Assembly: GCF_000421105.1 (NCBI RefSeq)
Contig: NZ_ATWF01000001.1
Location: 1,995,407 to 2,059,406 of the forward strand
From: Limisalsivibrio acetivorans
GTDB lineage: Bacteria > Chrysiogenota > Deferribacteres > Deferribacterales > Geovibrionaceae
Length of the DNA: 64,000 bases
Reading direction: 5' to 3'
Shown: positions 1-64,000 of the stretch, in pieces
Position numbering within the stretch: the first letter of the stretch is position 1
How the letters are laid out: every line of letters starts with the position of its first letter
Program-made: the position numbers and the translations under genes
The notes under the pieces: generated by a model
Told to the model about the DNA's origin: nothing
Databases searched by the model: none
The model's input: the letters and a program-made list of their open reading frames with translations, nothing else

Positions 1-1959
1 ATCGTTGATGAGGTGGACTCGATCCTCATTGATGAGGCCAGAACGCCACTTATTATCAGCGGACCTACAGAGGATTCCACCGAGGTCTACTACAGTGTGG
101 ACGAGGTTATTCGTGAGCTCAAGACCGGGGAGGACTTCACCGTTGATGAGAAACGCCGTGAGGTACAGCTCACAGATTCAGGAATAAATAAGGTCGAGAA
201 ACTCATGGCTATAGACAACCTCTTCGACCTGGGCCATGTGGACGACCTGCACTATGTAAACAACTCACTCAAGGCACACCACGTCTTCAAACGTGATCAG
301 GACTATGTTGTTCAGGACGGCAAGGTTACCATCGTCGACGAGTTCACCGGAAGGATGATGCCCGGTAGGCGCTATTCCGACGGTCTCCACCAGGCCCTTG
401 AGGCGAAGGAGAAGGTGGTTATCGAGAAGGAGAACCAGACGCTCGCCTCCATCACATTCCAGAACTACTTCCGTATGTATAATACTTTGAGCGGTATGAC
501 GGGTACGGCATCCACCGAGGCGGAGGAATTCTCCCAGATTTACGGCCTCGGCGTTGTGAGTATACCCACCCATATGCCCATGGTGAGAGACGACCGGGCG
601 GATGTTATCTATAAAACGATGCAGGAGAAGTATGAGGCTCTTGTTAACGATATTGCTGAGTTCAACGAGCAGGGGCGCCCCGTTCTTGTGGGTACGGCCT
701 CCATCGAGAAATCCGAGATTGTAAGCGCACTTCTCAAGCGCAAGAAGATAAAGCATGAGATCCTCAACGCAAAGAACCACGAGCGTGAGGCACAGATCAT
801 CGCCCTCGCAGGGCAGCAGAAGGCCGTAACCATCGCCACAAACATGGCGGGACGTGGTACGGATATCAAGCTTGGCGAAGGTGTTAAGGATCTGGGCGGG
901 CTTCATATTATCGGTACCGAACGTAACGAGTCCCGAAGGGTGGACAACCAGCTGAGGGGGCGTTCGGGAAGACAGGGTGACCCCGGTTCATCAAGGTTCT
1001 ACCTCAGTCTTGAGGATGACCTTATGCGTATCTTCGGTTCGGAGAAGATCTCCACCATTATGAATAAGCTCGGTATGCAGGAGGGGGAGCCCATTGAGCA
1101 CGGCATAATCACACGTGCCATCGAGAACGCCCAGAAGAAGGTTGAGGCGATGAACTTCGAGATTCGTAAGTATCTGCTCGATTACGATAACGTCATGAAC
1201 CAGCAGAGGAAGATCGTCTATACCCTTCGAAACAATATCCTTGACCACGAGGAGGTTGAGAATGTTGCCCTTGAAACACTGGACAACGTGCTTGATTCTC
1301 TCTACGAAGCGCATATCGGCTTGCCGGAGCAGATAGATGCGGAGTCCCTTGAATCTGACCTCAAGGAGATCTTCGGCATAGAGCCCGATCTTAAGGATCT
1401 GGATACGAAGAACGCCGATGAGAAGTTCAAGGGTGTTAAACAGCAGCTTATTGAAGCTCTGGAGGCGAAGAAGCAGGAGTTTGGTCAGCACTATAAGGGG
1501 ATTTTCAGCTACCTGCTTATAAATGTACTTGATGATAAATGGAAGGAGCACCTCCTCTCCATGGACCACCTTCGTGACAGTGTGCGTCTGAGAGGGTACG
1601 GTCAGAAGGATCCCCTTAACGAGTACAAGAAGGAGGCCTACGACCTCTTTACAGATATGGTCCAGAGAACCTACACCGACACATGCCGGTTCCTCTTCCG
1701 CATCCGCCTTGTTCAGGAGGATGTGGACCTTGAGCAGAAGCGCAGGGAAGAGGAGGCGAAGCGCCGTACCATCGAGGAACGCAGGAATATCTTCGGTAAC
1801 GACCAGCAGCAGAGCGGAAAGCCCGAGCCCGTTAGAAGGGACCAGCCGAAGGTTGGCAGGAACGACCCATGCCCATGCGGAAGCGGCAAGAAGTATAAGA
1901 AATGCTGCGGAGCCAAGGAACCCGGCGAAGAACCGAACGATGACGGCGCCGTGGTTTAA
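1..1959 (+). CDS. secA: Preprotein translocase subunit SecA (5' end outside window)
   Basis: ATPase motor that drives unfolded preproteins through SecYEG. The reading frame is open from base 1, so the gene starts left of the window; about 652 C-terminal residues are visible. The fragment opens at the [13 protein letters not shown] Walker B region, followed by the helicase-type motifs [13 protein letters not shown] and [10 protein letters not shown] of the second nucleotide-binding domain, then the helical scaffold/wing domain. It ends in a SEC-C zinc motif ([13 protein letters not shown]) that binds SecB or ribosomes. The frame is intact to its TAA and is followed by a strong terminator. Identification is secure; only the start is missing. 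Confidence 0.98.
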
Positions 1960-1997
1960 CCTGGCCTAGATTTAATAGAATAGTAAGGATACATAGA

Positions 1998-2034
1998 GGG
2001 GCTCCTGCATTTACACGGCGGAGCCCCTTTTTTT
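1998..2034. terminator. Intrinsic terminator shared by convergent genes
   Basis: Perfect 8-bp stem GGGGCTCC (1998-2005) / GGAGCCCC (2020-2027) followed by seven T residues. It lies between the end of secA and the end of the convergent exported-protein gene. The T-run serves the plus strand best. Confidence 0.85.
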
Positions 2035-2035
2035 A

Positions 2036-2743
2036 TCAGTATACGTTGGGTGAGAAGAAGATGCGTTTAAAGCCCTTCTTAACCTTGACCGAGGCCTTGT
2101 CGTAAAGATCGAAGCTCTCCTTCTCCGCCGACTCGTCCATCTCGCTGAAGCCTGTTTGCACAAGTTCGGAGAAGTTAACGCAGTCTCTGATATCCAGCTC
2201 CTTAACCATGCTGTCAATATAGGTCCAGTGGATCTTCATCCATGCACCCTTTCTGTGCCATATCTCGGCCATCTCCGCTCCATCGTCGGCGATGTCCATC
2301 TCTTCGAAGCTGAGTTCCATTATCTCATGGAAATCGTTGAGCAGATCCGTAAGGGGGCGGATGCCAGCCCTTGCGTTCATATCCCATATTATGTAACGAA
2401 CCTCCTCAATGACCCCATGGGCCTTGAGGACGCTACCCTCCTTAACAGTGCTTATTGCCCGATCGGCAACCGAAATGGGTTTATTCATCGTTTCGCTATA
2501 GTCGGATAGTGAGGCGTATGCGCCGGGTGCTTCTTTATATTTGGATGCAAGGCTGCTCCATTCTCCTTTAAAGGTCTCCAAACTGCTGAGCGCCTCTGCC
2601 TTCCGGTTTCTGCTGGTTGAGATCAATGATTCCTTGAAAGCTTCATAGGCGGGTTTGAAGTCTTTGCCAAAGGGGGAATGCACTTCGGCGAAGGCCGCCC
2701 CTGTAATGAGTGTGAACGCTAATAAAAGGGTGAATATTTTCAT
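2036..2743 (-). CDS. Exported helical protein of unknown function
   Basis: 235 residues. A clear Sec signal peptide (MKIFTLLLAFTLITGAAFA, residues 1-19) predicts a periplasmic location. The mature part looks almost wholly alpha-helical and charged. It has a single Cys and no CxxCH motif, so it is not a cytochrome. I do not recognise the family. It is transcribed away from the nap operon and shares a 240-bp intergenic region with it, including the FNR/CRP-like site at 2819-2832, so co-regulation with nitrate respiration is possible but unproven. The ATG is preceded by AGGCAG-like purines. Confidence 0.7.
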   Translation of the reverse strand: MKIFTLLLAFTLITGAAFAEVHSPFGKDFKPAYEAFKESLISTSRNRKAEALSSLETFKGEWSSLASKYKEAPGAYASLSDYSETMNKPISVADRAISTVKEGSVLKAHGVIEEVRYIIWDMNARAGIRPLTDLLNDFHEIMELSFEEMDIADDGAEMAEIWHRKGAWMKIHWTYIDSMVKELDIRDCVNFSELVQTGFSEMDESAEKESFDLYDKASVKVKKGFKRIFFSPNVY

Positions 2744-2818
2744 ATTTCTGCCTCCATGAATGTTAAATATGTTTAAAAGCCGACAAAGTCAATAGGATAC
2801 ACGAGCATATAACACGTT

Positions 2819-2832
2819 TTGATGGTCACCAA
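2819..2832. promoter_or_regulatory. FNR/CRP-family-like operator
   Basis: TTGAT-GGTC-ACCAA matches the FNR consensus TTGAT-N4-ATCAA at nine of ten defined bases. It sits about 150 bp before napM and about 75 bp from the start of the divergent exported-protein gene. Anaerobic control of nap by FNR-family regulators is established in other bacteria; use of this site is inference. Confidence 0.4.
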
Positions 2833-2983
2833 AGTATATATCCAGCAGAAGAATACAACATTAGTGCAGATTAAATAATGTAAAGGATGAGGCTAACAGC
2901 TTTTACATTGAGGATACAAGATTAAGACCTCCTTCACATTATTGCACTTATTATATGAGAGACGAAAATACAGGAGGTATCTA

Positions 2984-3340
2984 ATGTCTAAGGTCGCCAC
3001 ATTTGCAGTAGTTTTATTGACCACACTCCTGATGGCTTTTGCCGTATATGCGGATAAACACCCTGAAGGAATAGACAACAGCATGGACTGTGCTGAGTGT
3101 CATCAGGATGTAACACCCGATGTAGTGCAGGAGTGGAATCAGAGTGCCCACGGATACACCGGAGTTAAATGCGGTGTCTGTCACGGAGATGTAGCAAACT
3201 TCCGGAAATCACCCGGAAACGAAGTATGTCAGGGCTGCCACGCTAAGCAGGTGGAGAATAACGCCATGGCGGAGAAGAAATGCTCCTCATGCCACCCTGT
3301 CCACAACTACACAGTACATAAACAGAACGATTATAAATAA
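2984..3340 (+). CDS. napM: Periplasmic tetraheme c-type cytochrome, NapM-like
   Basis: Electron carrier to the nitrate reductase. Starting at the ATG behind AGGAGG (2973-2978), the protein has 118 residues with a signal peptide (about residues 1-23) and four CxxCH heme sites: CAECH, CGVCH, CQGCH and CSSCH. The gene is 13 bp before napA. In the Desulfovibrio type of cluster (napC-M-A-D-G-H) a small multiheme NapM takes the place of NapB; here neither napB nor napC is present, so NapM is the only cytochrome encoded in the operon. The longer frame starting at 2942 has no ribosome site and was not used. Confidence 0.85.
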   Translation: MSKVATFAVVLLTTLLMAFAVYADKHPEGIDNSMDCAECHQDVTPDVVQEWNQSAHGYTGVKCGVCHGDVANFRKSPGNEVCQGCHAKQVENNAMAEKKCSSCHPVHNYTVHKQNDYK

Positions 3341-3353
3341 AGGGAGGGCAAGA

Positions 3354-5735
3354 ATGGCTATTTCAAGAAGAAATTTTATAAAGCTAAGTGTGGCCGCAAG
3401 TGCCGCCGCAGCAGCAGGAATATCCTTCCCTGAAAGAGCTGAGGCCGCAGCAGGGGCCGAGGTTGATAAATGGGTAAAAGGCGCATGCCGGTTCTGCGGA
3501 ACAGGATGCGGAGTATATGTAGGGGTTAAGGACGGCAAGGCCGTAGCTATTAAGGGTAACCCCGATGCGAAGACGAACTTCGGTTTCCTCTGCGTTAAGG
3601 GATTCCTCGCCTATAAGTGTATGTATCACCCCGACAGGCTCAAGTACCCCATGATTCGTCAGAGTGACGGAAACTTCAAACGTGCAAGCTGGGATGATGC
3701 CCTTGATCATGTTGCAGCCAAGTTCAAAGAGCTCAGGTACAAGTATGGCAAGGACGCGGTTGCATACTACGGTTCCGGTCAGTGTACCACAGAGGAGAGC
3801 TACACCTTCAACAAGCTTTGGAAGGGTGGCTTCCAGTCAAACATGGTGGAAGGAAACCCCAGACTCTGTATGGCGAGTGCGGTGGGTGGATACATCTCCA
3901 CCTTCGGCTCCGACGAGCCTATAGGAAGCTATTCGGATATCGAGAAGTCCAAGTGCCTCTTCATCGTCGGCTCAAACATGAGCGAGTGCCACCCCATCAT
4001 ATTCCGCAGGGTTATGAGGCACAAGATGAAGAATCCCGATGTTAAGGTTATCGTCTGCGAGCCCAGAAGAACCAACACAGCGAAGATCGCTGACCTATGG
4101 CTACCCGTGGACCCGGGAACGGATCTTGCCGTATTCCACAGCATGGCCCATGTGATCATAAAGAAGGGTATCCACGATCCCGAATTCATAAAGAACTATG
4201 CAAGGATAACTGCGGGTAAGGAAAACTTCGATTTCGACAAGTATAAAGAGCTTGTAGACCAGTTTGATCCTAAAACTGCAGAGAAGCTTAGCAGATGCCC
4301 CGCAGAGGATATTGAGAAGGCCGCAGAATGGTTCGCCACAAGCGGAGCCTCCATGTCCCTCTGGACGATGGGTCTGAACCAGCGGATGAGGGGTGTATGG
4401 GCGAACAACCTTGTGCACAACCTTCATATCATAACAGGAAACCTCTGCCGCTCAGGCGCAGATTCCTTCTCCCTCACAGGCCAGCCCAACGCATGCGGCG
4501 GTGTTCGTGAGACAGGCTCCCTCGCACACCTGCTCCCCGGAACCAGACCGGTTGCCTCCGAAGCGGTTAGGACAGAGGTTGAGGAAGCATGGGGTATCCC
4601 CAAGGGAACCATCAATCCGAAGCCCGGTTTCCATACCATGAAGATGTTCGACAATCTCGGCGGTGAGGATGATTCCAGCAAGCCTATCAAAGCTATGCTG
4701 ACATCAACCACAAACCCCGCCCAGTCTCTGCCGAACCTTGATAAGTACATACCCGGCATGAGAGATTCCTTCCTCGTTGTGCTTGATATGTTCCCCACGA
4801 GGACAACCCAGCTTGCGGATGTTATCCTTCCGGCGGCCTTCCTCTATGAGAAGGGTGGTGTATACGGATGCTCCGAGAGAAGAAGCCAGCTTACAGAGAA
4901 GGCAGTTGAGCCCGTTGGCGAGGCGAAGCCCGATGTTTGGATCGCTGCACAGATCGCCAAAAGAATGGGACTCTCCGAGCTTATCCCCTGGAATATGGAT
5001 GACTCCATGGCTGCTAACAAGATGGCGTGGACAGACTATATCACAGTAACCAAGGACACAGAGCACACCCTCTGGGGAGCTCAGTTCGATATACTTAAGA
5101 AGTCCAAGGAAGGTCTCCAGTGGCCCTGCCCCTATCCCGGACACCCCGGTACGGAGCGCCGCTACGTCAGGGGGCTTGACCCGGTATTCGAAATGCCCGG
5201 ACATAAGGAGCACATTCCTTCGGATGCCTCGATATACTTCTATGCGGATAAGAAGGGTGACGGTAAATCCAATATATGGCTCCGTCCTTACAAAGGACCC
5301 GGCGAGGTGCCGGATCAGCAGTACCCCTTCTACCTCACCACGGGAAGGGTTATCGAACAGTGGCATACAGGTACGATGACCATGCGTATCCCCGAGATCG
5401 CAAGGGCCCACCCCAATGCCTATATCGAGCTTCACCCCGAGGATGCCTCCAAACTTGGTATCTCCTCCGGTGATATGGTTGAGGTGGAGAGCAGGCGTGG
5501 AAAGAACACCCTCCCCGCCAGAATCACCAAGGGAACCCTCCCCGGCGTACTCTTCGTGCCATGGCACGATCAGGTGATGGAGAGGATGATCAACTTCGTG
5601 TGCAACGATGTGGTTGACCCCGGTTCTAAGGAGCCGGAGTTCAAGATAGCCGCAGTAAAGATAAAGCGTGTGAGCGGACCAAAGGATGTTGCTGACAAGT
5701 TCTACATCAGCGATGTGAACTCTACATACGCTTAA
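3354..5735 (+). CDS. napA: Periplasmic nitrate reductase catalytic subunit NapA
   Basis: 793-residue molybdopterin oxidoreductase that reduces nitrate to nitrite. The N-terminus is a Tat signal (SRRNFIK, then an Ala-rich stretch). A [4Fe-4S] site follows as CRFCGTGC, with the fourth Cys in FLCVKG. NPRLCMAS holds the Cys expected to ligate molybdenum, as in monomeric Nap enzymes. The rest spans the molybdopterin-binding and dinucleotide-binding domains. AGGGAGGG lies before the ATG. The protein is somewhat longer than the Desulfovibrio enzyme. A related periplasmic oxidoreductase cannot be excluded by eye, but the napD-G-H neighbours support NapA. Confidence 0.92.
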   Translation: MAISRRNFIKLSVAASAAAAAGISFPERAEAAAGAEVDKWVKGACRFCGTGCGVYVGVKDGKAVAIKGNPDAKTNFGFLCVKGFLAYKCMYHPDRLKYPMIRQSDGNFKRASWDDALDHVAAKFKELRYKYGKDAVAYYGSGQCTTEESYTFNKLWKGGFQSNMVEGNPRLCMASAVGGYISTFGSDEPIGSYSDIEKSKCLFIVGSNMSECHPIIFRRVMRHKMKNPDVKVIVCEPRRTNTAKIADLWLPVDPGTDLAVFHSMAHVIIKKGIHDPEFIKNYARITAGKENFDFDKYKELVDQFDPKTAEKLSRCPAEDIEKAAEWFATSGASMSLWTMGLNQRMRGVWANNLVHNLHIITGNLCRSGADSFSLTGQPNACGGVRETGSLAHLLPGTRPVASEAVRTEVEEAWGIPKGTINPKPGFHTMKMFDNLGGEDDSSKPIKAMLTSTTNPAQSLPNLDKYIPGMRDSFLVVLDMFPTRTTQLADVILPAAFLYEKGGVYGCSERRSQLTEKAVEPVGEAKPDVWIAAQIAKRMGLSELIPWNMDDSMAANKMAWTDYITVTKDTEHTLWGAQFDILKKSKEGLQWPCPYPGHPGTERRYVRGLDPVFEMPGHKEHIPSDASIYFYADKKGDGKSNIWLRPYKGPGEVPDQQYPFYLTTGRVIEQWHTGTMTMRIPEIARAHPNAYIELHPEDASKLGISSGDMVEVESRRGKNTLPARITKGTLPGVLFVPWHDQVMERMINFVCNDVVDPGSKEPEFKIAAVKIKRVSGPKDVADKFYISDVNSTYA

Positions 5736-5756
5736 AAAACCTCCAGACCGTTATTT

Positions 5757-5798
5757 GCTCTGCTCCCTTGCCGCGAAAGAGGGGGCAGAGCTTTTTTT
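5757..5798 (+). terminator. Terminator-like hairpin between napA and napD
   Basis: A 12-bp stem (5757-5768 with 5780-5791, one G-T pair) followed by seven T residues, 22 bp before napD. It has every hallmark of an intrinsic terminator inside what otherwise looks like one operon, so it probably lowers expression of napDGH relative to napMA or works as an attenuator. Confidence 0.8.
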
Positions 5799-5819
5799 CT
5801 TTCAGAAGGAGCAGAAAAT

Positions 5820-6137
5820 ATGATTTTTGCAGGCAGTATTATAACAGTAAACAAAGACATGCTCGAAGAGGCTGATGAGCTCCTTAAGTCCTATGATGAA
5901 ATAGAGGTCTACACAGTATCCGATGATTATCAGGCCGTTGTGGCCATCGAAACAAAGGGGAATAAGGAGCTTGAAGCTCTAACAAATGAGCTTAACACCC
6001 ATGACTCCATTATCGAGATATCCCACCACTACGTCTATTTCGGCGATGAGGTGCAGAGGATGATAGATAAGGGTGAGAGCCCCAAGGAGCTGGAGGAGCT
6101 TTTCAGGAGCTACCGGGGGGATCCGGCTGAATCATGA
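5820..6137 (+). CDS. napD: NapD chaperone for NapA maturation
   Basis: 105 residues, a small ferredoxin-like alpha/beta protein that in characterised systems binds the NapA Tat signal and delays export until the Mo cofactor is in place. It starts with the family-typical hydrophobic strand (FAGSIITV). Canonical NapD is about 87-110 residues. AAGGAG precedes the ATG, and the gene overlaps napG by four bases (ATGA). Assignment rests on length, strand pattern and position. Confidence 0.85.
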   Translation: MIFAGSIITVNKDMLEEADELLKSYDEIEVYTVSDDYQAVVAIETKGNKELEALTNELNTHDSIIEISHHYVYFGDEVQRMIDKGESPKELEELFRSYRGDPAES

Positions 6138-6868
6138 GCCTCCGGGAGCGTTTGAGGAATACGCTTAACAATAACCCATTCAAAGGTTTCTTTAAGAAGA
6201 ACAGGCTTCGCCCGCCCGGTGCCGTTGAAGAGAAACGATTTATGGAGCTCTGCATACGCTGTGCCCGATGCATTGAGGTCTGCCCCTACGACTCCGTTAA
6301 AAGAGCGGATCTATTCGAAAAACTCCAGATTGGAACCCCATACATTTTTGCTGAGGAAAGGGCTTGCTATCTCTGCATGAAGTGCCCCCCTGTCTGCCCC
6401 ACCGGAGCACTCGATCCGGAGCTCGCTGAGCCGGAGAATGTTAGGATAGGCATAGCTGTTATTGATCAGGAAACGTGCCTCAACTATCTATACCTCAAGG
6501 CTGAGAAGGCAGAGGAGGTCACAGGAGCGGCTATGATATGCTCCACTTGCTACAATGTCTGCCCATTCACCGATGAGGCCATAATCATGAAGGAGTATAT
6601 ACTCCCCGTTATCACAGATAAATGTACAGGATGCGGCATATGCGTTGAGAAATGCCCCACAGAGCCCCGCTCCGTGGAGATTATCCCCACCGGAATGGGT
6701 GATGCGGACAGGGCTGGGATATACTACCAGAAAAGTCGAAAGCATTTTGTAGACCCCGAAGGCGCTGAGGGGGCTGTCAAAAAGAAAAGAAGTATAGACT
6801 CAACAGGGGACAAGCCGGAGTTCGAATACGACTTTGATGTTCAGGAAGGAATCGAGGGGTGGGAATAG
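6134..6868 (+). CDS. napG: NapG-type four-cluster ferredoxin
   Basis: 244 residues with four Cys clusters for [4Fe-4S] centres: CIRCARCIEVCP, CYLCMKCPPVCP, a CSTCYNVCP group, and CTGCGICVEKCP. With NapH it should pass electrons from menaquinol to the periplasmic cytochrome/NapA pair. Unlike characterised NapG proteins, the N-terminus (MSLRERLRNTLNNNP) has no twin-arginine signal and no hydrophobic stretch, so how it reaches the periplasm, if it does, is unclear. It overlaps napD by four bases; napH starts two bases after its stop. Confidence 0.88.
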   Translation: MSLRERLRNTLNNNPFKGFFKKNRLRPPGAVEEKRFMELCIRCARCIEVCPYDSVKRADLFEKLQIGTPYIFAEERACYLCMKCPPVCPTGALDPELAEPENVRIGIAVIDQETCLNYLYLKAEKAEEVTGAAMICSTCYNVCPFTDEAIIMKEYILPVITDKCTGCGICVEKCPTEPRSVEIIPTGMGDADRAGIYYQKSRKHFVDPEGAEGAVKKKRSIDSTGDKPEFEYDFDVQEGIEGWE

Positions 6869-6870
6869 CT

Positions 6871-7680
6871 ATGGCAAAAAGACCTATACGCAGATGGCGA
6901 AGAGCCGTTCAGCTGACGGTTTTTATCGGCATGTTCATAATCCCGCTGCTGAACATCATGGAGATCTATTTCATCAAGGGTACCTTCTATTCCATAGATA
7001 TTGGCGATGTTGCCATGGCGGATCCCATAGCCATTTTTCAGGCCGCACTTTCGAGCAGGGTTTTAAACGGGTACATGCTAGCCTCCCTCGTTATTCCGAT
7101 TCTTCTGATGTTCCTCCTGGGAAGGGTCTGGTGCAGCTGGCTCTGCCCCTATCATCTCCTTGTGGAGGGGATAGCTGGGCTTAAAAGAAGGCTTGGAATG
7201 AAACGCGACTTCCCTGTAAACAGTGACCGGCTTGTGCGTAGAACGGGTATAACCCGTTTCGGGCTTCTGATTTTCTTTGTGGGCATTTCGGCTATTGCCG
7301 GGATACCTCTGCTCAACCTCATCTCCGCCCCCGGTGTTATCTCCAGTCAGGCGCTTGTGATGGTGAAGTTCCATTATGTTACCTTTGAAATAGTCTTTAT
7401 TCTCGTCATTCTGCTCATAGAGTTCCTTTGGGTTCCCTTCTTCTGGTGCAGGTTTGTCTGCCCCACCGGCACTACCCTTTCCCTGTTCAAATCAAAGAGG
7501 GGTATGCATATCGAACGAATCCGCTCAACATGCTCCGAATGCGGCTCATGTGCAAGATCCTGCCCCATGGGGCTCAATCCCATAAAGGATGGGTCTAACC
7601 TGTTGTGCCATAACTGCGGTGAGTGTATCGAGGTCTGCCCAGATAATAAAAAAGAACAAACACTTAAATTTATTCTGTAA
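6871..7680 (+). CDS. napH: NapH-type membrane ferredoxin
   Basis: 269 residues; an inner-membrane quinol-oxidising partner of NapG. Four transmembrane segments are visible, with the CSWLCPYH and CRFVCPTG motifs after helices, and two C-terminal [4Fe-4S] motifs (CSECGSCARSCP and CHNCGECIEVCP). I start at ATG 6871, two bases after the napG stop and behind GAGGGGTGGG; a GTG at 6859 is too close to that sequence. It is the last gene of the nap operon. In the absence of NapC, NapGH is the likely electron entry point. Confidence 0.9.
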   Translation: MAKRPIRRWRRAVQLTVFIGMFIIPLLNIMEIYFIKGTFYSIDIGDVAMADPIAIFQAALSSRVLNGYMLASLVIPILLMFLLGRVWCSWLCPYHLLVEGIAGLKRRLGMKRDFPVNSDRLVRRTGITRFGLLIFFVGISAIAGIPLLNLISAPGVISSQALVMVKFHYVTFEIVFILVILLIEFLWVPFFWCRFVCPTGTTLSLFKSKRGMHIERIRSTCSECGSCARSCPMGLNPIKDGSNLLCHNCGECIEVCPDNKKEQTLKFIL

Positions 7681-7842
7681 TAGTATAACTACCAGTCAAT
7701 GCCGAATAAAACAGACTCCTTTCCATAATAAATTCTCACTTCTAAACATTTCACCCTTGAATTATTGCTACAAGATATTTTATATATAAAGCTTACATTT
7801 GCGCAGTATTGAATCCAACAAAAAGGATGGAGTGGTGATTTA

Positions 7843-9030
7843 ATGTCTAAGATTAAAGTTGAAGAAGTCTATAAGCTCTTCGGCTCCCGTACGGACGAGG
7901 CTTTAAAGGCCGTAAAGGGAGGAATGGGCAAAGACGAAGTGATGAAGAAGCACAAGGTTGCTGTCGGAGTCGCTGATGTATCCTTCGAGGTTGAGGAGGG
8001 GGAGATCCTCGTGGTTATGGGCCTTTCCGGTAGTGGAAAGTCTACCCTGATCCGTTGCCTCAACAGGCTCATTGAGCCTACCCATGGAAAGGTTATTATC
8101 GATGGCGACGACATAATGCAGCACGATGAAGAGGAGTTGCGCAGGATCCGGATGAAGAAATTCGGCATGGTTTTCCAGCGTTTTGCCCTCTTCCCCCACA
8201 GAACTGTTCTGCAGAACGCATCTTACGGTCTGGAAGTGCAGGAAACTGACCCCGAAGAGCAGAGGGAAAAGGCTATGAACGCCCTTGAGCTTGTGGGGCT
8301 GAAAGGATGGGAAGAGTACTATCCCTCCAACCTCAGCGGCGGTATGCAGCAGAGGGTCGGCCTTGCAAGGGCCTTGGCTGTCGAGCCGGATATTCTCCTT
8401 ATGGATGAGGCGTTCAGTGCGCTGGACCCCCTTATCAAAAGAGAGATGCAGGATGAACTCCTCGCTCTGCAAAGCAGGGTGAACAAAACCATCGTTTTCA
8501 TTACCCACGACCTCGACGAGGCACTTAAGCTGGGTGATAGAATCGTTCTTATGAAGGACGGCAAGGTGGTTCAGGTGGGAACACCCGAGGATATCCTTAC
8601 AAATCCCGCCAACAGATACGTTGAGAAGTTCGTTGAGAATGTGAACTTTTCCAAGGTGCTTACGGCAAGCTCCGTTATGCGCAAGCCGTACACCGTAACC
8701 TATCCGAAGGACGGTCCTAAAACGGCCCTGCACAAGATGAGGGACACCGGTATTTCATCGATAATGGTTGTGAATAAGGAGCGGAAGTTCCTGGGCAGCG
8801 TAGATATCGATGATGCCTCAAAGGCTTCCAAGGAAGGGGCAAAGAACCTTGACGGTTTAATCAATGAAAACGTTAAGAAGGTCGCACCCGATGTTAACGT
8901 GAACGACCTTTTCCCCGTTGAACAGTATCCCATTGTAGTGGTGGACGAGAACGACAAGCTGTTAGGCATTGTGGTTCGAGGTTCGCTCCTTGCCGGACTC
9001 GCCGAAGGAGGTGTGGAAAATGGAGCTTAA
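7843..9030 (+). CDS. proV: Glycine betaine/proline-type ABC transporter ATPase
   Basis: 395 residues. It energises osmoprotectant uptake. Walker A is GLSGSGKST, the signature is LSGGMQQR, Walker B is ILLMDEAFSALD, and the switch His is in ITHDLDEA. The N-terminal extension before the nucleotide-binding domain (through KVAVGVADVSFEV) and two C-terminal CBS repeats (about residues 280-390) are typical of ProV/OpuAA, where the CBS pair senses ionic strength. GGAGTGGTGAT precedes the ATG. It overlaps the permease gene by 11 bases. Substrate within the quaternary amine group cannot be fixed from sequence. Confidence 0.92.
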   Translation: MSKIKVEEVYKLFGSRTDEALKAVKGGMGKDEVMKKHKVAVGVADVSFEVEEGEILVVMGLSGSGKSTLIRCLNRLIEPTHGKVIIDGDDIMQHDEEELRRIRMKKFGMVFQRFALFPHRTVLQNASYGLEVQETDPEEQREKAMNALELVGLKGWEEYYPSNLSGGMQQRVGLARALAVEPDILLMDEAFSALDPLIKREMQDELLALQSRVNKTIVFITHDLDEALKLGDRIVLMKDGKVVQVGTPEDILTNPANRYVEKFVENVNFSKVLTASSVMRKPYTVTYPKDGPKTALHKMRDTGISSIMVVNKERKFLGSVDIDDASKASKEGAKNLDGLINENVKKVAPDVNVNDLFPVEQYPIVVVDENDKLLGIVVRGSLLAGLAEGGVENGA

Positions 9031-9853
9031 TATTCCAAAACTGCCCGTTGGTGACGGTATTGAAGCATTTATCAATTTCACCACAGATCATTTCAGTTTC
9101 ATAACAAGGGCAATATCAGATATTACCGAAACAGGGCTCGATGCGCTCATAGAAGGTATGCTCTTCTTTAACCCCATTGTGCTTATCCTTATTTTTACAG
9201 CGCTCATATATAAGTTCTCCACAAGGCGGATCGCCATATCGTCCTTTGCAGGACTTCTATTCATATGGAACCTCGGGCTATGGGAGGCGACTATATCCAC
9301 CCTTGCCCTAGTGATAATAGCAACGATGGTATCCGTTGCCGTGGGTGTGCCTCTGGGTATCACAGCGGCTCTGTATAAGTCGTTCCACAGGGTTCTCATG
9401 CCCATACTCGACTTCATGCAGACGATGCCCGCCTTCGTATACCTTATTCCGGCGATTCCCTTTTTCGGGCTTGGTCCGGTTTCGGCGATTTTCACGACGG
9501 TTATATTCTCCATGCCCCCTGCTATCAGGCTCACAAGCCTTGGTATCCAGCAGGTTCCCACGGAGCTCATTGAGGCGGCGGATGCCTTCGGCTCCACAAA
9601 AAAACAGAAGCTTTTTAAGCTTCAGCTCCCCATAGCCATGCCTACAATCATGGCGGGTATCAACCAGACGATTATGCTTGCGCTGTCCATGGTTGTTATC
9701 GCAGCGATGATCGGTGCCGGCGGACTCGGTGGAGAGGTATGGAGATCCATCCAGAGGCTATGGATGGGTAGAGGATTCGAGGCTGGTATCGCAGTTGTTA
9801 TCATCGCCATGATCCTTGATAGAGTGACCCAGAAACTTTCAGAGAAAAAGTGA
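9020..9853 (+). CDS. proW: Glycine betaine/proline-type ABC transporter permease
   Basis: 277 residues from the ATG at 9020, chosen because AAGGAGGT lies at 9005-9012. A short amphipathic N-terminus precedes about six to seven membrane segments. The EAA-type cytoplasmic loop is in the region ELIEAADAFGSTKKQKLFKLQLP, the contact site for the ATPase. It sits between the ATPase and binding-protein genes, giving the order V-W-X. It is close in length to OpuAB and shorter than E. coli ProW, which has a longer N-terminus. Confidence 0.92.
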   Translation: MELNIPKLPVGDGIEAFINFTTDHFSFITRAISDITETGLDALIEGMLFFNPIVLILIFTALIYKFSTRRIAISSFAGLLFIWNLGLWEATISTLALVIIATMVSVAVGVPLGITAALYKSFHRVLMPILDFMQTMPAFVYLIPAIPFFGLGPVSAIFTTVIFSMPPAIRLTSLGIQQVPTELIEAADAFGSTKKQKLFKLQLPIAMPTIMAGINQTIMLALSMVVIAAMIGAGGLGGEVWRSIQRLWMGRGFEAGIAVVIIAMILDRVTQKLSEKK

Positions 9854-9875
9854 TTATAAACAGGAGGAAGTAATT

Positions 9876-10736
9876 ATGAAAAGGTTTATCAACTTACTGC
9901 TTGCGGCGATGATCGCCGTAATGATGACAGGAACAGCATTTGCGAAGGACAAGGAAGTAGAGCTTGTTTATGTTGAGTGGGCAAGAGCCGTTGCCATCAC
10001 CCATGTTGCAGGCGAAATCCTTGAGGAAATGATGGGATACGACGTTAAGCTCAACTCAGTGGCAAACGCCGCTATGTGGGCATCTGTGGCTTCCGGTGAT
10101 TCCGATGCACTCCTCTGTGCATGGCTCCCCAATACCCATGCTGATCTCTACGCCAAGTATAAAAATGAGGTTGAGGATCTCGGACCCAACTATGTTAACG
10201 CAAAGCTTGGCCTCGTTGTTCCCTCATACGTGAACATCGACTCCATCGCAGACATGAAGGACAATATTGACAAGTTCGACGGCAAGATTATCGGTATCGA
10301 TCCCGGTGCTGGAATGTCCAAATCAACCGAGAAGGCTATTCAGAATAACACATCCGGTCTTGGTGATTTCGAGTACGTTTCCGGTAGTGACGCCATCATG
10401 GTTGCAACCCTTGCGAATGCAATCAAGCGTGACGAGTGGATAGCAGTACCCGGTTGGCAGCCCCACTGGATGTTCGGCGAGTGGGATCTCAAGATCCTTC
10501 AGGACCCGGACAAGATCTATGGTACATCAGAGACGATCAACACCATCGTTCGTGAAAACCTTAAAGAAGACCAGCCCGAAGCTTACGAATTCTTCAAAAA
10601 CTTCGACTGGAAGCAGATCGACCTAAGCCCTGTTCTCGTAAAGAATAAGGACGGTATGGATCCTGAGGACAGCGCCGAAGAGTTCGTTAAGAACAATATG
10701 GATAAGATCAAGGAGCTTCTTCAGGCTGCTAAGTAA
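9876..10736 (+). CDS. proX: Glycine betaine-type substrate-binding protein
   Basis: 286 residues with a Sec signal peptide ending ...GTAFA (about residue 23), so periplasmic. The Trp-rich ligand cage expected of quaternary-amine binders is visible: VEWARA near the N-terminus, AMWASVASGDSDA, LCAWLPNTH and PGWQPHWMF. It belongs to the OpuAC/ProX group. AGGAGG lies before the ATG, 22 bases after the permease. It is the last gene of the operon and is followed by a UUCG-loop hairpin. Confidence 0.92.
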   Translation: MKRFINLLLAAMIAVMMTGTAFAKDKEVELVYVEWARAVAITHVAGEILEEMMGYDVKLNSVANAAMWASVASGDSDALLCAWLPNTHADLYAKYKNEVEDLGPNYVNAKLGLVVPSYVNIDSIADMKDNIDKFDGKIIGIDPGAGMSKSTEKAIQNNTSGLGDFEYVSGSDAIMVATLANAIKRDEWIAVPGWQPHWMFGEWDLKILQDPDKIYGTSETINTIVRENLKEDQPEAYEFFKNFDWKQIDLSPVLVKNKDGMDPEDSAEEFVKNNMDKIKELLQAAK

Positions 10737-10772
10737 CAGCGGGTCTGAGAAACTCAGGTAAAGTTTATAAGG

Positions 10773-10794
10773 AAGGGAGCCTTCGGGCTCCCTT
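10773..10794 (+). terminator. Hairpin ending the betaine transporter operon
   Basis: AAGGGAGCC / GGCTCCCTT stem of nine base pairs around a TTCG tetraloop (10782-10785), 37 bases after the proX stop. The following bases are AATAATTG, so the U-tract is poor, and some read-through into the repeat zone is plausible. Confidence 0.7.
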
Positions 10795-10803
10795 AATAAT
10801 TGT

Positions 10804-11126
10804 GGGAAATTCATCATCCTGAGAATTTCCCTGCCGCTACGCTTGGCAAAGCCTTCGCTCCGCTTACTTCCGGCTACGTGAATTGAGCAGAGCCCAATTC
10901 AGCTACGCCTTCAGGGCTTCCATCCATGGAAGCCTGTTGTGTATCAACCTCAAACGTATGATTAGTATAAGCTTTCATGGATGAAAGTTCGCTTGCGTAA
11001 GTGAGAAGGAAGCTTCTTTCTTCAAACGGCAGAATAATTTCCATAGATGGTAAATTATTCAGATAGATAAAGGAGTTTTTGAGGGGTTGTTAAGGGGAAC
11101 TTTGTTCCCTAAAAAGTTCCCCTTAA
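10804..11126 (+). repeat. Mosaic hairpin repeat, copy A1
   Basis: Non-coding array of imperfect palindromes shared with copies at 11575, 52435 (inverted) and 63061. Modules in order: GGGAAATTC/GAATTTCCC (10804-10831); TGAATTG/CAATTCA (10879-10901); GGCTTCCA-TCCA-TGGAAGCC (10915-10934); CTTTCA-TGGA-TGAAAG (10972-10987); AATAATTT-CCA-TAGA-TGG-T-AAATTATT (11033-11059); and a 12-bp stem 11090-11101/11115-11126 that competes with an inner stem GGGAAC/GTTCCC (11095-11109). Linkers such as CTTCCGGCTACG and CAAACGTATGATTAG also recur in other copies. No protein-coding pattern is seen. Confidence 0.85.
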
Positions 11127-11574
11127 GTCTTTTCTATAAACAGTCAAATGCGAAATAAGTTATTTATTTGTTTTGCGCTTATGCGCCACATACTTTTTAG
11201 AAAAGTATGCAAAACTATTCCCTCAGAGTTTTCCAGCCCCCATAGTTACTCATTTATATTCATAAATTCGTAAGAGATGGCGGTTCCCTCATTTCGCTCT
11301 TTTTCCACCTGAAGTTTTGCTGATGCTGAGGAGTGTAGACGCATCTCATACATTCCAGAATTCAATATTTAGGACTACCTCATCTGTCACGTGCGGCCAA
11401 AACTTCCGAGCGGTTCCAAAAGAGCTCATTCGGCTGTAAAACATTCGGGGAAGATTAAGAGGGTTATTAGCTAAAAAGAATATTGGCTACTAGTCACCTG
11501 TTTAACGAAATACCTTTTTACGTCTCACGTTGTTTTCTCTTGGGTGTAAACGGTATAGCCAGCTATTAAACCTA
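11127..11574. other. Gene-free stretch between repeat copies
   Basis: No credible gene. It holds a small hairpin CATACTTTT-TAG-AAAAGTATG (11189-11209) and mixed A/T-rich sequence with no recognisable domain in any frame. It is probably decayed or filler sequence between two copies of the mosaic repeat. Confidence 0.5.
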
Positions 11575-11800
11575 TGGAATTTTCCATCCATATAATCTGG
11601 GAAATTCATCATCCTGAGAATTTCCCTGCCGCTTCGCTTGGCAAAGCCTTCGCTCCGCTTACTTACGGCTACATAAATTGAATACAATTCAATTTAGTTT
11701 CACCTACATGGCTTCCATCCATGGAAGCCTGTTGTGTATCAACCTCGCTTGCGTAAGTGAGAATGAAGTTATTTTCATTGAATGGCGGAATAATTTCTGA
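11575..11800 (+). repeat. Mosaic hairpin repeat, copy A2 (shorter)
   Basis: Second copy about 790 bp after A1. It begins with a half-palindrome at 11575-11597, then GGGAAATTC/GAATTTCCC (11599-11626). The AATTG module is changed to AAATTGAAT-ACA-ATTCAATTT (11675-11695), still a nine-bp stem. GGCTTCCA-TCCA-TGGAAGCC follows at 11710-11729, then the CGCTTGCGTAAGTGAGAA linker. The terminal GGGGAA module of A1 is missing. Confidence 0.8.
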
Positions 11801-11986
11801 GGACTGTAACTTATTCAAAGAATGGAGAAAGTATCCTGCTTTATATTTACAAACATTCCTGTTCTTAACAAATCATCTAATATTTCTCCTTAGTTTTATG
11901 AATTGCAGTTCTTTGCGTTCGGGGTATAATTTTTGGAATTCGACTAATTTAATTTACTTAAAGGCGAGCATGGGTTAGCATAATTT

Positions 11987-13042
11987 ATGGATATTGCAAA
12001 ATTTGATATTACCCTGAAAAATCTACTTATTGTTGCTGCTGTTGCGGTTGTTATGATACTTCTGTATCGTTTGCAGAGCCTTGTAACTACCTTTGCGATA
12101 TCTTTTTTCCTTAGTTATCTTTTTGACCCGGTTGTGGACTGGTTTGAGGAACGAAAGATAAACCGTGGGCTTACGATAATATTTCTTTACGTTATTGCTG
12201 CGTTCATTCTTATTCTGTTTATGAGTTATCTTCTTCCTTTGCTCTATAATGAAGCTGTATTTTTCATGCGTGATTTTCCTGGGTATTTGAGAAAGCTTTT
12301 CGATCTTTCGGAAGGTCTTGCTGAAAAGATGAACTACGAGATCTCCATGGATGGTATCAGGGATTTTGTTGTGCCAAAGCTTGGTGGGATCTCACAGGGT
12401 GCGTTAAAGACATTCAACAGCGTAATCGCTTCCATGAACAGCCTTGTGGGTCTTGTACTGAATCTTGCTCTTATCCCTATCCTCACGTTCTATTTCCTGA
12501 AGGACTTCGACATAATCCGTGACAAGATGTTCGACAGCTTCACAAAGCATGGCTGGAGAGACTTTCCCGACTATTTTATGAAGTTCAACTCTCTTTTGAG
12601 CCGCTATTTCAGAGGACAGGTTATAGTGGCGGCAATACTTGGAGTTCTTTATACGATAACCCTTGTGGCCGCAGGTGTTAAGCCTGCATTACTCCTTGGC
12701 ATCATCTCCGGTGTGCTGAGTATAGTTCCTTATCTAGGCTTTATTATTGGCTTTGGGGCTGCGCTTATCCTGTCCGTTGCGCAATATGGCGACCTCCTGC
12801 ATCCCGCCATAGTAATCATAGGCTTCACCATTGCCCAGTCCCTTGAGGGTAATATCATAACCCCTAAGATTGTCGGCGGAACGCTGAACCTGCATCCCAC
12901 GGCCGTTATTTTTGCTCTTATGGCAGGTGGCTCGCTTATGGGGATCGGCGGAATGATTATTGCACTCCCCATTGCTGCGTTTCTTAAGATTCTTGTGTCC
13001 GAGTACCTTAACAAAAAGTCTGAGATAATCGAGCAGGAATAA
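11987..13042 (+). CDS. AI-2E family transporter (PerM-like)
   Basis: 351-residue inner-membrane protein with about seven to eight transmembrane segments and the long central soluble region (about residues 85-155) typical of the AI-2E/PerM family. The C-terminal LNLHPTAVIFALMAGGSLMGIGG region is the most conserved part. Family members have been linked to autoinducer export or cation/proton exchange, so the substrate here is unknown. The gene stands alone after the repeat zone. No strong ribosome site is visible at the ATG. Confidence 0.85.
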   Translation: MDIAKFDITLKNLLIVAAVAVVMILLYRLQSLVTTFAISFFLSYLFDPVVDWFEERKINRGLTIIFLYVIAAFILILFMSYLLPLLYNEAVFFMRDFPGYLRKLFDLSEGLAEKMNYEISMDGIRDFVVPKLGGISQGALKTFNSVIASMNSLVGLVLNLALIPILTFYFLKDFDIIRDKMFDSFTKHGWRDFPDYFMKFNSLLSRYFRGQVIVAAILGVLYTITLVAAGVKPALLLGIISGVLSIVPYLGFIIGFGAALILSVAQYGDLLHPAIVIIGFTIAQSLEGNIITPKIVGGTLNLHPTAVIFALMAGGSLMGIGGMIIALPIAAFLKILVSEYLNKKSEIIEQE

Positions 13043-13044
13043 AG

Positions 13045-13068
13045 AAGGCCGGACCCTCTCCGGCCTTT
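13045..13068. terminator. Bidirectional terminator hairpin
   Basis: AAGGCCGGA / TCCGGCCTT stem of nine base pairs with a five-base loop, three bases after the AI-2E stop and 15 bases before the end of the convergent membrane-protein gene. Short T-runs flank it. Confidence 0.75.
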
Positions 13069-13082
13069 CATAGAGTTATGCT

Positions 13083-14303
13083 TTACTGAGTGTAGCCTAA
13101 TTTACCAGCTTTATTGAGTCCACCCTGATCGGAGATCAGCTTTCTGTTCAGCCTGAAAACGATCATGGCTGTCTTTATCTGGATAAAGGTCAGCGGTGCA
13201 ATGATAAGGAAGTATGGGATGCTGAATCTGTCGACGATTCCGTTCTGGTAAAGTCCATAGTAGATAAAGAACATTCCGAAGACAACAATCGCCACACCCG
13301 GGCATACAAGGGCAAAGGCACCGGGGCTCTTTTCCGAGCCGTACACGTAATCCCTGAAGTACCCTATCCTCTTCATTACTGAATAGCCGACTATACCGAA
13401 TACGATCTGTAAAGAGATGAGGCTTGAGGATGCGACATAGAGGAATACAGGATTAAGCGGTACGTCATAGTTATGATGCAGAGCCATAGTAAGCCTGACC
13501 ATGGTTATCCCCATGAGAGTAATGATCGGTATCGCTATCCAAAGGCTCGGTGATGCCTCTTTGGATATCCCGTAGCGAAAAATTGAGTACATACCCAGCG
13601 TCATTTTAACGATTGCAAGGGAGATGGCAAGGACAAGGAAAAACACAGAGAAGAACATCCCTATGGCTGATGTCAGCTTGATATGGCTCATTGCCGCAGG
13701 TGCTGCAAGACCCACAGCAACCATGGAAAATGCGAAAACACCGAGCATCTGTGAGAGGCTATTGTTCTTTTCAAAACTGTAATTCCCTTTCATGATTGTT
13801 CTGCCAAAATAACCAACAAAGATCCTAAGGGCGTATCCGCCGATTATGAGGAATGCAGCAATCGCACCGGGGAACATGAATTCAACTATGGTCCATAGCC
13901 TGGGTACAAAGACTGCACCAAGAACGAAGGATACGTTTACTGTCATGGCGTAGGTCAGCGGTTCTGCCATAAGAACCACGCCGCTATCTGATTCTCGAAG
14001 TTTATTGTAATCTTCGGTTCTTCTGAAGGCAGAGTATTCCTTGATGTTCCATACAAGGAGCCTGAAATGCAGATATGCAAAAACTAGTATCAAGGCAAGC
14101 ACAAGCAGCACCAGGGCGGATATTGCAATGTTGCCGCCTGTAAGCACTGGATAGATAAAATCAAAAGTCGCAAGCGGCGTATTCGGGTGGTCTACCATGA
14201 ACATCAGGTAGATGAAGAATGAAACAGCCATGCCTCCGCTGCCGAGTGATGCGAGGAAATACATGGGAGTATAGCTTTCACCCAGTCCTTTCTTTAGCGC
14301 CAT
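13083..14303 (-). CDS. Polytopic inner-membrane protein, possibly TsoY-like
   Basis: 406 residues from the ATG at 14303, chosen because GGAGGG lies seven bases upstream (14311-14316); the longer frame to 14366 has no such site. About ten hydrophobic segments are visible. It begins GESYTPMYFLASLGSGGMAVSFF. It resembles membrane proteins annotated as TsoY (a family containing selenoproteins) or SLAC1/TDT-type transporters; neither is certain. There is no in-frame TGA, and one Cys lies in ALVCPGVAI. It is a single gene, downstream of and parallel to leuCD. Confidence 0.7.
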   Translation of the reverse strand: MALKKGLGESYTPMYFLASLGSGGMAVSFFIYLMFMVDHPNTPLATFDFIYPVLTGGNIAISALVLLVLALILVFAYLHFRLLVWNIKEYSAFRRTEDYNKLRESDSGVVLMAEPLTYAMTVNVSFVLGAVFVPRLWTIVEFMFPGAIAAFLIIGGYALRIFVGYFGRTIMKGNYSFEKNNSLSQMLGVFAFSMVAVGLAAPAAMSHIKLTSAIGMFFSVFFLVLAISLAIVKMTLGMYSIFRYGISKEASPSLWIAIPIITLMGITMVRLTMALHHNYDVPLNPVFLYVASSSLISLQIVFGIVGYSVMKRIGYFRDYVYGSEKSPGAFALVCPGVAIVVFGMFFIYYGLYQNGIVDRFSIPYFLIIAPLTFIQIKTAMIVFRLNRKLISDQGGLNKAGKLGYTQ

Positions 14304-14531
14304 ATTGTTACCCTCCAAGAAATATTGATTCCTGAGTGAATATAATGGAGTGGGGGTATTTGTCAATGCAAATATATAAATATTCGCATAATACAGAATG
14401 TGTTTTCGGGACTGAGGCTTATTTTTGATGTTGGTGTTCTAATTAGGACGCAATGTTGCGTATAAAGAGCCCTCTGGATTTCAGTGAAGGTATTTTTTGT
14501 ATATCCAGAACAGTATAAGACATTAACCGCA

Positions 14532-14563
14532 ACAGCCCCCGGGAGTGCAGTCCCAGAGGCTGT
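14532..14563 (-). terminator. Long hairpin after leuD
   Basis: A 13-bp stem, counting two G-T pairs, between 14532-14544 and 14551-14563 with a six-base loop. It lies about 28 bases beyond the leuD stop on the minus strand. It lacks a strong U-tract, so it may stabilise the mRNA 3' end rather than terminate. Confidence 0.5.
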
Positions 14564-14590
14564 CACGGTAATGACAGGAGCAATGTTTAT

Positions 14591-15190
14591 CTACTGAAAG
14601 TCATAAGGGAGAGAGTTTTCAAGCTCTGCTACCTGATCCTTTCCCTGCAGGAGCATCCCGAGGGAGTCGTAGGTGGCATCAAGGAAAGCACTTCTTGCGC
14701 CTTCTCTCATCTCTATGTTGTATTCCTTTCCGTTTGCAGTGAGTGTTCTCTTTTCAACATCCACAACAAACTCGGTGTCCGGCTTTTCCTGGACGAGCTG
14801 CATAAGCTCTGCGATCTCATCCTTGGGCATCTTTGCGCAGACAATGCCGAGGGTCGTGCTGTTGCCGTAGAATATCTCAGCAAAGCTTTCCGCAACAACA
14901 ACATCGAAGCCCGCCCTTTTTATGGACTGGGGTGCATGCTCACGTGAGGAACCGCAGCCGAAGTTGTTTCCGGAGAGAATAATCTTGGCACCCTTGTACT
15001 TATCTTCATCTATCGTATGCCCTTTGGGGTTCCCTTCGCCGTCGTATCTTTCGTCATAGAATAGCGCTTCGCCGAGACCGTCGAAGGTGACACACTTGAG
15101 ATAGCGAGCGGGAATAATCCTGTCCGTATCGATATCATCGCCGGGAACCGGTACTGCTTGCCCCTTTATAACCTTAATAGGATCTATCAT
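14591..15190 (-). CDS. leuD: 3-isopropylmalate dehydratase small subunit
   Basis: 199 residues. It forms the swivel domain of the isomerase that converts 2- to 3-isopropylmalate in leucine synthesis. Conserved parts are [15 protein letters not shown] near the N-terminus and [12 protein letters not shown], the substrate-binding loop. It overlaps leuC by four bases (ATGA). The length is that of the bacterial LeuD type, a little longer at the C-terminus. Confidence 0.95.
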
Positions 15191-16581
15191 TCTGCACCTC
15201 CGAAAACCTTTCTAGCATCGGCAACTTCACCTTTAACAGCGGCTGCTGCTACCATAACAGGGCTCATAAGGAGCGTTCTGCCTGTGGAGGAGCCCTGTCT
15301 GCCTTTGAAGTTCCTGTTTGATGTGGATGCGCTGATCTCTCTGCCGACGAGCTTGTCGGGGTTCATTGCGAGGCACATTGAGCATCCTGGCTCACGCCAC
15401 TCGAAGCCAGCCTCGATGAATATCTTATCGAGCCCCTCTTTCTCTGCCTGCTCCTTAACAATCTGGGAGCCGGGAACTGCGAGTGCCTTAACATTTGAGG
15501 CAACCTTGCGCCCCTTGAGGTATTCAGCTGCAGCACGGAAGTCTTCGATACGGCCGTTTGTACAGCTTCCTATGAAGCATACATCAACCTTAGTGCCTTC
15601 GATGGGTCTGCCCGCCTGAAAGTCCATATACTCAAGGGCTTCCTTCATGGAGAGGGTTTCGGGTTCGGGGATGTTCTCTGTGACGCCTGCACCCTGTTCG
15701 GGGTTGATACCCCATGTAACCATAGGCTCTATCTCTGATGCGTCGAAGCTCACAACATCGTCGTACTCTGCATCCGCATCTGAAGCGATGCTCTTCCAGT
15801 ACTCCTTGCGCTTCTCAAACTCTTCACCCTGCGGAACGAAAGGTCTTCCCTTGAGGTATTCAAAGGTCTTCTCATCGGGGTTTACGTATCCGGCCCTTGC
15901 ACCCCCTTCTATGGCCATGTTGCAGAGTGTCATCCTTCCTTCCATACTGAGGGACTCAATAGCCTCACCGCAGAATTCGTATGCGTAGCCAAGACCGCCG
16001 TTAACACCGAGTTTGCGGATTACATGGAGGATAATATCCTTTGCAGTGACCATGGGGCCGAGCTTACCGTTCACCTCTACTTTGCGTACTTTGAAGGGTG
16101 AGATCGACATTGTTTGTGTCGCAAGAACATCCCGTACCTGGCTTGTGCCGATACCGAAGGAGATAGCTCCGAAGGCGCCGTGGGTTGCGGTGTGGGAGTC
16201 TCCGCAGGCAACGGTCATGCCGGGCTGGGTCAGCCCCTGCTCGGGGCCTACAATATGAACAACACCCTGACCTCCGGAATCGGGTGAGAAGAACTTGATT
16301 CCGAAATCGCTGGTGTTCTTCTCAAGCGCCTGCATCATCTCCTCTGCGAGGGGATCCTCGAAGGGTCTTGAGCGGTTGTCTGTGGGGATTATGTGATCGC
16401 AGGTTGCGAAGGTTCGCTCTGGGTGAGCAACCTTAAGGTCGAGCTCTCTGAGCATTGCAAAGGCCTGCGGACTTGTTACTTCATGGATCAGGTGAAGCCC
16501 TATGAAAAGCTGAACCTGACCGCCGGGAAGGTCACGCACTTTATGGCGTTCCCATACTTTCTGGAATAGGTTTTTACCCAT
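15187..16581 (-). CDS. leuC: 3-isopropylmalate dehydratase large subunit
   Basis: 464 residues from the ATG at 16581, six bases after CAGGAG; the frame continues upstream to 16635 without a ribosome site. The [4Fe-4S] ligands are visible in FIGSCTNGR and in [11 protein letters not shown], the latter typical of bacterial LeuC rather than aconitase. It operates with the overlapping leuD. The upstream neighbour on the same strand is the PAS/GGDEF gene, about 145 bp away. No leader peptide rich in leucine codons was found. Confidence 0.96.
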
Positions 16582-16727
16582 AAAACACTCCTGTTTTGAA
16601 AAAAGGATCGGGTGCTGACTATTGTGCACCATCATGGAAACACTACAATATATAACGGGAGTTGTAAACAGGAAAGTTTAATCAGCCTGAAATTAGTTTA
16701 GTAAGCCGGAAACAGGGAGGGCGTGTT

Positions 16728-19700
16728 TTATTTTACTTCGGATGGGGGTACTGGTATCGCCTCTGTACGGTTTCGTCCGCTCCGCTTTGCCTTATAAAGC
16801 GCTTCATCGGCGTATTTCATCATGATGTTCTCTGTGGAGCCTTCTATGTATTGGGTTGCACCGAAGCTGCAGGTGATTGTGCCCGCCTCGCCGAAATCCT
16901 CTTCTGCAATTACAAGACGAAGCTTCTCGGCGAGTTCTTTCGCGCCGTTTATATCTGTTTCGGGACAGATGATAAGGAACTCTTCGCCACCCCAGCGACC
17001 TACAGTATCTGCGGAACGTATATTGTTCAGCAGGAGTTCGGCTGTTCTTTTGAGAACCTCATCCCCCGTTTGGTGCCCGTAGGTGTCGTTTACATTCTTG
17101 AACTTGTCTATATCGAGAATGATGATGGAGAAGATGGTTCCATAGCGCTCACTTCGCACAATCTCGTTTCTGAAAACCTCATCCAGTCGGATACGGTTGT
17201 AGATCCTTGTGAGCCTATCCGTTACGGAGAGAACCTCGATCTTCTTTTTATCTGTTATATCCTGACTGATGGCGGTGAATCCGTTGATCTGTTCATTACG
17301 GTCAAAGGTGGGTGATATACTCGTTTTTACCCAGTATTCAGAGCCGTTCTTGCACATCTGCTTTAGCTCGCCGTGCCATACTTTTCCACCTTTAAGGGTT
17401 GCCCAGATTTTGGAATAGCTCTCCTCGTCCATATCGGGATGTTTGAGTACTCTGTGGTGTTTGCCGATAAGCTCCTTACGGTCGTAGCCGGAGATCCTGC
17501 AGAGTGCGTTGCTTACATAATCAAGGACCCCTTCGGAGCTGGTTCGGAAGGTGATGACGTATTCATCAACGATCTCTGTGTACTCCATAAGGCGGCTGTT
17601 AAGGTCGCTCAGCTCGTTCTGGGCATTACGCAGTTCTGTGACATCCTGTATAGTTCCTATCATGGAGACAGGTTCATTATCTTCACCGTAAACGAGCTCG
17701 CCACGCCCTTCGACGATGCGTATGGTTCCGTCACGTCTGACGATGCGGTGATCTATGCTGTATCTGCGTCTTTCCTTAACAGAGGCCTCCGCCTCTTCTT
17801 TAACCGCCCTCCTGTCCTCGGGGTGGATGAAGCTCATCATCACATCGAATCCCGGCTCAACCTCCCTTATCTCAATGTCCAGAATACGGTAGTTTTCATC
17901 ACTCCATGTCACAGCGCCTGTTTCGAAGTCCCATGTCCAGCTGCCAATTCGGGCGATGCGCTGGGCTTCGTCCATGTTCTTCTTGGCTACCTCCATCTCG
18001 AAAACACTGTTGATGAGTGTTCTCTGGAGGTCTTTTGTCTGGGTTATATCCATGATAGTGCCTATGATGCCGGCGACTTCTCCGCTTGCATCCCTATAGG
18101 CCTCTTTGTAGAAGATGACGCTCACATCCTCTTCACAGTGGATGGGGTTAATATTTGACTCATATATCTGCAGTTCGCCAGGGTTTTCAAGGGCATCCTC
18201 ATCCCTGCTGTGCACAAGTTCTGCCTGTTCGGGGGGTACTATATCGTATGCGTTCTTCCCTATTATGTCCTCTTTAGGTATTCCTGAGAATTCTGCGAAA
18301 CGGTCATTGCAACCTATGTAGTTGAGCTCGGTATCTTTGTAATATACGGGTACGGGGAGGTTTTCCAGAAGGGTCTGTAAAAACCTTCTCTGGCTCTCCA
18401 ACTCTAGCTCAAGGGTTTTTTTGTCTGTTATATCTGTATGGAAGCCTACGGCTCTATAAGGTCGACCATTTTCATCAAAGAACGCTTTTCCCCTGTCCAG
18501 TATCCACCTGTATGAACCGTCCTTTGCCATGACCCGGTGTTCGGTTTCATAGAAGTCTATCTCACCCTCGAGCATCCGGCGGACCTCGCTCATCACATGG
18601 TCTATATCCTCGGGATGGATCAGGTTTGCCCAAGAGTCTACATGATGGGGGATGTCCTCATCGTTATAACCGAGCATCTCCTTCCATCTGGGAGAGAAAT
18701 AGACCTCGCCGTTTTTCACGTTCCAGTCCCAGATGCCGTCATTGGAGCCCTCTGCGGCGAGTTTATAACGTTCCCTTATCTCATTCAGTTCAATATTATT
18801 ATTAATGAATTCAGATATGTTCTTAAGATATCCGAGGAAATGGGTTACAACTCCTCTGCTGTTTTTGATTAGCTTTGTACTGTCATGTACCCATATATAA
18901 TTACCTTCGGGGCACAATACTCTGTATGGTTCATGGTTAAAGAAGGCGAGGTTATCACGCAGTGCTTCGCCGACCTCATCGGTTACACGATCAATATCAT
19001 CGGGATGGATAACATCTCCATATCTTATTTCATTTCTGAGGAATGAATCCCTCGAATAGCCGAAGATCCTCCTGATGTTTTCCGTAGCGTATTCCACATC
19101 CCAGTATTCGTTGTTCTTCCATTTAATGATTACCGTGTCACCTTCGTTGAAGAGCTCGTAAAGGTTGTCCAGATCCTGTTTTGATCTGTTAAGCTTTCTG
19201 AGGAAGTACGCGAAACCGTAGTTCATCATGAAAAGTACTGTAAAGCATACTCCCAGCCCGCCCACGAACATAAGGATCAGTACAACGGATGACCAGTTAA
19301 ACATCGGTGTAGCATCACGCACTGCATGGAGTTCGCCTATTTTTCTCCCCTTGTAGTCCGTTATGTCGGTGACTTCGGCGTGGATGAACTTGCCAGTGGT
19401 GTTGTCCAAAAAGTATCCATCATCGGCAGAAGCATCTGCTGCGCTAATCCCGAGGTTATTGTCCGGTGAAAAAATAAGCTTGTTGTTATGGATAATTCCC
19501 CGCTCCAGGCCGGGAAAGGACGCACTCTCTATGCCGCTGAGAACAGCTACAGGGGTGGTCTCGGGCATTATTTCACGTAAAATGTCAAAGAAATAGCAAA
19601 GCTTGATGCCGAATTCCACACTCCCCGCGTGCTCCCCGTCATTTGTGAATACGGGCTTTGAAACACGGTAGTAGAATCCGTATTTCCCCAGCTCAAAGCC

Positions 19701-20162
19701 GTGTAGCGGGGCTTTAAGCCTGTTTGTATCGGCAACGAGGGGGCGTACATCGGTTAGGTTGTCGCCGAACTTATCGATCTTATGCATCCTGAGTACAGAG
19801 CGGTTCTGGGAATCCTGAAAATGGAGGAGTTCCAGATACGGGTTCTCTTTGCGAAGTATCTCAAAGTCGTCCGATACCAGGGATATCAGACGTTGACGAT
19901 TATTGTTGTTAAGGGCTTCGGCGGTCTTTCCACCCTCCAGAAGGGTGTCTATTCGGTAGAAATAATGTTTGGATACCCTTCTCATCTCTGCGTTAAAGGC
20001 GTATCGAACCTGCTTTGACATGTTCATGCGCAAGCTGTCCATCTCGCTTTTTTCGGCGTAGAATTCGAGTGCGGTTAACAGGAAAAGCATCAGAAAAAGG
20101 ATAACAGCAACGGTGTTAAAAACCTTTTTCCTGACTTTCAACGCATCGAAGGGCATAAACAC
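16728..20162 (-). CDS. Membrane diguanylate cyclase with five PAS domains
   Basis: 1144 residues. Order: transmembrane segment (about 12-32), extracytoplasmic sensor of double-Cache-like size (about 35-285), second membrane segment (about 290-315), then five PAS/PAC units beginning near 345, 465, 595, 730 and 860, and a C-terminal GGDEF domain. The active site is GGEEF (near residue 1058), preceded by RSAD, matching the RxxD product-inhibition site. It should therefore make cyclic-di-GMP and be feedback-inhibited. There is no EAL domain. It is divergent from the permease gene at 20432. The sensed ligands are unknown. Confidence 0.9.
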   Translation of the reverse strand: MFMPFDALKVRKKVFNTVAVILFLMLFLLTALEFYAEKSEMDSLRMNMSKQVRYAFNAEMRRVSKHYFYRIDTLLEGGKTAEALNNNNRQRLISLVSDDFEILRKENPYLELLHFQDSQNRSVLRMHKIDKFGDNLTDVRPLVADTNRLKAPLHGFELGKYGFYYRVSKPVFTNDGEHAGSVEFGIKLCYFFDILREIMPETTPVAVLSGIESASFPGLERGIIHNNKLIFSPDNNLGISAADASADDGYFLDNTTGKFIHAEVTDITDYKGRKIGELHAVRDATPMFNWSSVVLILMFVGGLGVCFTVLFMMNYGFAYFLRKLNRSKQDLDNLYELFNEGDTVIIKWKNNEYWDVEYATENIRRIFGYSRDSFLRNEIRYGDVIHPDDIDRVTDEVGEALRDNLAFFNHEPYRVLCPEGNYIWVHDSTKLIKNSRGVVTHFLGYLKNISEFINNNIELNEIRERYKLAAEGSNDGIWDWNVKNGEVYFSPRWKEMLGYNDEDIPHHVDSWANLIHPEDIDHVMSEVRRMLEGEIDFYETEHRVMAKDGSYRWILDRGKAFFDENGRPYRAVGFHTDITDKKTLELELESQRRFLQTLLENLPVPVYYKDTELNYIGCNDRFAEFSGIPKEDIIGKNAYDIVPPEQAELVHSRDEDALENPGELQIYESNINPIHCEEDVSVIFYKEAYRDASGEVAGIIGTIMDITQTKDLQRTLINSVFEMEVAKKNMDEAQRIARIGSWTWDFETGAVTWSDENYRILDIEIREVEPGFDVMMSFIHPEDRRAVKEEAEASVKERRRYSIDHRIVRRDGTIRIVEGRGELVYGEDNEPVSMIGTIQDVTELRNAQNELSDLNSRLMEYTEIVDEYVITFRTSSEGVLDYVSNALCRISGYDRKELIGKHHRVLKHPDMDEESYSKIWATLKGGKVWHGELKQMCKNGSEYWVKTSISPTFDRNEQINGFTAISQDITDKKKIEVLSVTDRLTRIYNRIRLDEVFRNEIVRSERYGTIFSIIILDIDKFKNVNDTYGHQTGDEVLKRTAELLLNNIRSADTVGRWGGEEFLIICPETDINGAKELAEKLRLVIAEEDFGEAGTITCSFGATQYIEGSTENIMMKYADEALYKAKRSGRNRTEAIPVPPSEVK

Positions 20163-20431
20163 ATCCTTTATCTATAGGGCTGTTCCAAAAAAGCATCCGC
20201 CGTGCTTTGAGAAAAAAATATACTATGCACTTTTGTGGACGTAAAGGTACATATTAATATTGGTATTCATTGTATATCACAAACCTGAGTTGCCAAAGAG
20301 ATATAATTATAACACATGGTCAGAGCGGTTACCCGTGCTATTTTCAGCGTTTATGTAAAAAATTTTACCTGTTGACTGAGAGCATATTTCGGCATATATA
20401 GAAATATGAAAAAGGTTATGGAGGTTGTTGT

Positions 20432-21724
20432 TTGGATTTAAGGAAGGAAATTAAGGCTATATCTATTGCGGCGGTTGTCTTTATTCTGTTTTACAACCTC
20501 CCCGCTGAGACTGAACGGTTCAGAGGTGCAGCGGTGGAAGCCTTTGCGTTGGCGAAATGGTATGCGAGGGAACATGTGCTCCTATGCCTTATACCGGCAT
20601 TCTTTATAGCGGGAGCAATAGCCGTATTTATTAATTCTGCCGCTATCATGAAGTATCTGGGTGCGGGTGCAAACAGGGTGGTTGCCTACGGGGTGGCTTC
20701 GGTTTCCGGCGGTATTCTCGCTGTGTGTTCCTGCACAATACTCCCCCTTTTCGCAGGCATATACAGGATGGGAGCGGGCATAGGCCCGGCAACGGCATTC
20801 CTTTATTCGGGTCCTGCGATAAACATCCTTGCTGTGAGCCTTACCGCAAGCGTTCTCGGCGCTGAGATAGGTATTGCAAGGGCGGTGGGCGCAGTTGTCT
20901 TCAGTATCGTTATCGGCCTGTTTATGGAGCTTTTCCATGGCGGTTCCGAGGATAAGGGGAGAGCGGCGCAGATGCCCGATGTTGAGGACGGACGCAGTGC
21001 CTGGCAGAATATCGTCTATTTTGCTCTGCTGATACTCATACTTGTATCCGCAACCCTTGCAAAACCGGACGAAACCGGTGGACTGAGCGGGCTTCTCTAT
21101 GCGAATAAATGGGCTTTAACCATTATTTTTGCCGTGTCGCTGTGCGCTGTTCTTTACGGCTGGTTCGGAGTAACCCTTTGGAAGCTTGCGGCAGGAGCGG
21201 GCTTTACCGCTTCTTCGTACCTGATACCGGGAGCATCGGAGCAGGTTGTCTTTTCCGCAGGCGTCATCGCCCTTTCTGTGGTTATCGCCACGGAGAAGGG
21301 TGAGGTCCGGGAGTGGTTCGAGCAGTCCTGGGGCTTTGCAAGGCAGATCCTCCCCCTTCTGCTGGCGGGTGTTCTTATTGCGGGATTCCTTCTTGGACGT
21401 GTGGGGAATGAGGGGATGATCCCGTCTGAATGGGTTAGCATATCCCTCGGCGGTGAATCACTACGGGCGAATTTTATTGCATCCTTTGCCGGCGCATTTA
21501 TGTATTTCGCCACGCTGACGGAGATACCTATAATACAGGGGCTTATGGACAACGGTATGGGAAAGGGGCCTGCGCTTTCGCTTCTGCTTGCGGGACCTGC
21601 GCTTAGTCTGCCCAATATGCTTGTGATCCGGAGCGTTCTTGGTACAAAAAAGACTGCAACATTCGTTCTACTTGTGGTAGTTATGGCCACTTTTAGCGGA
21701 TATATATTCGGAAAAATATTTTAG
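20432..21724 (+). CDS. UPF0718/ArsP-like permease
   Basis: 430 residues with about ten membrane segments in two halves. The motif AVCSCTILPLFAGIYRMG followed by GPATAFLYSGPAIN marks the predicted permease family that includes ArsP. The start is a TTG seven bases after GGAGG (20420-20424). It is followed ten bases later by a tiny thioredoxin, a pairing often seen for this family. The substrate (organoarsenical, sulfur compound or other) cannot be told from sequence. Confidence 0.85.
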   Translation: MDLRKEIKAISIAAVVFILFYNLPAETERFRGAAVEAFALAKWYAREHVLLCLIPAFFIAGAIAVFINSAAIMKYLGAGANRVVAYGVASVSGGILAVCSCTILPLFAGIYRMGAGIGPATAFLYSGPAINILAVSLTASVLGAEIGIARAVGAVVFSIVIGLFMELFHGGSEDKGRAAQMPDVEDGRSAWQNIVYFALLILILVSATLAKPDETGGLSGLLYANKWALTIIFAVSLCAVLYGWFGVTLWKLAAGAGFTASSYLIPGASEQVVFSAGVIALSVVIATEKGEVREWFEQSWGFARQILPLLLAGVLIAGFLLGRVGNEGMIPSEWVSISLGGESLRANFIASFAGAFMYFATLTEIPIIQGLMDNGMGKGPALSLLLAGPALSLPNMLVIRSVLGTKKTATFVLLVVVMATFSGYIFGKIF

Positions 21725-21733
21725 GAGGCATTA

Positions 21734-21967
21734 ATGAAGATACAGATCCTCGGAACAGGTTGTGCGAAATGCGAAAAACTTTATGAAGCGGCAGAAGCGG
21801 CGGCTAAGGCATCGGAGTTTGATTACGAAATGGAGAAGGTTCAGGATATCAACGATATTATGTCCTTCGGCGTTATGATAACCCCTGCCATGGCTGTGGA
21901 CGGCGAGGTTAAGGTCTCCGGCCGGGTTCCCTCCGTTGCGGAGCTTGAGGCTATGCTTAAGTCCTAA
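21734..21967 (+). CDS. Small thioredoxin-fold redox protein
   Basis: 77 residues, of the redox-active disulfide protein 2 type. It starts with the strand MKIQILG and the active-site motif GCAKC, with the cis-Pro region ITPAMAVDGEV. It has no signal peptide, so it is cytoplasmic. Translationally close (10 bp) to the permease, behind AGGAGG, so it probably reduces the permease substrate or the conserved permease cysteines. Confidence 0.88.
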   Translation: MKIQILGTGCAKCEKLYEAAEAAAKASEFDYEMEKVQDINDIMSFGVMITPAMAVDGEVKVSGRVPSVAELEAMLKS

Positions 21968-22035
21968 TATTTTCCTTTCAAAGCTCAGGAAATGTGAGAT
22001 AATAGAGGCTGAATAATTCAGTCCAGAGGTCTTAT

Positions 22036-22806
22036 ATGCAGCTCACATTCTCAGCGGTTCCCATTGGGGAAAAGATAAAGCCCAGAGGGCTTAACATCGG
22101 CGAAAAGGTTAACCATCTCCCATACTGTGCCAGGCTCGGCGAGAATCAGTGGGTAGTTGTATACCGCTTCGGCGTTCTTGTATCCGTTGGGCTTGGTGAT
22201 AAGGAGCGGCTTGATGTAATCAGCGAGCTTCAGCCCTTTGTGGGGTCCCCCCTCGAGGGGCTTGAGCCGGAGAACCTCTGTGTGAACACGGGCTATGAAA
22301 AGGATGAGTACCTCGAAGACGAGCTATACCTGAATGAGCTCACGAGGGAATATGTCCTTATGGTTGCGGATATTCTTGCAAAAAGCGTTATGCTGAACCG
22401 CTTTGAGCTGGATATGGCGAAGGTTTTTATCGAGATAGAGCCCCTCGCCCACAGGCTTGAGCAGGGAAAGATTACCATAAGCCCGAAGAGCCTTGTCCGC
22501 AGGATAGGCTCGTCTCTACTTGTTAAGCAGAGGATGATAGGGAGCATAGAGGTTAACGACAAGCCGGAGGTGCTCTGGGACTATCCTGAGATGGAGAAGC
22601 TTTACCTGACCCTTGAGGGGGAATATGAGATAAGGGAGCGCCACCAGCTCCTTGAGAAGAAATTGAGCCTCATCACCACAACAGCTGAAACCCAGCTGGA
22701 ACTCCTTCACAATAAGCACTCCCTCCGGGTGGAGTGGTATATCGTTATCCTCATCGTCGTTGAGATCCTGCTCACACTTTACGAGATGTTTATCAGACAT
22801 GTTTGA
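22036..22806 (+). CDS. DUF155/RMD1 family membrane-anchored protein
   Basis: 256 residues. The family core is visible: VVVYRFGVLVSVG near residue 45, the helical middle, then EVLWDYPEMEKLYLTLEGEYEIRERH. A single C-terminal membrane segment (about 233-252) anchors it. Homologues include yeast Rmd1 and mitochondrial RMND1, which support organellar translation; the bacterial role is unknown. It is a single gene, convergent with the DUF3800 gene, and marks the left border of the accessory island. Confidence 0.85.
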   Translation: MQLTFSAVPIGEKIKPRGLNIGEKVNHLPYCARLGENQWVVVYRFGVLVSVGLGDKERLDVISELQPFVGSPLEGLEPENLCVNTGYEKDEYLEDELYLNELTREYVLMVADILAKSVMLNRFELDMAKVFIEIEPLAHRLEQGKITISPKSLVRRIGSSLLVKQRMIGSIEVNDKPEVLWDYPEMEKLYLTLEGEYEIRERHQLLEKKLSLITTTAETQLELLHNKHSLRVEWYIVILIVVEILLTLYEMFIRHV

Positions 22807-22825
22807 TTGTTATCAATAACTATAG

Positions 22826-23737
22826 CTAACTCAAGGTTGAAAAGAAGCCATCTTCAGTAAAGAATCGATCATGCTTAGATCTAGATAATGCAGGGTAGTA
22901 TTGTATTCCCTTCCATCTCCAAATAATATTATCTTTTTCTTCTAGATATATCTGCTGGTTCATGGCGCACTTTAGAATTTCTTCCCATACCTTGAACATT
23001 TTATTATCACAATTTGCCTCTCTAAAACAGTCAAGAGAGTTACAATATGTATTACATATAGCGTAACTTTCAAAAATTTTCGAAGCGATGCCGCCCAATA
23101 AATCGACAATCTTTATTGCATTTACTTTATAATGAGAATGTTTCTCTTTTTTGGAGATAAACTCAGGACCTTCAATCTTAACATTCATGTTTTTTTCAAA
23201 ATCCTGCGCTATCTTTTTCTGTCTGGATATAAATTCTTTACTGTTGTTATCAATTATCCATTTGAGTGCGGGCTCGCCATTACTTGGATATAAACCTTTT
23301 TCATAATGTATTTTTTTCATGCACGCCAGTACCCTCTTAAGTATAAAATAGTATCCTTGATCGGCAGCATCTTTAATCCTTTTCTTATTGTTACTATCGC
23401 CGTCATTTTGTTCAATTTCTTGTTTATCAACAATGTAAAACCCAAAAAGTACTAACTCACCATTTTCATTCATTTTAGTATAGAAATTTTGAATGAATTT
23501 ATGGAGTTTCTGGGGGTTGTTTTTATTATCCTTTCCTAGTTTTTTCCACTCAGACAATCCTGTCCCCAGCGCTTCTTTGCTTGCAGATGATGCTGAACTG
23601 ATAAGATGTTTCAAGCTATCCGGATTCTTGTTTATAACAAGTGCGTAAGATATTGTGTATAGCTTTGAGGCATTTATGGAATGGGGTACTCCGGTGTCAC
23701 CGCTTTCATCGGATATGAAAATCATGAGCTTATCCAA
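22826..23737 (-). CDS. DUF3800 family protein
   Basis: 303 residues. The N-terminal MIFISDESGDTG is the DUF3800 hallmark (acidic DE-S-G on the first strand). Later acidic positions (WIIDNNSKEF and KIVDLLGG) fit an RNase H-like or nuclease-type fold, which is an inference. The start is TTG 23737, eight bases after GGTGAGG; an internal ATG at 23725 lacks a ribosome site. The gene is markedly A/T-rich compared with its left neighbour, suggesting transfer. DUF3800 genes are commonly found in mobile and defence-like settings and are known to be preceded by conserved RNA structures. Confidence 0.85.
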   Translation of the reverse strand: MDKLMIFISDESGDTGVPHSINASKLYTISYALVINKNPDSLKHLISSASSASKEALGTGLSEWKKLGKDNKNNPQKLHKFIQNFYTKMNENGELVLFGFYIVDKQEIEQNDGDSNNKKRIKDAADQGYYFILKRVLACMKKIHYEKGLYPSNGEPALKWIIDNNSKEFISRQKKIAQDFEKNMNVKIEGPEFISKKEKHSHYKVNAIKIVDLLGGIASKIFESYAICNTYCNSLDCFREANCDNKMFKVWEEILKCAMNQQIYLEEKDNIIWRWKGIQYYPALSRSKHDRFFTEDGFFSTLS

Positions 23738-23740
23738 ATA

Positions 23741-23799
23741 AAAAACCTCACCTGACTGCCAAAAGCAGCTGTACTCCCTGAAGGGAGCCGGCGGTGAGG
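23741..23799 (-). ncRNA. Structured leader RNA of the DUF3800 gene
   Basis: On the minus strand a closing stem CCTCACC (23799-23793) / GGTGAGG (23752-23746) encloses two hairpins, CTCCC-TTCA-GGGAG (23787-23774) and CTGC-TTTTG-GCAG (23768-23756), forming a three-way junction followed by six U. The 3' strand of the closing stem is also the best Shine-Dalgarno for the TTG start eight bases on. Several DUF3800 RNA motifs have been described upstream of such genes; whether this is one of them needs a covariance-model search. Confidence 0.65.
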
Positions 23800-24172
23800 C
23801 TTACGATTAATTCTGATTAATAATATCGGATAAAAACGAGAATTGTCAAGCGATATGTCTGAAATGTGAATATATGAGATTAGATTAGTACCTATGACAT
23901 TCAAAAGTAAATTGTTATCAATATTGACTATACTGGTTGCATCGTTCATTCTCTCGTCCACATAACACTCTAACTATAGTGTCATTCTCAAATAATTTAA
24001 AATAAATGTCAACTCAATGTGTATATCCTTCGCTTCACATTTCCTGTTCAACTCGTCACACCCCGTAACATCAGTTTACGCAAACACTAGTATTATCCTC
24101 CCACAGCAAACGAGAGCGAAGATCAATATCGAAATCTTTTGCTGATGCTCTATGCATGGGGAGGAGGGTTAT
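23800..24172. other. Gene-free control region before the tail operon
   Basis: A/T-rich divergent region between the DUF3800 gene and the tail operon. It contains an inverted repeat ACACT/AGTGT (23965-23982, eight-base spacer) that could be an operator and a TTGACT hexamer near 23935 that could be a -35 element. No capsid or portal remnant, integrase or attachment-site duplication was recognised. Confidence 0.4.
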
Positions 24173-24214
24173 ATGCCTGTTGTTTCTCGATCTGCTAATC
24201 GGGGTGAGGGATGA
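24173..24214 (+). CDS. Possible 13-residue leader peptide
   Basis: ATG behind a strong GGAGGAGGG, encoding MPVVSRSANRGEG. Its TGA overlaps the ATG of the tail terminator gene (ATGA at 24211-24214), so it may provide translational coupling. It may instead be the tail end of a deleted upstream phage gene; the frame is open only back to 24146. Confidence 0.35.
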   Translation: MPVVSRSANRGEG

Positions 24215-24642
24215 GTGTCCGCAGTGATATTTACTTAGGAATCGTGTCCGCTGTTCAATCAATAACTGCGGCAAAAGGATACGCTACGGATATTCAGGCG
24301 GTCTGCGGTGTTGATGGCGACTGCCTTGCCGCGTCTGCACTTCCGGTGGCAGTTGTACAAGACACAAACTGCACAGTTGATTTGTCACCCGAAGATTTCA
24401 CATCAAGAACTCTCAATATCATAATCAAAATTCATTTCTCCGGAACTGGCTCCGCCGCGCAGGCGAGGCAGGCAGTTTCCGACTTTTATTCAGCTGTCTC
24501 CGTGGACAGCACCCTCGGAGGAAAGGCTCGGAATCTTTATCCTGTAAGCGATAGCATCGTTATCGAGCAGGGGGAGACAATAAAAAGCATAGCGGCAATA
24601 TCAATGGCCGCTGAGTATGAAACAAACCTATGGGAGGACTAA
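24211..24642 (+). CDS. Tail terminator/completion-like protein
   Basis: 143 residues. The layout (N-terminal helix, GYATDIQAV strand, ALPVAVVQ, long beta core, C-terminal beta strand) and position just before the tube gene match gpU-like terminator proteins that cap a finished long tail. It is the first full gene of the tail operon and is followed without any gap by the tube gene. Function is inferred mainly from gene order; sequence similarity by eye is weak. Confidence 0.6.
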   Translation: MSVRSDIYLGIVSAVQSITAAKGYATDIQAVCGVDGDCLAASALPVAVVQDTNCTVDLSPEDFTSRTLNIIIKIHFSGTGSAAQARQAVSDFYSAVSVDSTLGGKARNLYPVSDSIVIEQGETIKSIAAISMAAEYETNLWED

Positions 24643-25158
24643 ATGTTTGTTGAAACGAAAAAACTTGGACCCTGTTATGTGACCTTCGGTACCCGTGACC
24701 TAGGCCTTACTTCCGGCGGTGTTGAGTTCGAACACTCCGTTGAATATTCCGATACGGAAGTAGACCAGTACAGCAGCCCCGTGGACAGCCAGGTCTCCAA
24801 GGCTACCGTAAGTGTGACAGTACCCCTCGCTGTATATGACGGTGAGGATATCGAATCTGTTTTCTACGGCGCTTCCGTTGTTGCAGACGGCACAGACCCC
24901 GCAAAGACAGCAGTTGATGTATCCGATTCCATCGGCACCAGCATTAGCACTAAGGCAGACATTCTCACCTGCACACCTAAGAGCGGCAAAGTGGACGACA
25001 CGCTCACCCTTTTCAGGGCGGCACCTAAGATGGAGAGCCTCAAGCTCCTTTATAAGAAGGACGACATCTCCATTATGTCCGTTAAGTTCGAGGCGCTTCC
25101 TGAGAGTGATGAGTCCGACAGGCTCTACAGAATCGGCGATCCCGCAGTTACAGCATGA
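24643..25158 (+). CDS. Major tail tube protein-like
   Basis: 171 residues, beta-rich, small-residue-rich and acidic, with the N-terminal LGPCYVTFGTRDLGLTSGGVEFE pattern seen in long-tail tube proteins that polymerise as hexameric rings. ATG directly follows the previous stop and is preceded by GGGAGGA. It overlaps the chaperone gene by four bases. Role inferred from fold pattern plus its position between terminator and chaperone genes. Confidence 0.65.
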   Translation: MFVETKKLGPCYVTFGTRDLGLTSGGVEFEHSVEYSDTEVDQYSSPVDSQVSKATVSVTVPLAVYDGEDIESVFYGASVVADGTDPAKTAVDVSDSIGTSISTKADILTCTPKSGKVDDTLTLFRAAPKMESLKLLYKKDDISIMSVKFEALPESDESDRLYRIGDPAVTA

Positions 25159-25487
25159 AAGTAATCAATCTGAACAGTTTTCATACTGTATGCAGGGTTG
25201 AGATCGACGGCGAGGAGTTCGAGGTGCGGGGGATTCCGCATATCGAAAGTCTTCAGCTTAAAAAGTACCATGAGGACAATCCCTCATCCTTCGACATAAG
25301 GGAGAGGTATGTGGAGATCCTCAAAAGCTGTACAGACATCCCCCACGATAGGCTGGAAAAGTTTCCGGGAATGCTTATCGATGCGCTGATGCTAACCGCA
25401 CAGGGCTATGACCCCAACCAGCTTATCGAGAATTCGACAAAGCAGAAGGAGGAAGGGGGGAAGGAAGAGGAGCAGAACGGGCAATAA
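25155..25487 (+). CDS. Tail assembly chaperone, short form (G-like)
   Basis: 110 residues, small and acidic, ending in a Lys/Glu/Gly-rich tail with a run of six G bases (25455-25460). Short product of the two-product chaperone locus that lies between tube and tape-measure genes in long-tailed phages and coats the tape measure during assembly. It starts at ATGA overlapping the tube gene. The -1 frame is open through its 3' end, allowing a longer product. Confidence 0.65.
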   Translation: MKVINLNSFHTVCRVEIDGEEFEVRGIPHIESLQLKKYHEDNPSSFDIRERYVEILKSCTDIPHDRLEKFPGMLIDALMLTAQGYDPNQLIENSTKQKEEGGKEEEQNGQ

Positions 25488-25807
25488 AGGAAGCAGATGA
25501 ATACGATTACGACTTTGTTTACTGCTCTATTCTGAGGTTTTATCAGTTATCAATGGCCGAGCTGGATCGTCTCCCGCTCGGTCAGTTCTTCCGGCTTTAC
25601 CGGCAGATAGTGTACATCACCGTCAATGAAAGCAGGCACAGAGCCATATCTAATGCAGCCGCAAGCGATCCATCCGGTGAAATCATGGCTGGATGGCGAA
25701 CGCTGATGATGGATGTGATTAAAGGCGAAGATGCCAGGGCTATTGAGGATGCCATTGAGTTTAAGAGGGTGAGGGATGAAAAGAAAACGCAAGGGAATAA
25801 CGACTGA
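25155..25807 (+). CDS. Tail assembly chaperone, frameshifted long form (GT-like)
   Basis: After the G-like frame, the -1 frame has no stop from 25412 to 25807, so it overlaps the G-like gene by about 75 bases. It reads through a Tyr/Asp-rich linker (EADEYDYDFVYCSILRFYQL) into MAELDRLPLGQFF and a helical T-like domain. A -1 slip in the overlap, most simply at the zero-frame GGG-GGG-AAG around 25455-25463, would yield a product near 216 residues. The ATG at 25553 has no good ribosome site, which also favours the fusion. Exact slip site not proven. Confidence 0.6.
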
Positions 25808-25829
25808 ACCGGCTGGAAGAAAAGGGATA

Positions 25830-25853
25830 GGGGTTGCTGAGAAATCAGCCCCC
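25830..25853 (+). other. GAAA-tetraloop hairpin before tape-measure gene
   Basis: GCTGA-GAAA-TCAGC stem (25836-25849) extended by GGGG/CCCC with a TT bulge. It is located between the chaperone and tape-measure genes. It could protect or punctuate the operon mRNA; there is no U-tract, so it is not a standard terminator. Confidence 0.5.
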
Positions 25854-25884
25854 GCCTGCCTTTCAATGAAAGTGGGGGTGTGAG

Positions 25885-27798
25885 ATGGGAGATGGTACTG
25901 CAAAAGCAACTGTAAATACTGCAGGCAAAATGATGAAAATAGCTTCATCGATGAACCTTGCAGGAATAGTTAAAGAAATAGTTATAGAAGTATTATTTAA
26001 TGGAATCCAGTTCCTGGTAAATAAAGACTGGGAAGCTGACCCTAATAAATATGAAATAAGATTTAGCGAACAGAGTCTTGGTGAACTAGAAGAAACGATA
26101 AAGAAACTTGGGCTCTCAATGACCCAAGTTCTCAAAGATATATCTGACGCTACAGAAAAGCAAATTAACGAACCATATGAGTATGCGAACAAGGCACTAA
26201 GATTAGGGTTTTCATATGATGATATATTTTCAGTTACAAAGTACCTATCCGATTATGGAGACAAGAACGATATCAAAAACATGAAAGATCTATACTTAGA
26301 ATTCTTTAAGAATATCGAGACATTTGATTATGAAAAGTTGAAAAATGCAGGGATCAATCTTGATAGTATGAATGTTGCGGAAATTCTTGAAAAACAGTCT
26401 GGGAGACTAAATCCAGACCAAAGACAGGTTATTGTTAATGAGATATTAAGACAAATCAATCAATCACTGGTTAATAACTCAGACAATCCTGACGCAAAAA
26501 CACTGTCTAGATTGGACCAAAGCTCGGGTAGAAATAATAATAAACTTGAGATTGATCGAAAACTGGCAGGAATTCATGACGTTCATGTTACCTCATCTGT
26601 TGTAACCAAAAAGCTCGATGAAGTCATTAAAAGCTATCAAGAAACTGTAACGGATGGCACAGGGTCAAAAAAGCTTCAAACTACTGATGCCGAGACAAAT
26701 GTCAATGATTCCCAGGTCATTCTGGGTGAAGAAGACATGCCCGAGGTTGAACCAGCCTACATCATAGATATCCAAAGCATCGTTAGTAAACTCAATGAAA
26801 TCCTGCAAGCTATTAATAACATTGAGCACACCCCCTATCCCCCCGCACCAAATGGGGGTGGTGCCCCTATAACCACCAGTGACAGCGACGAAAATGGTTT
26901 CTTTGACATAGCCTCTGAGCCTGGTGCAGGAAAAAAAGGTTCCAGTGATGTAGAAAAAATTCTGGAAGGTATCGAAAGTGAAAAGAAAGTAATAAGACTC
27001 ACTGAGCTTTACGGCGAAAGAGACGGCTATGACTGGCAGAAGGCTGAGATCCACAGAGAGATGCGTGAGACTGCCCGTAGATCAGGAGGAGATCCGAGGG
27101 TCATAGAAGCGGCACGGGAAATTAAGGATTACAAACTGGCTGATCTGGAACAGAGAAAGGAGGCCGAAGAACGACAGGCTGATCCGGTGTTTCAGGCAAC
27201 AGATGGCGCCCTCACAGAGATGAAGGATATCGGTCAAAAACATCTTCAGAGCTTTTTTGAAACAGGGACTTTGGACACTGGAGCGATGATAAGCGAGATG
27301 GCCAAAGGGCTAGAGATCTTCGCAATGCAGAAGGTTACACATCTACTTATGGAGGCCGCTTATAATGGCGTCATGTTTCTTGTTACAGGAGACTCAAAAC
27401 ACAGCAAAGCTGCATCGGCGGCCTTAAGTGGCGTTCCTGCAATCCTTTCCATTCTTGCAGGCTTCAAGGCGGGGAATATGCTTTCCAGCGGCGACAGCGA
27501 ATCTGGCGGCGGAGGAGCCCCTGTGGGGCAGGCCCACGACGGCTGGGAAGATGTTCCGGATACGGGCACTTACTACCTCGAAAAGGGTGAAACAGTACTC
27601 GATAAAAACACCACTAAATGGGTCAAGGAACAGAAGTCCGGCGGTATCAACATGCACAACAACATTACCATCAACGGCGGCGATGAAAAGAGTGTAATGC
27701 GGGCACTTCCTGCACTGAGACAGACCATTAAAGATGTTGTAACAGAGGACATAGCAAACAACGGACAGGTTCGTAAGTCTATTAAGGCTTACGCATAA
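25885..27798 (+). CDS. Tail tape-measure-like protein
   Basis: 637 residues, largely helical. Hydrophobic segments lie near the N-terminus (about 20-45) and at about 480-545. The C-terminus, with AHDGWEDVPDTGTYYLEKGETVLDK followed by a NNITINGG strand, is a pattern seen at the end of tape-measure proteins. It sets tail length; with the common scaling of about 0.15 nm per residue the tube would be near 95 nm, an inference. The central part (codons 30-330) is clearly more A/T-rich than the 3' third, hinting at domain exchange. Confidence 0.7.
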   Translation: MGDGTAKATVNTAGKMMKIASSMNLAGIVKEIVIEVLFNGIQFLVNKDWEADPNKYEIRFSEQSLGELEETIKKLGLSMTQVLKDISDATEKQINEPYEYANKALRLGFSYDDIFSVTKYLSDYGDKNDIKNMKDLYLEFFKNIETFDYEKLKNAGINLDSMNVAEILEKQSGRLNPDQRQVIVNEILRQINQSLVNNSDNPDAKTLSRLDQSSGRNNNKLEIDRKLAGIHDVHVTSSVVTKKLDEVIKSYQETVTDGTGSKKLQTTDAETNVNDSQVILGEEDMPEVEPAYIIDIQSIVSKLNEILQAINNIEHTPYPPAPNGGGAPITTSDSDENGFFDIASEPGAGKKGSSDVEKILEGIESEKKVIRLTELYGERDGYDWQKAEIHREMRETARRSGGDPRVIEAAREIKDYKLADLEQRKEAEERQADPVFQATDGALTEMKDIGQKHLQSFFETGTLDTGAMISEMAKGLEIFAMQKVTHLLMEAAYNGVMFLVTGDSKHSKAASAALSGVPAILSILAGFKAGNMLSSGDSESGGGGAPVGQAHDGWEDVPDTGTYYLEKGETVLDKNTTKWVKEQKSGGINMHNNITINGGDEKSVMRALPALRQTIKDVVTEDIANNGQVRKSIKAYA

Positions 27799-27842
27799 TT
27801 TCATTCAATTCAGTCAAAGACGTAATTATATGAGAGGGGAAC

Positions 27843-28181
27843 ATGGCAGATACATACCCGCTGAAACCGAATAGGATAACCGTAACCACAATAAGGCACA
27901 AAACCACTGTTGCAACCTTTGAGCGAGGAAACGAACAGAGAATGAGCAACTGGAAGAAGGGTAAGAAAGAATTCGAACTGAAGCATTATAACCTGTCCAT
28001 TGAAGAGAGGGACCAGATAATTGCTTTTCATGAGGATAGACATGGAAGTCTTAGGAAGTTCTACTTTGCCAATCACGTGGATAATCTCGTCTACGTTGTT
28101 AGGTTTGCTGAGGATAGCTTAAGTATAGACCATGCAAATGCTTACTCCTTTAACCTTACTGCGAGGGTTATAGAATGCTGA
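27843..28181 (+). CDS. Minor tail protein, gpM-like
   Basis: 112 residues, beta-rich, starting behind AGAGGGGA. Matches the size and position of the lambda gpM-type distal tail protein that links the tape measure to the tip (tape measure, M, L, K, J order). YNLSIEERDQIIAFHEDRHGSLRKFYF resembles the helix-turn region of this group (also DUF2460-like). It overlaps the next gene by seven bases. Assigned from order and size. Confidence 0.6.
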   Translation: MADTYPLKPNRITVTTIRHKTTVATFERGNEQRMSNWKKGKKEFELKHYNLSIEERDQIIAFHEDRHGSLRKFYFANHVDNLVYVVRFAEDSLSIDHANAYSFNLTARVIEC

Positions 28182-28786
28182 GAATAAACACCGGTGGAGA
28201 TAACACAGTAATAAACAGCGAAGAGCTACTGATCCATCACCTATACGAGCTTGAATACGCTGACGGGATGTTCCTCCGGATGACCGACTGTGATGAGGAT
28301 ATTGACTACGGTGGAAAAATATACTCCAGCAACGCAATAACCCATGATGGTCTGAAAAGCTCTTCCGGTTCGGAGACGAACACCGTAAGCCTTTCAATTG
28401 GTAATGCAGACAGACAGATACAGTATTACCTTGAGAACCATAACATACTAGGCAAAACGGTTACCGTCACGCAACTATTCTCCGATGTGGATGGGAATAT
28501 CAAGGGTGAGATCAGAGGAAGCTATAGGATAAAGAACGCAACTGCCAGAAAAGATGTTGCCACATTTACCCTGGCTCTGGGTTTTGATTTATACAATATA
28601 ACCGCTCCAAACAGAAGGATGTTCACACAGTATTGCCAGCATCAGTTCAAGGACTCTAATTGCAAATACTATACTGCTGATCCTGATGTTCGGTGCGGTA
28701 AAACTCTGAAGGCCTGCATGGCCTTTGGTAATTCGGTAAATTTCGGAGGATTCCCTGCGTTGCTCAAGTCCCATTTCTATATCTAA
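28175..28786 (+). CDS. Minor tail protein, gpL-like with Fe-S cysteines
   Basis: 203 residues. The N-terminal two-thirds is a DUF2163/gpL-like beta domain. The C-terminus has four Cys arranged as YCQHQFKDSNC ... VRCGKTLKAC followed by GN and FGGFP. This reproduces the cluster-binding end of lambda gpL, which carries an oxygen-sensitive [4Fe-4S] centre in the tail tip. All four Cys are kept, supporting a functional protein. The reading frame ends inside the start region of the gpK-like gene. Confidence 0.75.
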   Translation: MLRINTGGDNTVINSEELLIHHLYELEYADGMFLRMTDCDEDIDYGGKIYSSNAITHDGLKSSSGSETNTVSLSIGNADRQIQYYLENHNILGKTVTVTQLFSDVDGNIKGEIRGSYRIKNATARKDVATFTLALGFDLYNITAPNRRMFTQYCQHQFKDSNCKYYTADPDVRCGKTLKACMAFGNSVNFGGFPALLKSHFYI

Positions 28787-29174
28787 ATATCTTGGGATTC
28801 CGTATCTCTCAGGAGGAAGGGATCGTTCGGGTATAGATTGCTGGGGTTTTGTAATCCTTATTCTGAAAGAAGAGATGGGGATTAAACTGTTTGATTATCA
28901 GTATTCCGATGATTCGGAACTTGGAGGGATGATAATTGAACACATTTATGAGCAGTTTGAGCGTGTTGAACAGCCGAAGGCTGGCGAATTGATTCTGTTC
29001 GGAACAAAGACGGATATACCGGATCATATTGGAGTTTATTTAGGTAAAAACAGGTTCATACACTCCATTAGAGGTCATGGGGTAATTGTATCTAAACTAG
29101 GTGTTTGGAAGGGTAAGGCATATGGATACTACAGAGCAAAAAATGCAGATAAAGATAGTTCCCAACGCACTTGA
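28755..29174 (+). CDS. NlpC/P60 tail peptidase, gpK-like (start uncertain)
   Basis: Cell-wall endopeptidase of the tail tip. The essential N-terminal part lies upstream of the first ATG (28875): the frame is open from 28740 and reads YLGIPYLSGGRDRSGIDCWG, which has the catalytic Cys in DCWGF. The His follows in PDHIGVYLG and a second polar position in FIHSIRGHG. There is no ATG, GTG or TTG between 28740 and 28793. I use CTG 28755, five bases after GGAGG, as the best candidate; ATT 28773 or ATA 28779 are alternatives. It overlaps the J-like gene. Confidence 0.7.
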   Translation: MRCSSPISISKYLGIPYLSGGRDRSGIDCWGFVILILKEEMGIKLFDYQYSDDSELGGMIIEHIYEQFERVEQPKAGELILFGTKTDIPDHIGVYLGKNRFIHSIRGHGVIVSKLGVWKGKAYGYYRAKNADKDSSQRT

Positions 29175-32100
29175 TAGGACAAACCGCAAAGAAATTGAGG
29201 TCGATTATTGCGGTCAGACCTGCGGGGAGCTTTTCGATGAGTATACGGAGTACAACAGGGAAGATTTTATCCCGGTTATATCAGGCAAGACCGCTGAATG
29301 GGAAGACAAACCCAATGATTATGACGAAGTCATATTTATCAATGATATAAAGGGCGAGAACGGCACAATGGTATCGTTTGCCCTAGGCGTTGCGCTCATA
29401 GGTGGTGGTGCTTATTTATTAGCTATGGGCAATCCAAATGGAATTCACGTAGTCACAGCGGGTATATCAATGCTTGCAGGAACTGCTGTGGGCATGATGG
29501 CAGGTATGTTCACCCCAAATGTTCCAACTAATAATATACAGGATGAGTTTGCCGGCTCCAGGACATACTCTTGGGACGGCATAAGAAACCTGGTTGGGGA
29601 GGGTAACGTAGTTCCTGCTGTTTTCGGCAGACATAGAGTTGGCGGAGCAGTTATTGAGGCCTTTATTGATGGAGAAAAAGACAGTGGTGTTTTTGAGAAG
29701 GAGTATTTGAATGTGCTCATTGCTCTGTCAGAGGGAGAAGTGGGAAGTATTAGCGAAGACGAGGTATATGTCGGAGACAATAACATAAAATATCTGGAAA
29801 CCGTTGAGGCAAGCCAGGTATATCCAATTGAACAACTTTTGTCAGACACTCAGCATACTGACCCTGTGCAGCCCCAGGGAGAGTTTGGTGTTCATACCTT
29901 TTCTGAGGTAACATGCAATTTATTTATTGAAGAAGGCTTAGAAAGAGAAGTGACTTGGGAAGAGTATGACGAGGGTGAGTATTATACTAATTCTTGCTGG
30001 GTACCTCTTAAGGCATATATTTCTGCTGAATGTAGAACAATCGGAGACACAGATTGGATTAATGCTGGCACAAAAGAAGTTTCTGGAAGAAGCCAATTCT
30101 TCTCTGTAAGTTTTGATATGCCTGAAGGTGAGTATGAGCTGCGGTTTAAGGGGTATATTAAAGAGGTAAACGATTATTACTACAGCATCCCCCGCAGCTA
30201 TCCAGTTCTTAAAAACATAGAGTACAGAGGCCGCGGGACTGTCTATTCTCTTAATACCAGAACCGGAGAATCCTACCAAAGATCCATGGGTGGGTTTTCA
30301 GAAATTAAGAAGCATATTAATGTTGCCGGCAAAAAAATTACATACGGCAATTACCAAGAATATATTTCTACAGGTATGATAGATTCTGCCGTTGTAGGCA
30401 TTAGATTCCCTGCTTTATTTAAAACCTCCGATAGTGGGGGGATAGAACCTTTTAAGATTAAGTTTCGCTTAGAATACAAGCCATATGAAGATCAGGATAT
30501 CCCCGAAAACTGGACGACTGTTCTAAATCCTGACACTAGCGTAGAGGATCGTTCAGAATTTGAAGTAACAGGGGAAACCCGCTCCGAGATAACCTATGCT
30601 GTAAGGTGTAAGTTCTCTCAAACACAACAACGCTATACTATCAGGATTACTCGTCTTACCGAGGACTATGAGGATAACCTTAGGGTAAATGCAGATTCAT
30701 ACCTCGGCTATGTTCAGGAAATCCTTGATTCCGAGATTGCTTATAACAACACCGCACTCCTTGGGGTCCGTATACTGGCCACTGATACACTTGCGGGTAA
30801 TATGCCTACTATATCAGCCACTATCAGTGGAATAAAAGTCGGCGATGTCAGGTATATCGATGAAACCGGTGTGTTCCCGAGCGATTCTCCTGCTCCAGAA
30901 GCGAGCTCTAACCCTGCAAATATTCTTTATGAATTGCTAACAAGCAAACGATGGGGATTCGGTAAATGGATTAAGCCCACGCAGATCGATATCGAGTCGT
31001 TCAGAGAGTTTGCAAGCTATGCAGATGAAATGGTTTTTTTCGAGATCGAAGAAAACGGAACTCTGGTAACAAAGGCACACAAACGCTTTGAAATAAACCT
31101 TGTACTTGATAAAGAGTACAGGGCATCTGAGATTGTAGCAAAGATATGTTCAACATGCAGGGCAACCCCCGTATGGGAGGGTGATAAGCTAAGAATCGTT
31201 ATTGATAAGGCGGACACCCCTGTTCAGCTGTTCAATATGAGCAGCATTGTTGAAGATACATTCTCGGAAAGTTTTACAGATGTAGGCTCTATCCCCAATC
31301 AGATCTCAGCTCAAATCCTTGATGAAGAGGATAATTACAAACAGGCAACGATCGCTGTATATGATAGTGAAAGAATCGGAGAGCCTCTGAACAGCAAGGA
31401 TATACAGCTATACGGTATAACAAGTAAATCAAGAGCAAAACGTGAAGTCGCCTTCGCCCTCCGTAAAGCTAAGGCTACAAAGAAGATTGTAAGCTTCGAG
31501 GCTTCTTGGAAAGCGGTTGTTTGCCAAGTGGGTGACTTGATACTTCTTCAGCATGATACACCCCAATACGGTCAGGGAGGAGAGATAACTTCAGCCACTG
31601 CCGACAGCCTGGGGCTTGATGAAGATATAGAGCTGGTTGAAGGCGAAACCTATACACTAAGAGTTCAGAAACGTTCAGGAGTAATGTATGTTCGTACATT
31701 TATCCATTCATCTCCGACAGCAACGACTAACGCTATAGGAATATCCGGCAACTCAGGTGAACAGGGAGAGCCTTCTGATATTCAGGCAGGCGACGAATGG
31801 GTATTCGGCAAGGTTAATATTGAATCAAAGCCGTACCGTATCCTTTCCATTGAAAAGGCGAAGGATGAAACAATCAAGATCACAGCAGAAGAGTACAATG
31901 AAAGTATCTATACAGATGATTTCGATTCATTAGTGGAGGAGACAAAGTACTCTCAGCTAGGCTTGGTGAAAGAGGATGATATTGATATCGAATCCGGAGC
32001 CAACCCTGCCACGGTGATACCTCCTTTTGTAACAAATATCGAAGCAAGGGAAGTTATCTCAATAAAGGCAACAAGACCCATCAGTAATATTGAAGTCTAT

Positions 32101-34095
32101 TTCACTCCTGCGGTTAATAATTTGGCTACTACTGTGAGAGTGGAGCGATATCAGATTCTTTATTCAAGTGACGGCAATAGATGGCAAATAGCAGAGGAAA
32201 CAAACGGTAATTACGGTGTTATTCGTAATGTTGAAATAGGTAAAACATACTATATAGCAATAAGATCAATTACCAACTACGGAGTATCCAATAACCCGAC
32301 TTATGGTTCTGATCTATGGGTGGCTATCGCTACAGACGGCGTTACAGATACTGATCTTTCTTCAATGAGTTTTGTAGCAAATATCCATGACGATGGAACC
32401 CTCCTTGAATGGACGCATCCAGTCAGTATTGAGGGGGTTGAAGCTTATGAAATATGGAGGTATAGCCTTAATGATAATAGCCAGCCAGTTCATATAGCTA
32501 CAAAGCCTTATCCTGAGAAGATGTTAGTTGATCCTCAAAAGCTTTTGGCTGGTTCATATGCTTACCAGCTATATGTTGTAGATATGGCTGGAGTTAAGTC
32601 TTCAACAATGTTGGAGGTTTCGATTGATGTGCTTCCTCCCGGCGAAATCACAATGCTTGGTTATAAAAGGCAGGGAGCAAATATGCTTCTGGTTTGGAAC
32701 GGATTAACGGCTAGAACCACCTATCCTATCAGCCATTATATTGTTGACGGTGAGATAATTAGAGAAAGCTTCCTGGCTGTTGATGGTGACTGGGATGGCA
32801 CCAAGAATTATACAATTTCTGCCGTTGATACCGCCGGAAATGTTGGCCCAGAAACAATACTTGCTGCAGAGATCCCTGTTCCCAATAATCCCACTGGTAT
32901 AACCCATACGCCCAAACTTTATGGAATAGATGTCAGTGTAGATGTAATTACCGATAACAACTTTTCGTCCTTAGAGATATGGGCGAGCGAGACTAACAAC
33001 CGTGCTGATTCACTGATGGTTCATTCGGGAGAGTCGCTAAGATATTCATTTACGAATCTTAAGCTTGTTGATCACAGGTATGTATGGGCAAGAACCAAGG
33101 ATGTTTTCGGCAACTATTCCGGCTGGTATCCTTTCAGCGATAGCGGAGGAGTGTACACTGAGACGCTTCAGGATCCTTCTGAACTGATTGATGCCCTTGA
33201 TGGAGCTGTGACCGCAGACATGCTTGAGGATACACTATCGTCACGTATAGACCTCATAGATACCAATTCAGTATACGAAGAAGGAGTATACGAGAGTGTT
33301 ATATATGGAAGTATTTCCCAAGTGGCATTTGAAAACAATTCGGGCATGGCTGCCATCCAGGAATCAATGCTTATTCAGGAGAATGACACAGGGAACCTGC
33401 AGGCTGAATACTTCCTCAAGATGGGTGTAAACGGCTATATCAGCGGGTTTGGAATGTTTAATGACGGCTCTAATTCCGCGTTTGGAATCAATGCTGACAG
33501 CTTCTTTATTGTTGATCCCAGTAACGCTGGAACTCTTGAGAGGCCTTTCGAGATACTTATGGACGGAGGAAGTGCAACCGTTAAACTGAAGGGGGATCTA
33601 ATAGCCGATGGCTCTATAGTGTCGGATAAAATTGCTGCAGGGGCAGTAACAGCGGAATCGGGCATTATTGACGACCTGGCTGTGGATACCCTCCAGATTG
33701 CTAATAATGCGGTTACCGTTCCGGTTCATGCATCTTCCGATGGAACATTCTATGGTTCAGATGTGATGAATCCCATCACGATAGTTGAAGCTGTAGTCGT
33801 TAATAGCTCGAGTCAACCAATGAATGCTCTGATCACTGTGCATGGCCAAATTATCTATACTTCGGCTAGTGGGGCTAGGAACGCAGGCTTTAATATTACA
33901 AGAGTTGACGAAAATAATACCGAGATCAAAATAACAGAGATTATTGACACATTCTACGCTGATTTCATGTCCTATGTGGCATATGACACAATAACTCCGA
34001 ACTCCACTTATACATACAAATTAATATGGCGTTCTGATGAGCCTACAGTAGCCATTGTCGACCCGTCTCTTGTTATTATGGGGGTCAAGAAATGA
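29122..34095 (+). CDS. Tail tip attachment protein, gpJ-like
   Basis: About 1657 residues from ATG 29122 (GGAAGGG eight bases upstream; ATG 29143 is possible). The N-terminus has a gpI-like part: a short alpha/beta region then a Gly/Ala hydrophobic stretch (VSFALGVALIGGGAYLLAMG) near residues 85-140. The J-like hub domains follow, with FN3-like repeats around residues 960-1400. A DUF1983-like C-terminal region (LIADGSIVSDKIAAGAVTAESG) comes near residue 1490. It binds the receptor and forms the tip. Overlaps the peptidase gene by about 53 bases and the next gene by four. Confidence 0.8.
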   Translation: MDTTEQKMQIKIVPNALDRTNRKEIEVDYCGQTCGELFDEYTEYNREDFIPVISGKTAEWEDKPNDYDEVIFINDIKGENGTMVSFALGVALIGGGAYLLAMGNPNGIHVVTAGISMLAGTAVGMMAGMFTPNVPTNNIQDEFAGSRTYSWDGIRNLVGEGNVVPAVFGRHRVGGAVIEAFIDGEKDSGVFEKEYLNVLIALSEGEVGSISEDEVYVGDNNIKYLETVEASQVYPIEQLLSDTQHTDPVQPQGEFGVHTFSEVTCNLFIEEGLEREVTWEEYDEGEYYTNSCWVPLKAYISAECRTIGDTDWINAGTKEVSGRSQFFSVSFDMPEGEYELRFKGYIKEVNDYYYSIPRSYPVLKNIEYRGRGTVYSLNTRTGESYQRSMGGFSEIKKHINVAGKKITYGNYQEYISTGMIDSAVVGIRFPALFKTSDSGGIEPFKIKFRLEYKPYEDQDIPENWTTVLNPDTSVEDRSEFEVTGETRSEITYAVRCKFSQTQQRYTIRITRLTEDYEDNLRVNADSYLGYVQEILDSEIAYNNTALLGVRILATDTLAGNMPTISATISGIKVGDVRYIDETGVFPSDSPAPEASSNPANILYELLTSKRWGFGKWIKPTQIDIESFREFASYADEMVFFEIEENGTLVTKAHKRFEINLVLDKEYRASEIVAKICSTCRATPVWEGDKLRIVIDKADTPVQLFNMSSIVEDTFSESFTDVGSIPNQISAQILDEEDNYKQATIAVYDSERIGEPLNSKDIQLYGITSKSRAKREVAFALRKAKATKKIVSFEASWKAVVCQVGDLILLQHDTPQYGQGGEITSATADSLGLDEDIELVEGETYTLRVQKRSGVMYVRTFIHSSPTATTNAIGISGNSGEQGEPSDIQAGDEWVFGKVNIESKPYRILSIEKAKDETIKITAEEYNESIYTDDFDSLVEETKYSQLGLVKEDDIDIESGANPATVIPPFVTNIEAREVISIKATRPISNIEVYFTPAVNNLATTVRVERYQILYSSDGNRWQIAEETNGNYGVIRNVEIGKTYYIAIRSITNYGVSNNPTYGSDLWVAIATDGVTDTDLSSMSFVANIHDDGTLLEWTHPVSIEGVEAYEIWRYSLNDNSQPVHIATKPYPEKMLVDPQKLLAGSYAYQLYVVDMAGVKSSTMLEVSIDVLPPGEITMLGYKRQGANMLLVWNGLTARTTYPISHYIVDGEIIRESFLAVDGDWDGTKNYTISAVDTAGNVGPETILAAEIPVPNNPTGITHTPKLYGIDVSVDVITDNNFSSLEIWASETNNRADSLMVHSGESLRYSFTNLKLVDHRYVWARTKDVFGNYSGWYPFSDSGGVYTETLQDPSELIDALDGAVTADMLEDTLSSRIDLIDTNSVYEEGVYESVIYGSISQVAFENNSGMAAIQESMLIQENDTGNLQAEYFLKMGVNGYISGFGMFNDGSNSAFGINADSFFIVDPSNAGTLERPFEILMDGGSATVKLKGDLIADGSIVSDKIAAGAVTAESGIIDDLAVDTLQIANNAVTVPVHASSDGTFYGSDVMNPITIVEAVVVNSSSQPMNALITVHGQIIYTSASGARNAGFNITRVDENNTEIKITEIIDTFYADFMSYVAYDTITPNSTYTYKLIWRSDEPTVAIVDPSLVIMGVKK

Positions 34096-34679
34096 AAACC
34101 TTTATCAAATATGACGGCAACGGAAAGATTGAACAAATTCAAACAGTTACAGCTAAAGAAGCAAGCATATACCGAAGGTATCTAAAGGGCTGGCTTGAGG
34201 TTGACGGGGCAATTAACCCAAAGAGTTATTATATTGAAAACGGGAAACTGACAGAGAAACCACCTCGGCCTTCCAAAGAGATGTCCTTCGACCACGCTCA
34301 AAAGAAGTGGGTTGTGGACAAATCTTTGGTCAGAATTGATGTTAATCAAAACCGAAATAGAAAGCTTAGAGAAAGGGTTACTATTGAGGGTGACACCTAC
34401 GATGCTGACGATAAGGCACTCGTCATGGCTATGGCCAAAGTGCATGAGGTAAGTTTCCGGTCTGAGAGCGGTGAAGACTTACACTCCGACGAGCTCTGCT
34501 GGATCGATGGTGAAAACAGGATGAAGCATTTTAATTCAGTAAGTAGATATCTGGTGTTCTTGAAGAAATTAATTGCCGAAATCAGCAGAAGAAACTCTGA
34601 AGTGATAATAAGTGCGCATAAAAGAAAATGTGGAGGAGAAAATGGCGAGTTATCCGTTGAACGTATTGAAAGTAAATGA
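34092..34679 (+). CDS. Tail-fibre-associated protein with DUF4376-like end
   Basis: 195 residues. An N-terminal beta part (TFIKYDGNGKIEQIQTVTA) is followed by a helical C-terminal domain resembling DUF4376, common in tail-fibre accessory proteins. It shares four bases with the J-like gene and overlaps the next by 38. Could be a fibre adaptor or folding chaperone. Distantly similar in layout to the gene at 36993. Confidence 0.5.
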   Translation: MKTFIKYDGNGKIEQIQTVTAKEASIYRRYLKGWLEVDGAINPKSYYIENGKLTEKPPRPSKEMSFDHAQKKWVVDKSLVRIDVNQNRNRKLRERVTIEGDTYDADDKALVMAMAKVHEVSFRSESGEDLHSDELCWIDGENRMKHFNSVSRYLVFLKKLIAEISRRNSEVIISAHKRKCGGENGELSVERIESK

Positions 34680-35115
34680 GAAGCAGGCTCCTTTAACAGC
34701 TGTAGAACATGATGATAACTGGGGACTGGTGGAGGATGCAGTAAACGACCTTGATTCTAGAATTGCAGGGATACACGTTGATGAGATTGATAATTTTATC
34801 AACAAAGGAACAGTTTCCAGCGGTACCGTAACATTTGACTACTCCGAAGGGAGGGGGCAGGCTGTCACAATAGCAGGCTCCGTATCCTTTGATTTTACAG
34901 GTTTTGTCGCTGGCAAAGCCCAGGGAATTGTAATCCGTGTAGAGAATGGCGGCAGCTCTGTGATCACATTCCCCTTAGTCCATTGGAGAAAGAGTGATGG
35001 CACCAGTACGACAAATTTCTCAGAAGCGGGCGTAATCCTTCAGTCAGTTGGCACAAATTTTCTAATAGTTTGGTCCGATGACGGCGGAGCAACATTGCAC
35101 GGGAGCATTCTCTGA
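34642..35115 (+). CDS. Small beta-rich tail fibre/baseplate protein
   Basis: 157 residues from ATG 34642, behind GGAGGA (34632-34637); an in-frame ATG at 34612 has no ribosome site. Short N-terminal helix region (AVEHDDNWGLVEDAVNDLDSRI), then a beta-rich domain of repeated hydrophobic strands (TVTFDYSEG, VTIAGSVSFDFTGF, IVIRVENGG). This resembles the trimeric collar domains of phage fibres. Ends in TGATG overlap with the LamG gene. No family named with confidence. Confidence 0.55.
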   Translation: MASYPLNVLKVNEKQAPLTAVEHDDNWGLVEDAVNDLDSRIAGIHVDEIDNFINKGTVSSGTVTFDYSEGRGQAVTIAGSVSFDFTGFVAGKAQGIVIRVENGGSSVITFPLVHWRKSDGTSTTNFSEAGVILQSVGTNFLIVWSDDGGATLHGSIL

Positions 35116-36983
35116 TGAACTATCAAACAATTCTGCCATTTACAGCTTCTTCGCATAGTGGACAGAGCTCTATCCCGTCGGATTATGTGGCCTTCTACAA
35201 GCTAGAAGATAATTCCGGTTTTGATGAAACAGGCAACAATCATATAACATACTCTGATCCGAATGTGATTTACTCAGCGGGTAAATTCGAAGGCTTTGGG
35301 GCATCTTTGTCAAATGGGGCATATCTTGAGACTCCATTAACAGTGCCTTCGAGTGCGTTTACCTGGTCCGTGTGGGCTAAGTTTGAAAGTGCAGGCTCCG
35401 ATACAGGAGGTCTGGACACAATTTTTGGTAGATGGCTTTCAGCAGGGGCAGAATCATATGGGTATGCCATTTTTCTTGAAGAAACAGGAACAGCTCACGC
35501 TGGGGTTTGGGCAGATGTCGATGGAGTTTGCACCTTTATTTCAAGTTCTGCATCATTTTCATATGACAGTAACTGGCATCACCTAGTTTTTAGATATGAC
35601 GGCTCTGAAATTGTGCTTTTCATGGATGGCGTTAAATATGCTGCAGCGCTTTGGGATGGACAGCTCAATGGTGATGCCGAAAAGCCCCTTTGGATAGGAA
35701 AAGGAAACTCTGACCCCGCTAGTCAGCATTCCCAGATATTCGAAGGCACTGTGGATCATATCCGTGTGTATGAAAGGGCACTTTCAGATTCAGAGGTGAA
35801 TACGCTATATAATGAAAACGAAAACAATGGCGCAATAATCAATGACGGAATACTTACAAACGATGGTTCCGCTGCTGATGATAGATTTACAGTTGAATCT
35901 CATATTGATGGAGATAGAACTGGAGTAGAGGTTGACATCTCCAGAGATGGCATGGTTATGGTTGTTGGCGCATGGTTCCGCAACTCTGAGCGAGGTGGTT
36001 TCTATCTATATGAAAGAGACATAACTACAGGAGGATGGAGCCTGATTGACTTTTTCTGCCCACCGTCTGCTGTTTCAGGGGACAAGTTAGGGTACTCCTT
36101 AAGGATCAGCGGTGATGGTCATACCGTTGTACTTGGCGGATATAATCAGGTTGAAGAGGCTTATGTTTATTCGGATAGGAGTGGAAGCTGGATCCTTGAA
36201 GCGACACTTACGGCATCTGAAATAAGCTGCTGGAATCCTAATGGTTTCGGCTTTTCGGTAGCTGTGGATTATGATGGCGATACCGTAGCAGTTGGCTCGT
36301 ATGGCTGCAACGGGGTTGGTATTTTTAAACGTTCAGAAAGCACATGGACTAAGACAAGGGTATTCGGTGGCGCTATAAACTGGTTTTCCAGTAATTTTGG
36401 ATATTCAGTAGCCATATCTGACGATGGTTTGAGGCTTGCAGTAGCCGATTTTTATAAAAACACCTCTGAGAGAGGAGTTGTAGGAGTTTACGAGCTCACA
36501 GAAGATGGATGTATATCTTACTCTCCAGATCTTCTTACATATAGAAGTGGTGATATCGATTCAAGAATGGGCATATTCGTTGATATCTCCTCAGACGGCA
36601 GGTTTGTTCTGGCTGGAGCATACTACGATAATGGAAGCGGCACCCGCAGAGGTGCAGTTTATCATTTCTATGAAGAAGGATACAAAGGGTCTGGAAGCTG
36701 GTCTTCCCCTACCAAGGCTACATCTCCTACTCCTTTTGATTATGAATATTTCGGCAGAAAAGCCAGATGGGTAGAAGACGGCAGCCTCAAGTTCATTGTC
36801 TGCTCATATGGAGGAGCAGATTACCCGGGTAAACTATACTTGTATGAATATCCAGACACATTTCTTCAGGAGTATCTGCCTGATGTTACGAAAAACGACA
36901 CATTCTGGGGATATGGTATGGTTTCAAATGGGGACATTCTTGTTGCTAGCGGTCAAAATGGCATAATACACACATACTATTAA
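35115..36983 (+). CDS. LamG plus beta-propeller fibre-like protein
   Basis: 622 residues without a signal peptide. Residues about 25-230 form a concanavalin-like LamG domain: SSAFTWSVWAKF, SNWHHLVFRYDG, VDHIRVYERALSDSEVNTLYN. From about 260 to the end come six or seven repeats of the type VDISRDGMVMVVGAW, FSVAVDYDGDTVAVGSY and YSVAISDDGLRLAVADF, which predict a beta-propeller (FG-GAP-like). Both folds bind glycans or proteins, so this is the likely receptor-binding fibre. Its codon use is as A/T-rich as the J-like gene. Confidence 0.7.
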   Translation: MNYQTILPFTASSHSGQSSIPSDYVAFYKLEDNSGFDETGNNHITYSDPNVIYSAGKFEGFGASLSNGAYLETPLTVPSSAFTWSVWAKFESAGSDTGGLDTIFGRWLSAGAESYGYAIFLEETGTAHAGVWADVDGVCTFISSSASFSYDSNWHHLVFRYDGSEIVLFMDGVKYAAALWDGQLNGDAEKPLWIGKGNSDPASQHSQIFEGTVDHIRVYERALSDSEVNTLYNENENNGAIINDGILTNDGSAADDRFTVESHIDGDRTGVEVDISRDGMVMVVGAWFRNSERGGFYLYERDITTGGWSLIDFFCPPSAVSGDKLGYSLRISGDGHTVVLGGYNQVEEAYVYSDRSGSWILEATLTASEISCWNPNGFGFSVAVDYDGDTVAVGSYGCNGVGIFKRSESTWTKTRVFGGAINWFSSNFGYSVAISDDGLRLAVADFYKNTSERGVVGVYELTEDGCISYSPDLLTYRSGDIDSRMGIFVDISSDGRFVLAGAYYDNGSGTRRGAVYHFYEEGYKGSGSWSSPTKATSPTPFDYEYFGRKARWVEDGSLKFIVCSYGGADYPGKLYLYEYPDTFLQEYLPDVTKNDTFWGYGMVSNGDILVASGQNGIIHTYY

Positions 36984-36992
36984 GGAGGTCGT

Positions 36993-37589
36993 ATGTTTTA
37001 CAATCCGGATAATTCTACAATATTAAAGAGTAAGAATGAAATAAGGCGGGCAGTCCCGAATAAATCCTTTCCAGCATCAATTCCTGATGAGGTTGTTCTG
37101 GGTGAAGGGTATTACTATTTGGAGGATGAGCTTCCTGACTATAACCCAGCTTCAGAGAGGGTTGCCAAATCAGGAGTTATATTCGACGAAAAATCAGGCA
37201 AGTACTGCCAAGCTTATACAGTTGAGCCTCTGCCTGAGGATATAGTATCAAAACGGCTTGAGGCAGAGAAAAATGCAAAAAAGCTTGAAATAAGAGATGA
37301 TTTCCAGAGGGTAAGATCAATGGCATCAGAAGCTTTGGGAGCCGAGGTTAATTTCGGAGAGAAACACATTGCAAATCTTTCTGGTCTTATTAAAACCTTA
37401 GATGCGGGAGAAACGACAGAGTTTCGTATCTTTGATAACACTTTTGTTACATCTACAAGAGAACAGCTCGAGCTCCTTGAGATTGAGATGTTGCAGAATC
37501 TCCATGCTTTATATGCTAGAAAATGGGAGCTTGAGGGACTTGTTGCGAATGCGTTAACTATTTCCGAGATCGTAGAAATCAACTGGTGA
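36993..37589 (+). CDS. Fibre-associated protein with DUF4376-like domain
   Basis: 198 residues behind AAGGAGGT. An N-terminal beta region (YYYLEDELPDYNPASERV) and linker precede a helical C-terminal domain (from about residue 95) of DUF4376 type. It ends the tail operon. Possibly the assembly chaperone or tip adaptor of the LamG fibre before it. The helical domain layout recalls the gene at 34092, suggesting an old duplication. Confidence 0.5.
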   Translation: MFYNPDNSTILKSKNEIRRAVPNKSFPASIPDEVVLGEGYYYLEDELPDYNPASERVAKSGVIFDEKSGKYCQAYTVEPLPEDIVSKRLEAEKNAKKLEIRDDFQRVRSMASEALGAEVNFGEKHIANLSGLIKTLDAGETTEFRIFDNTFVTSTREQLELLEIEMLQNLHALYARKWELEGLVANALTISEIVEINW

Positions 37590-37629
37590 GGTTGCCGGCT
37601 GAATGGACTGGTGTTCTGTGCGACTGTTT

Positions 37630-37659
37630 ACAGCTGCCTCTTAGTACGGAGGCAGCTGT
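37630..37659 (+). terminator. Hairpin ending the tail operon
   Basis: A perfect 11-bp stem, ACAGCTGCCTC (37630-37640) / GAGGCAGCTGT (37649-37659), eight-base loop, 40 bases after the last tail gene. The U-tract is weak, but the position fits a terminator or mRNA 3' end. Confidence 0.6.
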
Positions 37660-38092
37660 ATGTTAGGTTAGCGAAATAAAAATCACCCTCCGACACATAG
37701 TGGATGTTTGTTTCGCTTCATGTGTATGTGTGTTATTGTCTATAAGCATAAGAGGGTTTAGATAGAAAATAAGCGATTTTGGGGTGTTGACTCTATTGGC
37801 AGAGATTTAGTGATAATAATCATCATAACGGTACTGCTATGTGGAATTCGTCTCCTTCGGCCTTATAAAATAATAAATTTAACACAATCATAACTAGTTT
37901 ATCCTGAAAGTGTAAACTATTCTTTTACTAGGATAGGAGTTAGTTCGCTTATCAACTTTGTCTCATTGATAGTCTTTCTTTACAGTGTGTTTGTAAACGT
38001 CCATCTTTTCTTGCAGTAGATATTTAGAGTTTTCCGCTCTTTCAAAAGACTCCCCTGCGGTTATATTTCCCAGGGAATCATGCAGTCGTCAT
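37660..38092. other. Gene-free right border of the island
   Basis: A/T-rich sequence with no credible gene. No integrase, lysis gene, tRNA fragment or direct repeat matching the left border could be recognised. The convergent M24 peptidase begins the normal chromosomal backbone. Confidence 0.5.
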
Positions 38093-39271
38093 TCAACCTT
38101 TGCTGATTATATCAAAATGGCTTCCTGTAAGGCTTTTTCCGCCTTCGGGGGTTACGACGAAGGTGTTTTCGATGCCCACCATGCCGAGTCCGGGTATACC
38201 TCGTTTCGGTTCTAGGGCTATTACCATATTCTCTTCGAGGGGGTCATCGAATTTTTCGGCGATAACAGGGTATTCGTCAACGTGCAGGCCGATCCCGTGA
38301 CCGAGAAATGTTACTTTGCCTAGGCCGAACCCGTTATACTCTTTGAGGAATTCAGCATCTACTCCTGCGGTGTGCTCCCTGTATATTTCTGACGGGACAG
38401 CACCGGGGCGGAGCATATCGGCACCCCTTTGCTGGAGCTGAACACATATTTCGTGGTATCGGCAGGCCTCATCTGTGAGCTCACCGATGGAGTATATCGA
38501 GGTCTTATCCGTATAGTATCCCTGGATTCCGCAAGCCACATCCACAAAAACCGGCATATTTCTTTCAAGCTTCACTTCACTGCTGCCCATGAGTGGAACT
38601 GCGGTGCTGATACCTCTTACTCCGCCCGGACCGTCGAAGGTGTTGTGGTAAAGCGCACTTTCGCCGAAGCAAACAAGACCGAGAAAGAGCTCGCTTCCAT
38701 AGCCGCCTGTTCTGGTGAGCCCCTGAGAACCCCTTCGCATCATTTCTGAGAGGATCTCTGTTCCAAGTTCAAATTCGCTCATACCAACTTCGAGTATGGA
38801 GGGGACATATTCCTCCAGGACGCTTCGGTGTATCTCGCCAGCCTGTTTCATAAATGAAAGCTCCAGTTCGGACTTAACAGCCCTTGCCTTTGCCACAGGA
38901 AAATCTAGTGAGCGGATTTCATCGAAGGAGTGGTATTTGCTGAATCGGGAGAAATGGGCCATTGGTATCTTTTCTGTGTCAAGATGCAGGATGCCGCCAG
39001 ACTCAATCTCAAGTTCACGGAAGCTTTTGAAGCATCTTACATCTGGGAAGTTTGATTCCTCAATGGCCCTCTGACAGCTTCTACGGACATAAAAAACGGC
39101 GTCCCCGTCACGCTTTATGACAAGGACACCGTTTTGCATCGTTCCAGTAAGATAATAGCAGTTGATCCTGTCCATAAGGACAGCTGTTTTCCATTCCGCA
39201 TCGAAGCCAGTCAGCTCACTGCGGAGCCTGTTAATTCGTTGCTCAAGTTCCCCTTTGGGGATAATTGTCAC
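38093..39271 (-). CDS. M24 family Xaa-Pro-type aminopeptidase
   Basis: 392 residues. An N-terminal creatinase-like domain (about 1-150) precedes the pita-bread catalytic domain. Metal ligands are visible: Asp in FVDVACG, Asp in YYTDKTS, His in [12 protein letters not shown], Glu in ALEPKRG and Glu in GIENTFVV. It removes N-terminal residues next to proline or is a related dipeptidase. GTG start behind GAGGAG, overlapping the sigma factor stop by four bases (GTGA), so it belongs to that operon. Confidence 0.9.
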
Positions 39272-40182
39272 AGAAGCTCCTCAAGGGTGATATTCTTTGT
39301 TTTGAGAAGGTTACGCAGTTTACTGAGTACCCTTTTCTCTATCTGACGAACACGTTCCCTTGTAATGCCGAGATCGTTTCCAATGGCCTCAAGGGTTTCG
39401 GGGTCGTTTCCGCCGAGTCCGTAGCGACGGATGATTATCACCTTCTCATTTTCTGATAGGTATGTAAGCCATTTAAGGATAGTGTCCTTCTTGCTTTCGG
39501 ACTCTATCTTCATATATGGGTCGAGATATTTTTCATCATCAGCGATGAATTCGTGGAGCGTGCTGCTTTCGTCGCCGCCAACGGGCATATCAAGGGAGGT
39601 ATCCTGCTTAATCGCATCGAAAACCTTCTTGAGCGTTGAAAGAGACATCTTGCATGCAGTGGAGAGCTCGAGGATAGTGGGTTCTCTGCCGATCTTCTGC
39701 TGAAGTTCTGCCTGCATCTTGAGAACCTTGCTGATGTTTTCAGACATATGTACGGGGATACGTACCATACGGCACTGGTTTATGATCGCCCTTTCGATCG
39801 CCTGGCGAATCCACCATGTGGCATAGGTGCTGAATTTGAATCCTTTGGTGTAGTCAAACTTTTCCACAGCCTTGAGAAGCCCGATGTTCCCTTCTTCCAC
39901 GAGGTCAACGAGGGTCATGCCTCTGTTGATGTACTTTTTAGCGATGGATACCACAAGGCGGAGATTACACTTGATCATCATCTCTTTCGAGCGTTCATCA
40001 AGGTTTTCAATCCCCTTTGCGAGTTCCACCTCTTCCTCTCTCGTGAGTACAGGATAGCGGGAGATCTCATTCAGATAGATCTTAAAAACTTCAAGATCAT
40101 CAGAGTTGTAGTCGCTTTTTACCTCTTCGGCAACGACCGGTTCATCAAGTGCGGTTTTTGGTAAAGTTTCATCGTTAATCAT
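39268..40182 (-). CDS. rpoS: Group 2 sigma-70 family sigma factor, RpoS-like
   Basis: 304 residues. It lacks region 1.1. Region 1.2 is [21 protein letters not shown], region 2 includes [34 protein letters not shown] (only key parts named), region 3 is [15 protein letters not shown], and region 4.2 ends [18 protein letters not shown]. This predicts recognition of sigma-70-type promoters. The protein is a little shorter than E. coli RpoS. The nearby pcm gene mirrors the pcm-rpoS linkage of proteobacteria. The RpoS name is tentative; another non-essential group 2 sigma is possible. Confidence 0.82.
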
Positions 40183-40694
40183 AAGGACTCCATTTGGTGA
40201 ATAAAATGATTAAAAAAACCTGAAGGATCAGTGAAGTTTGCTGAGTGGGCATAGGGCGAGTGTAAGCTGATAAGGTTTTTATCCATCTTGAGAGCGATGG
40301 CGATTTCAGAAAGGGTTCCCATACCACCCCCTATTGAAACTACTATGTCGCCTGAGGAGACGACTAGTGCGTTTCTGGCGTGCCCAAGTCCGGTGGGTAT
40401 TACAATGTCACAGAAAGGGTTAGCTTCCTCCCTTTTGTAGCCGGGGATAACCCCCACTGTGATACCGCCGTTTTCCCGGGCACCTTTTGAAGCATACTCC
40501 ATGATGCCTGTGCGTCCGCCTGTGAGAACTGCAAAGCCCCTTTCGGCTGCCAAGGCACCAACCTTGTAGGCGGCCTCTGCTAAAACTGAATCAGACCCGC
40601 AAACAGAAGGACTTTCCTTCTGGGTTGCAGAGGCAGACCCGGCTAAAGCATCAGTATCAGCAGCTCCTATGACGCAAATCGTTCTCACGATCAT
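40179..40694 (-). CDS. TIGR00725/LOG-like Rossmann protein
   Basis: 171 residues. Nucleotide-binding features include [17 protein letters not shown] and [16 protein letters not shown], close to the LOG phosphoribohydrolase PGGxGTxxE motif but with Ser-Ile-Gly-Gly-Gly. Family members may hydrolyse nucleotide 5'-monophosphates or bind them. The N-terminal segment around residues 10-35 is unusual and low in complexity. Overlaps the sigma factor gene by four bases. The start at ATG 40694 lacks a good ribosome site; GTG 40688 is an alternative. Confidence 0.75.
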
Positions 40695-40862
40695 TAATTT
40701 AACGTGGTTCTATTAAAAATGAAAGGGGAAAAGTAACTAATTTGTCCGAATTAGAAAAGTTTGACAAAATTGACAGAAAATCTACATAAATACTTTATAT
40801 TCAATATTTTAAATATACAAAAACGATTAACGAAGTTGATCAGTTCTGAAAACCATGTTTTG

Positions 40863-41480
40863 TTATTCGCATACAAAGTCCACGAAACTACATGGAGCAA
40901 TGTTTTCTTTTTTAATGGAGTCCCCCTCTTTGGTTACGAGGACTATGTTGCCGTTGAGGGGAATGAGCATCTTCCCCCCGTCTGCCAGCTGTGCTGTGAG
41001 TTCGCTGGGGAGGTTTCTTGCCTCGGCTGTGGCGATGATCCTGTGGTAGGGTGCGTTTTCATCCCAGCCCAGGTTGCCGTCATCTATCTTGAAGCGAACG
41101 TTGGTGATGCTCATCCGGCGGATGATGGTCATCGCCCTGCGGTATAGCTCGGGTATCCTTTCTACGGTGTAGACTGTTTTGGCGAGTCTGCTGAGTATGG
41201 CTGCCTGAAAGCCTGAGCCTGAACCGATCTCCAATACCTTGTGCTCGCTGGTGACATCGAGAGCCTGGGTCATAAAAGCAACGGTGGAAGGCTTTGATAT
41301 GGTCTGGCCGTAGCCTATGGGGAGTGCATCATCCACATAGGGCCTTCGGCACATAGCCTCATCGATAAATTTTGATCTAGGGGTTCTGCGGAAGGCGTCC
41401 ACAACCCTCGTATCGCCGCCGCATGCCGGGGTGATAATGTCTCTAATGAACTCTTCGGGTACCTTTACGTTATTCAACAA
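40863..41480 (-). CDS. pcm: Protein-L-isoaspartate O-methyltransferase
   Basis: 205 residues. It repairs isoaspartyl residues using S-adenosylmethionine. Motif I is [15 protein letters not shown]; the preceding [17 protein letters not shown] loop and the Pcm-typical R-F-V/I start (RSKFIDEAM) are present. The start is one of two adjacent TTG codons (41480 or 41477), overlapping the argB stop by up to 11 bases. The gene follows argB and precedes the LOG-like/sigma/peptidase operon after a 168-bp gap. Confidence 0.93.
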
Positions 41481-42348
41481 TCTGGGTTCCTATGCCGTGA
41501 TCGGTGAACATCTCCAGCAGGACAGAGTGGGATGTTCTTCCGTCGATAATGTGTGCCTTACTCACACCGTTTCTAACTGCGTCCGCACCGCAATCCACCT
41601 TGGGAATCATTCCCCCGGTGAGTGTGCCGTCCTTCTTCATGCCTTCTACCATGCCCAGCTTTATGGTGGCTATGCGGTTCTTGTCCTTGTCCATAACGTA
41701 GGGTACATCGGTGAGGAGGATAAGCTTCTCCGCCTTGAGTGCGGAGGCTATGCTCCCTGCAACGAGGTCTGCGTTTATATTGTACGCCTCATAGTCGTCA
41801 CTGACACCCACAGGGGCGATTACCGGTATGTGGCGGTCTACAATGTTATCTATTACATCGACATTAATGCTCTTAACTTTCCCCACATGTCCAAGATCGA
41901 TGATTTCGGGTGTTCGTATATACTCAATACCCTCCTCCATCATCAGCTTTTCTGCACGGATAAGGTTGCCGTCCTTCCCTGAGAGGCCGATGGCGTTGCC
42001 GCCGTTTTTATTGATAAGGCGTACTATATCCTTGTTCACTTTTCCGGCGAGGACCATCTCCACTACATTCATCGTTTCGGTGTCGGTAACACGCATACCG
42101 GAGACAAACTCGCTCTCTATATTGAGCTTTTTCAGCATTTCCCCTATCTGGGGGCCTCCGCCGTGGACGATAACGGGCTTGATGCCGATGTATTTCATCA
42201 GCACGATATCTCTGGCAAAGCCGTTCTTCAGTTCATCATCCACCATGGCGTGACCGCCGTATTTGATAACTATGGTTTTGCCGTAGAAACGCTTTATGTA
42301 GGGCAGGGATTCGATCAGGACGTCCGCTTTGCGGATCAGCTCCTCCAT
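41470..42348 (-). CDS. argB: Acetylglutamate kinase
   Basis: 292 residues. It phosphorylates N-acetylglutamate in arginine synthesis. Amino-acid kinase motifs are present: VIKYGGHAM near residue 25, [15 protein letters not shown], and the C-terminal [26 protein letters not shown] regulatory/ATP loop. ATG behind GGAGAG. First gene of a short argB-pcm operon, downstream of nikR on the same strand. Confidence 0.96.
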
Positions 42349-42426
42349 GGGCCACTCTCCGGTTAAAAGTTTGTATATTTATAAACTGTTTTTGTGTTCA
42401 TATAAAGAATTTTTGCAGAGTAATAT

Positions 42427-42831
42427 CTATTTAACACCAGTTACATTTATACTGGCATGCTTTATACCCTTCATCGTTTTGAGGGATGTATAAAGCTCCT
42501 TGATAACCTCAGCATCTCCGCGAACGGCGATAATCTCAAGGCAGTTGTCATGATCCAGATGTATGTGCTGGATGGATATTACAGCATCATGCACCTCGTG
42601 CTGAATCTCCATAACCTTCGACAGCAGATCCTTGTTGTGATGGTCGTAAAGGATGGTAATGGCGCCTGCGATCCTGCCGCCTGTGCTGAACTCCTTCTCT
42701 ATTACGAATTCCTTGAACAGGTCGGAAACAGCTTTTGAGCGTGTGTCGTAGCCCTCCTGTCTGATCTTTTCATCGAATTCATCCAGAAGCTCTTTTTCTA
42801 TGGAGACTCCGAAGCGTACAAGTTCTGCCAT
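42427..42831 (-). CDS. nikR: Nickel-responsive regulator NikR
   Basis: 134 residues from ATG 42831, which follows AAGGTGG with good spacing; a GTG at 42840 would add three residues. Ribbon-helix-helix DNA-binding domain (LVRFGVSIEKELLDEFDEKI) and ACT-like nickel domain with ligands QHEVHD, QHIHLDHDNC, which match the His/His/His/Cys site of E. coli NikR. It represses nickel uptake genes; no nickel transporter is in the window. No typical GTATGA operator was seen next to it. Confidence 0.92.
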   Translation of the reverse strand: MAELVRFGVSIEKELLDEFDEKIRQEGYDTRSKAVSDLFKEFVIEKEFSTGGRIAGAITILYDHHNKDLLSKVMEIQHEVHDAVISIQHIHLDHDNCLEIIAVRGDAEVIKELYTSLKTMKGIKHASINVTGVK

Positions 42832-42943
42832 ATCCGCCACCTTAATATATTTAGTATTGATCGATTCTAGGATTAGAGGGGTTTTTCTTCAAGCTCTTTT
42901 ACAGCTTATTGCAAGGGGTGTGTAAATAGTGTAGATATAAGCG

Positions 42944-44452
42944 ATGAAAGAACCGGGGCAGAAGCGATACCTGAAGCTGCAGTTTAAGATAACTGTGGTT
43001 ATGCTTATAATGCTTAGCATAATAAGCCTTGTTGTAAGCGGTATGCTGACCAGCAACATTGAAAAGAAGGCGGATACCATTGCGGAGGATTATATCAAGT
43101 CCCTCCCGTATCTGGTGGAAAGCTCTTTGGACAGCTATATGCTTATGGAGGACAAGGCGGGTGTTAAGGAGCTTGTGCTCAGCCTGGAGAAGGATGCCAA
43201 CATTATGGGTATCCACATCATAAACTCCCGGGGGGATCTCTCCTGCGTTCTTGCGGAACTGCGGCATATGTACGACCGCAAGTATCTCCGCATGGTGAAG
43301 AAAAACGCCACCTTCGAAGAGAGGTTTCTGGACCTTGAGTACGACGGCACAAGGTTCCTCTCCTATTATAAACCACTTGAAAATAAAGAGAAGTGCCAGT
43401 CCTGCCACGATGTGGACGAAGGTGAGTACCTTGGCGCTCTCAATATAAATATTGATCTCACAAGGCTGACAACCCTTCTGCGCAAGGAGGTCTTTGAGGT
43501 CAGAACCTTTATGATAGTGGCAGATATATTCATATTTGTCGTCCTTTTTACGATGATCTATATCCTTGTTATCCGCCCCGTGAGCATCCTTGAGAAGGGT
43601 ATGCAGGAGGTTGCGGACAATAATCTTGATATCAGGACGCAGATAAGCTCCAACGATGAGTTCGGGCGAATGTCCACCCTCTTCAACTATATGGTCTATT
43701 CCCTCCGCAAGGCCTTCTCCACCATAAGCTCGATGCACAAAAATATGCTGCATACGGACAGGCTGATGACCATGGGGACGCTCACAGCCTCCATAAGCCA
43801 TGAGATAAAGAACCCGTTAAACTCGATAATGATAAATGCGGATATTCTCATGATGAAGCATCCGGAAACGAAGCCCTATGGCGACAAGATCATGCTGGAT
43901 GCAGAGCGTATAAGGGATATTATCGACCAGACCCTTAAGTTTTCCCGGGTGGATCAGGATTCCACTGCCTGTATTGATGTGCGGGACTTCATCGAAAGGA
44001 TAACCCTTTATGTGAACCGAACCCTTATGAAATGGGCGGATATACCCCTCGAGCTTGATATGGACGATAATCTTTACTGCATACATGCAAACCCTCTCCA
44101 GCTTGAGCAGGTCTTTATCAATATCCTGAGAAATGCTGTGGAAGCGGTGGAAAACTCGAAAAAACCGAGAGTTCGCCTTAGTGCCAAGGTTAAGGATGAA
44201 ATGATTGAGTTCGATTTTGAGGATAACGGCGGCGGCATCCCCGAGGAAACCAAGAACAGGATCTTTACTGAGTACTACACCACCAAGCATAATGGTACCG
44301 GGCTAGGGCTTACAATCGTGAAGCAGATCGTTGAGCAGAGCGGCGGAACCATAGATTTCAGATCAGAGGTGGGCAAAGGAACGGTATTCATGCTCCGCTT
44401 CCCCCTTGTCTGCAACTGCACCGAAGATAGCTCGTATCTTGATCAGTCTTGA
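42944..44452 (+). CDS. Sensor histidine kinase with c-type heme motif
   Basis: 502 residues. Membrane segments at about 15-35 and 180-205 enclose an extracytoplasmic sensor that ends in CQSCH (residues 151-155), a c-type heme attachment motif. Then HAMP-like (VIRPVSILEKG), H-box ASISHEIKNPLNS, N-box NILRNAVEA, G1 DNGGGIPEE and G2 GTGLGLTIV. It should report redox state or a heme ligand such as NO or O2. No response regulator gene adjoins it. ATG 42944 has a weak ribosome site. Confidence 0.88.
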   Translation: MKEPGQKRYLKLQFKITVVMLIMLSIISLVVSGMLTSNIEKKADTIAEDYIKSLPYLVESSLDSYMLMEDKAGVKELVLSLEKDANIMGIHIINSRGDLSCVLAELRHMYDRKYLRMVKKNATFEERFLDLEYDGTRFLSYYKPLENKEKCQSCHDVDEGEYLGALNINIDLTRLTTLLRKEVFEVRTFMIVADIFIFVVLFTMIYILVIRPVSILEKGMQEVADNNLDIRTQISSNDEFGRMSTLFNYMVYSLRKAFSTISSMHKNMLHTDRLMTMGTLTASISHEIKNPLNSIMINADILMMKHPETKPYGDKIMLDAERIRDIIDQTLKFSRVDQDSTACIDVRDFIERITLYVNRTLMKWADIPLELDMDDNLYCIHANPLQLEQVFINILRNAVEAVENSKKPRVRLSAKVKDEMIEFDFEDNGGGIPEETKNRIFTEYYTTKHNGTGLGLTIVKQIVEQSGGTIDFRSEVGKGTVFMLRFPLVCNCTEDSSYLDQS

Positions 44453-44482
44453 GAACATATTGAAAATTTGATATAAATTCTA

Positions 44483-45223
44483 ATGGATAGCATAGCTGAA
44501 CTGCAGACACTGCTTGATGAGTCCGGCAGGATTATTTTCTTCACCGGAGCCGGGATCAGCACAGAGAGCGGTATACCCGATTACCGCTCCCCGGGTACTG
44601 GTCTGTGGCGGAATCTGGGCGCAGGCGAGGGGCTTGGGATAGATGATTTCAACGAGAACCCCGCCGCTTTCTATGAGACATTCACACCGCTTTACGATGT
44701 TTTCCGCAACGCTCAGCCGAACTCCGGCCACAGCTTTATGGCAAGGATGCAGCAGACGGGGAGACTCAAAAGCGTTATCACCCAGAATATCGACGGTCTG
44801 CACGCCAGAGCCGGTTCTGTGATAGTTCGAGAGCTCCATGGAACGCTTGAGACCTCAAGCTGTATGAAATGCGGAATGAGCTTTGCGACCAAAAAGGTCT
44901 TCCGCTGGGTGAGTGACGGTATGAACCCTCCGCTCTGCCCCTCCTGCAACGGAGTGATAAAGCCGGATGTGGTCTTCTTCGGCGAGGAGCTCCCCGCCGA
45001 TACCATTGACAATGCTGTTAAAGACAGCATGGAGTGCGATCTTTTTGTTGTGGCCGGTTCATCCCTTGCGGTTATGCCTGCGGCACTCATGCCAGGATAT
45101 GCAAAGAGTGCCGGTGCGGCGGTGGTTATTATCAACAATATGCCCACACCCTATGACACCATGGCCCAGCTGGTTATCCACAACCCGATCGGAGAGGTTA
45201 TCTCCGAACTGGAGGCAAGATAA
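44483..45223 (+). CDS. cobB: Sir2-family NAD-dependent protein deacylase
   Basis: 246 residues. NAD site GAGISTESGIPDYRS, catalytic TQNIDGLH, and REL-HG with the catalytic His (VRELHGTLE), plus a four-Cys zinc site (CMKCG and CPSCN). It removes acyl groups from lysines and often reactivates acetyl-CoA synthetase, which fits the acetate permease elsewhere in the window. No clear ribosome site at the ATG. First gene of a cobB-HIT-lapA-lapB run with TAATG and ATGA overlaps. Confidence 0.95.
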   Translation: MDSIAELQTLLDESGRIIFFTGAGISTESGIPDYRSPGTGLWRNLGAGEGLGIDDFNENPAAFYETFTPLYDVFRNAQPNSGHSFMARMQQTGRLKSVITQNIDGLHARAGSVIVRELHGTLETSSCMKCGMSFATKKVFRWVSDGMNPPLCPSCNGVIKPDVVFFGEELPADTIDNAVKDSMECDLFVVAGSSLAVMPAALMPGYAKSAGAAVVIINNMPTPYDTMAQLVIHNPIGEVISELEAR

Positions 45224-45726
45224 TGTCAGAAACGATGGACAGGCTCTGGGCTCCCTGGCGCATGGCCTATATAACAGGTATAGCGAGGGATGAGGGGTGC
45301 ATATTCTGCACAAAGCCCCTTGAGAAGAACGACAGAGACAACCTTATTCTTCACAGAGGTGAGAAAGCCTTTGTTATCATGAACCTTTTTCCTTACAACA
45401 ACGGCCACCTAATGGTGGTTCCATACAAACATACGGGTGTTTTTACCGACCTTGAAGATGAGGAACTCCTTGAGATAATGACCCTCACAAAGCTGAGTAT
45501 TAGAGTCTTCGACAATACCCTCGGCCCCGGTGGATACAATACAGGCTTCAATATCGGAAAGGCCGCAGGTGCAGGGATAGACAAACACCTGCATTTCCAT
45601 ATAGTACCCCGCTGGGTGGGGGATACAAACTTCATGCCCGCTGTGGGGGAAACAAAGGTTATTTCAGAACATATTACGGCAACCTACGACAAACTTCTCG
45701 AAGGTTTCAGGAAGGAGACAGCTTGA
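45223..45726 (+). CDS. HIT-family nucleotide hydrolase
   Basis: 167 residues. The histidine triad is HLHFHIVPRW, and a Cys-pair near the N-terminus (GCIFC) belongs to the HIT/AP4A phosphorylase-like subgroup seen in anaerobes. Likely hydrolyses dinucleoside polyphosphates or AMP-lysine-type substrates. It starts at TAATG overlapping the cobB stop, with GGAGG upstream. Confidence 0.92.
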   Translation: MSETMDRLWAPWRMAYITGIARDEGCIFCTKPLEKNDRDNLILHRGEKAFVIMNLFPYNNGHLMVVPYKHTGVFTDLEDEELLEIMTLTKLSIRVFDNTLGPGGYNTGFNIGKAAGAGIDKHLHFHIVPRWVGDTNFMPAVGETKVISEHITATYDKLLEGFRKETA

Positions 45727-46046
45727 TGAAATTTATTGGAAATCTTCTCAAGATAGCTATGGTTATCGCCATTGTGCTTTTCGCAGTGATGAACAATCAG
45801 GTGGTTAGCGTACAGTATTTCTATGAGACCCCCTCCAGAGAGGTCCCTCTCTTTGTGGTTATGTTGGTCTCTCTTTGTGTGGGGATTGTGATAGCCTCAA
45901 TATTCTATCTTTTCGACAGGTTCAAGCTCACCTCCCAGCTGAGGAACTGCAGAAAACAGCTTAAAACAGCCGAAGGGGAGATTAAGCGTCTTCGCAACCT
46001 CCCCCTTATGAGCGACGAAAAAGAGGAAGGCGGCGAAAAGAAATGA
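45723..46046 (+). CDS. lapA: LapA-like membrane protein
   Basis: 107 residues with two membrane segments (about 5-22 and 40-65; pattern NNQVVSVQYFYETP between them) and a charged coiled-coil C-terminus. This is the DUF1049/LapA layout. In E. coli LapA-LapB control LpxC stability and thus lipopolysaccharide level. Overlaps HIT and lapB genes by four bases each. Confidence 0.85.
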   Translation: MMKFIGNLLKIAMVIAIVLFAVMNNQVVSVQYFYETPSREVPLFVVMLVSLCVGIVIASIFYLFDRFKLTSQLRNCRKQLKTAEGEIKRLRNLPLMSDEKEEGGEKK

Positions 46047-47035
46047 AAGGTGTAAACAGGGATATGCTGAAATGCCGCTCCTGGTTAAGCCTTATAAATG
46101 GTGATATAGAAGGAGCCCAGGAGACCCTGAAAGAACTTGCTCTTGAGGATGCGAACTCGGTGGATTCATACTTTGCCGCTGGTGTCCTGATGAGGGTGCG
46201 CGGGGATCATGCCCGGGCTGTTCATGTGCACAACAGTATCCTTGAATGGGAGAATCTGGACCGTGGGCTTGCACGTCTGGTGGCTCTTGAACTAATGGAG
46301 GACTACTACGCTGCGGGTGATTTCAAATGCGTTGAGGATAACTACCATCGTGCGGAGCATACCGAAAGAGCCGCATGGCTCAGAGCCTCTGCTGTGGAGA
46401 ATCAGGCGAGATACGAAGAGGCGGCCAAACTCTGGGAAAAGATGGGTGGACACGGTGCAGATGCGGCCAGGTGCTGGCTTAAGCTAGCCCTTGGTAACAG
46501 GGGAGAGAACGAGGCGGATATGGTTAAATTCGCCCGCAAGGCTCTGAAGGCTGATGAAAACTGCACCGAGGCACGCTTTGAACTTGCAAGACACTACCTA
46601 GGACGGAAGAAGAAGCAGAAGGCGGTTGACGAGGCGTCGGAGATAGTAAGGCGTGACCTTGTTAAAAGCTACGAGGATATGGGTAAGCTTGAGGCCTTTT
46701 ACTACGAGGCTGGTGAGGTCGATGCTCTGCACAAGCTCGTTTTTTCACGTATAGCGGCAAAAAGCTCAAACCAGTGGATATATGTATACGCTGCAGGGCA
46801 TTTCCTGAAAAAGGAAAACAGGGATAAATCGATAGAGATACTCGACTATTACATGAAAAACCATGGGTACGACACCGCCGTGGTGCGGACCTATGCGGAG
46901 ATCATTGAAGAGCCCGTTCTGCTCGATGTTTTCAGCCACGATCTCTACAGATGCAGGGAGTGCGGCGAACGATTTAATGAAGATCATGAGCTCTGCCCCG
47001 GATGCGGCGGCAGGGATACATTGAGGAAATTGTGA
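46043..47035 (+). CDS. lapB: LapB-like TPR protein with rubredoxin-type zinc end
   Basis: 330 residues. Helical tandem TPR-like repeats fill residues about 10-290, and the C-terminus has CRECGERFNEDHELCPGCGG, a rubredoxin-like metal site as in LapB/YciM. The usual N-terminal membrane anchor is absent, so it may rely on LapA for membrane recruitment. It is shorter than the E. coli protein (389 residues). Operon position after lapA supports the name. Confidence 0.8.
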   Translation: MKGVNRDMLKCRSWLSLINGDIEGAQETLKELALEDANSVDSYFAAGVLMRVRGDHARAVHVHNSILEWENLDRGLARLVALELMEDYYAAGDFKCVEDNYHRAEHTERAAWLRASAVENQARYEEAAKLWEKMGGHGADAARCWLKLALGNRGENEADMVKFARKALKADENCTEARFELARHYLGRKKKQKAVDEASEIVRRDLVKSYEDMGKLEAFYYEAGEVDALHKLVFSRIAAKSSNQWIYVYAAGHFLKKENRDKSIEILDYYMKNHGYDTAVVRTYAEIIEEPVLLDVFSHDLYRCRECGERFNEDHELCPGCGGRDTLRKL

Positions 47036-47057
47036 CAGATTGCATAAGGAGGGTGTG

Positions 47058-49604
47058 ATGAGCAAAGTCACCCCGATGATGCAGCAGTTCTTCGATATAA
47101 AGAAAAACTACCCCGATACCATCCTCTTTTTCCGTATGGGGGATTTCTACGAGATGTTCGGCCAGGACGCCGAAGATGCATCGAAGATCCTCGGTATTGC
47201 CCTCACCAGCAGAGATAAGCAGAAGGATGGGGGGATACCGATGTGCGGAATCCCGTATCACTCATACCAGCCCTATCTTGTTAAACTGCTCAAAGCGGGA
47301 AAGAACGTCGCAGTATGCGAACAGCTTGAGGATCCTTCAAAGGCGAAGGGGATCGTCAAAAGGGGGGTTGTGCAGGTTGTAACGCCGGGAACGGTGCTGG
47401 ATGATGCCGCCCTTAACTCTGCGGCGAACAACTTCGTTGCATCTGTTATCAAAGAGGGGAACGAGTATTTCACAGCCTTCATCGATATTTCCACAGGTGA
47501 GGTTTATCTGGAGAACTCCGTAGATGCCGCAGAAACCCTTGGCAGATGGAGCCCCACAGAGGTTATCTCCATGGATGACCTTGAGATTAAGGGCTTTGTA
47601 TGCAGCACTGTTGATGCAAAGCTCACCGACGAAAGCTCCGCAAAACGTCTGCAGGAGCATTACGAGGCGGCTTCGGTAAAGTCCCTTGGTATTGATAAAA
47701 AGGGATTCTCCAAAGCACTAGCCCTTTCACTCATTTACTTCAAGCGTCTTATGATAGATGTTCGGCTCAAGCGCCCCGTAACCGTTGCGCCGGAGAACAG
47801 GCTCGTTATTGACTCCATAGCGGCAAGAACCCTTGAGCTTGTGGAGAACAGCAACGACGGAAGCGAACGGAGCACCTTATTCTCCATACTGAACCACACA
47901 AAGACAAGCATGGGTGGAAGACTGCTTAAGAACTGGCTGCTCAATCCCCTGCGTGAAAGGCAGGAGATACTGCGCAGGCAGGAGATGGTGGAGTTTTTTC
48001 TATACCGCTCGGATATCCGGTGGGAGTTTCAGAACCTTCTATCATCTGTATACGATATGGAACGTATTACAGCCAGACTTCTCGCCGGAAGATGCGGTGC
48101 GAGGGACCTTGTATGGCTTAAGAACTCCATTGGCGTCTTCCCTCAACTCAAGGAGCTTATGAACAGCTCCGGTAACCCGCACCTGGAAGAAACCGCATCC
48201 GGCTTTGATTCGCTGGACGGTATCCACAGCGTCATAGACCATGCCCTTGTGGAGGAGCCTCCGGTTAACCTCAAAGAGGGGGGGCTCATCAAAGAGGGTT
48301 ACAATAAGGATGTCGATGAATACCGTACCATACGTAAAGACAGCCGGAAACTCCTCATGCGCATCGAAAAAGAGGAGAAGGAAAAGACCGGAATTCATAA
48401 CCTGAAGGTCAAGTTCAACAAAGTCTTCGGCTACTACATAGAGGTCTCCAAGTCCCAGATAAACAAGGTTCCGGACTATTACGACCGGAAGCAGACCCTT
48501 GTTAACGCAGAAAGATATATAATACCTGAGCTGAAGGAGCTTGAGGGTAAGCTGGTTTATGCCGAGGAGCGTCTCGGGGATCTTGAATATACGCTTTTCT
48601 CTGAGCTGCGTGATACGCTGGCGGGCTATGCGGAGATGATAAGAACATCTGCTGAGATAGTCGCCGAGATGGATGTTCTCATATCGCTGGCGGAATCGGC
48701 ATCCCTATACGGCTACACACGCCCCGTCCTGAATGAGGATGAGGACCTGGTTATCAAAGGTGGGCGCCACCCCGTGGTGGAGCGGAATATCCCCGAGTCC
48801 TATGTACCCAACGACCTATTCCTTAACGACACGGACAGCCGGATGGCTGTTATAACAGGCCCCAACATGGCGGGTAAGAGTACGTATCTGCGCATGAGTG
48901 CCCTTGTGGCGCTGATGGCGCATATAGGCTCATTCGTTCCCGCCTCCGAATCCTCCATACCCTTGCTGGATAGGATCTTCACCCGTGTTGGCGCAAGCGA
49001 TAACCTCGCCGGAGGGGAGTCCACCTTCATGGTGGAGATGGTGGAAACAGCCAATATCCTTGGTAACGCCACGGAGAAATCGCTTATAATCCTCGATGAG
49101 ATTGGCAGAGGAACCTCCACCTTCGACGGGATCTCCATAGCATGGTCCGTGGCGGAATACATCCTGAAAGAGGTAAAGGCTAAAACCCTCTTTGCCACTC
49201 ACTATCATGAGCTTACGGATATACCCGCATCCGTTCCCGGTGCTAAGAACTGGACCACAGAGGTTAGGGAATGGAAGGATGAGGTGATCTTCATGAGGCG
49301 GGTTGTAGAGGGCACAGCGGACAGAAGCTACGGAATACATGTTGCGAAACTTGCAGGTCTGCCCGATTATGTTACAAAGAGAAGCAACGAGCTTCTCACC
49401 ATGCTGGAAAAGAACGAGTTCGGGGCGGATGGACAGCCCAAGCTCGCAAGAACCGCCGCAAGGGAACGCAAGGTTATTCAGCCTATGCTTGTATTCGACG
49501 ACAGCCCTGTGGTGGACGAGCTCAAGAATCTGGATATAAACGGGATGACGCCCCTTGAGGCGCTTTCTATGCTCGATAAACTAAAGAAGATGGCGGAGGA
49601 ATAA
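47058..49604 (+). CDS. mutS: DNA mismatch repair protein MutS
   Basis: 848 residues from ATG 47058, directly behind AAGGAGGG (a TTG at 47040 lies before that site). The mismatch-binding motif is GDFYEMF; Walker A is GPNMAGKSTYLRM, Walker B region DEIGRGTSTFDG, followed by FATHYHELTD. All five MutS domains fit in the length, typical for MutS1. Follows lapB by 22 bases and overlaps the next gene (TAATG). Confidence 0.97.
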   Translation: MSKVTPMMQQFFDIKKNYPDTILFFRMGDFYEMFGQDAEDASKILGIALTSRDKQKDGGIPMCGIPYHSYQPYLVKLLKAGKNVAVCEQLEDPSKAKGIVKRGVVQVVTPGTVLDDAALNSAANNFVASVIKEGNEYFTAFIDISTGEVYLENSVDAAETLGRWSPTEVISMDDLEIKGFVCSTVDAKLTDESSAKRLQEHYEAASVKSLGIDKKGFSKALALSLIYFKRLMIDVRLKRPVTVAPENRLVIDSIAARTLELVENSNDGSERSTLFSILNHTKTSMGGRLLKNWLLNPLRERQEILRRQEMVEFFLYRSDIRWEFQNLLSSVYDMERITARLLAGRCGARDLVWLKNSIGVFPQLKELMNSSGNPHLEETASGFDSLDGIHSVIDHALVEEPPVNLKEGGLIKEGYNKDVDEYRTIRKDSRKLLMRIEKEEKEKTGIHNLKVKFNKVFGYYIEVSKSQINKVPDYYDRKQTLVNAERYIIPELKELEGKLVYAEERLGDLEYTLFSELRDTLAGYAEMIRTSAEIVAEMDVLISLAESASLYGYTRPVLNEDEDLVIKGGRHPVVERNIPESYVPNDLFLNDTDSRMAVITGPNMAGKSTYLRMSALVALMAHIGSFVPASESSIPLLDRIFTRVGASDNLAGGESTFMVEMVETANILGNATEKSLIILDEIGRGTSTFDGISIAWSVAEYILKEVKAKTLFATHYHELTDIPASVPGAKNWTTEVREWKDEVIFMRRVVEGTADRSYGIHVAKLAGLPDYVTKRSNELLTMLEKNEFGADGQPKLARTAARERKVIQPMLVFDDSPVVDELKNLDINGMTPLEALSMLDKLKKMAEE

Positions 49605-50155
49605 TGCCGGCGGCAGTTTTCAGCCGATACCTTACGGAAAACCCGTTCTTTATGCTTACCTTTCTCCTTTCACGCATACCCGTATGGGCTGTGATTCTGG
49701 CGGTGCTTTATGCTGGTGCGGATCCGGTTTCATCTGCCCTTCTGCTCCTCCTTGTGCTTATCTCCAGAAGCTATGTTGAGCATACCGTTTTCGGCAGTTC
49801 CCCCCTTGTTGATGCGTTTAAGAGGGTTGTCTGGAAGCCGGCTACCTATATTTTCGGGGTAACAGTTTTCATCGTGGTCTACCCCTTCCTTATCGTTTAT
49901 ATCCTGACTGGCGAGCAATGGGATGGTCTCCTCGTTCTTCTCGCTCTGCTTATGCTTGTTCTTTACAGGGTCTCCTACCCTAAACAGGAGAGCTGGAGCT
50001 ATAAATCCGGTCTTCTATACAGGCTCCCTGCTGCGGCCATATGGCTCTATATTATTTTCGCAGGAGAGCATCCCGAGGTAGCCCTTGTTATGGCCTTCGG
50101 TGCTGTCCTTCTTGAGTCGGCAGGCTTTCTCCGTAGGTACGAGGGAATCCTATGA
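49604..50155 (+). CDS. Small polytopic membrane protein
   Basis: 183 residues with five or six hydrophobic segments (PVWAVILAVLYAG, ALLLLLVLISR, TYIFGVTVFIVVY and others). No family recognised. Translationally coupled to mutS (TAATG) and to the YycJ-like gene (ATGA), so it is real, but the context does not give a role. Confidence 0.75.
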   Translation: MPAAVFSRYLTENPFFMLTFLLSRIPVWAVILAVLYAGADPVSSALLLLLVLISRSYVEHTVFGSSPLVDAFKRVVWKPATYIFGVTVFIVVYPFLIVYILTGEQWDGLLVLLALLMLVLYRVSYPKQESWSYKSGLLYRLPAAAIWLYIIFAGEHPEVALVMAFGAVLLESAGFLRRYEGIL

Positions 50156-50916
50156 CCCCCACTCTCAACGTTGTCGCCTCCGGAAGTTCGGGGAACTGCT
50201 ACTACATAGAACACGGCGATCAGATCATTTTTGTGGATGTGGGGGTACCTGTTAAGGCTGTGCGGGCATGCGGTGAAGATGCATTCTACGACAAGCATAT
50301 ATCCCTCTTCATAACCCATGAACATACGGATCATGTCAAAGGGCTTAAGCCCTTTATAAACCGCTACTCGCCCGATATATACACCAGCGAGGGAACAGCG
50401 GAGGAGCTTGAGCGCAAGGGGTTTGACGTATCCTCATACTTCATTGTGGATGCGGACTTCAACTATGAACTCGATAACTTCGCCGTGAAGCCCTTCCGGA
50501 TTACCCATGACAGCAGTGAGCCAGTGGCCTACCGCTTCGACTTCGGCGAGAGAAGCGCAGCATTTCTTACAGATCTAGGCTACGCCGGCAACTATATCAT
50601 GGAGAATCTGCACAAAACGGATCTTGTTGTGCTCGAATCGAACTACGAGGACAACATGCTCAGCGAAGGGTCATACCCCGAATATCTCAAAAGACGCATA
50701 TTCTCCAATAAGGGGCATCTGTCAAATAAGGATGCAGTTCGCATCACCGGTGAGCTTTCCGGCAACGGGCTCTCGTCGGTGGTCTTCGCCCATGTCAGCA
50801 ACGACAATAATGACTACGAACTCCTTGAGAAGTACACCGCATTCTGCACTGAAAACTTCGGAGTTAAGGCGTGCTGGCTCCCAAGAGAAACGGTTGTTAA
50901 GGGTATTAAGATATGA
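50152..50916 (+). CDS. YycJ/WalJ-type metallo-beta-lactamase-fold hydrolase
   Basis: 254 residues. The metal motif HEHTDHVKG, an ASGSSGNCYYIE start and later DLGYAG and HVSNDNNDYEL fit this subgroup of MBL-fold proteins. Members are double-strand DNA exonucleases or regulators linked to DNA repair and replication, which fits the mutS neighbourhood. Overlaps both flanking genes by four bases. Confidence 0.88.
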   Translation: MTPTLNVVASGSSGNCYYIEHGDQIIFVDVGVPVKAVRACGEDAFYDKHISLFITHEHTDHVKGLKPFINRYSPDIYTSEGTAEELERKGFDVSSYFIVDADFNYELDNFAVKPFRITHDSSEPVAYRFDFGERSAAFLTDLGYAGNYIMENLHKTDLVVLESNYEDNMLSEGSYPEYLKRRIFSNKGHLSNKDAVRITGELSGNGLSSVVFAHVSNDNNDYELLEKYTAFCTENFGVKACWLPRETVVKGIKI

Positions 50917-51431
50917 TGGAAGGTGTGCCTGAATTCTTCATGGCGATCTCGTTACTGATAATGCTGAGCTTTGTCCTAGTGAACCTCTTTGGTCTGCCGG
51001 GAAATATTGCCGCTCTGCTTATCCCTGTTTTCTGGGCCTTCGGAGACAGGATCGCATGGGAGACGGTTATGTGGATCGGCTTTACTGTGGCGATGGGGGA
51101 GCTTATCGAGTTTCTGGCTTCGTACTATATCGGAAAACGCTATGGGGTATCCAATGCCAGCTTCATCGCCTCTATCATAGGCTCAATTATCGGCGGCATA
51201 ATGGGTGCGTCCCTGCTGCTCGGTTTCGGGGCTGTGCTTGGAACCTTTGCGGGGGCCTTTGCCGGTACATGGATCTACGAATATCTGAAGTATTCCGACA
51301 CGAGAGAGGCCGCCCGAAGGGGACTTGCGACCTTTGCGGGGCGTTTCCTCGGCATATGGATGAAGCTTGTCCTGGGCTTTATTGCGGTCTTTCAAACCTA
51401 TAGAGGGCTTGCCTCCTTCATTCAGGTCTAG
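50913..51431 (+). CDS. DUF456 membrane protein
   Basis: 172 residues with about five membrane segments, including VNLFGLPGNIAALLIPVFWAF, and a Gly/Ala-rich middle (IIGSIIGGIMGASLLLGFGAVLG). This is the DUF456 pattern. Last gene of the cobB-to-DUF456 plus-strand run. Function unknown. Confidence 0.8.
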   Translation: MMEGVPEFFMAISLLIMLSFVLVNLFGLPGNIAALLIPVFWAFGDRIAWETVMWIGFTVAMGELIEFLASYYIGKRYGVSNASFIASIIGSIIGGIMGASLLLGFGAVLGTFAGAFAGTWIYEYLKYSDTREAARRGLATFAGRFLGIWMKLVLGFIAVFQTYRGLASFIQV

Positions 51432-51445
51432 TTAATCTGCCGGTT

Positions 51446-52324
51446 TTAATTCATTTGCTTGACGAGAAGCCTCGTCACCTTGTCATGCCCGTACATCTTA
51501 GAGTAGTTGTATGCAGTGTTCCCGAAATTATCCGCTCTCATAGGGTCAGCACCCGACGCTAACAACGCCATAACAACATCACGATTACCATGTTCGGAGG
51601 CAAACATCAGAGGCGTTGTGCCTTCGGTGTCGGTAGCGTTGACATCAGCCCCTGCCTTTATCAGTGTGGCGGCTGTATCAAAGTAGCCATACCTCGATGC
51701 GAGCATAAGGGGCGTCTTACCTTCACTGTCGGCTATATTTACGTTTGCACCACGCTCAAGGAGCATGTTGATAACCTGTTCTCGGTTTCGCTTGGCAGCT
51801 GTGTGGGAGGGGGTGAGTCCTTCATCATTTTGTGCATTAACATCGGCTCCGTGGGTGAGCAGGAGCTCGGTTATCGCATTATTGCCGCTCTTGATTGCGT
51901 AGGTAAGAGGCATGTTGCCCGAATCATCACGGCTGTTGATCTTAGCCCCGCTGGCGATAAGTTCACGCACAACCTTCTCCTCACCGTACATTGCCGAAAG
52001 CATAAGAGGTGTACGCCCCGTTTCATCTTTTATCTCAGGTGTTTCAGTTCCGGAAATAAGCTGTCTGGATTCACCTACACGCCCACCTTTAATGGCATCA
52101 AAAAGCTGTTCCTCCTGACGGTTCAGATCCCTAGGGTCAGGAGCCGGGCGCGGGGTGGCATTATCCTGTACATCCCGCTGCACTACCTCAGGCTCCCTAA
52201 ACGGCACAAGGAGCTTGCTGAGACTCTTGCCGATTACGGGCTCATCACGAAATGAATCTACGATGAGACCAATGATGATCAGCAATATGAAAATCGCTAG
52301 AGTGCGGAAGATGAATTTAAACAT
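51446..52324 (-). CDS. Membrane-anchored ankyrin-repeat protein
   Basis: 292 residues. One N-terminal membrane segment (about 5-25), a Pro-rich linker, then six ankyrin repeats (about residues 95-290) with typical G-TPLM/L-A and GADVNA turns. It is probably extracytoplasmic and mediates protein contacts. Convergent with DUF456; its promoter lies in 52325-52434, next to a repeat array. Confidence 0.88.
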   Translation of the reverse strand: MFKFIFRTLAIFILLIIIGLIVDSFRDEPVIGKSLSKLLVPFREPEVVQRDVQDNATPRPAPDPRDLNRQEEQLFDAIKGGRVGESRQLISGTETPEIKDETGRTPLMLSAMYGEEKVVRELIASGAKINSRDDSGNMPLTYAIKSGNNAITELLLTHGADVNAQNDEGLTPSHTAAKRNREQVINMLLERGANVNIADSEGKTPLMLASRYGYFDTAATLIKAGADVNATDTEGTTPLMFASEHGNRDVVMALLASGADPMRADNFGNTAYNYSKMYGHDKVTRLLVKQMN

Positions 52325-52434
52325 ATGAGAAATATAACCTCAGAGTATGAGATTGTCGATATACATATGTGATATATCTGTAATGTTTGAATAAGAAATC
52401 AAGCTGAGAGTATATTCTATAGATATAATTAAGA

Positions 52435-52651
52435 CTAAGGGGAAATTTTTAGGGAAAACTTTCCCCTTAGGATCCCCTTAAAAACCCATTTTAAGATTTT
52501 TTAAAGGTTGATATATATAAAAGGCTTCCAAGGATGGAAGCCCTGAAGGCGTAGTTGAATTGGGCTCTGCTCAATTCACGTAGCCGGAAGTACGAGAGGG
52601 CAAGGTTTCCTTGCCCGAACAACAATGGAATTTCCATGGATGGTAAATTCC
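52435..52651 (-). repeat. Mosaic hairpin repeat, copy B (inverted)
   Basis: Reads in the same module order as copy C on the minus strand: GGAATTT-A-CCA-TCCA-TGG-AAATTCC type (52627-52651), GGGCAAGG/CCTTGCCC (52598-52616), TGAATTG/CAATTCA (52556-52578), GGCTTCCA/TGGAAGCC (52523-52542) and the terminal 11-bp CTAAGGGGAAA/TTTCCCCTTAG stem (52435-52470). It follows the rpsU terminator in the direction of transcription. Confidence 0.85.
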
Positions 52652-52699
52652 ATAAATTAAATCAGCCCAAGCCAAATTTGAAATATTAATTAATAACGC

Positions 52700-52724
52700 A
52701 AAAAGGCTCCCCTGAGGGAGCCTT
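52700..52724 (-). terminator. Intrinsic terminator of rpsU
   Basis: AAGGCTCCC/GGGAGCCTT stem (52703-52711 with 52716-52724), four-base loop and U-run on the minus strand (A-run at 52700-52704). Ends the lon-rpsU transcript. Confidence 0.85.
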
Positions 52725-52750
52725 TATATACTTTTTAGAACAAGTGCTTT

Positions 52751-52969
52751 TTAATAGTACTTGTACTTTTCCTGAAGCTTACGCTGAAGCTTCTGCTGCT
52801 TACGCCTAGCCTTGAGGAGTTTTTTACGGCGAACCTCTGTGGGCTTCTCATAGAAGGTGTGCTTCTTGATCTCTCTGATGAGACCCTCACGCTCTACCTT
52901 CTTCTTGAGGAGTTTGAGAGCGAAATCTACGTTATCGCCTTCAACTCTAACAACTGCGTTTGTAGCCAA
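52751..52969 (-). CDS. rpsU: 30S ribosomal protein S21
   Basis: 72 residues from TTG 52969 (MATNAVVRV), with AAGGA about ten bases upstream; a GTG at 52978 is too close to that site. S21 core VDFALKLLKKKVEREGLIREIKKHTFYEKP followed by a basic tail (RRKKLLKARRKQQKLQRK; parts only). It binds the small subunit platform and helps initiation. It lies 16 bases after lon. Confidence 0.93.
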   Translation of the reverse strand: MATNAVVRVEGDNVDFALKLLKKKVEREGLIREIKKHTFYEKPTEVRRKKLLKARRKQQKLQRKLQEKYKYY

Positions 52970-52985
52970 TGTAATCACATCCTTT

Positions 52986-55295
52986 TTATTTGATTAATAC
53001 GGTCTCCAGCACCTCGTCGATATCTTCAACGAAATGGAACCGGGTAGTACTTTTAACGTCTGAGGGGATTTCTGTCAAGTCCTTTCTGTTGTCACCGGGG
53101 AGTATAACCTCCCTGAGACCCGCTCTGTGAGCGGCTAAGACCTTTTCTTTGATCCCGCCCACCGGGAGCACCTTCCCTCGCAGGTTGATCTCGCCAGTCA
53201 TAGCTATACGGCAGTTAACTGGTATCTCCCCAAGCGCAGAAAGTAGTGCCGTTGTCATAGTGATCCCCGCTGAGGGACCGTCCTTTGGCACAGCACCTTC
53301 GGGTACGTGGAGATGGATATCGAAATCAGTAAATTTATACGCTGGTATTCCGAACCTGTCCGCTCGGTTCTTTATCACAGATAGAGCAGTTTTAGCGGAC
53401 TCATTCATTACATCGCCGATATTTCCTGTTATCTGGAGATTACCCTTACCCTGATAGGCTGTCACCTCTGTCTGTAGGATATCACCGCCGTAGGGGGTCC
53501 ATGCAAGCCCTGTAGCTACACCTGTACCCTCATCTTCCTTAAGCTCGTCAAAGCGGTAACGGTGATTACCCAGCATCTTTTCAACGGTCTTACCGTTCAC
53601 ACGAACCTTCTTAACGTTCTTCTGGACGATACGCCTTGCCGCCTTACGGACGATGGAGGCTATCTCACGCTCAAGCCCTCTTACACCAGCTTCCCTTGTG
53701 TAGTAGCGTATTATATCGGTGATGGCGGCATCGGTTATATGGAGCTGTTCCGGCTTTACACTGTGCTCCTCAAGCTGTTTCGGGAGTAGGAACTCCTTTG
53801 CGATGCGGAACTTCTCTTTCTCCGTATAACCGGGAACACGGATGATCTCCATTCTGTCCAGCAGTGCTTTGGGGATCGTGTCTGTGGTGTTTGCTGTGGT
53901 CAAAAAGAATATTTTCGAGAGGTCAAACTCAACTTCAAGGTAGTGGTCCATGAAGGAGGAGTTCTGTTCAGGGTCCAATGCCTCTAGCAGTGCGGAGGAT
54001 GGATCACCTCTATAGTCTGCACCGATCTTATCTATCTCATCCAGCAGGAAGACAGGATTCATGCTGCCAGCCTTCTTTATATTCTGAATCATCTTGCCAG
54101 GCATGGCGCCGATATACGTTCTTCGGTGACCTCGTATCTCGGCCTCATCACGCATCCCGCCAAGGCTCATACGAACGAACTTACGACCCATACTCTCCGC
54201 AATGGATCTTGCCAATGATGTTTTACCAACGCCGGGAGGTCCTGTGAAGCATATGATGGGACCTTTAAGTCTCTTTGAGAGGATCTGAACTGCAAGGTAT
54301 TCAAGAATCCTGTCCTTCGGTTTTTCAAGGCTGTAGTGATCCCTGTTTAGGATCTCCTCTGCACGAGATATATCAAGGTTATCCTCAGTTGTCTCCCCCC
54401 AGGGTAGGCTTGTTATCCAGTCCAGATAGTTGCGGACAACGGTGGTTTCACTGCTCATGGGGGGCATAAGCTTAAGCTTCTTGAGCTCGTGCTCCGCCTT
54501 CTCCTTCACATCCTCAGGGAGGTTAGCTTTCTCAATTTTTTCGGCGAGTTCATCGGTATCCGCTTGAAAGTCATCCCCACGGCCAAGCTCTTTGTTGATC
54601 GCCTTAAGCTGTTCGCCGAGGTAATACTCCCGCTGGGCCTTGGACATCTGGCTCTTAACCTTCTCCTTAACCCTTTCGTCGATGCGGATGAGCTCAAGCT
54701 CTGTGTGTATCAGTTCAATGATCGCCTCAATGCGCTCATTGATACTTGTTATTGCCAGTATTTCCTGCAACTGAGCATTCTTCACCTTGAGATTGCTGGC
54801 AATCATATATGAGAGCTTTACCGGCTCATCTATCTCCATGATGGAAGAAACTATGGAGGGCTCCACACGGCCGGAGACATTAACGTATTCGTCAAATGCA
54901 CCAAGGAGCGACTTGATAAGTGCTTCGCTGTTGCTGTCTACAACATCCTGTTCTTCAACGGGTTCAACATCGACATACAGGCAGTTCGGCTCCTCGTATA
55001 TCCTGCTCATCTTAGCCTTGCGGACACCTTCCACAAGTAGCTTCACAGAACCATCTGGGAGTTTGAGAACCTGCAATATGCGCACAACCGTACCGAGCTT
55101 ATGGAGATCGTCCCAGCCCGGTTCGTTCATCTCTGTTTCTTTTTGGAGTGTAAGGAATACCAGCTTATCCGTGTTTTCAGCGACCTCGATCGCCTCAACG
55201 GATTTCTTCCTGCCAACATAGACAGGAGCAATCATGTATGGGAACACGACAAGATCCCGAAGCGGGATCATTGAATATTGTTCCTTGAGGCTCAT
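52986..55295 (-). CDS. lon: ATP-dependent protease Lon
   Basis: 769 residues. N-terminal substrate-binding domain (about 5-200), AAA+ domain with GPPGVGKTSLARS and Walker B VFLLDEIDK, then the protease domain with the catalytic Ser in PKDGPSAGIT and Lys in GGIKEKVLAA. Slightly shorter than E. coli Lon. AAGAGGTGAAG precedes the ATG. Downstream of clpX, from which it is separated by an intrinsic terminator. Confidence 0.97.
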   Translation of the reverse strand: MSLKEQYSMIPLRDLVVFPYMIAPVYVGRKKSVEAIEVAENTDKLVFLTLQKETEMNEPGWDDLHKLGTVVRILQVLKLPDGSVKLLVEGVRKAKMSRIYEEPNCLYVDVEPVEEQDVVDSNSEALIKSLLGAFDEYVNVSGRVEPSIVSSIMEIDEPVKLSYMIASNLKVKNAQLQEILAITSINERIEAIIELIHTELELIRIDERVKEKVKSQMSKAQREYYLGEQLKAINKELGRGDDFQADTDELAEKIEKANLPEDVKEKAEHELKKLKLMPPMSSETTVVRNYLDWITSLPWGETTEDNLDISRAEEILNRDHYSLEKPKDRILEYLAVQILSKRLKGPIICFTGPPGVGKTSLARSIAESMGRKFVRMSLGGMRDEAEIRGHRRTYIGAMPGKMIQNIKKAGSMNPVFLLDEIDKIGADYRGDPSSALLEALDPEQNSSFMDHYLEVEFDLSKIFFLTTANTTDTIPKALLDRMEIIRVPGYTEKEKFRIAKEFLLPKQLEEHSVKPEQLHITDAAITDIIRYYTREAGVRGLEREIASIVRKAARRIVQKNVKKVRVNGKTVEKMLGNHRYRFDELKEDEGTGVATGLAWTPYGGDILQTEVTAYQGKGNLQITGNIGDVMNESAKTALSVIKNRADRFGIPAYKFTDFDIHLHVPEGAVPKDGPSAGITMTTALLSALGEIPVNCRIAMTGEINLRGKVLPVGGIKEKVLAAHRAGLREVILPGDNRKDLTEIPSDVKSTTRFHFVEDIDEVLETVLIK

Positions 55296-55320
55296 TCTTC
55301 ACCTCTTGGAAGATTTAGTG

Positions 55321-55348
55321 AAAAAAAGAGACGGCCTTAAGCCGTCTC
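55321..55348 (-). terminator. Terminator built into the clpX 3' end
   Basis: Minus-strand stem GAGACGGC (55348-55341) / GCCGTCTC (55335-55328) with the clpX stop codon TAA (55339-55337) inside its five-base loop, followed by seven U (A-run 55321-55327). Ends the tig-clpP-clpX transcript or attenuates into lon. Confidence 0.85.
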
Positions 55349-56575
55349 CTTCTTATCGTTTTCATAGATTAGAATCGGTTCAGCCATAGATGTTATAACG
55401 TCTTCATTAATGACGCATTCCTTAACATCGTCTCTAGAAGGCACATCGTACATAACGTCCATCATAGCCTCTTCGAGTATGGAGCGCAGACCTCTTGCAC
55501 CTGTCTTGCGTTTTATCGCAAGCTTTGCAACTGCTGTCAGTGCGCTGTTGGTGTACTCGAGCTTAATATCATCGAAGCTGAACATCTCCTTATACTGTCT
55601 GATAAGGGAGTTCCTGGGTTCTGTGAGGATACGTACAAGTGCTTCCTCATCCAATTCTTCAAGGGCGGCGTAAACGGGAAGCCTGCCTATGAATTCGGGG
55701 ATAAGGCCGTATTTATTGAGGTCCTCGGGGCGAACCTGCCTGAGGATTTCGTATCTTGTGAACTCCTTGGTTTCATCGATCTTGGAACTGAAACCGAGGG
55801 TTTTCTCGCCGATCCTTCTTTTAACAACCTCTTCGAGGCCGTCGAAGGCTCCGCCGCATATGAAGAGTATGCCGGAGGTATCTACCTGGATATACTCCTG
55901 GTTAGGGTGCTTTCTTCCACCCTGTGGTGGAATATTTGCCACAGTACCTTCGATTATCTTAAGAAGGGCCTGCTGAACACCCTCTCCGCTGACATCCCTT
56001 GTTATGGAGGGGCTGTCCCCCTTCTTGGAGATCTTGTCTATCTCATCGATGAAAATGATTCCCTTCTGGGCTCTTTCCACATCGTAGTCTGCATTCTGCA
56101 GAAGCTTGAGAACGACATTCTCCACATCCTCACCAACGTATCCTGCTTCGGTGAGAGTGGTGGCATCGGCGATGGCGAAGGGTACGTTCAGTATCTTTGC
56201 AAGTGTTCTCGCAAGGAGTGTCTTACCCGTACCAGTGGGGCCAAGGAGAAGGATATTGCTCTTCTCAAGCTCCACATCCGCCTTTTTGCTGTTTATTACT
56301 CTTTTATAGTGGTTATGCACAGCAACGCTGAGCACCTTTTTGGCCATAGTCTGCCCGATGACATAATCATCAAGCCTTACGTTAATTTCCTGCGGTGTAA
56401 GCAGATTGAGGGCTGTGTCTTCGCTCTCTTCAATGGTATCCTCACGGAGTATCTCATTGCAGAGCTCTATGCATTCGTTGCATATATAGACATCGGGGCC
56501 GGCAATCAGCTTCTTTACTTCCTCCTGGTTCTTACCGCAGAAGGAGCAGTGCAGGGATTCTTTACTTTTCTTCAT
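55337..56575 (-). CDS. clpX: Clp protease ATPase subunit ClpX
   Basis: 412 residues. N-terminal zinc domain (CSFCGK and CNEC), Walker [12 protein letters not shown], Walker [11 protein letters not shown], the pore loop region and the ClpP-contacting loop with IGF-like segment LGF near KTLGFSS. GGGAGA before the ATG. Unfolds substrates for ClpP. Gene order tig-clpP-clpX-lon is the classic proteostasis cluster. Confidence 0.97.
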
Positions 56576-56665
56576 TTAGTTCTCCCTTACTGATTCGGGT
56601 GAATATCGAAAAATTGAGAAGCGCCCGAACAGGTCTTAATTAAGATACCTGTAAGAGGATAAAAT

Positions 56666-57259
56666 TCAACCTCTATTGGTGATAACATCGTCTATGAGGC
56701 CGTATTCTTTAGCCTCATTGCTTCCCATGAAGAAGTCTCTGTCGGAATCTTTCTCGATCTTCTCGAGGGTTTTGCCTGTTTTATCAGCGATGATCTCATT
56801 AAGAAGTTTCTTTAATCTGAGCGTTTCTTTTGCGTGGATTTCGATATCCGTTGCCTGTCCCTGAAAGCCGCCGAGGGGCTGGTGGATCATAATCCTGGCG
56901 TTGGGTACAGCAAACCTTTTCCCTTTTTCGCCGCAGGCAAGTAGCACAGCGCCCATGCTGGCTGCCTGTCCGAGACAAATAGTGGAAACGGGGGGCTTGA
57001 TGTAGTTCATCGTATCCATAATGGCAAGCCCGCTTGTTATAACACCGCCGGGGCTGTTCAGGTAGAGGAAGATATCCTTATCGGGATCCTCCGATTCCAG
57101 GAACAGTAGCTGTGCGATAACAAGGTTTGCAACGTTGTCATCGATGGGTGTGCCGAGGAAGATGATCCTGTCCTTCAGCAGACGCGAATATATATCGTAG
57201 GAGCGTTCGCCCCTTCCGGTCTGTTCTATAACAAACGGTACATAAGCTGCGGAGTCCAT
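56666..57259 (-). CDS. clpP: Clp protease proteolytic subunit ClpP
   Basis: 197 residues. Catalytic Ser in [10 protein letters not shown], His in IMIHQPLGG and Asp in [23 protein letters not shown] strand and [16 protein letters not shown] start are all conserved. Forms the barrel-shaped protease with ClpX. GGGGAGG precedes the ATG. Confidence 0.97.
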
Positions 57260-57288
57260 CTGAGCCTCCCCGGGGTATATCCCCTTTA

Positions 57289-58665
57289 TTACTCTTCTTC
57301 TTTTTGCTGTGCAGCTTCGGCTTCCGCCTGACGAGCCTCAGCTTCGGCTTTCATTTTAGCTTCATATTCTTCGCTTGTCATGAAAACCTCTTCGATAGTG
57401 TTATTTTCCTCAAGGTATTCTGTTACCTTGTCGGTGTTGAGCGTGTTGCGCAGTGCTTGAATCTGGTTTGCCTTCTCAAGCTCTGCCCTGTAGTCCTCAA
57501 CACTCATTCCAGCCTTGTCAGCATAATCTGCAACAGCCTTTTCAAGCTCTTCCTCAGATATCTGAAGACTGTTCTTCTCTGTGATGTTGTTTATGATAAG
57601 AGCACCCTTAACCTGCTTCTCAGCTGTGGGGTAGTGGGACTCTGCAATTTTGGAAACATCGATACCCATCTGAGCGGGGTCCATGCCGTACTGCATAAAC
57701 TGCTGGAGGGACTGCTGAGCAAGCTTCTCGGCCTGGTCCTTAATGAGAGTTTCGGGGACGTCAAACTGGTTGTCCTCTATGATCTTCTCGATCATATCGT
57801 TGAGGAGTTTGTCGTTTGCCTGACGCTTGGCGTTTTCCTCAAGCTCTTCACGGATGGCATCCTTGAGCTGCTGGAGGGTTTCGAATCTCTCGTCCACATC
57901 CTTTGCGAAGTCGTCATCAAGCTCGGGGAGCTTCTTCCCTTTGATCTCCTTAACTGTTACGTCGAAGGTAACAGGCTGTCCGGCGAGGCTTTCTTCATGG
58001 TACTGCTCGGGGAATGTTACCTCGATAACCTTTTCTTCGCCTGCATTCATGCCCACAAGCTGCTCTTCGAAGCCTTCGATGAAGGTTTTTGTACCGATAT
58101 CGAGGCTGTAGTTTTCAGCGGCTCCGTTATCGAAGGGAACGCCGTCCTTCTTGCCAACGAAGTCGATAACGACCTTGTCGCCGTCTTCAACGGGTCTGTC
58201 GGTAACGGGCTCGTAGGAAACCTGCTGCTGCTTGAGATTATCAAGCACCTTGTCGACATCCCCTTCGTTTACAGTTACCTGCTCTTTTGTGAAGTCGTAG
58301 CCGGAGTATTTCTCAACATCGAAAGCGGGGAATACATCAACATAAGCCTTGAAACTGATGGGCTCGTTCTCTTCGAACTGAACATCCTGTACGTCGGGAG
58401 AGCTGAGAGGCTGGATGCCTTCACTCTGGATAGCTTCAAAGACGCTGGAGTTGATTACCTGCTCAAGAGCTTTAACTCTAATGGAGTGACCGTGCTTTTT
58501 GAGAACTTCCTCACGGGGTGCTTTGCCCTTGCGGAAGCCGGGTAGTTCTACATCAGCGGCAGTTTTCTTGTACTCTGCCTCAAATACTTCATCGAATTTT
58601 TCCACGGGGATTTCCACTGAAAGCTCTTTCCTGGATTTCTCGGCGTCTCTCACCTCTACATTCAT
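57289..58665 (-). CDS. tig: Trigger factor
   Basis: 458 residues. The ribosome-docking signature GFRKGKAP (near residue 45), FKBP-type isomerase domain (about 155-240, [17 protein letters not shown]), then the long helical chaperone domain. The C-terminal 30 residues are Ala/Glu/Gln-rich ([16 protein letters not shown]), extending a little beyond E. coli TF. CAAGGAGA precedes the ATG. First protein gene after four tRNAs. Confidence 0.96.
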
Positions 58666-58694
58666 TATAAACTCTCCTTGATAAAATAGATAAA

Positions 58695-58767
58695 AGCGGG
58701 TGACCGGACTCGAACCGGCGACCTCAACCTTGGCAAGGTCGCGCTCTACCAGCTGAGCTACACCCGC
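58695..58767 (-). tRNA. tRNA-Gly (GCC)
   Basis: 73 bases; acceptor GCGGGTG/CACCCGC, D-arm TAGCTCAG..GGTAGAGC, anticodon arm with GCC, T-arm GGTTCGAGTCC. No CCA encoded. Thirty bases upstream of tig. Confidence 0.95.
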
Positions 58768-58806
58768 TTAATAGATTTATTAACTGGACTTTCTAATACC
58801 TGAGAG

Positions 58807-58887
58807 TGCGAGTGGAGGGACTTGAACCCCCACGCCATGGGCACTTGATCCTAAGTCAAGCGCGTCTACCAATTCCGCCACACTCGC
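58807..58887 (-). tRNA. tRNA-Leu (UAG)
   Basis: 81 bases; acceptor GCGAGTG/CACTCGC, class II variable arm, anticodon loop CTTAGGA (UAG), T-loop GTTCAAGTC. No encoded CCA. Confidence 0.93.
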
Positions 58888-58902
58888 AGGCAAATTATAA
58901 AA

Positions 58903-58977
58903 GGGTGAGTGACGGGGCTCGAACCCGCGACAACTGGAACCACAATCCAGTACTCTACCAACTGAGCTACACCCACC
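58903..58977 (-). tRNA. tRNA-His (GUG)
   Basis: About 75 bases; acceptor GTGGGTG/CACTCAC with an extra 5' G opposite the discriminator C, as expected for tRNA-His, anticodon loop TTGTGGT, T-loop GTTCGAGCC. Confidence 0.94.
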
Positions 58978-58997
58978 ACAAATAACTTCTCATCTAA

Positions 58998-59071
<74 letters not shown>

Positions 59072-59285
59072 ATGAATAGTTCAATACTTTTTCCCAGAAC
59101 GAGCCAACAAACTGAGCATGATTCATTTTCTGCCATTTTAAATGACCTCGTACCACACTCTGCCCAGCTACTGGGAGCCAAACTATTTACCAAAACCAAC
59201 GTTATAAGTCAATATTTTTCTGATATTTTTCTTGCTTTAGCATATAAAAAGTCATACCTTCTGGTGAAACGTGAGGAGAAATACA

Positions 59286-60077
59286 TTGGAAATAAACGAT
59301 ACGCCTGTATATATCGGTACAAGTGGATATAAGCATGACGACTGGCATGGAGCGGTATACCCCGGCTCTATGCAGAATGAAGAGTATCTTAATTACTACT
59401 CCGGCGAGTTCGGACTTAACTTTGTGGAGCTGACGTTCCCCTTTTATGCAGTACCGGAGAGGGAGACCGTGGAACACATTGCCCAGAATGCCGCAGGGAG
59501 GGTGTCCTTTGCCGTTAGGCTTTACAAGGATTTCCTCAAGGGGCATTTCGGCGAACAGGAGAAATTTATGGAGGGCTTCGCCCCCCTTCTTGAGGCCGGA
59601 CTTATCAAAGGGTGGCTTGCGGACTACCACTATAACTTCGAGGCATCCAGACAGAACTTCGATAAGATCAAGATGCTTAGGGACCACTTCGGAGATCTCC
59701 CCCTATTCTGCGAGTTCCCCCACAGAACATGGCATAAGGAGAAGTACACCGAGGAGTTCCGTGACGAAAGGATCGGTGTTGTCGTAACCGATATGCCCAA
59801 TAACCCCAAGTTCCCCCCTATGAAGGTCGTTGGTACCAACGGATATTCATACTTCCGTCTCCACGGAAGAAACCCTGACTGGAAAGAACCACGAAGCATC
59901 GATCTGAATTACAGCTATAAAAAACATGAACTTGAGAATATCCTTATGAGTGTTGAGAACATAGCCTCTGTCACCAGAGAGGTTTTTGTCTCCTTCTGTA
60001 ATATCAAAAAAGGGAGGGGAGCCTTCAACGCCAAGTACATGAAGGAAATGATCGATGGGACTAGAAGCAGAGTATAG
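59286..60077 (+). CDS. DUF72 (YecE-like) protein
   Basis: 263 residues from TTG 59286, seven bases after GAGGAG (59273-59278); a GTG at 59271 overlaps that site. TIM-barrel family signature VYIGTSGYKHDDW, FVELTFPFY, CEFPHRTW and YFRLHGRNPDW. Biochemical role is unknown. Overlaps the aminotransferase gene by 23 bases, so the two are likely coupled. Confidence 0.85.
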   Translation: MEINDTPVYIGTSGYKHDDWHGAVYPGSMQNEEYLNYYSGEFGLNFVELTFPFYAVPERETVEHIAQNAAGRVSFAVRLYKDFLKGHFGEQEKFMEGFAPLLEAGLIKGWLADYHYNFEASRQNFDKIKMLRDHFGDLPLFCEFPHRTWHKEKYTEEFRDERIGVVVTDMPNNPKFPPMKVVGTNGYSYFRLHGRNPDWKEPRSIDLNYSYKKHELENILMSVENIASVTREVFVSFCNIKKGRGAFNAKYMKEMIDGTRSRV

Positions 60078-61350
60078 AAAGAAATTTCCAAAATCAGCCA
60101 AAGAGTTTGAAAGAAGCAAAGAGCTTTTCCCCGGAGGGATCTGCCACGATATCCGAAGCTATCCCCCGTACCCCTTTGTTACAGACAGGGCGGATGGAGC
60201 ATACATCTATGATATAGACGGCAACAGGATAACTGATATGTGGATGGGGCACTTCGCCAATATCCTTGGCCATGCCTCACCCCACCTGAAGGATGCTCTC
60301 ACCGAAGCTGAATCAGCAGGTGTACACCACGGCCTGCTGAACCGCTACCAGATCGAATTCGCCGAACTACTCAAGAGTGCGGTCCCAGAGCTTGAGATGA
60401 TGCGCTTCACCGCCTCGGGCACAGAGGCCACCATGTATGCCTGCCGAGTGGCTAAGGCTTATACAGGCAGGGAGCTCATCCTGAAGATCGAAGGGGGATG
60501 GCACGGCGGAAACAGTGAACTCTCCTACGATGTTAAGCCCCCTTTCAAAAGAGGTGGCGGCGAGCTGAGCCTTTCACTCCCCTATAATAATATGGAGATA
60601 ACATCCGGGCTTCTTGAGTCGGTTAAGGACAAAGCTGCCGCTGTCATTATGGAGCCGATGCTGGGAGCCGGCGGAGGCATTGTTGCCGATCGTGAGTATG
60701 TAAATATGATAAGGGAATGGTGTAACCGCACCGGAACGCTCCTTATCTTCGACGAAGTAATCACCGGATTCCGGTTCCGCTACGGCAGTTTCTGGCCGGT
60801 GCTCGGCGTTCGACCCGATCTATTTACCATGGGCAAGATCATCGCCGGAGGGCTTAACATTGGCCTCTACGGGGGCAGAAAGGAGATTATGCAGTCGATA
60901 ACCGAAAAGGGTCTAATCGTCGGGGGTGGAACCTATTCCGCATCCCCGCTCAGCATGATCGGTGGAGTTGCCACGCTCAAAGAACTGAGAGACAAGGACT
61001 ACGATATGCTCAATGCCTCGGGTGATATCGTGCGGGAGATTATGCAGGAGGAGCTGGACAACAGCCCCGCCAAGGGATGCGTAACAGGCTTCGGATCTTT
61101 TTTCTGCCTGCACTTTACCGACATGAACAGGGATGAACATATCTGCCGCCCCTCAAGACTCCTCCCCTCAGCCGACAAAGATATGGAGAACTCCTTTAAA
61201 ACTGCCATGCTTCTGAACAATATTTACACTGTTCACTCAGGGGGCGCACTCTCCTTTGCACACCTCAAAACAGACATACATGGTACACTGAGGAAAGGAT
61301 ACAGAGCATCTCTGGAGGCAGCTCTTGAAGAAAAAAAAGGGGCTCTTTGA
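60055..61350 (+). CDS. Class III aminotransferase, GSA-aminomutase-like
   Basis: 431 residues, PLP-dependent. GSA-aminotransferase-like start (FPGGICHDIRSYPPYPF), TASGTEATMYACRVAKAYTGR, LLIFDEVITGFRF, and the PLP Lys in TMGKIIAGG. It is related to HemL, but the active-site and N-terminal details differ, so it may act on another amino-ketone or amino-acid. Embedded between DUF72 and FlhB-like genes with overlaps at both ends. Confidence 0.85.
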   Translation: MGLEAEYRKKFPKSAKEFERSKELFPGGICHDIRSYPPYPFVTDRADGAYIYDIDGNRITDMWMGHFANILGHASPHLKDALTEAESAGVHHGLLNRYQIEFAELLKSAVPELEMMRFTASGTEATMYACRVAKAYTGRELILKIEGGWHGGNSELSYDVKPPFKRGGGELSLSLPYNNMEITSGLLESVKDKAAAVIMEPMLGAGGGIVADREYVNMIREWCNRTGTLLIFDEVITGFRFRYGSFWPVLGVRPDLFTMGKIIAGGLNIGLYGGRKEIMQSITEKGLIVGGGTYSASPLSMIGGVATLKELRDKDYDMLNASGDIVREIMQEELDNSPAKGCVTGFGSFFCLHFTDMNRDEHICRPSRLLPSADKDMENSFKTAMLLNNIYTVHSGGALSFAHLKTDIHGTLRKGYRASLEAALEEKKGAL

Positions 61351-61603
61351 CCGTAAAAAAGCCGCCGCATTAGGCTATGACCAGGATAGCGACAGGGCAC
61401 CGAGGCTCCTCGCCAAGGGCTCCGGTATTATTGCCGATAAGATAATAGAACGGGCAAAAGAACATAATATCGACATAAAAGAGGATCGGGACCTTGTTGA
61501 GGTTTTGTCAACCCTTGACATCTATGAAGAGATCCCCGAAAACCTCTACCGTGTCGTGGCGGAGCTTCTGGCTGAAATTTACCGCATCAACAACAAGGTC
61601 TAA
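61325..61603 (+). CDS. FlhB C-terminal-like (FhlB/YlqH) protein
   Basis: 92 residues from TTG 61325, six bases after GGAGG (61314-61318). It matches the cytoplasmic C-terminal part of FlhB: KAAALGYDQDSDRAPRLLAKG then GIIADKIIERAKEHNI and EDRDLVEVLSTLDI. The autocleavage NPTH motif and membrane part are absent. Such stand-alone FhlB proteins may substitute for or modulate the FlhB export switch. Overlaps the aminotransferase gene by 26 bases. Confidence 0.85.
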   Translation: MKKKKGLFDRKKAAALGYDQDSDRAPRLLAKGSGIIADKIIERAKEHNIDIKEDRDLVEVLSTLDIYEEIPENLYRVVAELLAEIYRINNKV

Positions 61604-62038
61604 TCATTCTCCGTTTTAGAACGTTCTTATATATTTTACATACCGACACTGCGAAACCCCGCCGTTTGCCATTTATGGAATAATTTTACTTTTTATAAAA
61701 TAACGCTGGTTGGAAACATGGGCTTCCTTCGATAATCGCCTGTTTAGCTTTCATAAAATATGAATATTTTTCATATCAGATAAAATTTGTTCACTTACAT
61801 TAGTAAAAGTTAATAGTGAACATTTATACTCTTAACTGAAAGTAACATAGAGTACATCAATATATAGGAAACTCTGAGTATATATATCCGCATTCGCTCA
61901 AAACTCATTTTAACACGTTATTTTGTTCTTGCACTGTCTTTTTTTATACTTTATACAACCATATCCGAAACATATTTATTTTTACTTCATATTAAATTTA
62001 AAGGCTGGATAGGGCTAGAAATATAATGGAGGTTCATC
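61604..62038 (+). promoter_or_regulatory. A/T-rich control region with two inverted repeats
   Basis: 435 bases without a gene before the acetate permease. ATATGAA-TATTT-TTCATAT (61758-61776) and GTTCACT...AGTGAAC (61789-61795 with 61815-61821) could be operators. AATGGAGGTTCATC gives the ribosome site of the permease. No sigma-54 -24/-12 element was recognised. Confidence 0.45.
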
Positions 62039-62695
62039 ATGGCAAAACAATCTAACGTAACAGAAGCGGCAGCGGAAGCTCCGCAGGTTTCAATGACGGT
62101 TTCCGAGGCGGCATCCGTTGCGGAGACGATAATCAAAGACACAACTGCAAACCCCGCTCCTCTGGGTCTTATGGGTTTCGGTCTCACAACTATTCTGCTT
62201 AACCTGCACAATATCGGTCTTTTTGGTATAGGCAGTATGATACTTTCCATGGGTATCTTTTACGGCGGTGTGGCACAGATTATCGCTGGTCTTATGGAGT
62301 GGAAGAAGAAGAACACCTTCGGCACCGTTGCTTTCACATCATACGGCCTTTTCTGGATAAGCCTTGTGGCTATGATTGTGCTTCCCAAGTTCGGCTTTGC
62401 AGATGCACCGGAGACGAATGCTGTGGCGGCGTATCTCTTCTTCTGGGGATTCTTCACTCTCATCCTCTTCATAGGAACCTTTAAGACAAACATGGCAACT
62501 GTTGTTGTCTTCTTTCTTCTTACAATCCTCTTCTTCCTTCTCGCAATCGGCGATATGTTTGAAAGCCCCACCATAAAGGTTATTGCTGGTTATGAGGGAG
62601 TTATCTGCGGTGCGTCCGCTATCTATGCAGGTGCTGCTCAGATACTGAATGAAATATACGGGAGAGAATTGCTCCCTTTGGGAACTTTCAAGTAG
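62039..62695 (+). CDS. satP: Acetate/succinate permease, GPR1/FUN34/YaaH family
   Basis: 218 residues with six membrane segments. The NPAPLGL motif sits before helix 1 (near residue 39) as in SatP. It takes up acetate or succinate with protons. About 35 residues longer at the N-terminus than E. coli SatP (Ala/Glu/Val-rich). GGAGGT before the ATG. Fits a bacterium that oxidises acetate. Confidence 0.92.
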
Positions 62696-62703
62696 CAGAC
62701 GAG

Positions 62704-62964
62704 ATGATAGATTTCGCGAAGGTGGAAACAGGCCCACTTTCCTTCGCAGGCTGGACAGTGTGCATCTCCCAAGGCAGGGGGGATGTCACTGATTCCGGCG
62801 GTGAAAGGGTTGCCGAGTTTACTATTACCGATGACGGCAACATAAGACTCACCAGCGGCGAAGCAAAGTATAAGGATATGGCCGTTGTTGCCTTCCGCTC
62901 GTTCCTGCGCAGAAAAGGGATCTACCCCGGTGAAAACACACTGCTTGAGCAGAAAACAGGCTGA
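62704..62964 (+). CDS. Small cytoplasmic protein of unknown function
   Basis: 86 residues, eight bases after satP. Beta-rich first half (GPLSFAGWTVCIS, RVAEFTITDDGNIRLTSGEAKYKDMAV) and a short helix (VAFRSFLRRKGIYPG). No family recognised. Tight spacing and the terminator after it suggest a genuine satP-linked gene. Confidence 0.6.
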   Translation: MIDFAKVETGPLSFAGWTVCISQGRGDVTDSGGERVAEFTITDDGNIRLTSGEAKYKDMAVVAFRSFLRRKGIYPGENTLLEQKTG

Positions 62965-63016
62965 GTAAGGTTTTTCACTGCGCAACTGCTACTTGATGCT
63001 ATCAGGCGAATTACTC

Positions 63017-63044
63017 AAAGGCTCCCTTTACAGGAGCCTTTTTA
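63017..63044 (+). terminator. Intrinsic terminator after the satP operon
   Basis: AAAGGCTCC (63017-63025) / GGAGCCTTT (63033-63041) stem and a run of T. Mosaic repeat copy C begins about 15 bases later. Confidence 0.85.
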
Positions 63045-63060
63045 TTCATCACATTTAATG

Positions 63061-63547
63061 TATGGAATTTTCCATCCATATAATCAGGGAAATTCATCAT
63101 CCTGAGAATTTCCCTGCCGCTCCGCTTGGCAAAGCCTTCATGTATGAAAGCGAACTACACATCAATCATTATAATAATTATCAAAATGGGTTTTTAAGGG
63201 GATCTTAAGGGGAAAGTTTTCCCTAAAAATTTCCCCTTAGTATTAATATTATATATGGAATTTACCATCCATGGAAATTCCATCGTTGTTCGGGCAGGGT
63301 AACCCTGCCCTCTCGTACTTCCGGCTGCGTGAATTGAGCAGAGCCCAATTCAGCTTCGCCTCCAGAGCCAACATCCATGTTGGCTTTATCCGCTTCAAGC
63401 TCAAACGTATGATTAGCATAAGCTTTCATGGATGAAAGTGTACTACACATCAATCATTATAATAATTATCAAAATGGGTTTTTAAGGGGATTCTAAGGGG
63501 AAAGTTTTCCCAAAAAATTTCCCCTTAGTATTAATATTATAAATGGA
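63061..63547 (+). repeat. Mosaic hairpin repeat, copy C with internal duplication
   Basis: Modules: half-palindrome (63063-63084), GGGAAATTC/GAATTTCCC (63087-63114), AAGGGGAAA/TTTCCCCTT (63207-63238), GGAATTT/AAATTCC (63257-63281), GGGCAGGG/CCCTGCCC (63292-63310), TGAATTG/CAATTCA (63330-63352), AGCCAACA-TCCA-TGTTGGCT (63366-63385), CTTTCA-TGGA-TGAAAG (63423-63438) and a second GGGGAAA module (63493-63528). A near-identical segment of about 105 bp occurs at 63154-63259 and 63442-63547. Confidence 0.85.
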
Positions 63548-63665
63548 CTTTTCCATGAATGTGAAATAATTCAGATAGGTAGAAATGGGTTTTCAAGTGG
63601 TGCTTGCTTCTGAAAAAGCACTCTTAATGTCTGTTCAAGAAAATTATAAAAAACTTACTTTGCTG

Positions 63666-63854
63666 TTATTTCTTTACTAATGGCGTTTCTTCGATTCTTT
63701 CGATGGTATTTTCCAGTTTGCAGGAGCCGGAGGAGGGGCATGAGGCGCAGGAGGTGCACTCATTCTCAGATTTTTTGAAGTATCTAGAGTAGAGGTACCA
63801 TGAGGCAGCACCAACGATAAGTAGTGTTAGGGCGAGGTCTATGTATTCAATCAT
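63666..63854 (-). CDS. FeoB-associated-type Cys-rich membrane protein
   Basis: 62 residues from ATG 63854, one base after the upstream stop (TGATATG), which favours this start over ATG 63875. One membrane segment (IDLALTLLIVGAASWYLY), then a Cys-rich soluble tail (CTSCASCPSSGSC). This is the layout of the small proteins found with FeoB iron transporters, where they may aid iron handover. FeoB itself is not in the window. Confidence 0.8.
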   Translation of the reverse strand: MIEYIDLALTLLIVGAASWYLYSRYFKKSENECTSCASCPSSGSCKLENTIERIEETPLVKK

Positions 63855-63855
63855 A

Positions 63856-64000
63856 TCAGTTTTTATCCTCTTCATTGGAGACTTTCAGGGCACAGCGGTT
63901 TTCATGGTTGCATCTTCTACCGAGTCCCATTCTTCTTTTCTTTCTTTTACCGCATGGTGCAATGCGCATCTTCTCAGAAAGGTCGCTACAAATGCAGAGC
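63856..64000 (-). CDS. 3' end of a Cys/Arg-rich protein, continues past window
   Basis: Open frame from the right edge (codon starting at 63999) to TGA 63858-63856. The visible end has about 47 residues with Cys in CICS, APCGKRKKRR, RRCNHENRC. It is coupled to the FeoB-associated gene. Probably part of a Feo-like operon to the right; family not recognised. Confidence 0.5.
   Translation of the reverse strand, partial: LCICSDLSEKMRIAPCGKRKKRRMGLGRRCNHENRCALKVSNEEDKN

Follow-up and report, generated by a model that had tools for sequence, protein, structure and literature searches.

The window analyzed here, a stretch of 64,000 nucleotides from Limisalsivibrio acetivorans, carries 13 co-directional open reading frames on its plus strand (24211-37589) that specify the genes of a non-contractile siphophage tail. 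Profile searches support the terminator, tube, tape measure, M (DUF2460), L, K (NlpC/P60), I-J and fiber genes, and these are collinear with the lambda-like order terminator-tube-G/T-tape measure-M-L-K-I/J. With matching frames in tail order and E-values down to 1e-136, chance is excluded as the cause of this pattern. The same profile searches place no sheath or contractile baseplate gene among the 13, and the operon has the makeup of a non-contractile lambda-like siphophage tail module, in which G and T are assigned by position and frame only. The original prediction, made from the letters alone, had described a capsid-less tail operon of 13 genes (24173-37660) in the lambda order; the open reading frames and profiles bear this out, with the correction that I is present as a fusion to the N-terminus of J. 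Its statement that nearly all junctions overlap is worded too strongly. Eight of the 12 junctions overlap or abut, the L-K junction among them only if a CTG start is accepted for K, but four are gaps of 9-77 nt: G-T (65 nt), T-tape measure (77 nt), tape measure-M (44 nt) and fiber gene-last gene (9 nt).

The first operon gene (24211-24642) codes for a U-like tail terminator of 143 aa (phrog_4204 tail terminator, E=7e-4), which also aligns with the terminator of a related phage locus, L168 (E=3e-4). Next to it is the gene for the V-like major tail tube protein of 171 aa (24643-25158; phrog_2175, E=5e-26; phrog_476 major tail protein, E=3e-5), which shows full-length matches to tail and Ig-domain proteins of many phages. 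The succeeding G-like (25155-25487; 110 aa) and T-like (25553-25807) genes have no profile match and are assigned as tail assembly chaperones, by their position between the tube and the tape measure and by an open -1 frame across the end of G. Read backward from T, the frame stays open into the last part of G and beyond a six-G run near 25455, as a -1 frameshift needs; going by the lambda G/GT precedent, T is probably made as a G-T fusion via -1 slippage at this G-run. The tape measure protein (H-like; 25885-27798) has 637 aa and matches the tail length tape measure families phrog_13674 (E=2e-10) and phrog_339 (E=1e-9).

The tip is specified by four genes. The M-like DUF2460 protein (27843-28181; 112 aa; PF09343, E=4e-12) has matches at 72 related loci. 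The L-like tip/hub protein (28175-28786; 203 aa; PF09931, E=7e-13; PF05100 Phage_tail_L, E=3e-7) contains, as read from its sequence, four Cys with the spacing x8, x10, x6, and the cluster residues claimed for it are thus present. The K-like NlpC/P60 peptidase (28755-29174, counted from its apparent CTG start; PF00877, E=1e-9) is succeeded by the I-J fusion, a tail tip attachment and central fiber protein of about 1657 aa (29122-34095; phrog_31 central tail fiber J, E=9e-137), with the I part detected by phrog_32 at residues 61-184. The I-J protein aligns to the solved structures of lambda J and I, and also to the F2-pyocin fiber and its I-like protein. The remaining genes encode a tail-associated protein of 195 aa (34092-34679; phrog_2837 tail protein, E=4e-5), an uncharacterized protein of 157 aa placed in the fiber region by its position and lacking a profile match (34642-35115), a candidate fiber or receptor-binding protein of 622 aa that combines a LamG-like domain with FG-GAP repeats (35115-36983; PF13385, E=2e-19; PF14312, E=1e-12), and a fiber-assembly-like DUF4376 protein of 198 aa (36993-37589; PF14301, E=4e-7; phrog_1348 tail fiber, weak).

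The start of K is abnormal. Its frame has no ATG, GTG or TTG from the preceding stop to the Cys codon (28839) of the catalytic motif IDCWG, and its first ATG (28875) lies 3' of that codon. Only a CTG at 28755 could plausibly serve as the start; it stands 5 nt downstream of GGAGG, a good ribosome-binding site. Six related K genes carry an ordinary start codon (ATG or GTG) before the Cys. The Cys-containing frame matches PF00877 and aligns to MepS/Spr structures through the IDC motif (E=6e-12), which agrees with the claim that the catalytic residues of K are kept. K would have either a rare start codon or a first lesion. The missing standard start is the only candidate for an inactivating mutation, and all other frames are open. 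Hence, the claim that no frame is broken holds for the operon except at K, and this start may in part represent the inactivating mutations that the original prediction, with regard to relatives, had named as evidence against it.

In its composition the module resembles lambda-like siphophage tails with a DUF2460/phiJL001-type tip, with which it shares gene order and the domains PF09343, PF09931, PF00877 and PF13550, and the lambda J and I structures are matched by its I-J protein. It differs in that I and J are fused and in that no head, Z/gp10 or terminase gene lies upstream. The tubes are likewise unlike, that of the nearest tip relatives having about 380 aa versus 171 aa in the window. The DUF2460/phiJL001-type tip is also the tip type of RcGTA gp12-gp15.

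The operon is flanked by a DUF155 gene on the left (22036-22806) and by an M24 peptidase gene on the right (38093-39271). Between the two no capsid or other head gene, portal, terminase, integrase or lysis gene was recognized, consistent with the absences originally claimed, nor was a dedicated regulator. Lysis genes were also not recognized in the wider interval 20432-42348, and a promoter scan gave no excess over shuffles. On the right, the block of M24 peptidase, sigma factor, PCMT and ArgB genes is conserved in relatives and is therefore host DNA. On the left, AT-rich DNA (GC 0.34) begins directly after the DUF155 stop. It contains a gene on the minus strand (22826-23737; GC 0.344, low host-codon index), which confirms that the operon is preceded by a gene on the opposite strand. 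The product of this foreign gene has a DESGD motif recalling DUF3800 and found no match in Pfam, NCBIfam or PHROGs; no readable head-gene fragment lies upstream of the operon. The operon itself looks foreign by codon usage and GC3: GC3 is about 0.40 in the J, tape measure and fiber genes versus 0.58 in host genes, and its host codon index and GC3 are mostly lower than those of the host genes of the same window.

The 3' end of the DUF155 gene (22651-22804, plus strand) forms an att-like left edge of the foreign DNA, with its 154 bp recurring as a 98% identical duplicate at G000:C1:2093732-2093885 (C1 and C2 are contigs of the window genome, G000). The two copies are in direct orientation, 75.7 kb apart, with core genes between them. 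A duplication of this kind is what integration into the 3' end of a gene would leave. The right edge of the operon, however, has no such copy: the second one lies 55.7 kb farther on, beyond host genes, which can be explained only by assuming a subsequent rearrangement or another element. A search for a short att repeat linking both edges of the operon found nothing above chance. Directly to the right of the displaced repeat is a glycan/LPS-type gene island with a DUF3987-like gene recognized by eye (G000:C1:2093886-2107137), which adjoins an integrase and a tRNA-Leu (taa) gene and looks like a tRNA-associated island. Other repeats of about 90-360 bp, 70-98% identical, are seen at 10803-11817, 52410-52675 and 63053-63567 of the window and recur across the region and its left flank.

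To trace the phyletic spread of the tail, J was compared with 60 relatives, including 11 members of the same family, and with a wider set of 384 other genomes that includes these relatives and none of the same genus. Among the 60 relatives J is found at full length solely in the window genome, and in none of the 384 other genomes of this set. A comparison across related genomes had been proposed as a check for a retained locus, and within this scope the locus is not retained. Its first 1192 residues have a strong match in only two of the 384 genomes, at about 30% identity. In three family genomes (G006, G007 and G011) the match is limited to the C-terminal third. That of G006 belongs to another, recognizably different phage, and that of G011 lies near a contig end. 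The G007 match falls within a Mu-like prophage that carries a terminase, a portal and capsid-like genes (G007:C1:375207-394154; L008, L009), in which the terminase, portal and MuF-like genes are divergent from the capsid and tail genes.

Single-protein queries with J, the tape measure and the tube recovered no close relatives among viral contigs. A three-sequence J alignment used to scan viral and genome contigs yielded 80 viral and 15 genome loci, several of them from Omnitrophota. Of these loci, 26 extend 7.5 kb or more upstream of M, and their upstream regions were compared. In 25 of these M-L-K-IJ relatives head or connector genes lie directly before the tail, with a major capsid homolog in 23 of the 25; the typical upstream set comprises portal, protease, decoration, major capsid, connector and gp10-like genes. 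This tail type is therefore normally part of complete phages. The original prediction had named head genes in a sister copy as contrary evidence, and such genes are indeed found, although beside homologous tails rather than a true sister copy. Examples are phages and prophages with the same tip from Omnitrophota and other bacteria (L164, L167, L168, L170 and L178), which share the M-L-K-IJ order and the I-J fusion, with J about 27-32% identical to that of the window. They differ from it by the portal, protease, decoration, major capsid and gp10-like genes that immediately precede the terminator. The window copy lacks everything upstream of the terminator, the gp10-like gene included. Two of these related prophages with the same tail tip, L164 and L170, reside in one genome, that of Candidatus Velamenicoccus archaeovorus (NZ_CP019384.1), with genes that by eye look radical-SAM-like lying past the fiber genes in the late region. 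The single exception to the upstream pattern, R3-B46 (G278), has no head genes before the tail; it is on a contig full of insertion-sequence and duplicated genes and was therefore not counted in support of a tailocin.

We consider it probable that the locus represents a prophage tail module left without head, lysis and integration genes and probably still able to assemble. In this scenario a horizontally acquired siphophage, non-contractile and of the lambda/DUF2460 type, would have been the source of the module. The probable entry point of the prophage was the 3' end of DUF155 or its vicinity. Later the prophage would have lost the integrase, the early and lysis genes, the terminase and the head genes, leaving a cut at the junction of head-tail connector and tail terminator. 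Provided that they are transcribed, the remaining genes are still expected to yield a flexible tail: the tape measure would be coated by the G and G-T chaperones, the tube subunits would stack to the length of the tape measure, the terminator would cap the tube, and the M-L-K-I/J tip with the fibers would form the binding and cell-wall-opening end. Because of the completeness of the module and the lambda ratio of tape measure to tail length, a tail of about 95-100 nm is expected for the 637-aa tape measure. The deletion is an event that we infer, as are the assembly of the tail and its expression and export.

Since no lysis gene or regulator adjoins the operon, a defective prophage remnant is the simplest reading. 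It is further supported by the head or connector genes of homologous phages and prophages that adjoin the same tail type in 25 of the 26 relatives, though at only about 30% identity, and by the restriction of full-length J to this genome, the foreign composition, the duplicated DUF155 3' end and the abnormal K start. Against it speak the openness of the other frames and the clean cut at the head/tail border, as a kept particle would have. The position of the second DUF155 repeat, past core genes, leaves the integration story incomplete. The searched genome and viral contigs contained no close relative with both the same tail and a head, so the deletion itself is not seen. The original prediction took the intact frames to mean that selection acts on the tail. 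This is unsupported: full-length J is absent from the rest of the family, the DNA is foreign, and a recent deletion would equally leave the frames open, so that open frames alone are no proof of selection. Most simply, the remnant is still largely intact because the loss is recent.

The chief rival is a working F-type tailocin. Such a particle would be produced under stress, depend for its release on lysis genes elsewhere, and act on competitors bound by its LamG/FG-GAP fiber and J, killing them by membrane depolarization. Candidate genes exist here for nearly all tail-assembly functions, tail genes occur without head genes, and the cut at the head/tail border is where such a particle would have it. 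Moreover, J and I match the solved F2-pyocin fiber and its assembly protein, with which they are detectably homologous; this does not discriminate, since the similarity to lambda is about equal. An instructive parallel is rhizoviticin, the F-type tailocin of Allorhizobium vitis, which likewise arose from a prophage by deletion of head genes (PMC10811719), as in the reading we favor, and has a headless siphophage tail locus in common with the window. Rhizoviticin has retained its lysis genes, a LexA-type repressor and early genes, none of which lies at the window locus, and its killing is demonstrated (PMC10811719). Pyocin clusters, F2-pyocin being the relevant comparison, similarly carry holin and lysin genes (PMC8609362), and none is present at the window locus. 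With neither lysis genes nor a dedicated regulator in or beside the cluster, the locus is therefore not classed as a tailocin. The abnormal K start also speaks against a tailocin, as does the lack of a full-length J in any of the 11 family relatives, or in the rest of the 384 genomes (a set without the same genus), which runs counter to a locus kept across strains or species. We accordingly place the prophage remnant first and regard the F-type tailocin as a less likely though serious second.

Release of a tailocin of this kind could draw on a resident prophage (C1:1143-1177 kb) that came to light through the search of the window genome for head genes. This prophage (G000:C1:1143274-1177015; L182-L184) is apparently complete, with an integrase at its edge, and, judged by eye, has a sheath, a tube, a long tape measure, a contractile baseplate, a terminase and an endolysin-like peptidase. 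This peptidase would be a candidate lysis function, though in a different prophage and not at the tail locus. A PF05136 search located a portal within it (C1:1161 kb); this portal was rejected as the missing head, because its prophage has its own contractile tail. Searches of the genome with PF04860, PF05065 and PF10124 gave no match. The presence of a second, headed prophage, together with the att-like duplication at the left edge, could be accommodated by a satellite or integrative element that carries a tail and borrows heads from a helper phage. We hold this to be very improbable: the island is without integrase, replication and regulator genes, and the head of a contractile-tailed prophage is not expected to take a siphophage tail.

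A PF03237 search further recovered a large terminase on contig C2, lying between a small-terminase-like gene and a Mu-type portal (G000:C2:325358-328309; L066/L067, with relatives L076-L083). All 12 family genomes, spanning four genera, have this large terminase, at 58-65% identity to the window-genome copy; it is single-copy apart from weak second matches in two genomes, and that of G006 has an in-frame TGA. The three genes are side by side in all eight relatives whose neighborhood was compared, with dN/dS values of 0.03-0.11 in comparisons with unsaturated dS. Three genomes, all of one genus (g2), have flanks collinear with those in the window genome, and the other five in the comparison have different ones. 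None of the neighborhoods read showed a recognizable capsid gene beside the trio. These features make the trio look like a vertically inherited, domesticated packaging core, and we propose it as a candidate for such a core or for a dispersed gene transfer agent. A partial literature search found no paper describing it. As the terminase is family-wide and the tail is not, we rejected it as the missing half of the window phage. The profile searches of the genome for head genes, which covered the families named here, thus turned up a portal and a terminase elsewhere, neither of which looks like that missing half.

Some gene transfer agents have genes at several loci, and one could envisage the orphan tail and the orphan trio as a single dispersed, domesticated system for packaging and delivering DNA, in which a foreign tail was recruited to a vertically inherited packaging core. 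The universal presence of the trio in the family, the conservation of its large terminase and its low dN/dS are what this proposal would draw upon. We think it even more remote than the satellite: a tail found in this species only and a family-wide trio have no shared history, no PF05065 or PF10124 capsid was found in the window genome, and the portal of the trio is Mu-type, versus the phrog_21 portal of the relatives of the tail.

Headless tail operons are the raw material of F-type tailocins, and therefore an intact one without lysis genes, as in L. acetivorans, would represent either a very early stage of that process or, as we favor, a remnant. The locus is also a caution against reading selection from open frames alone. 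For a domesticated phage function in this family of bacteria, the conserved terminase-portal trio is the stronger lead, and it is arguably of greater interest than the tail operon.
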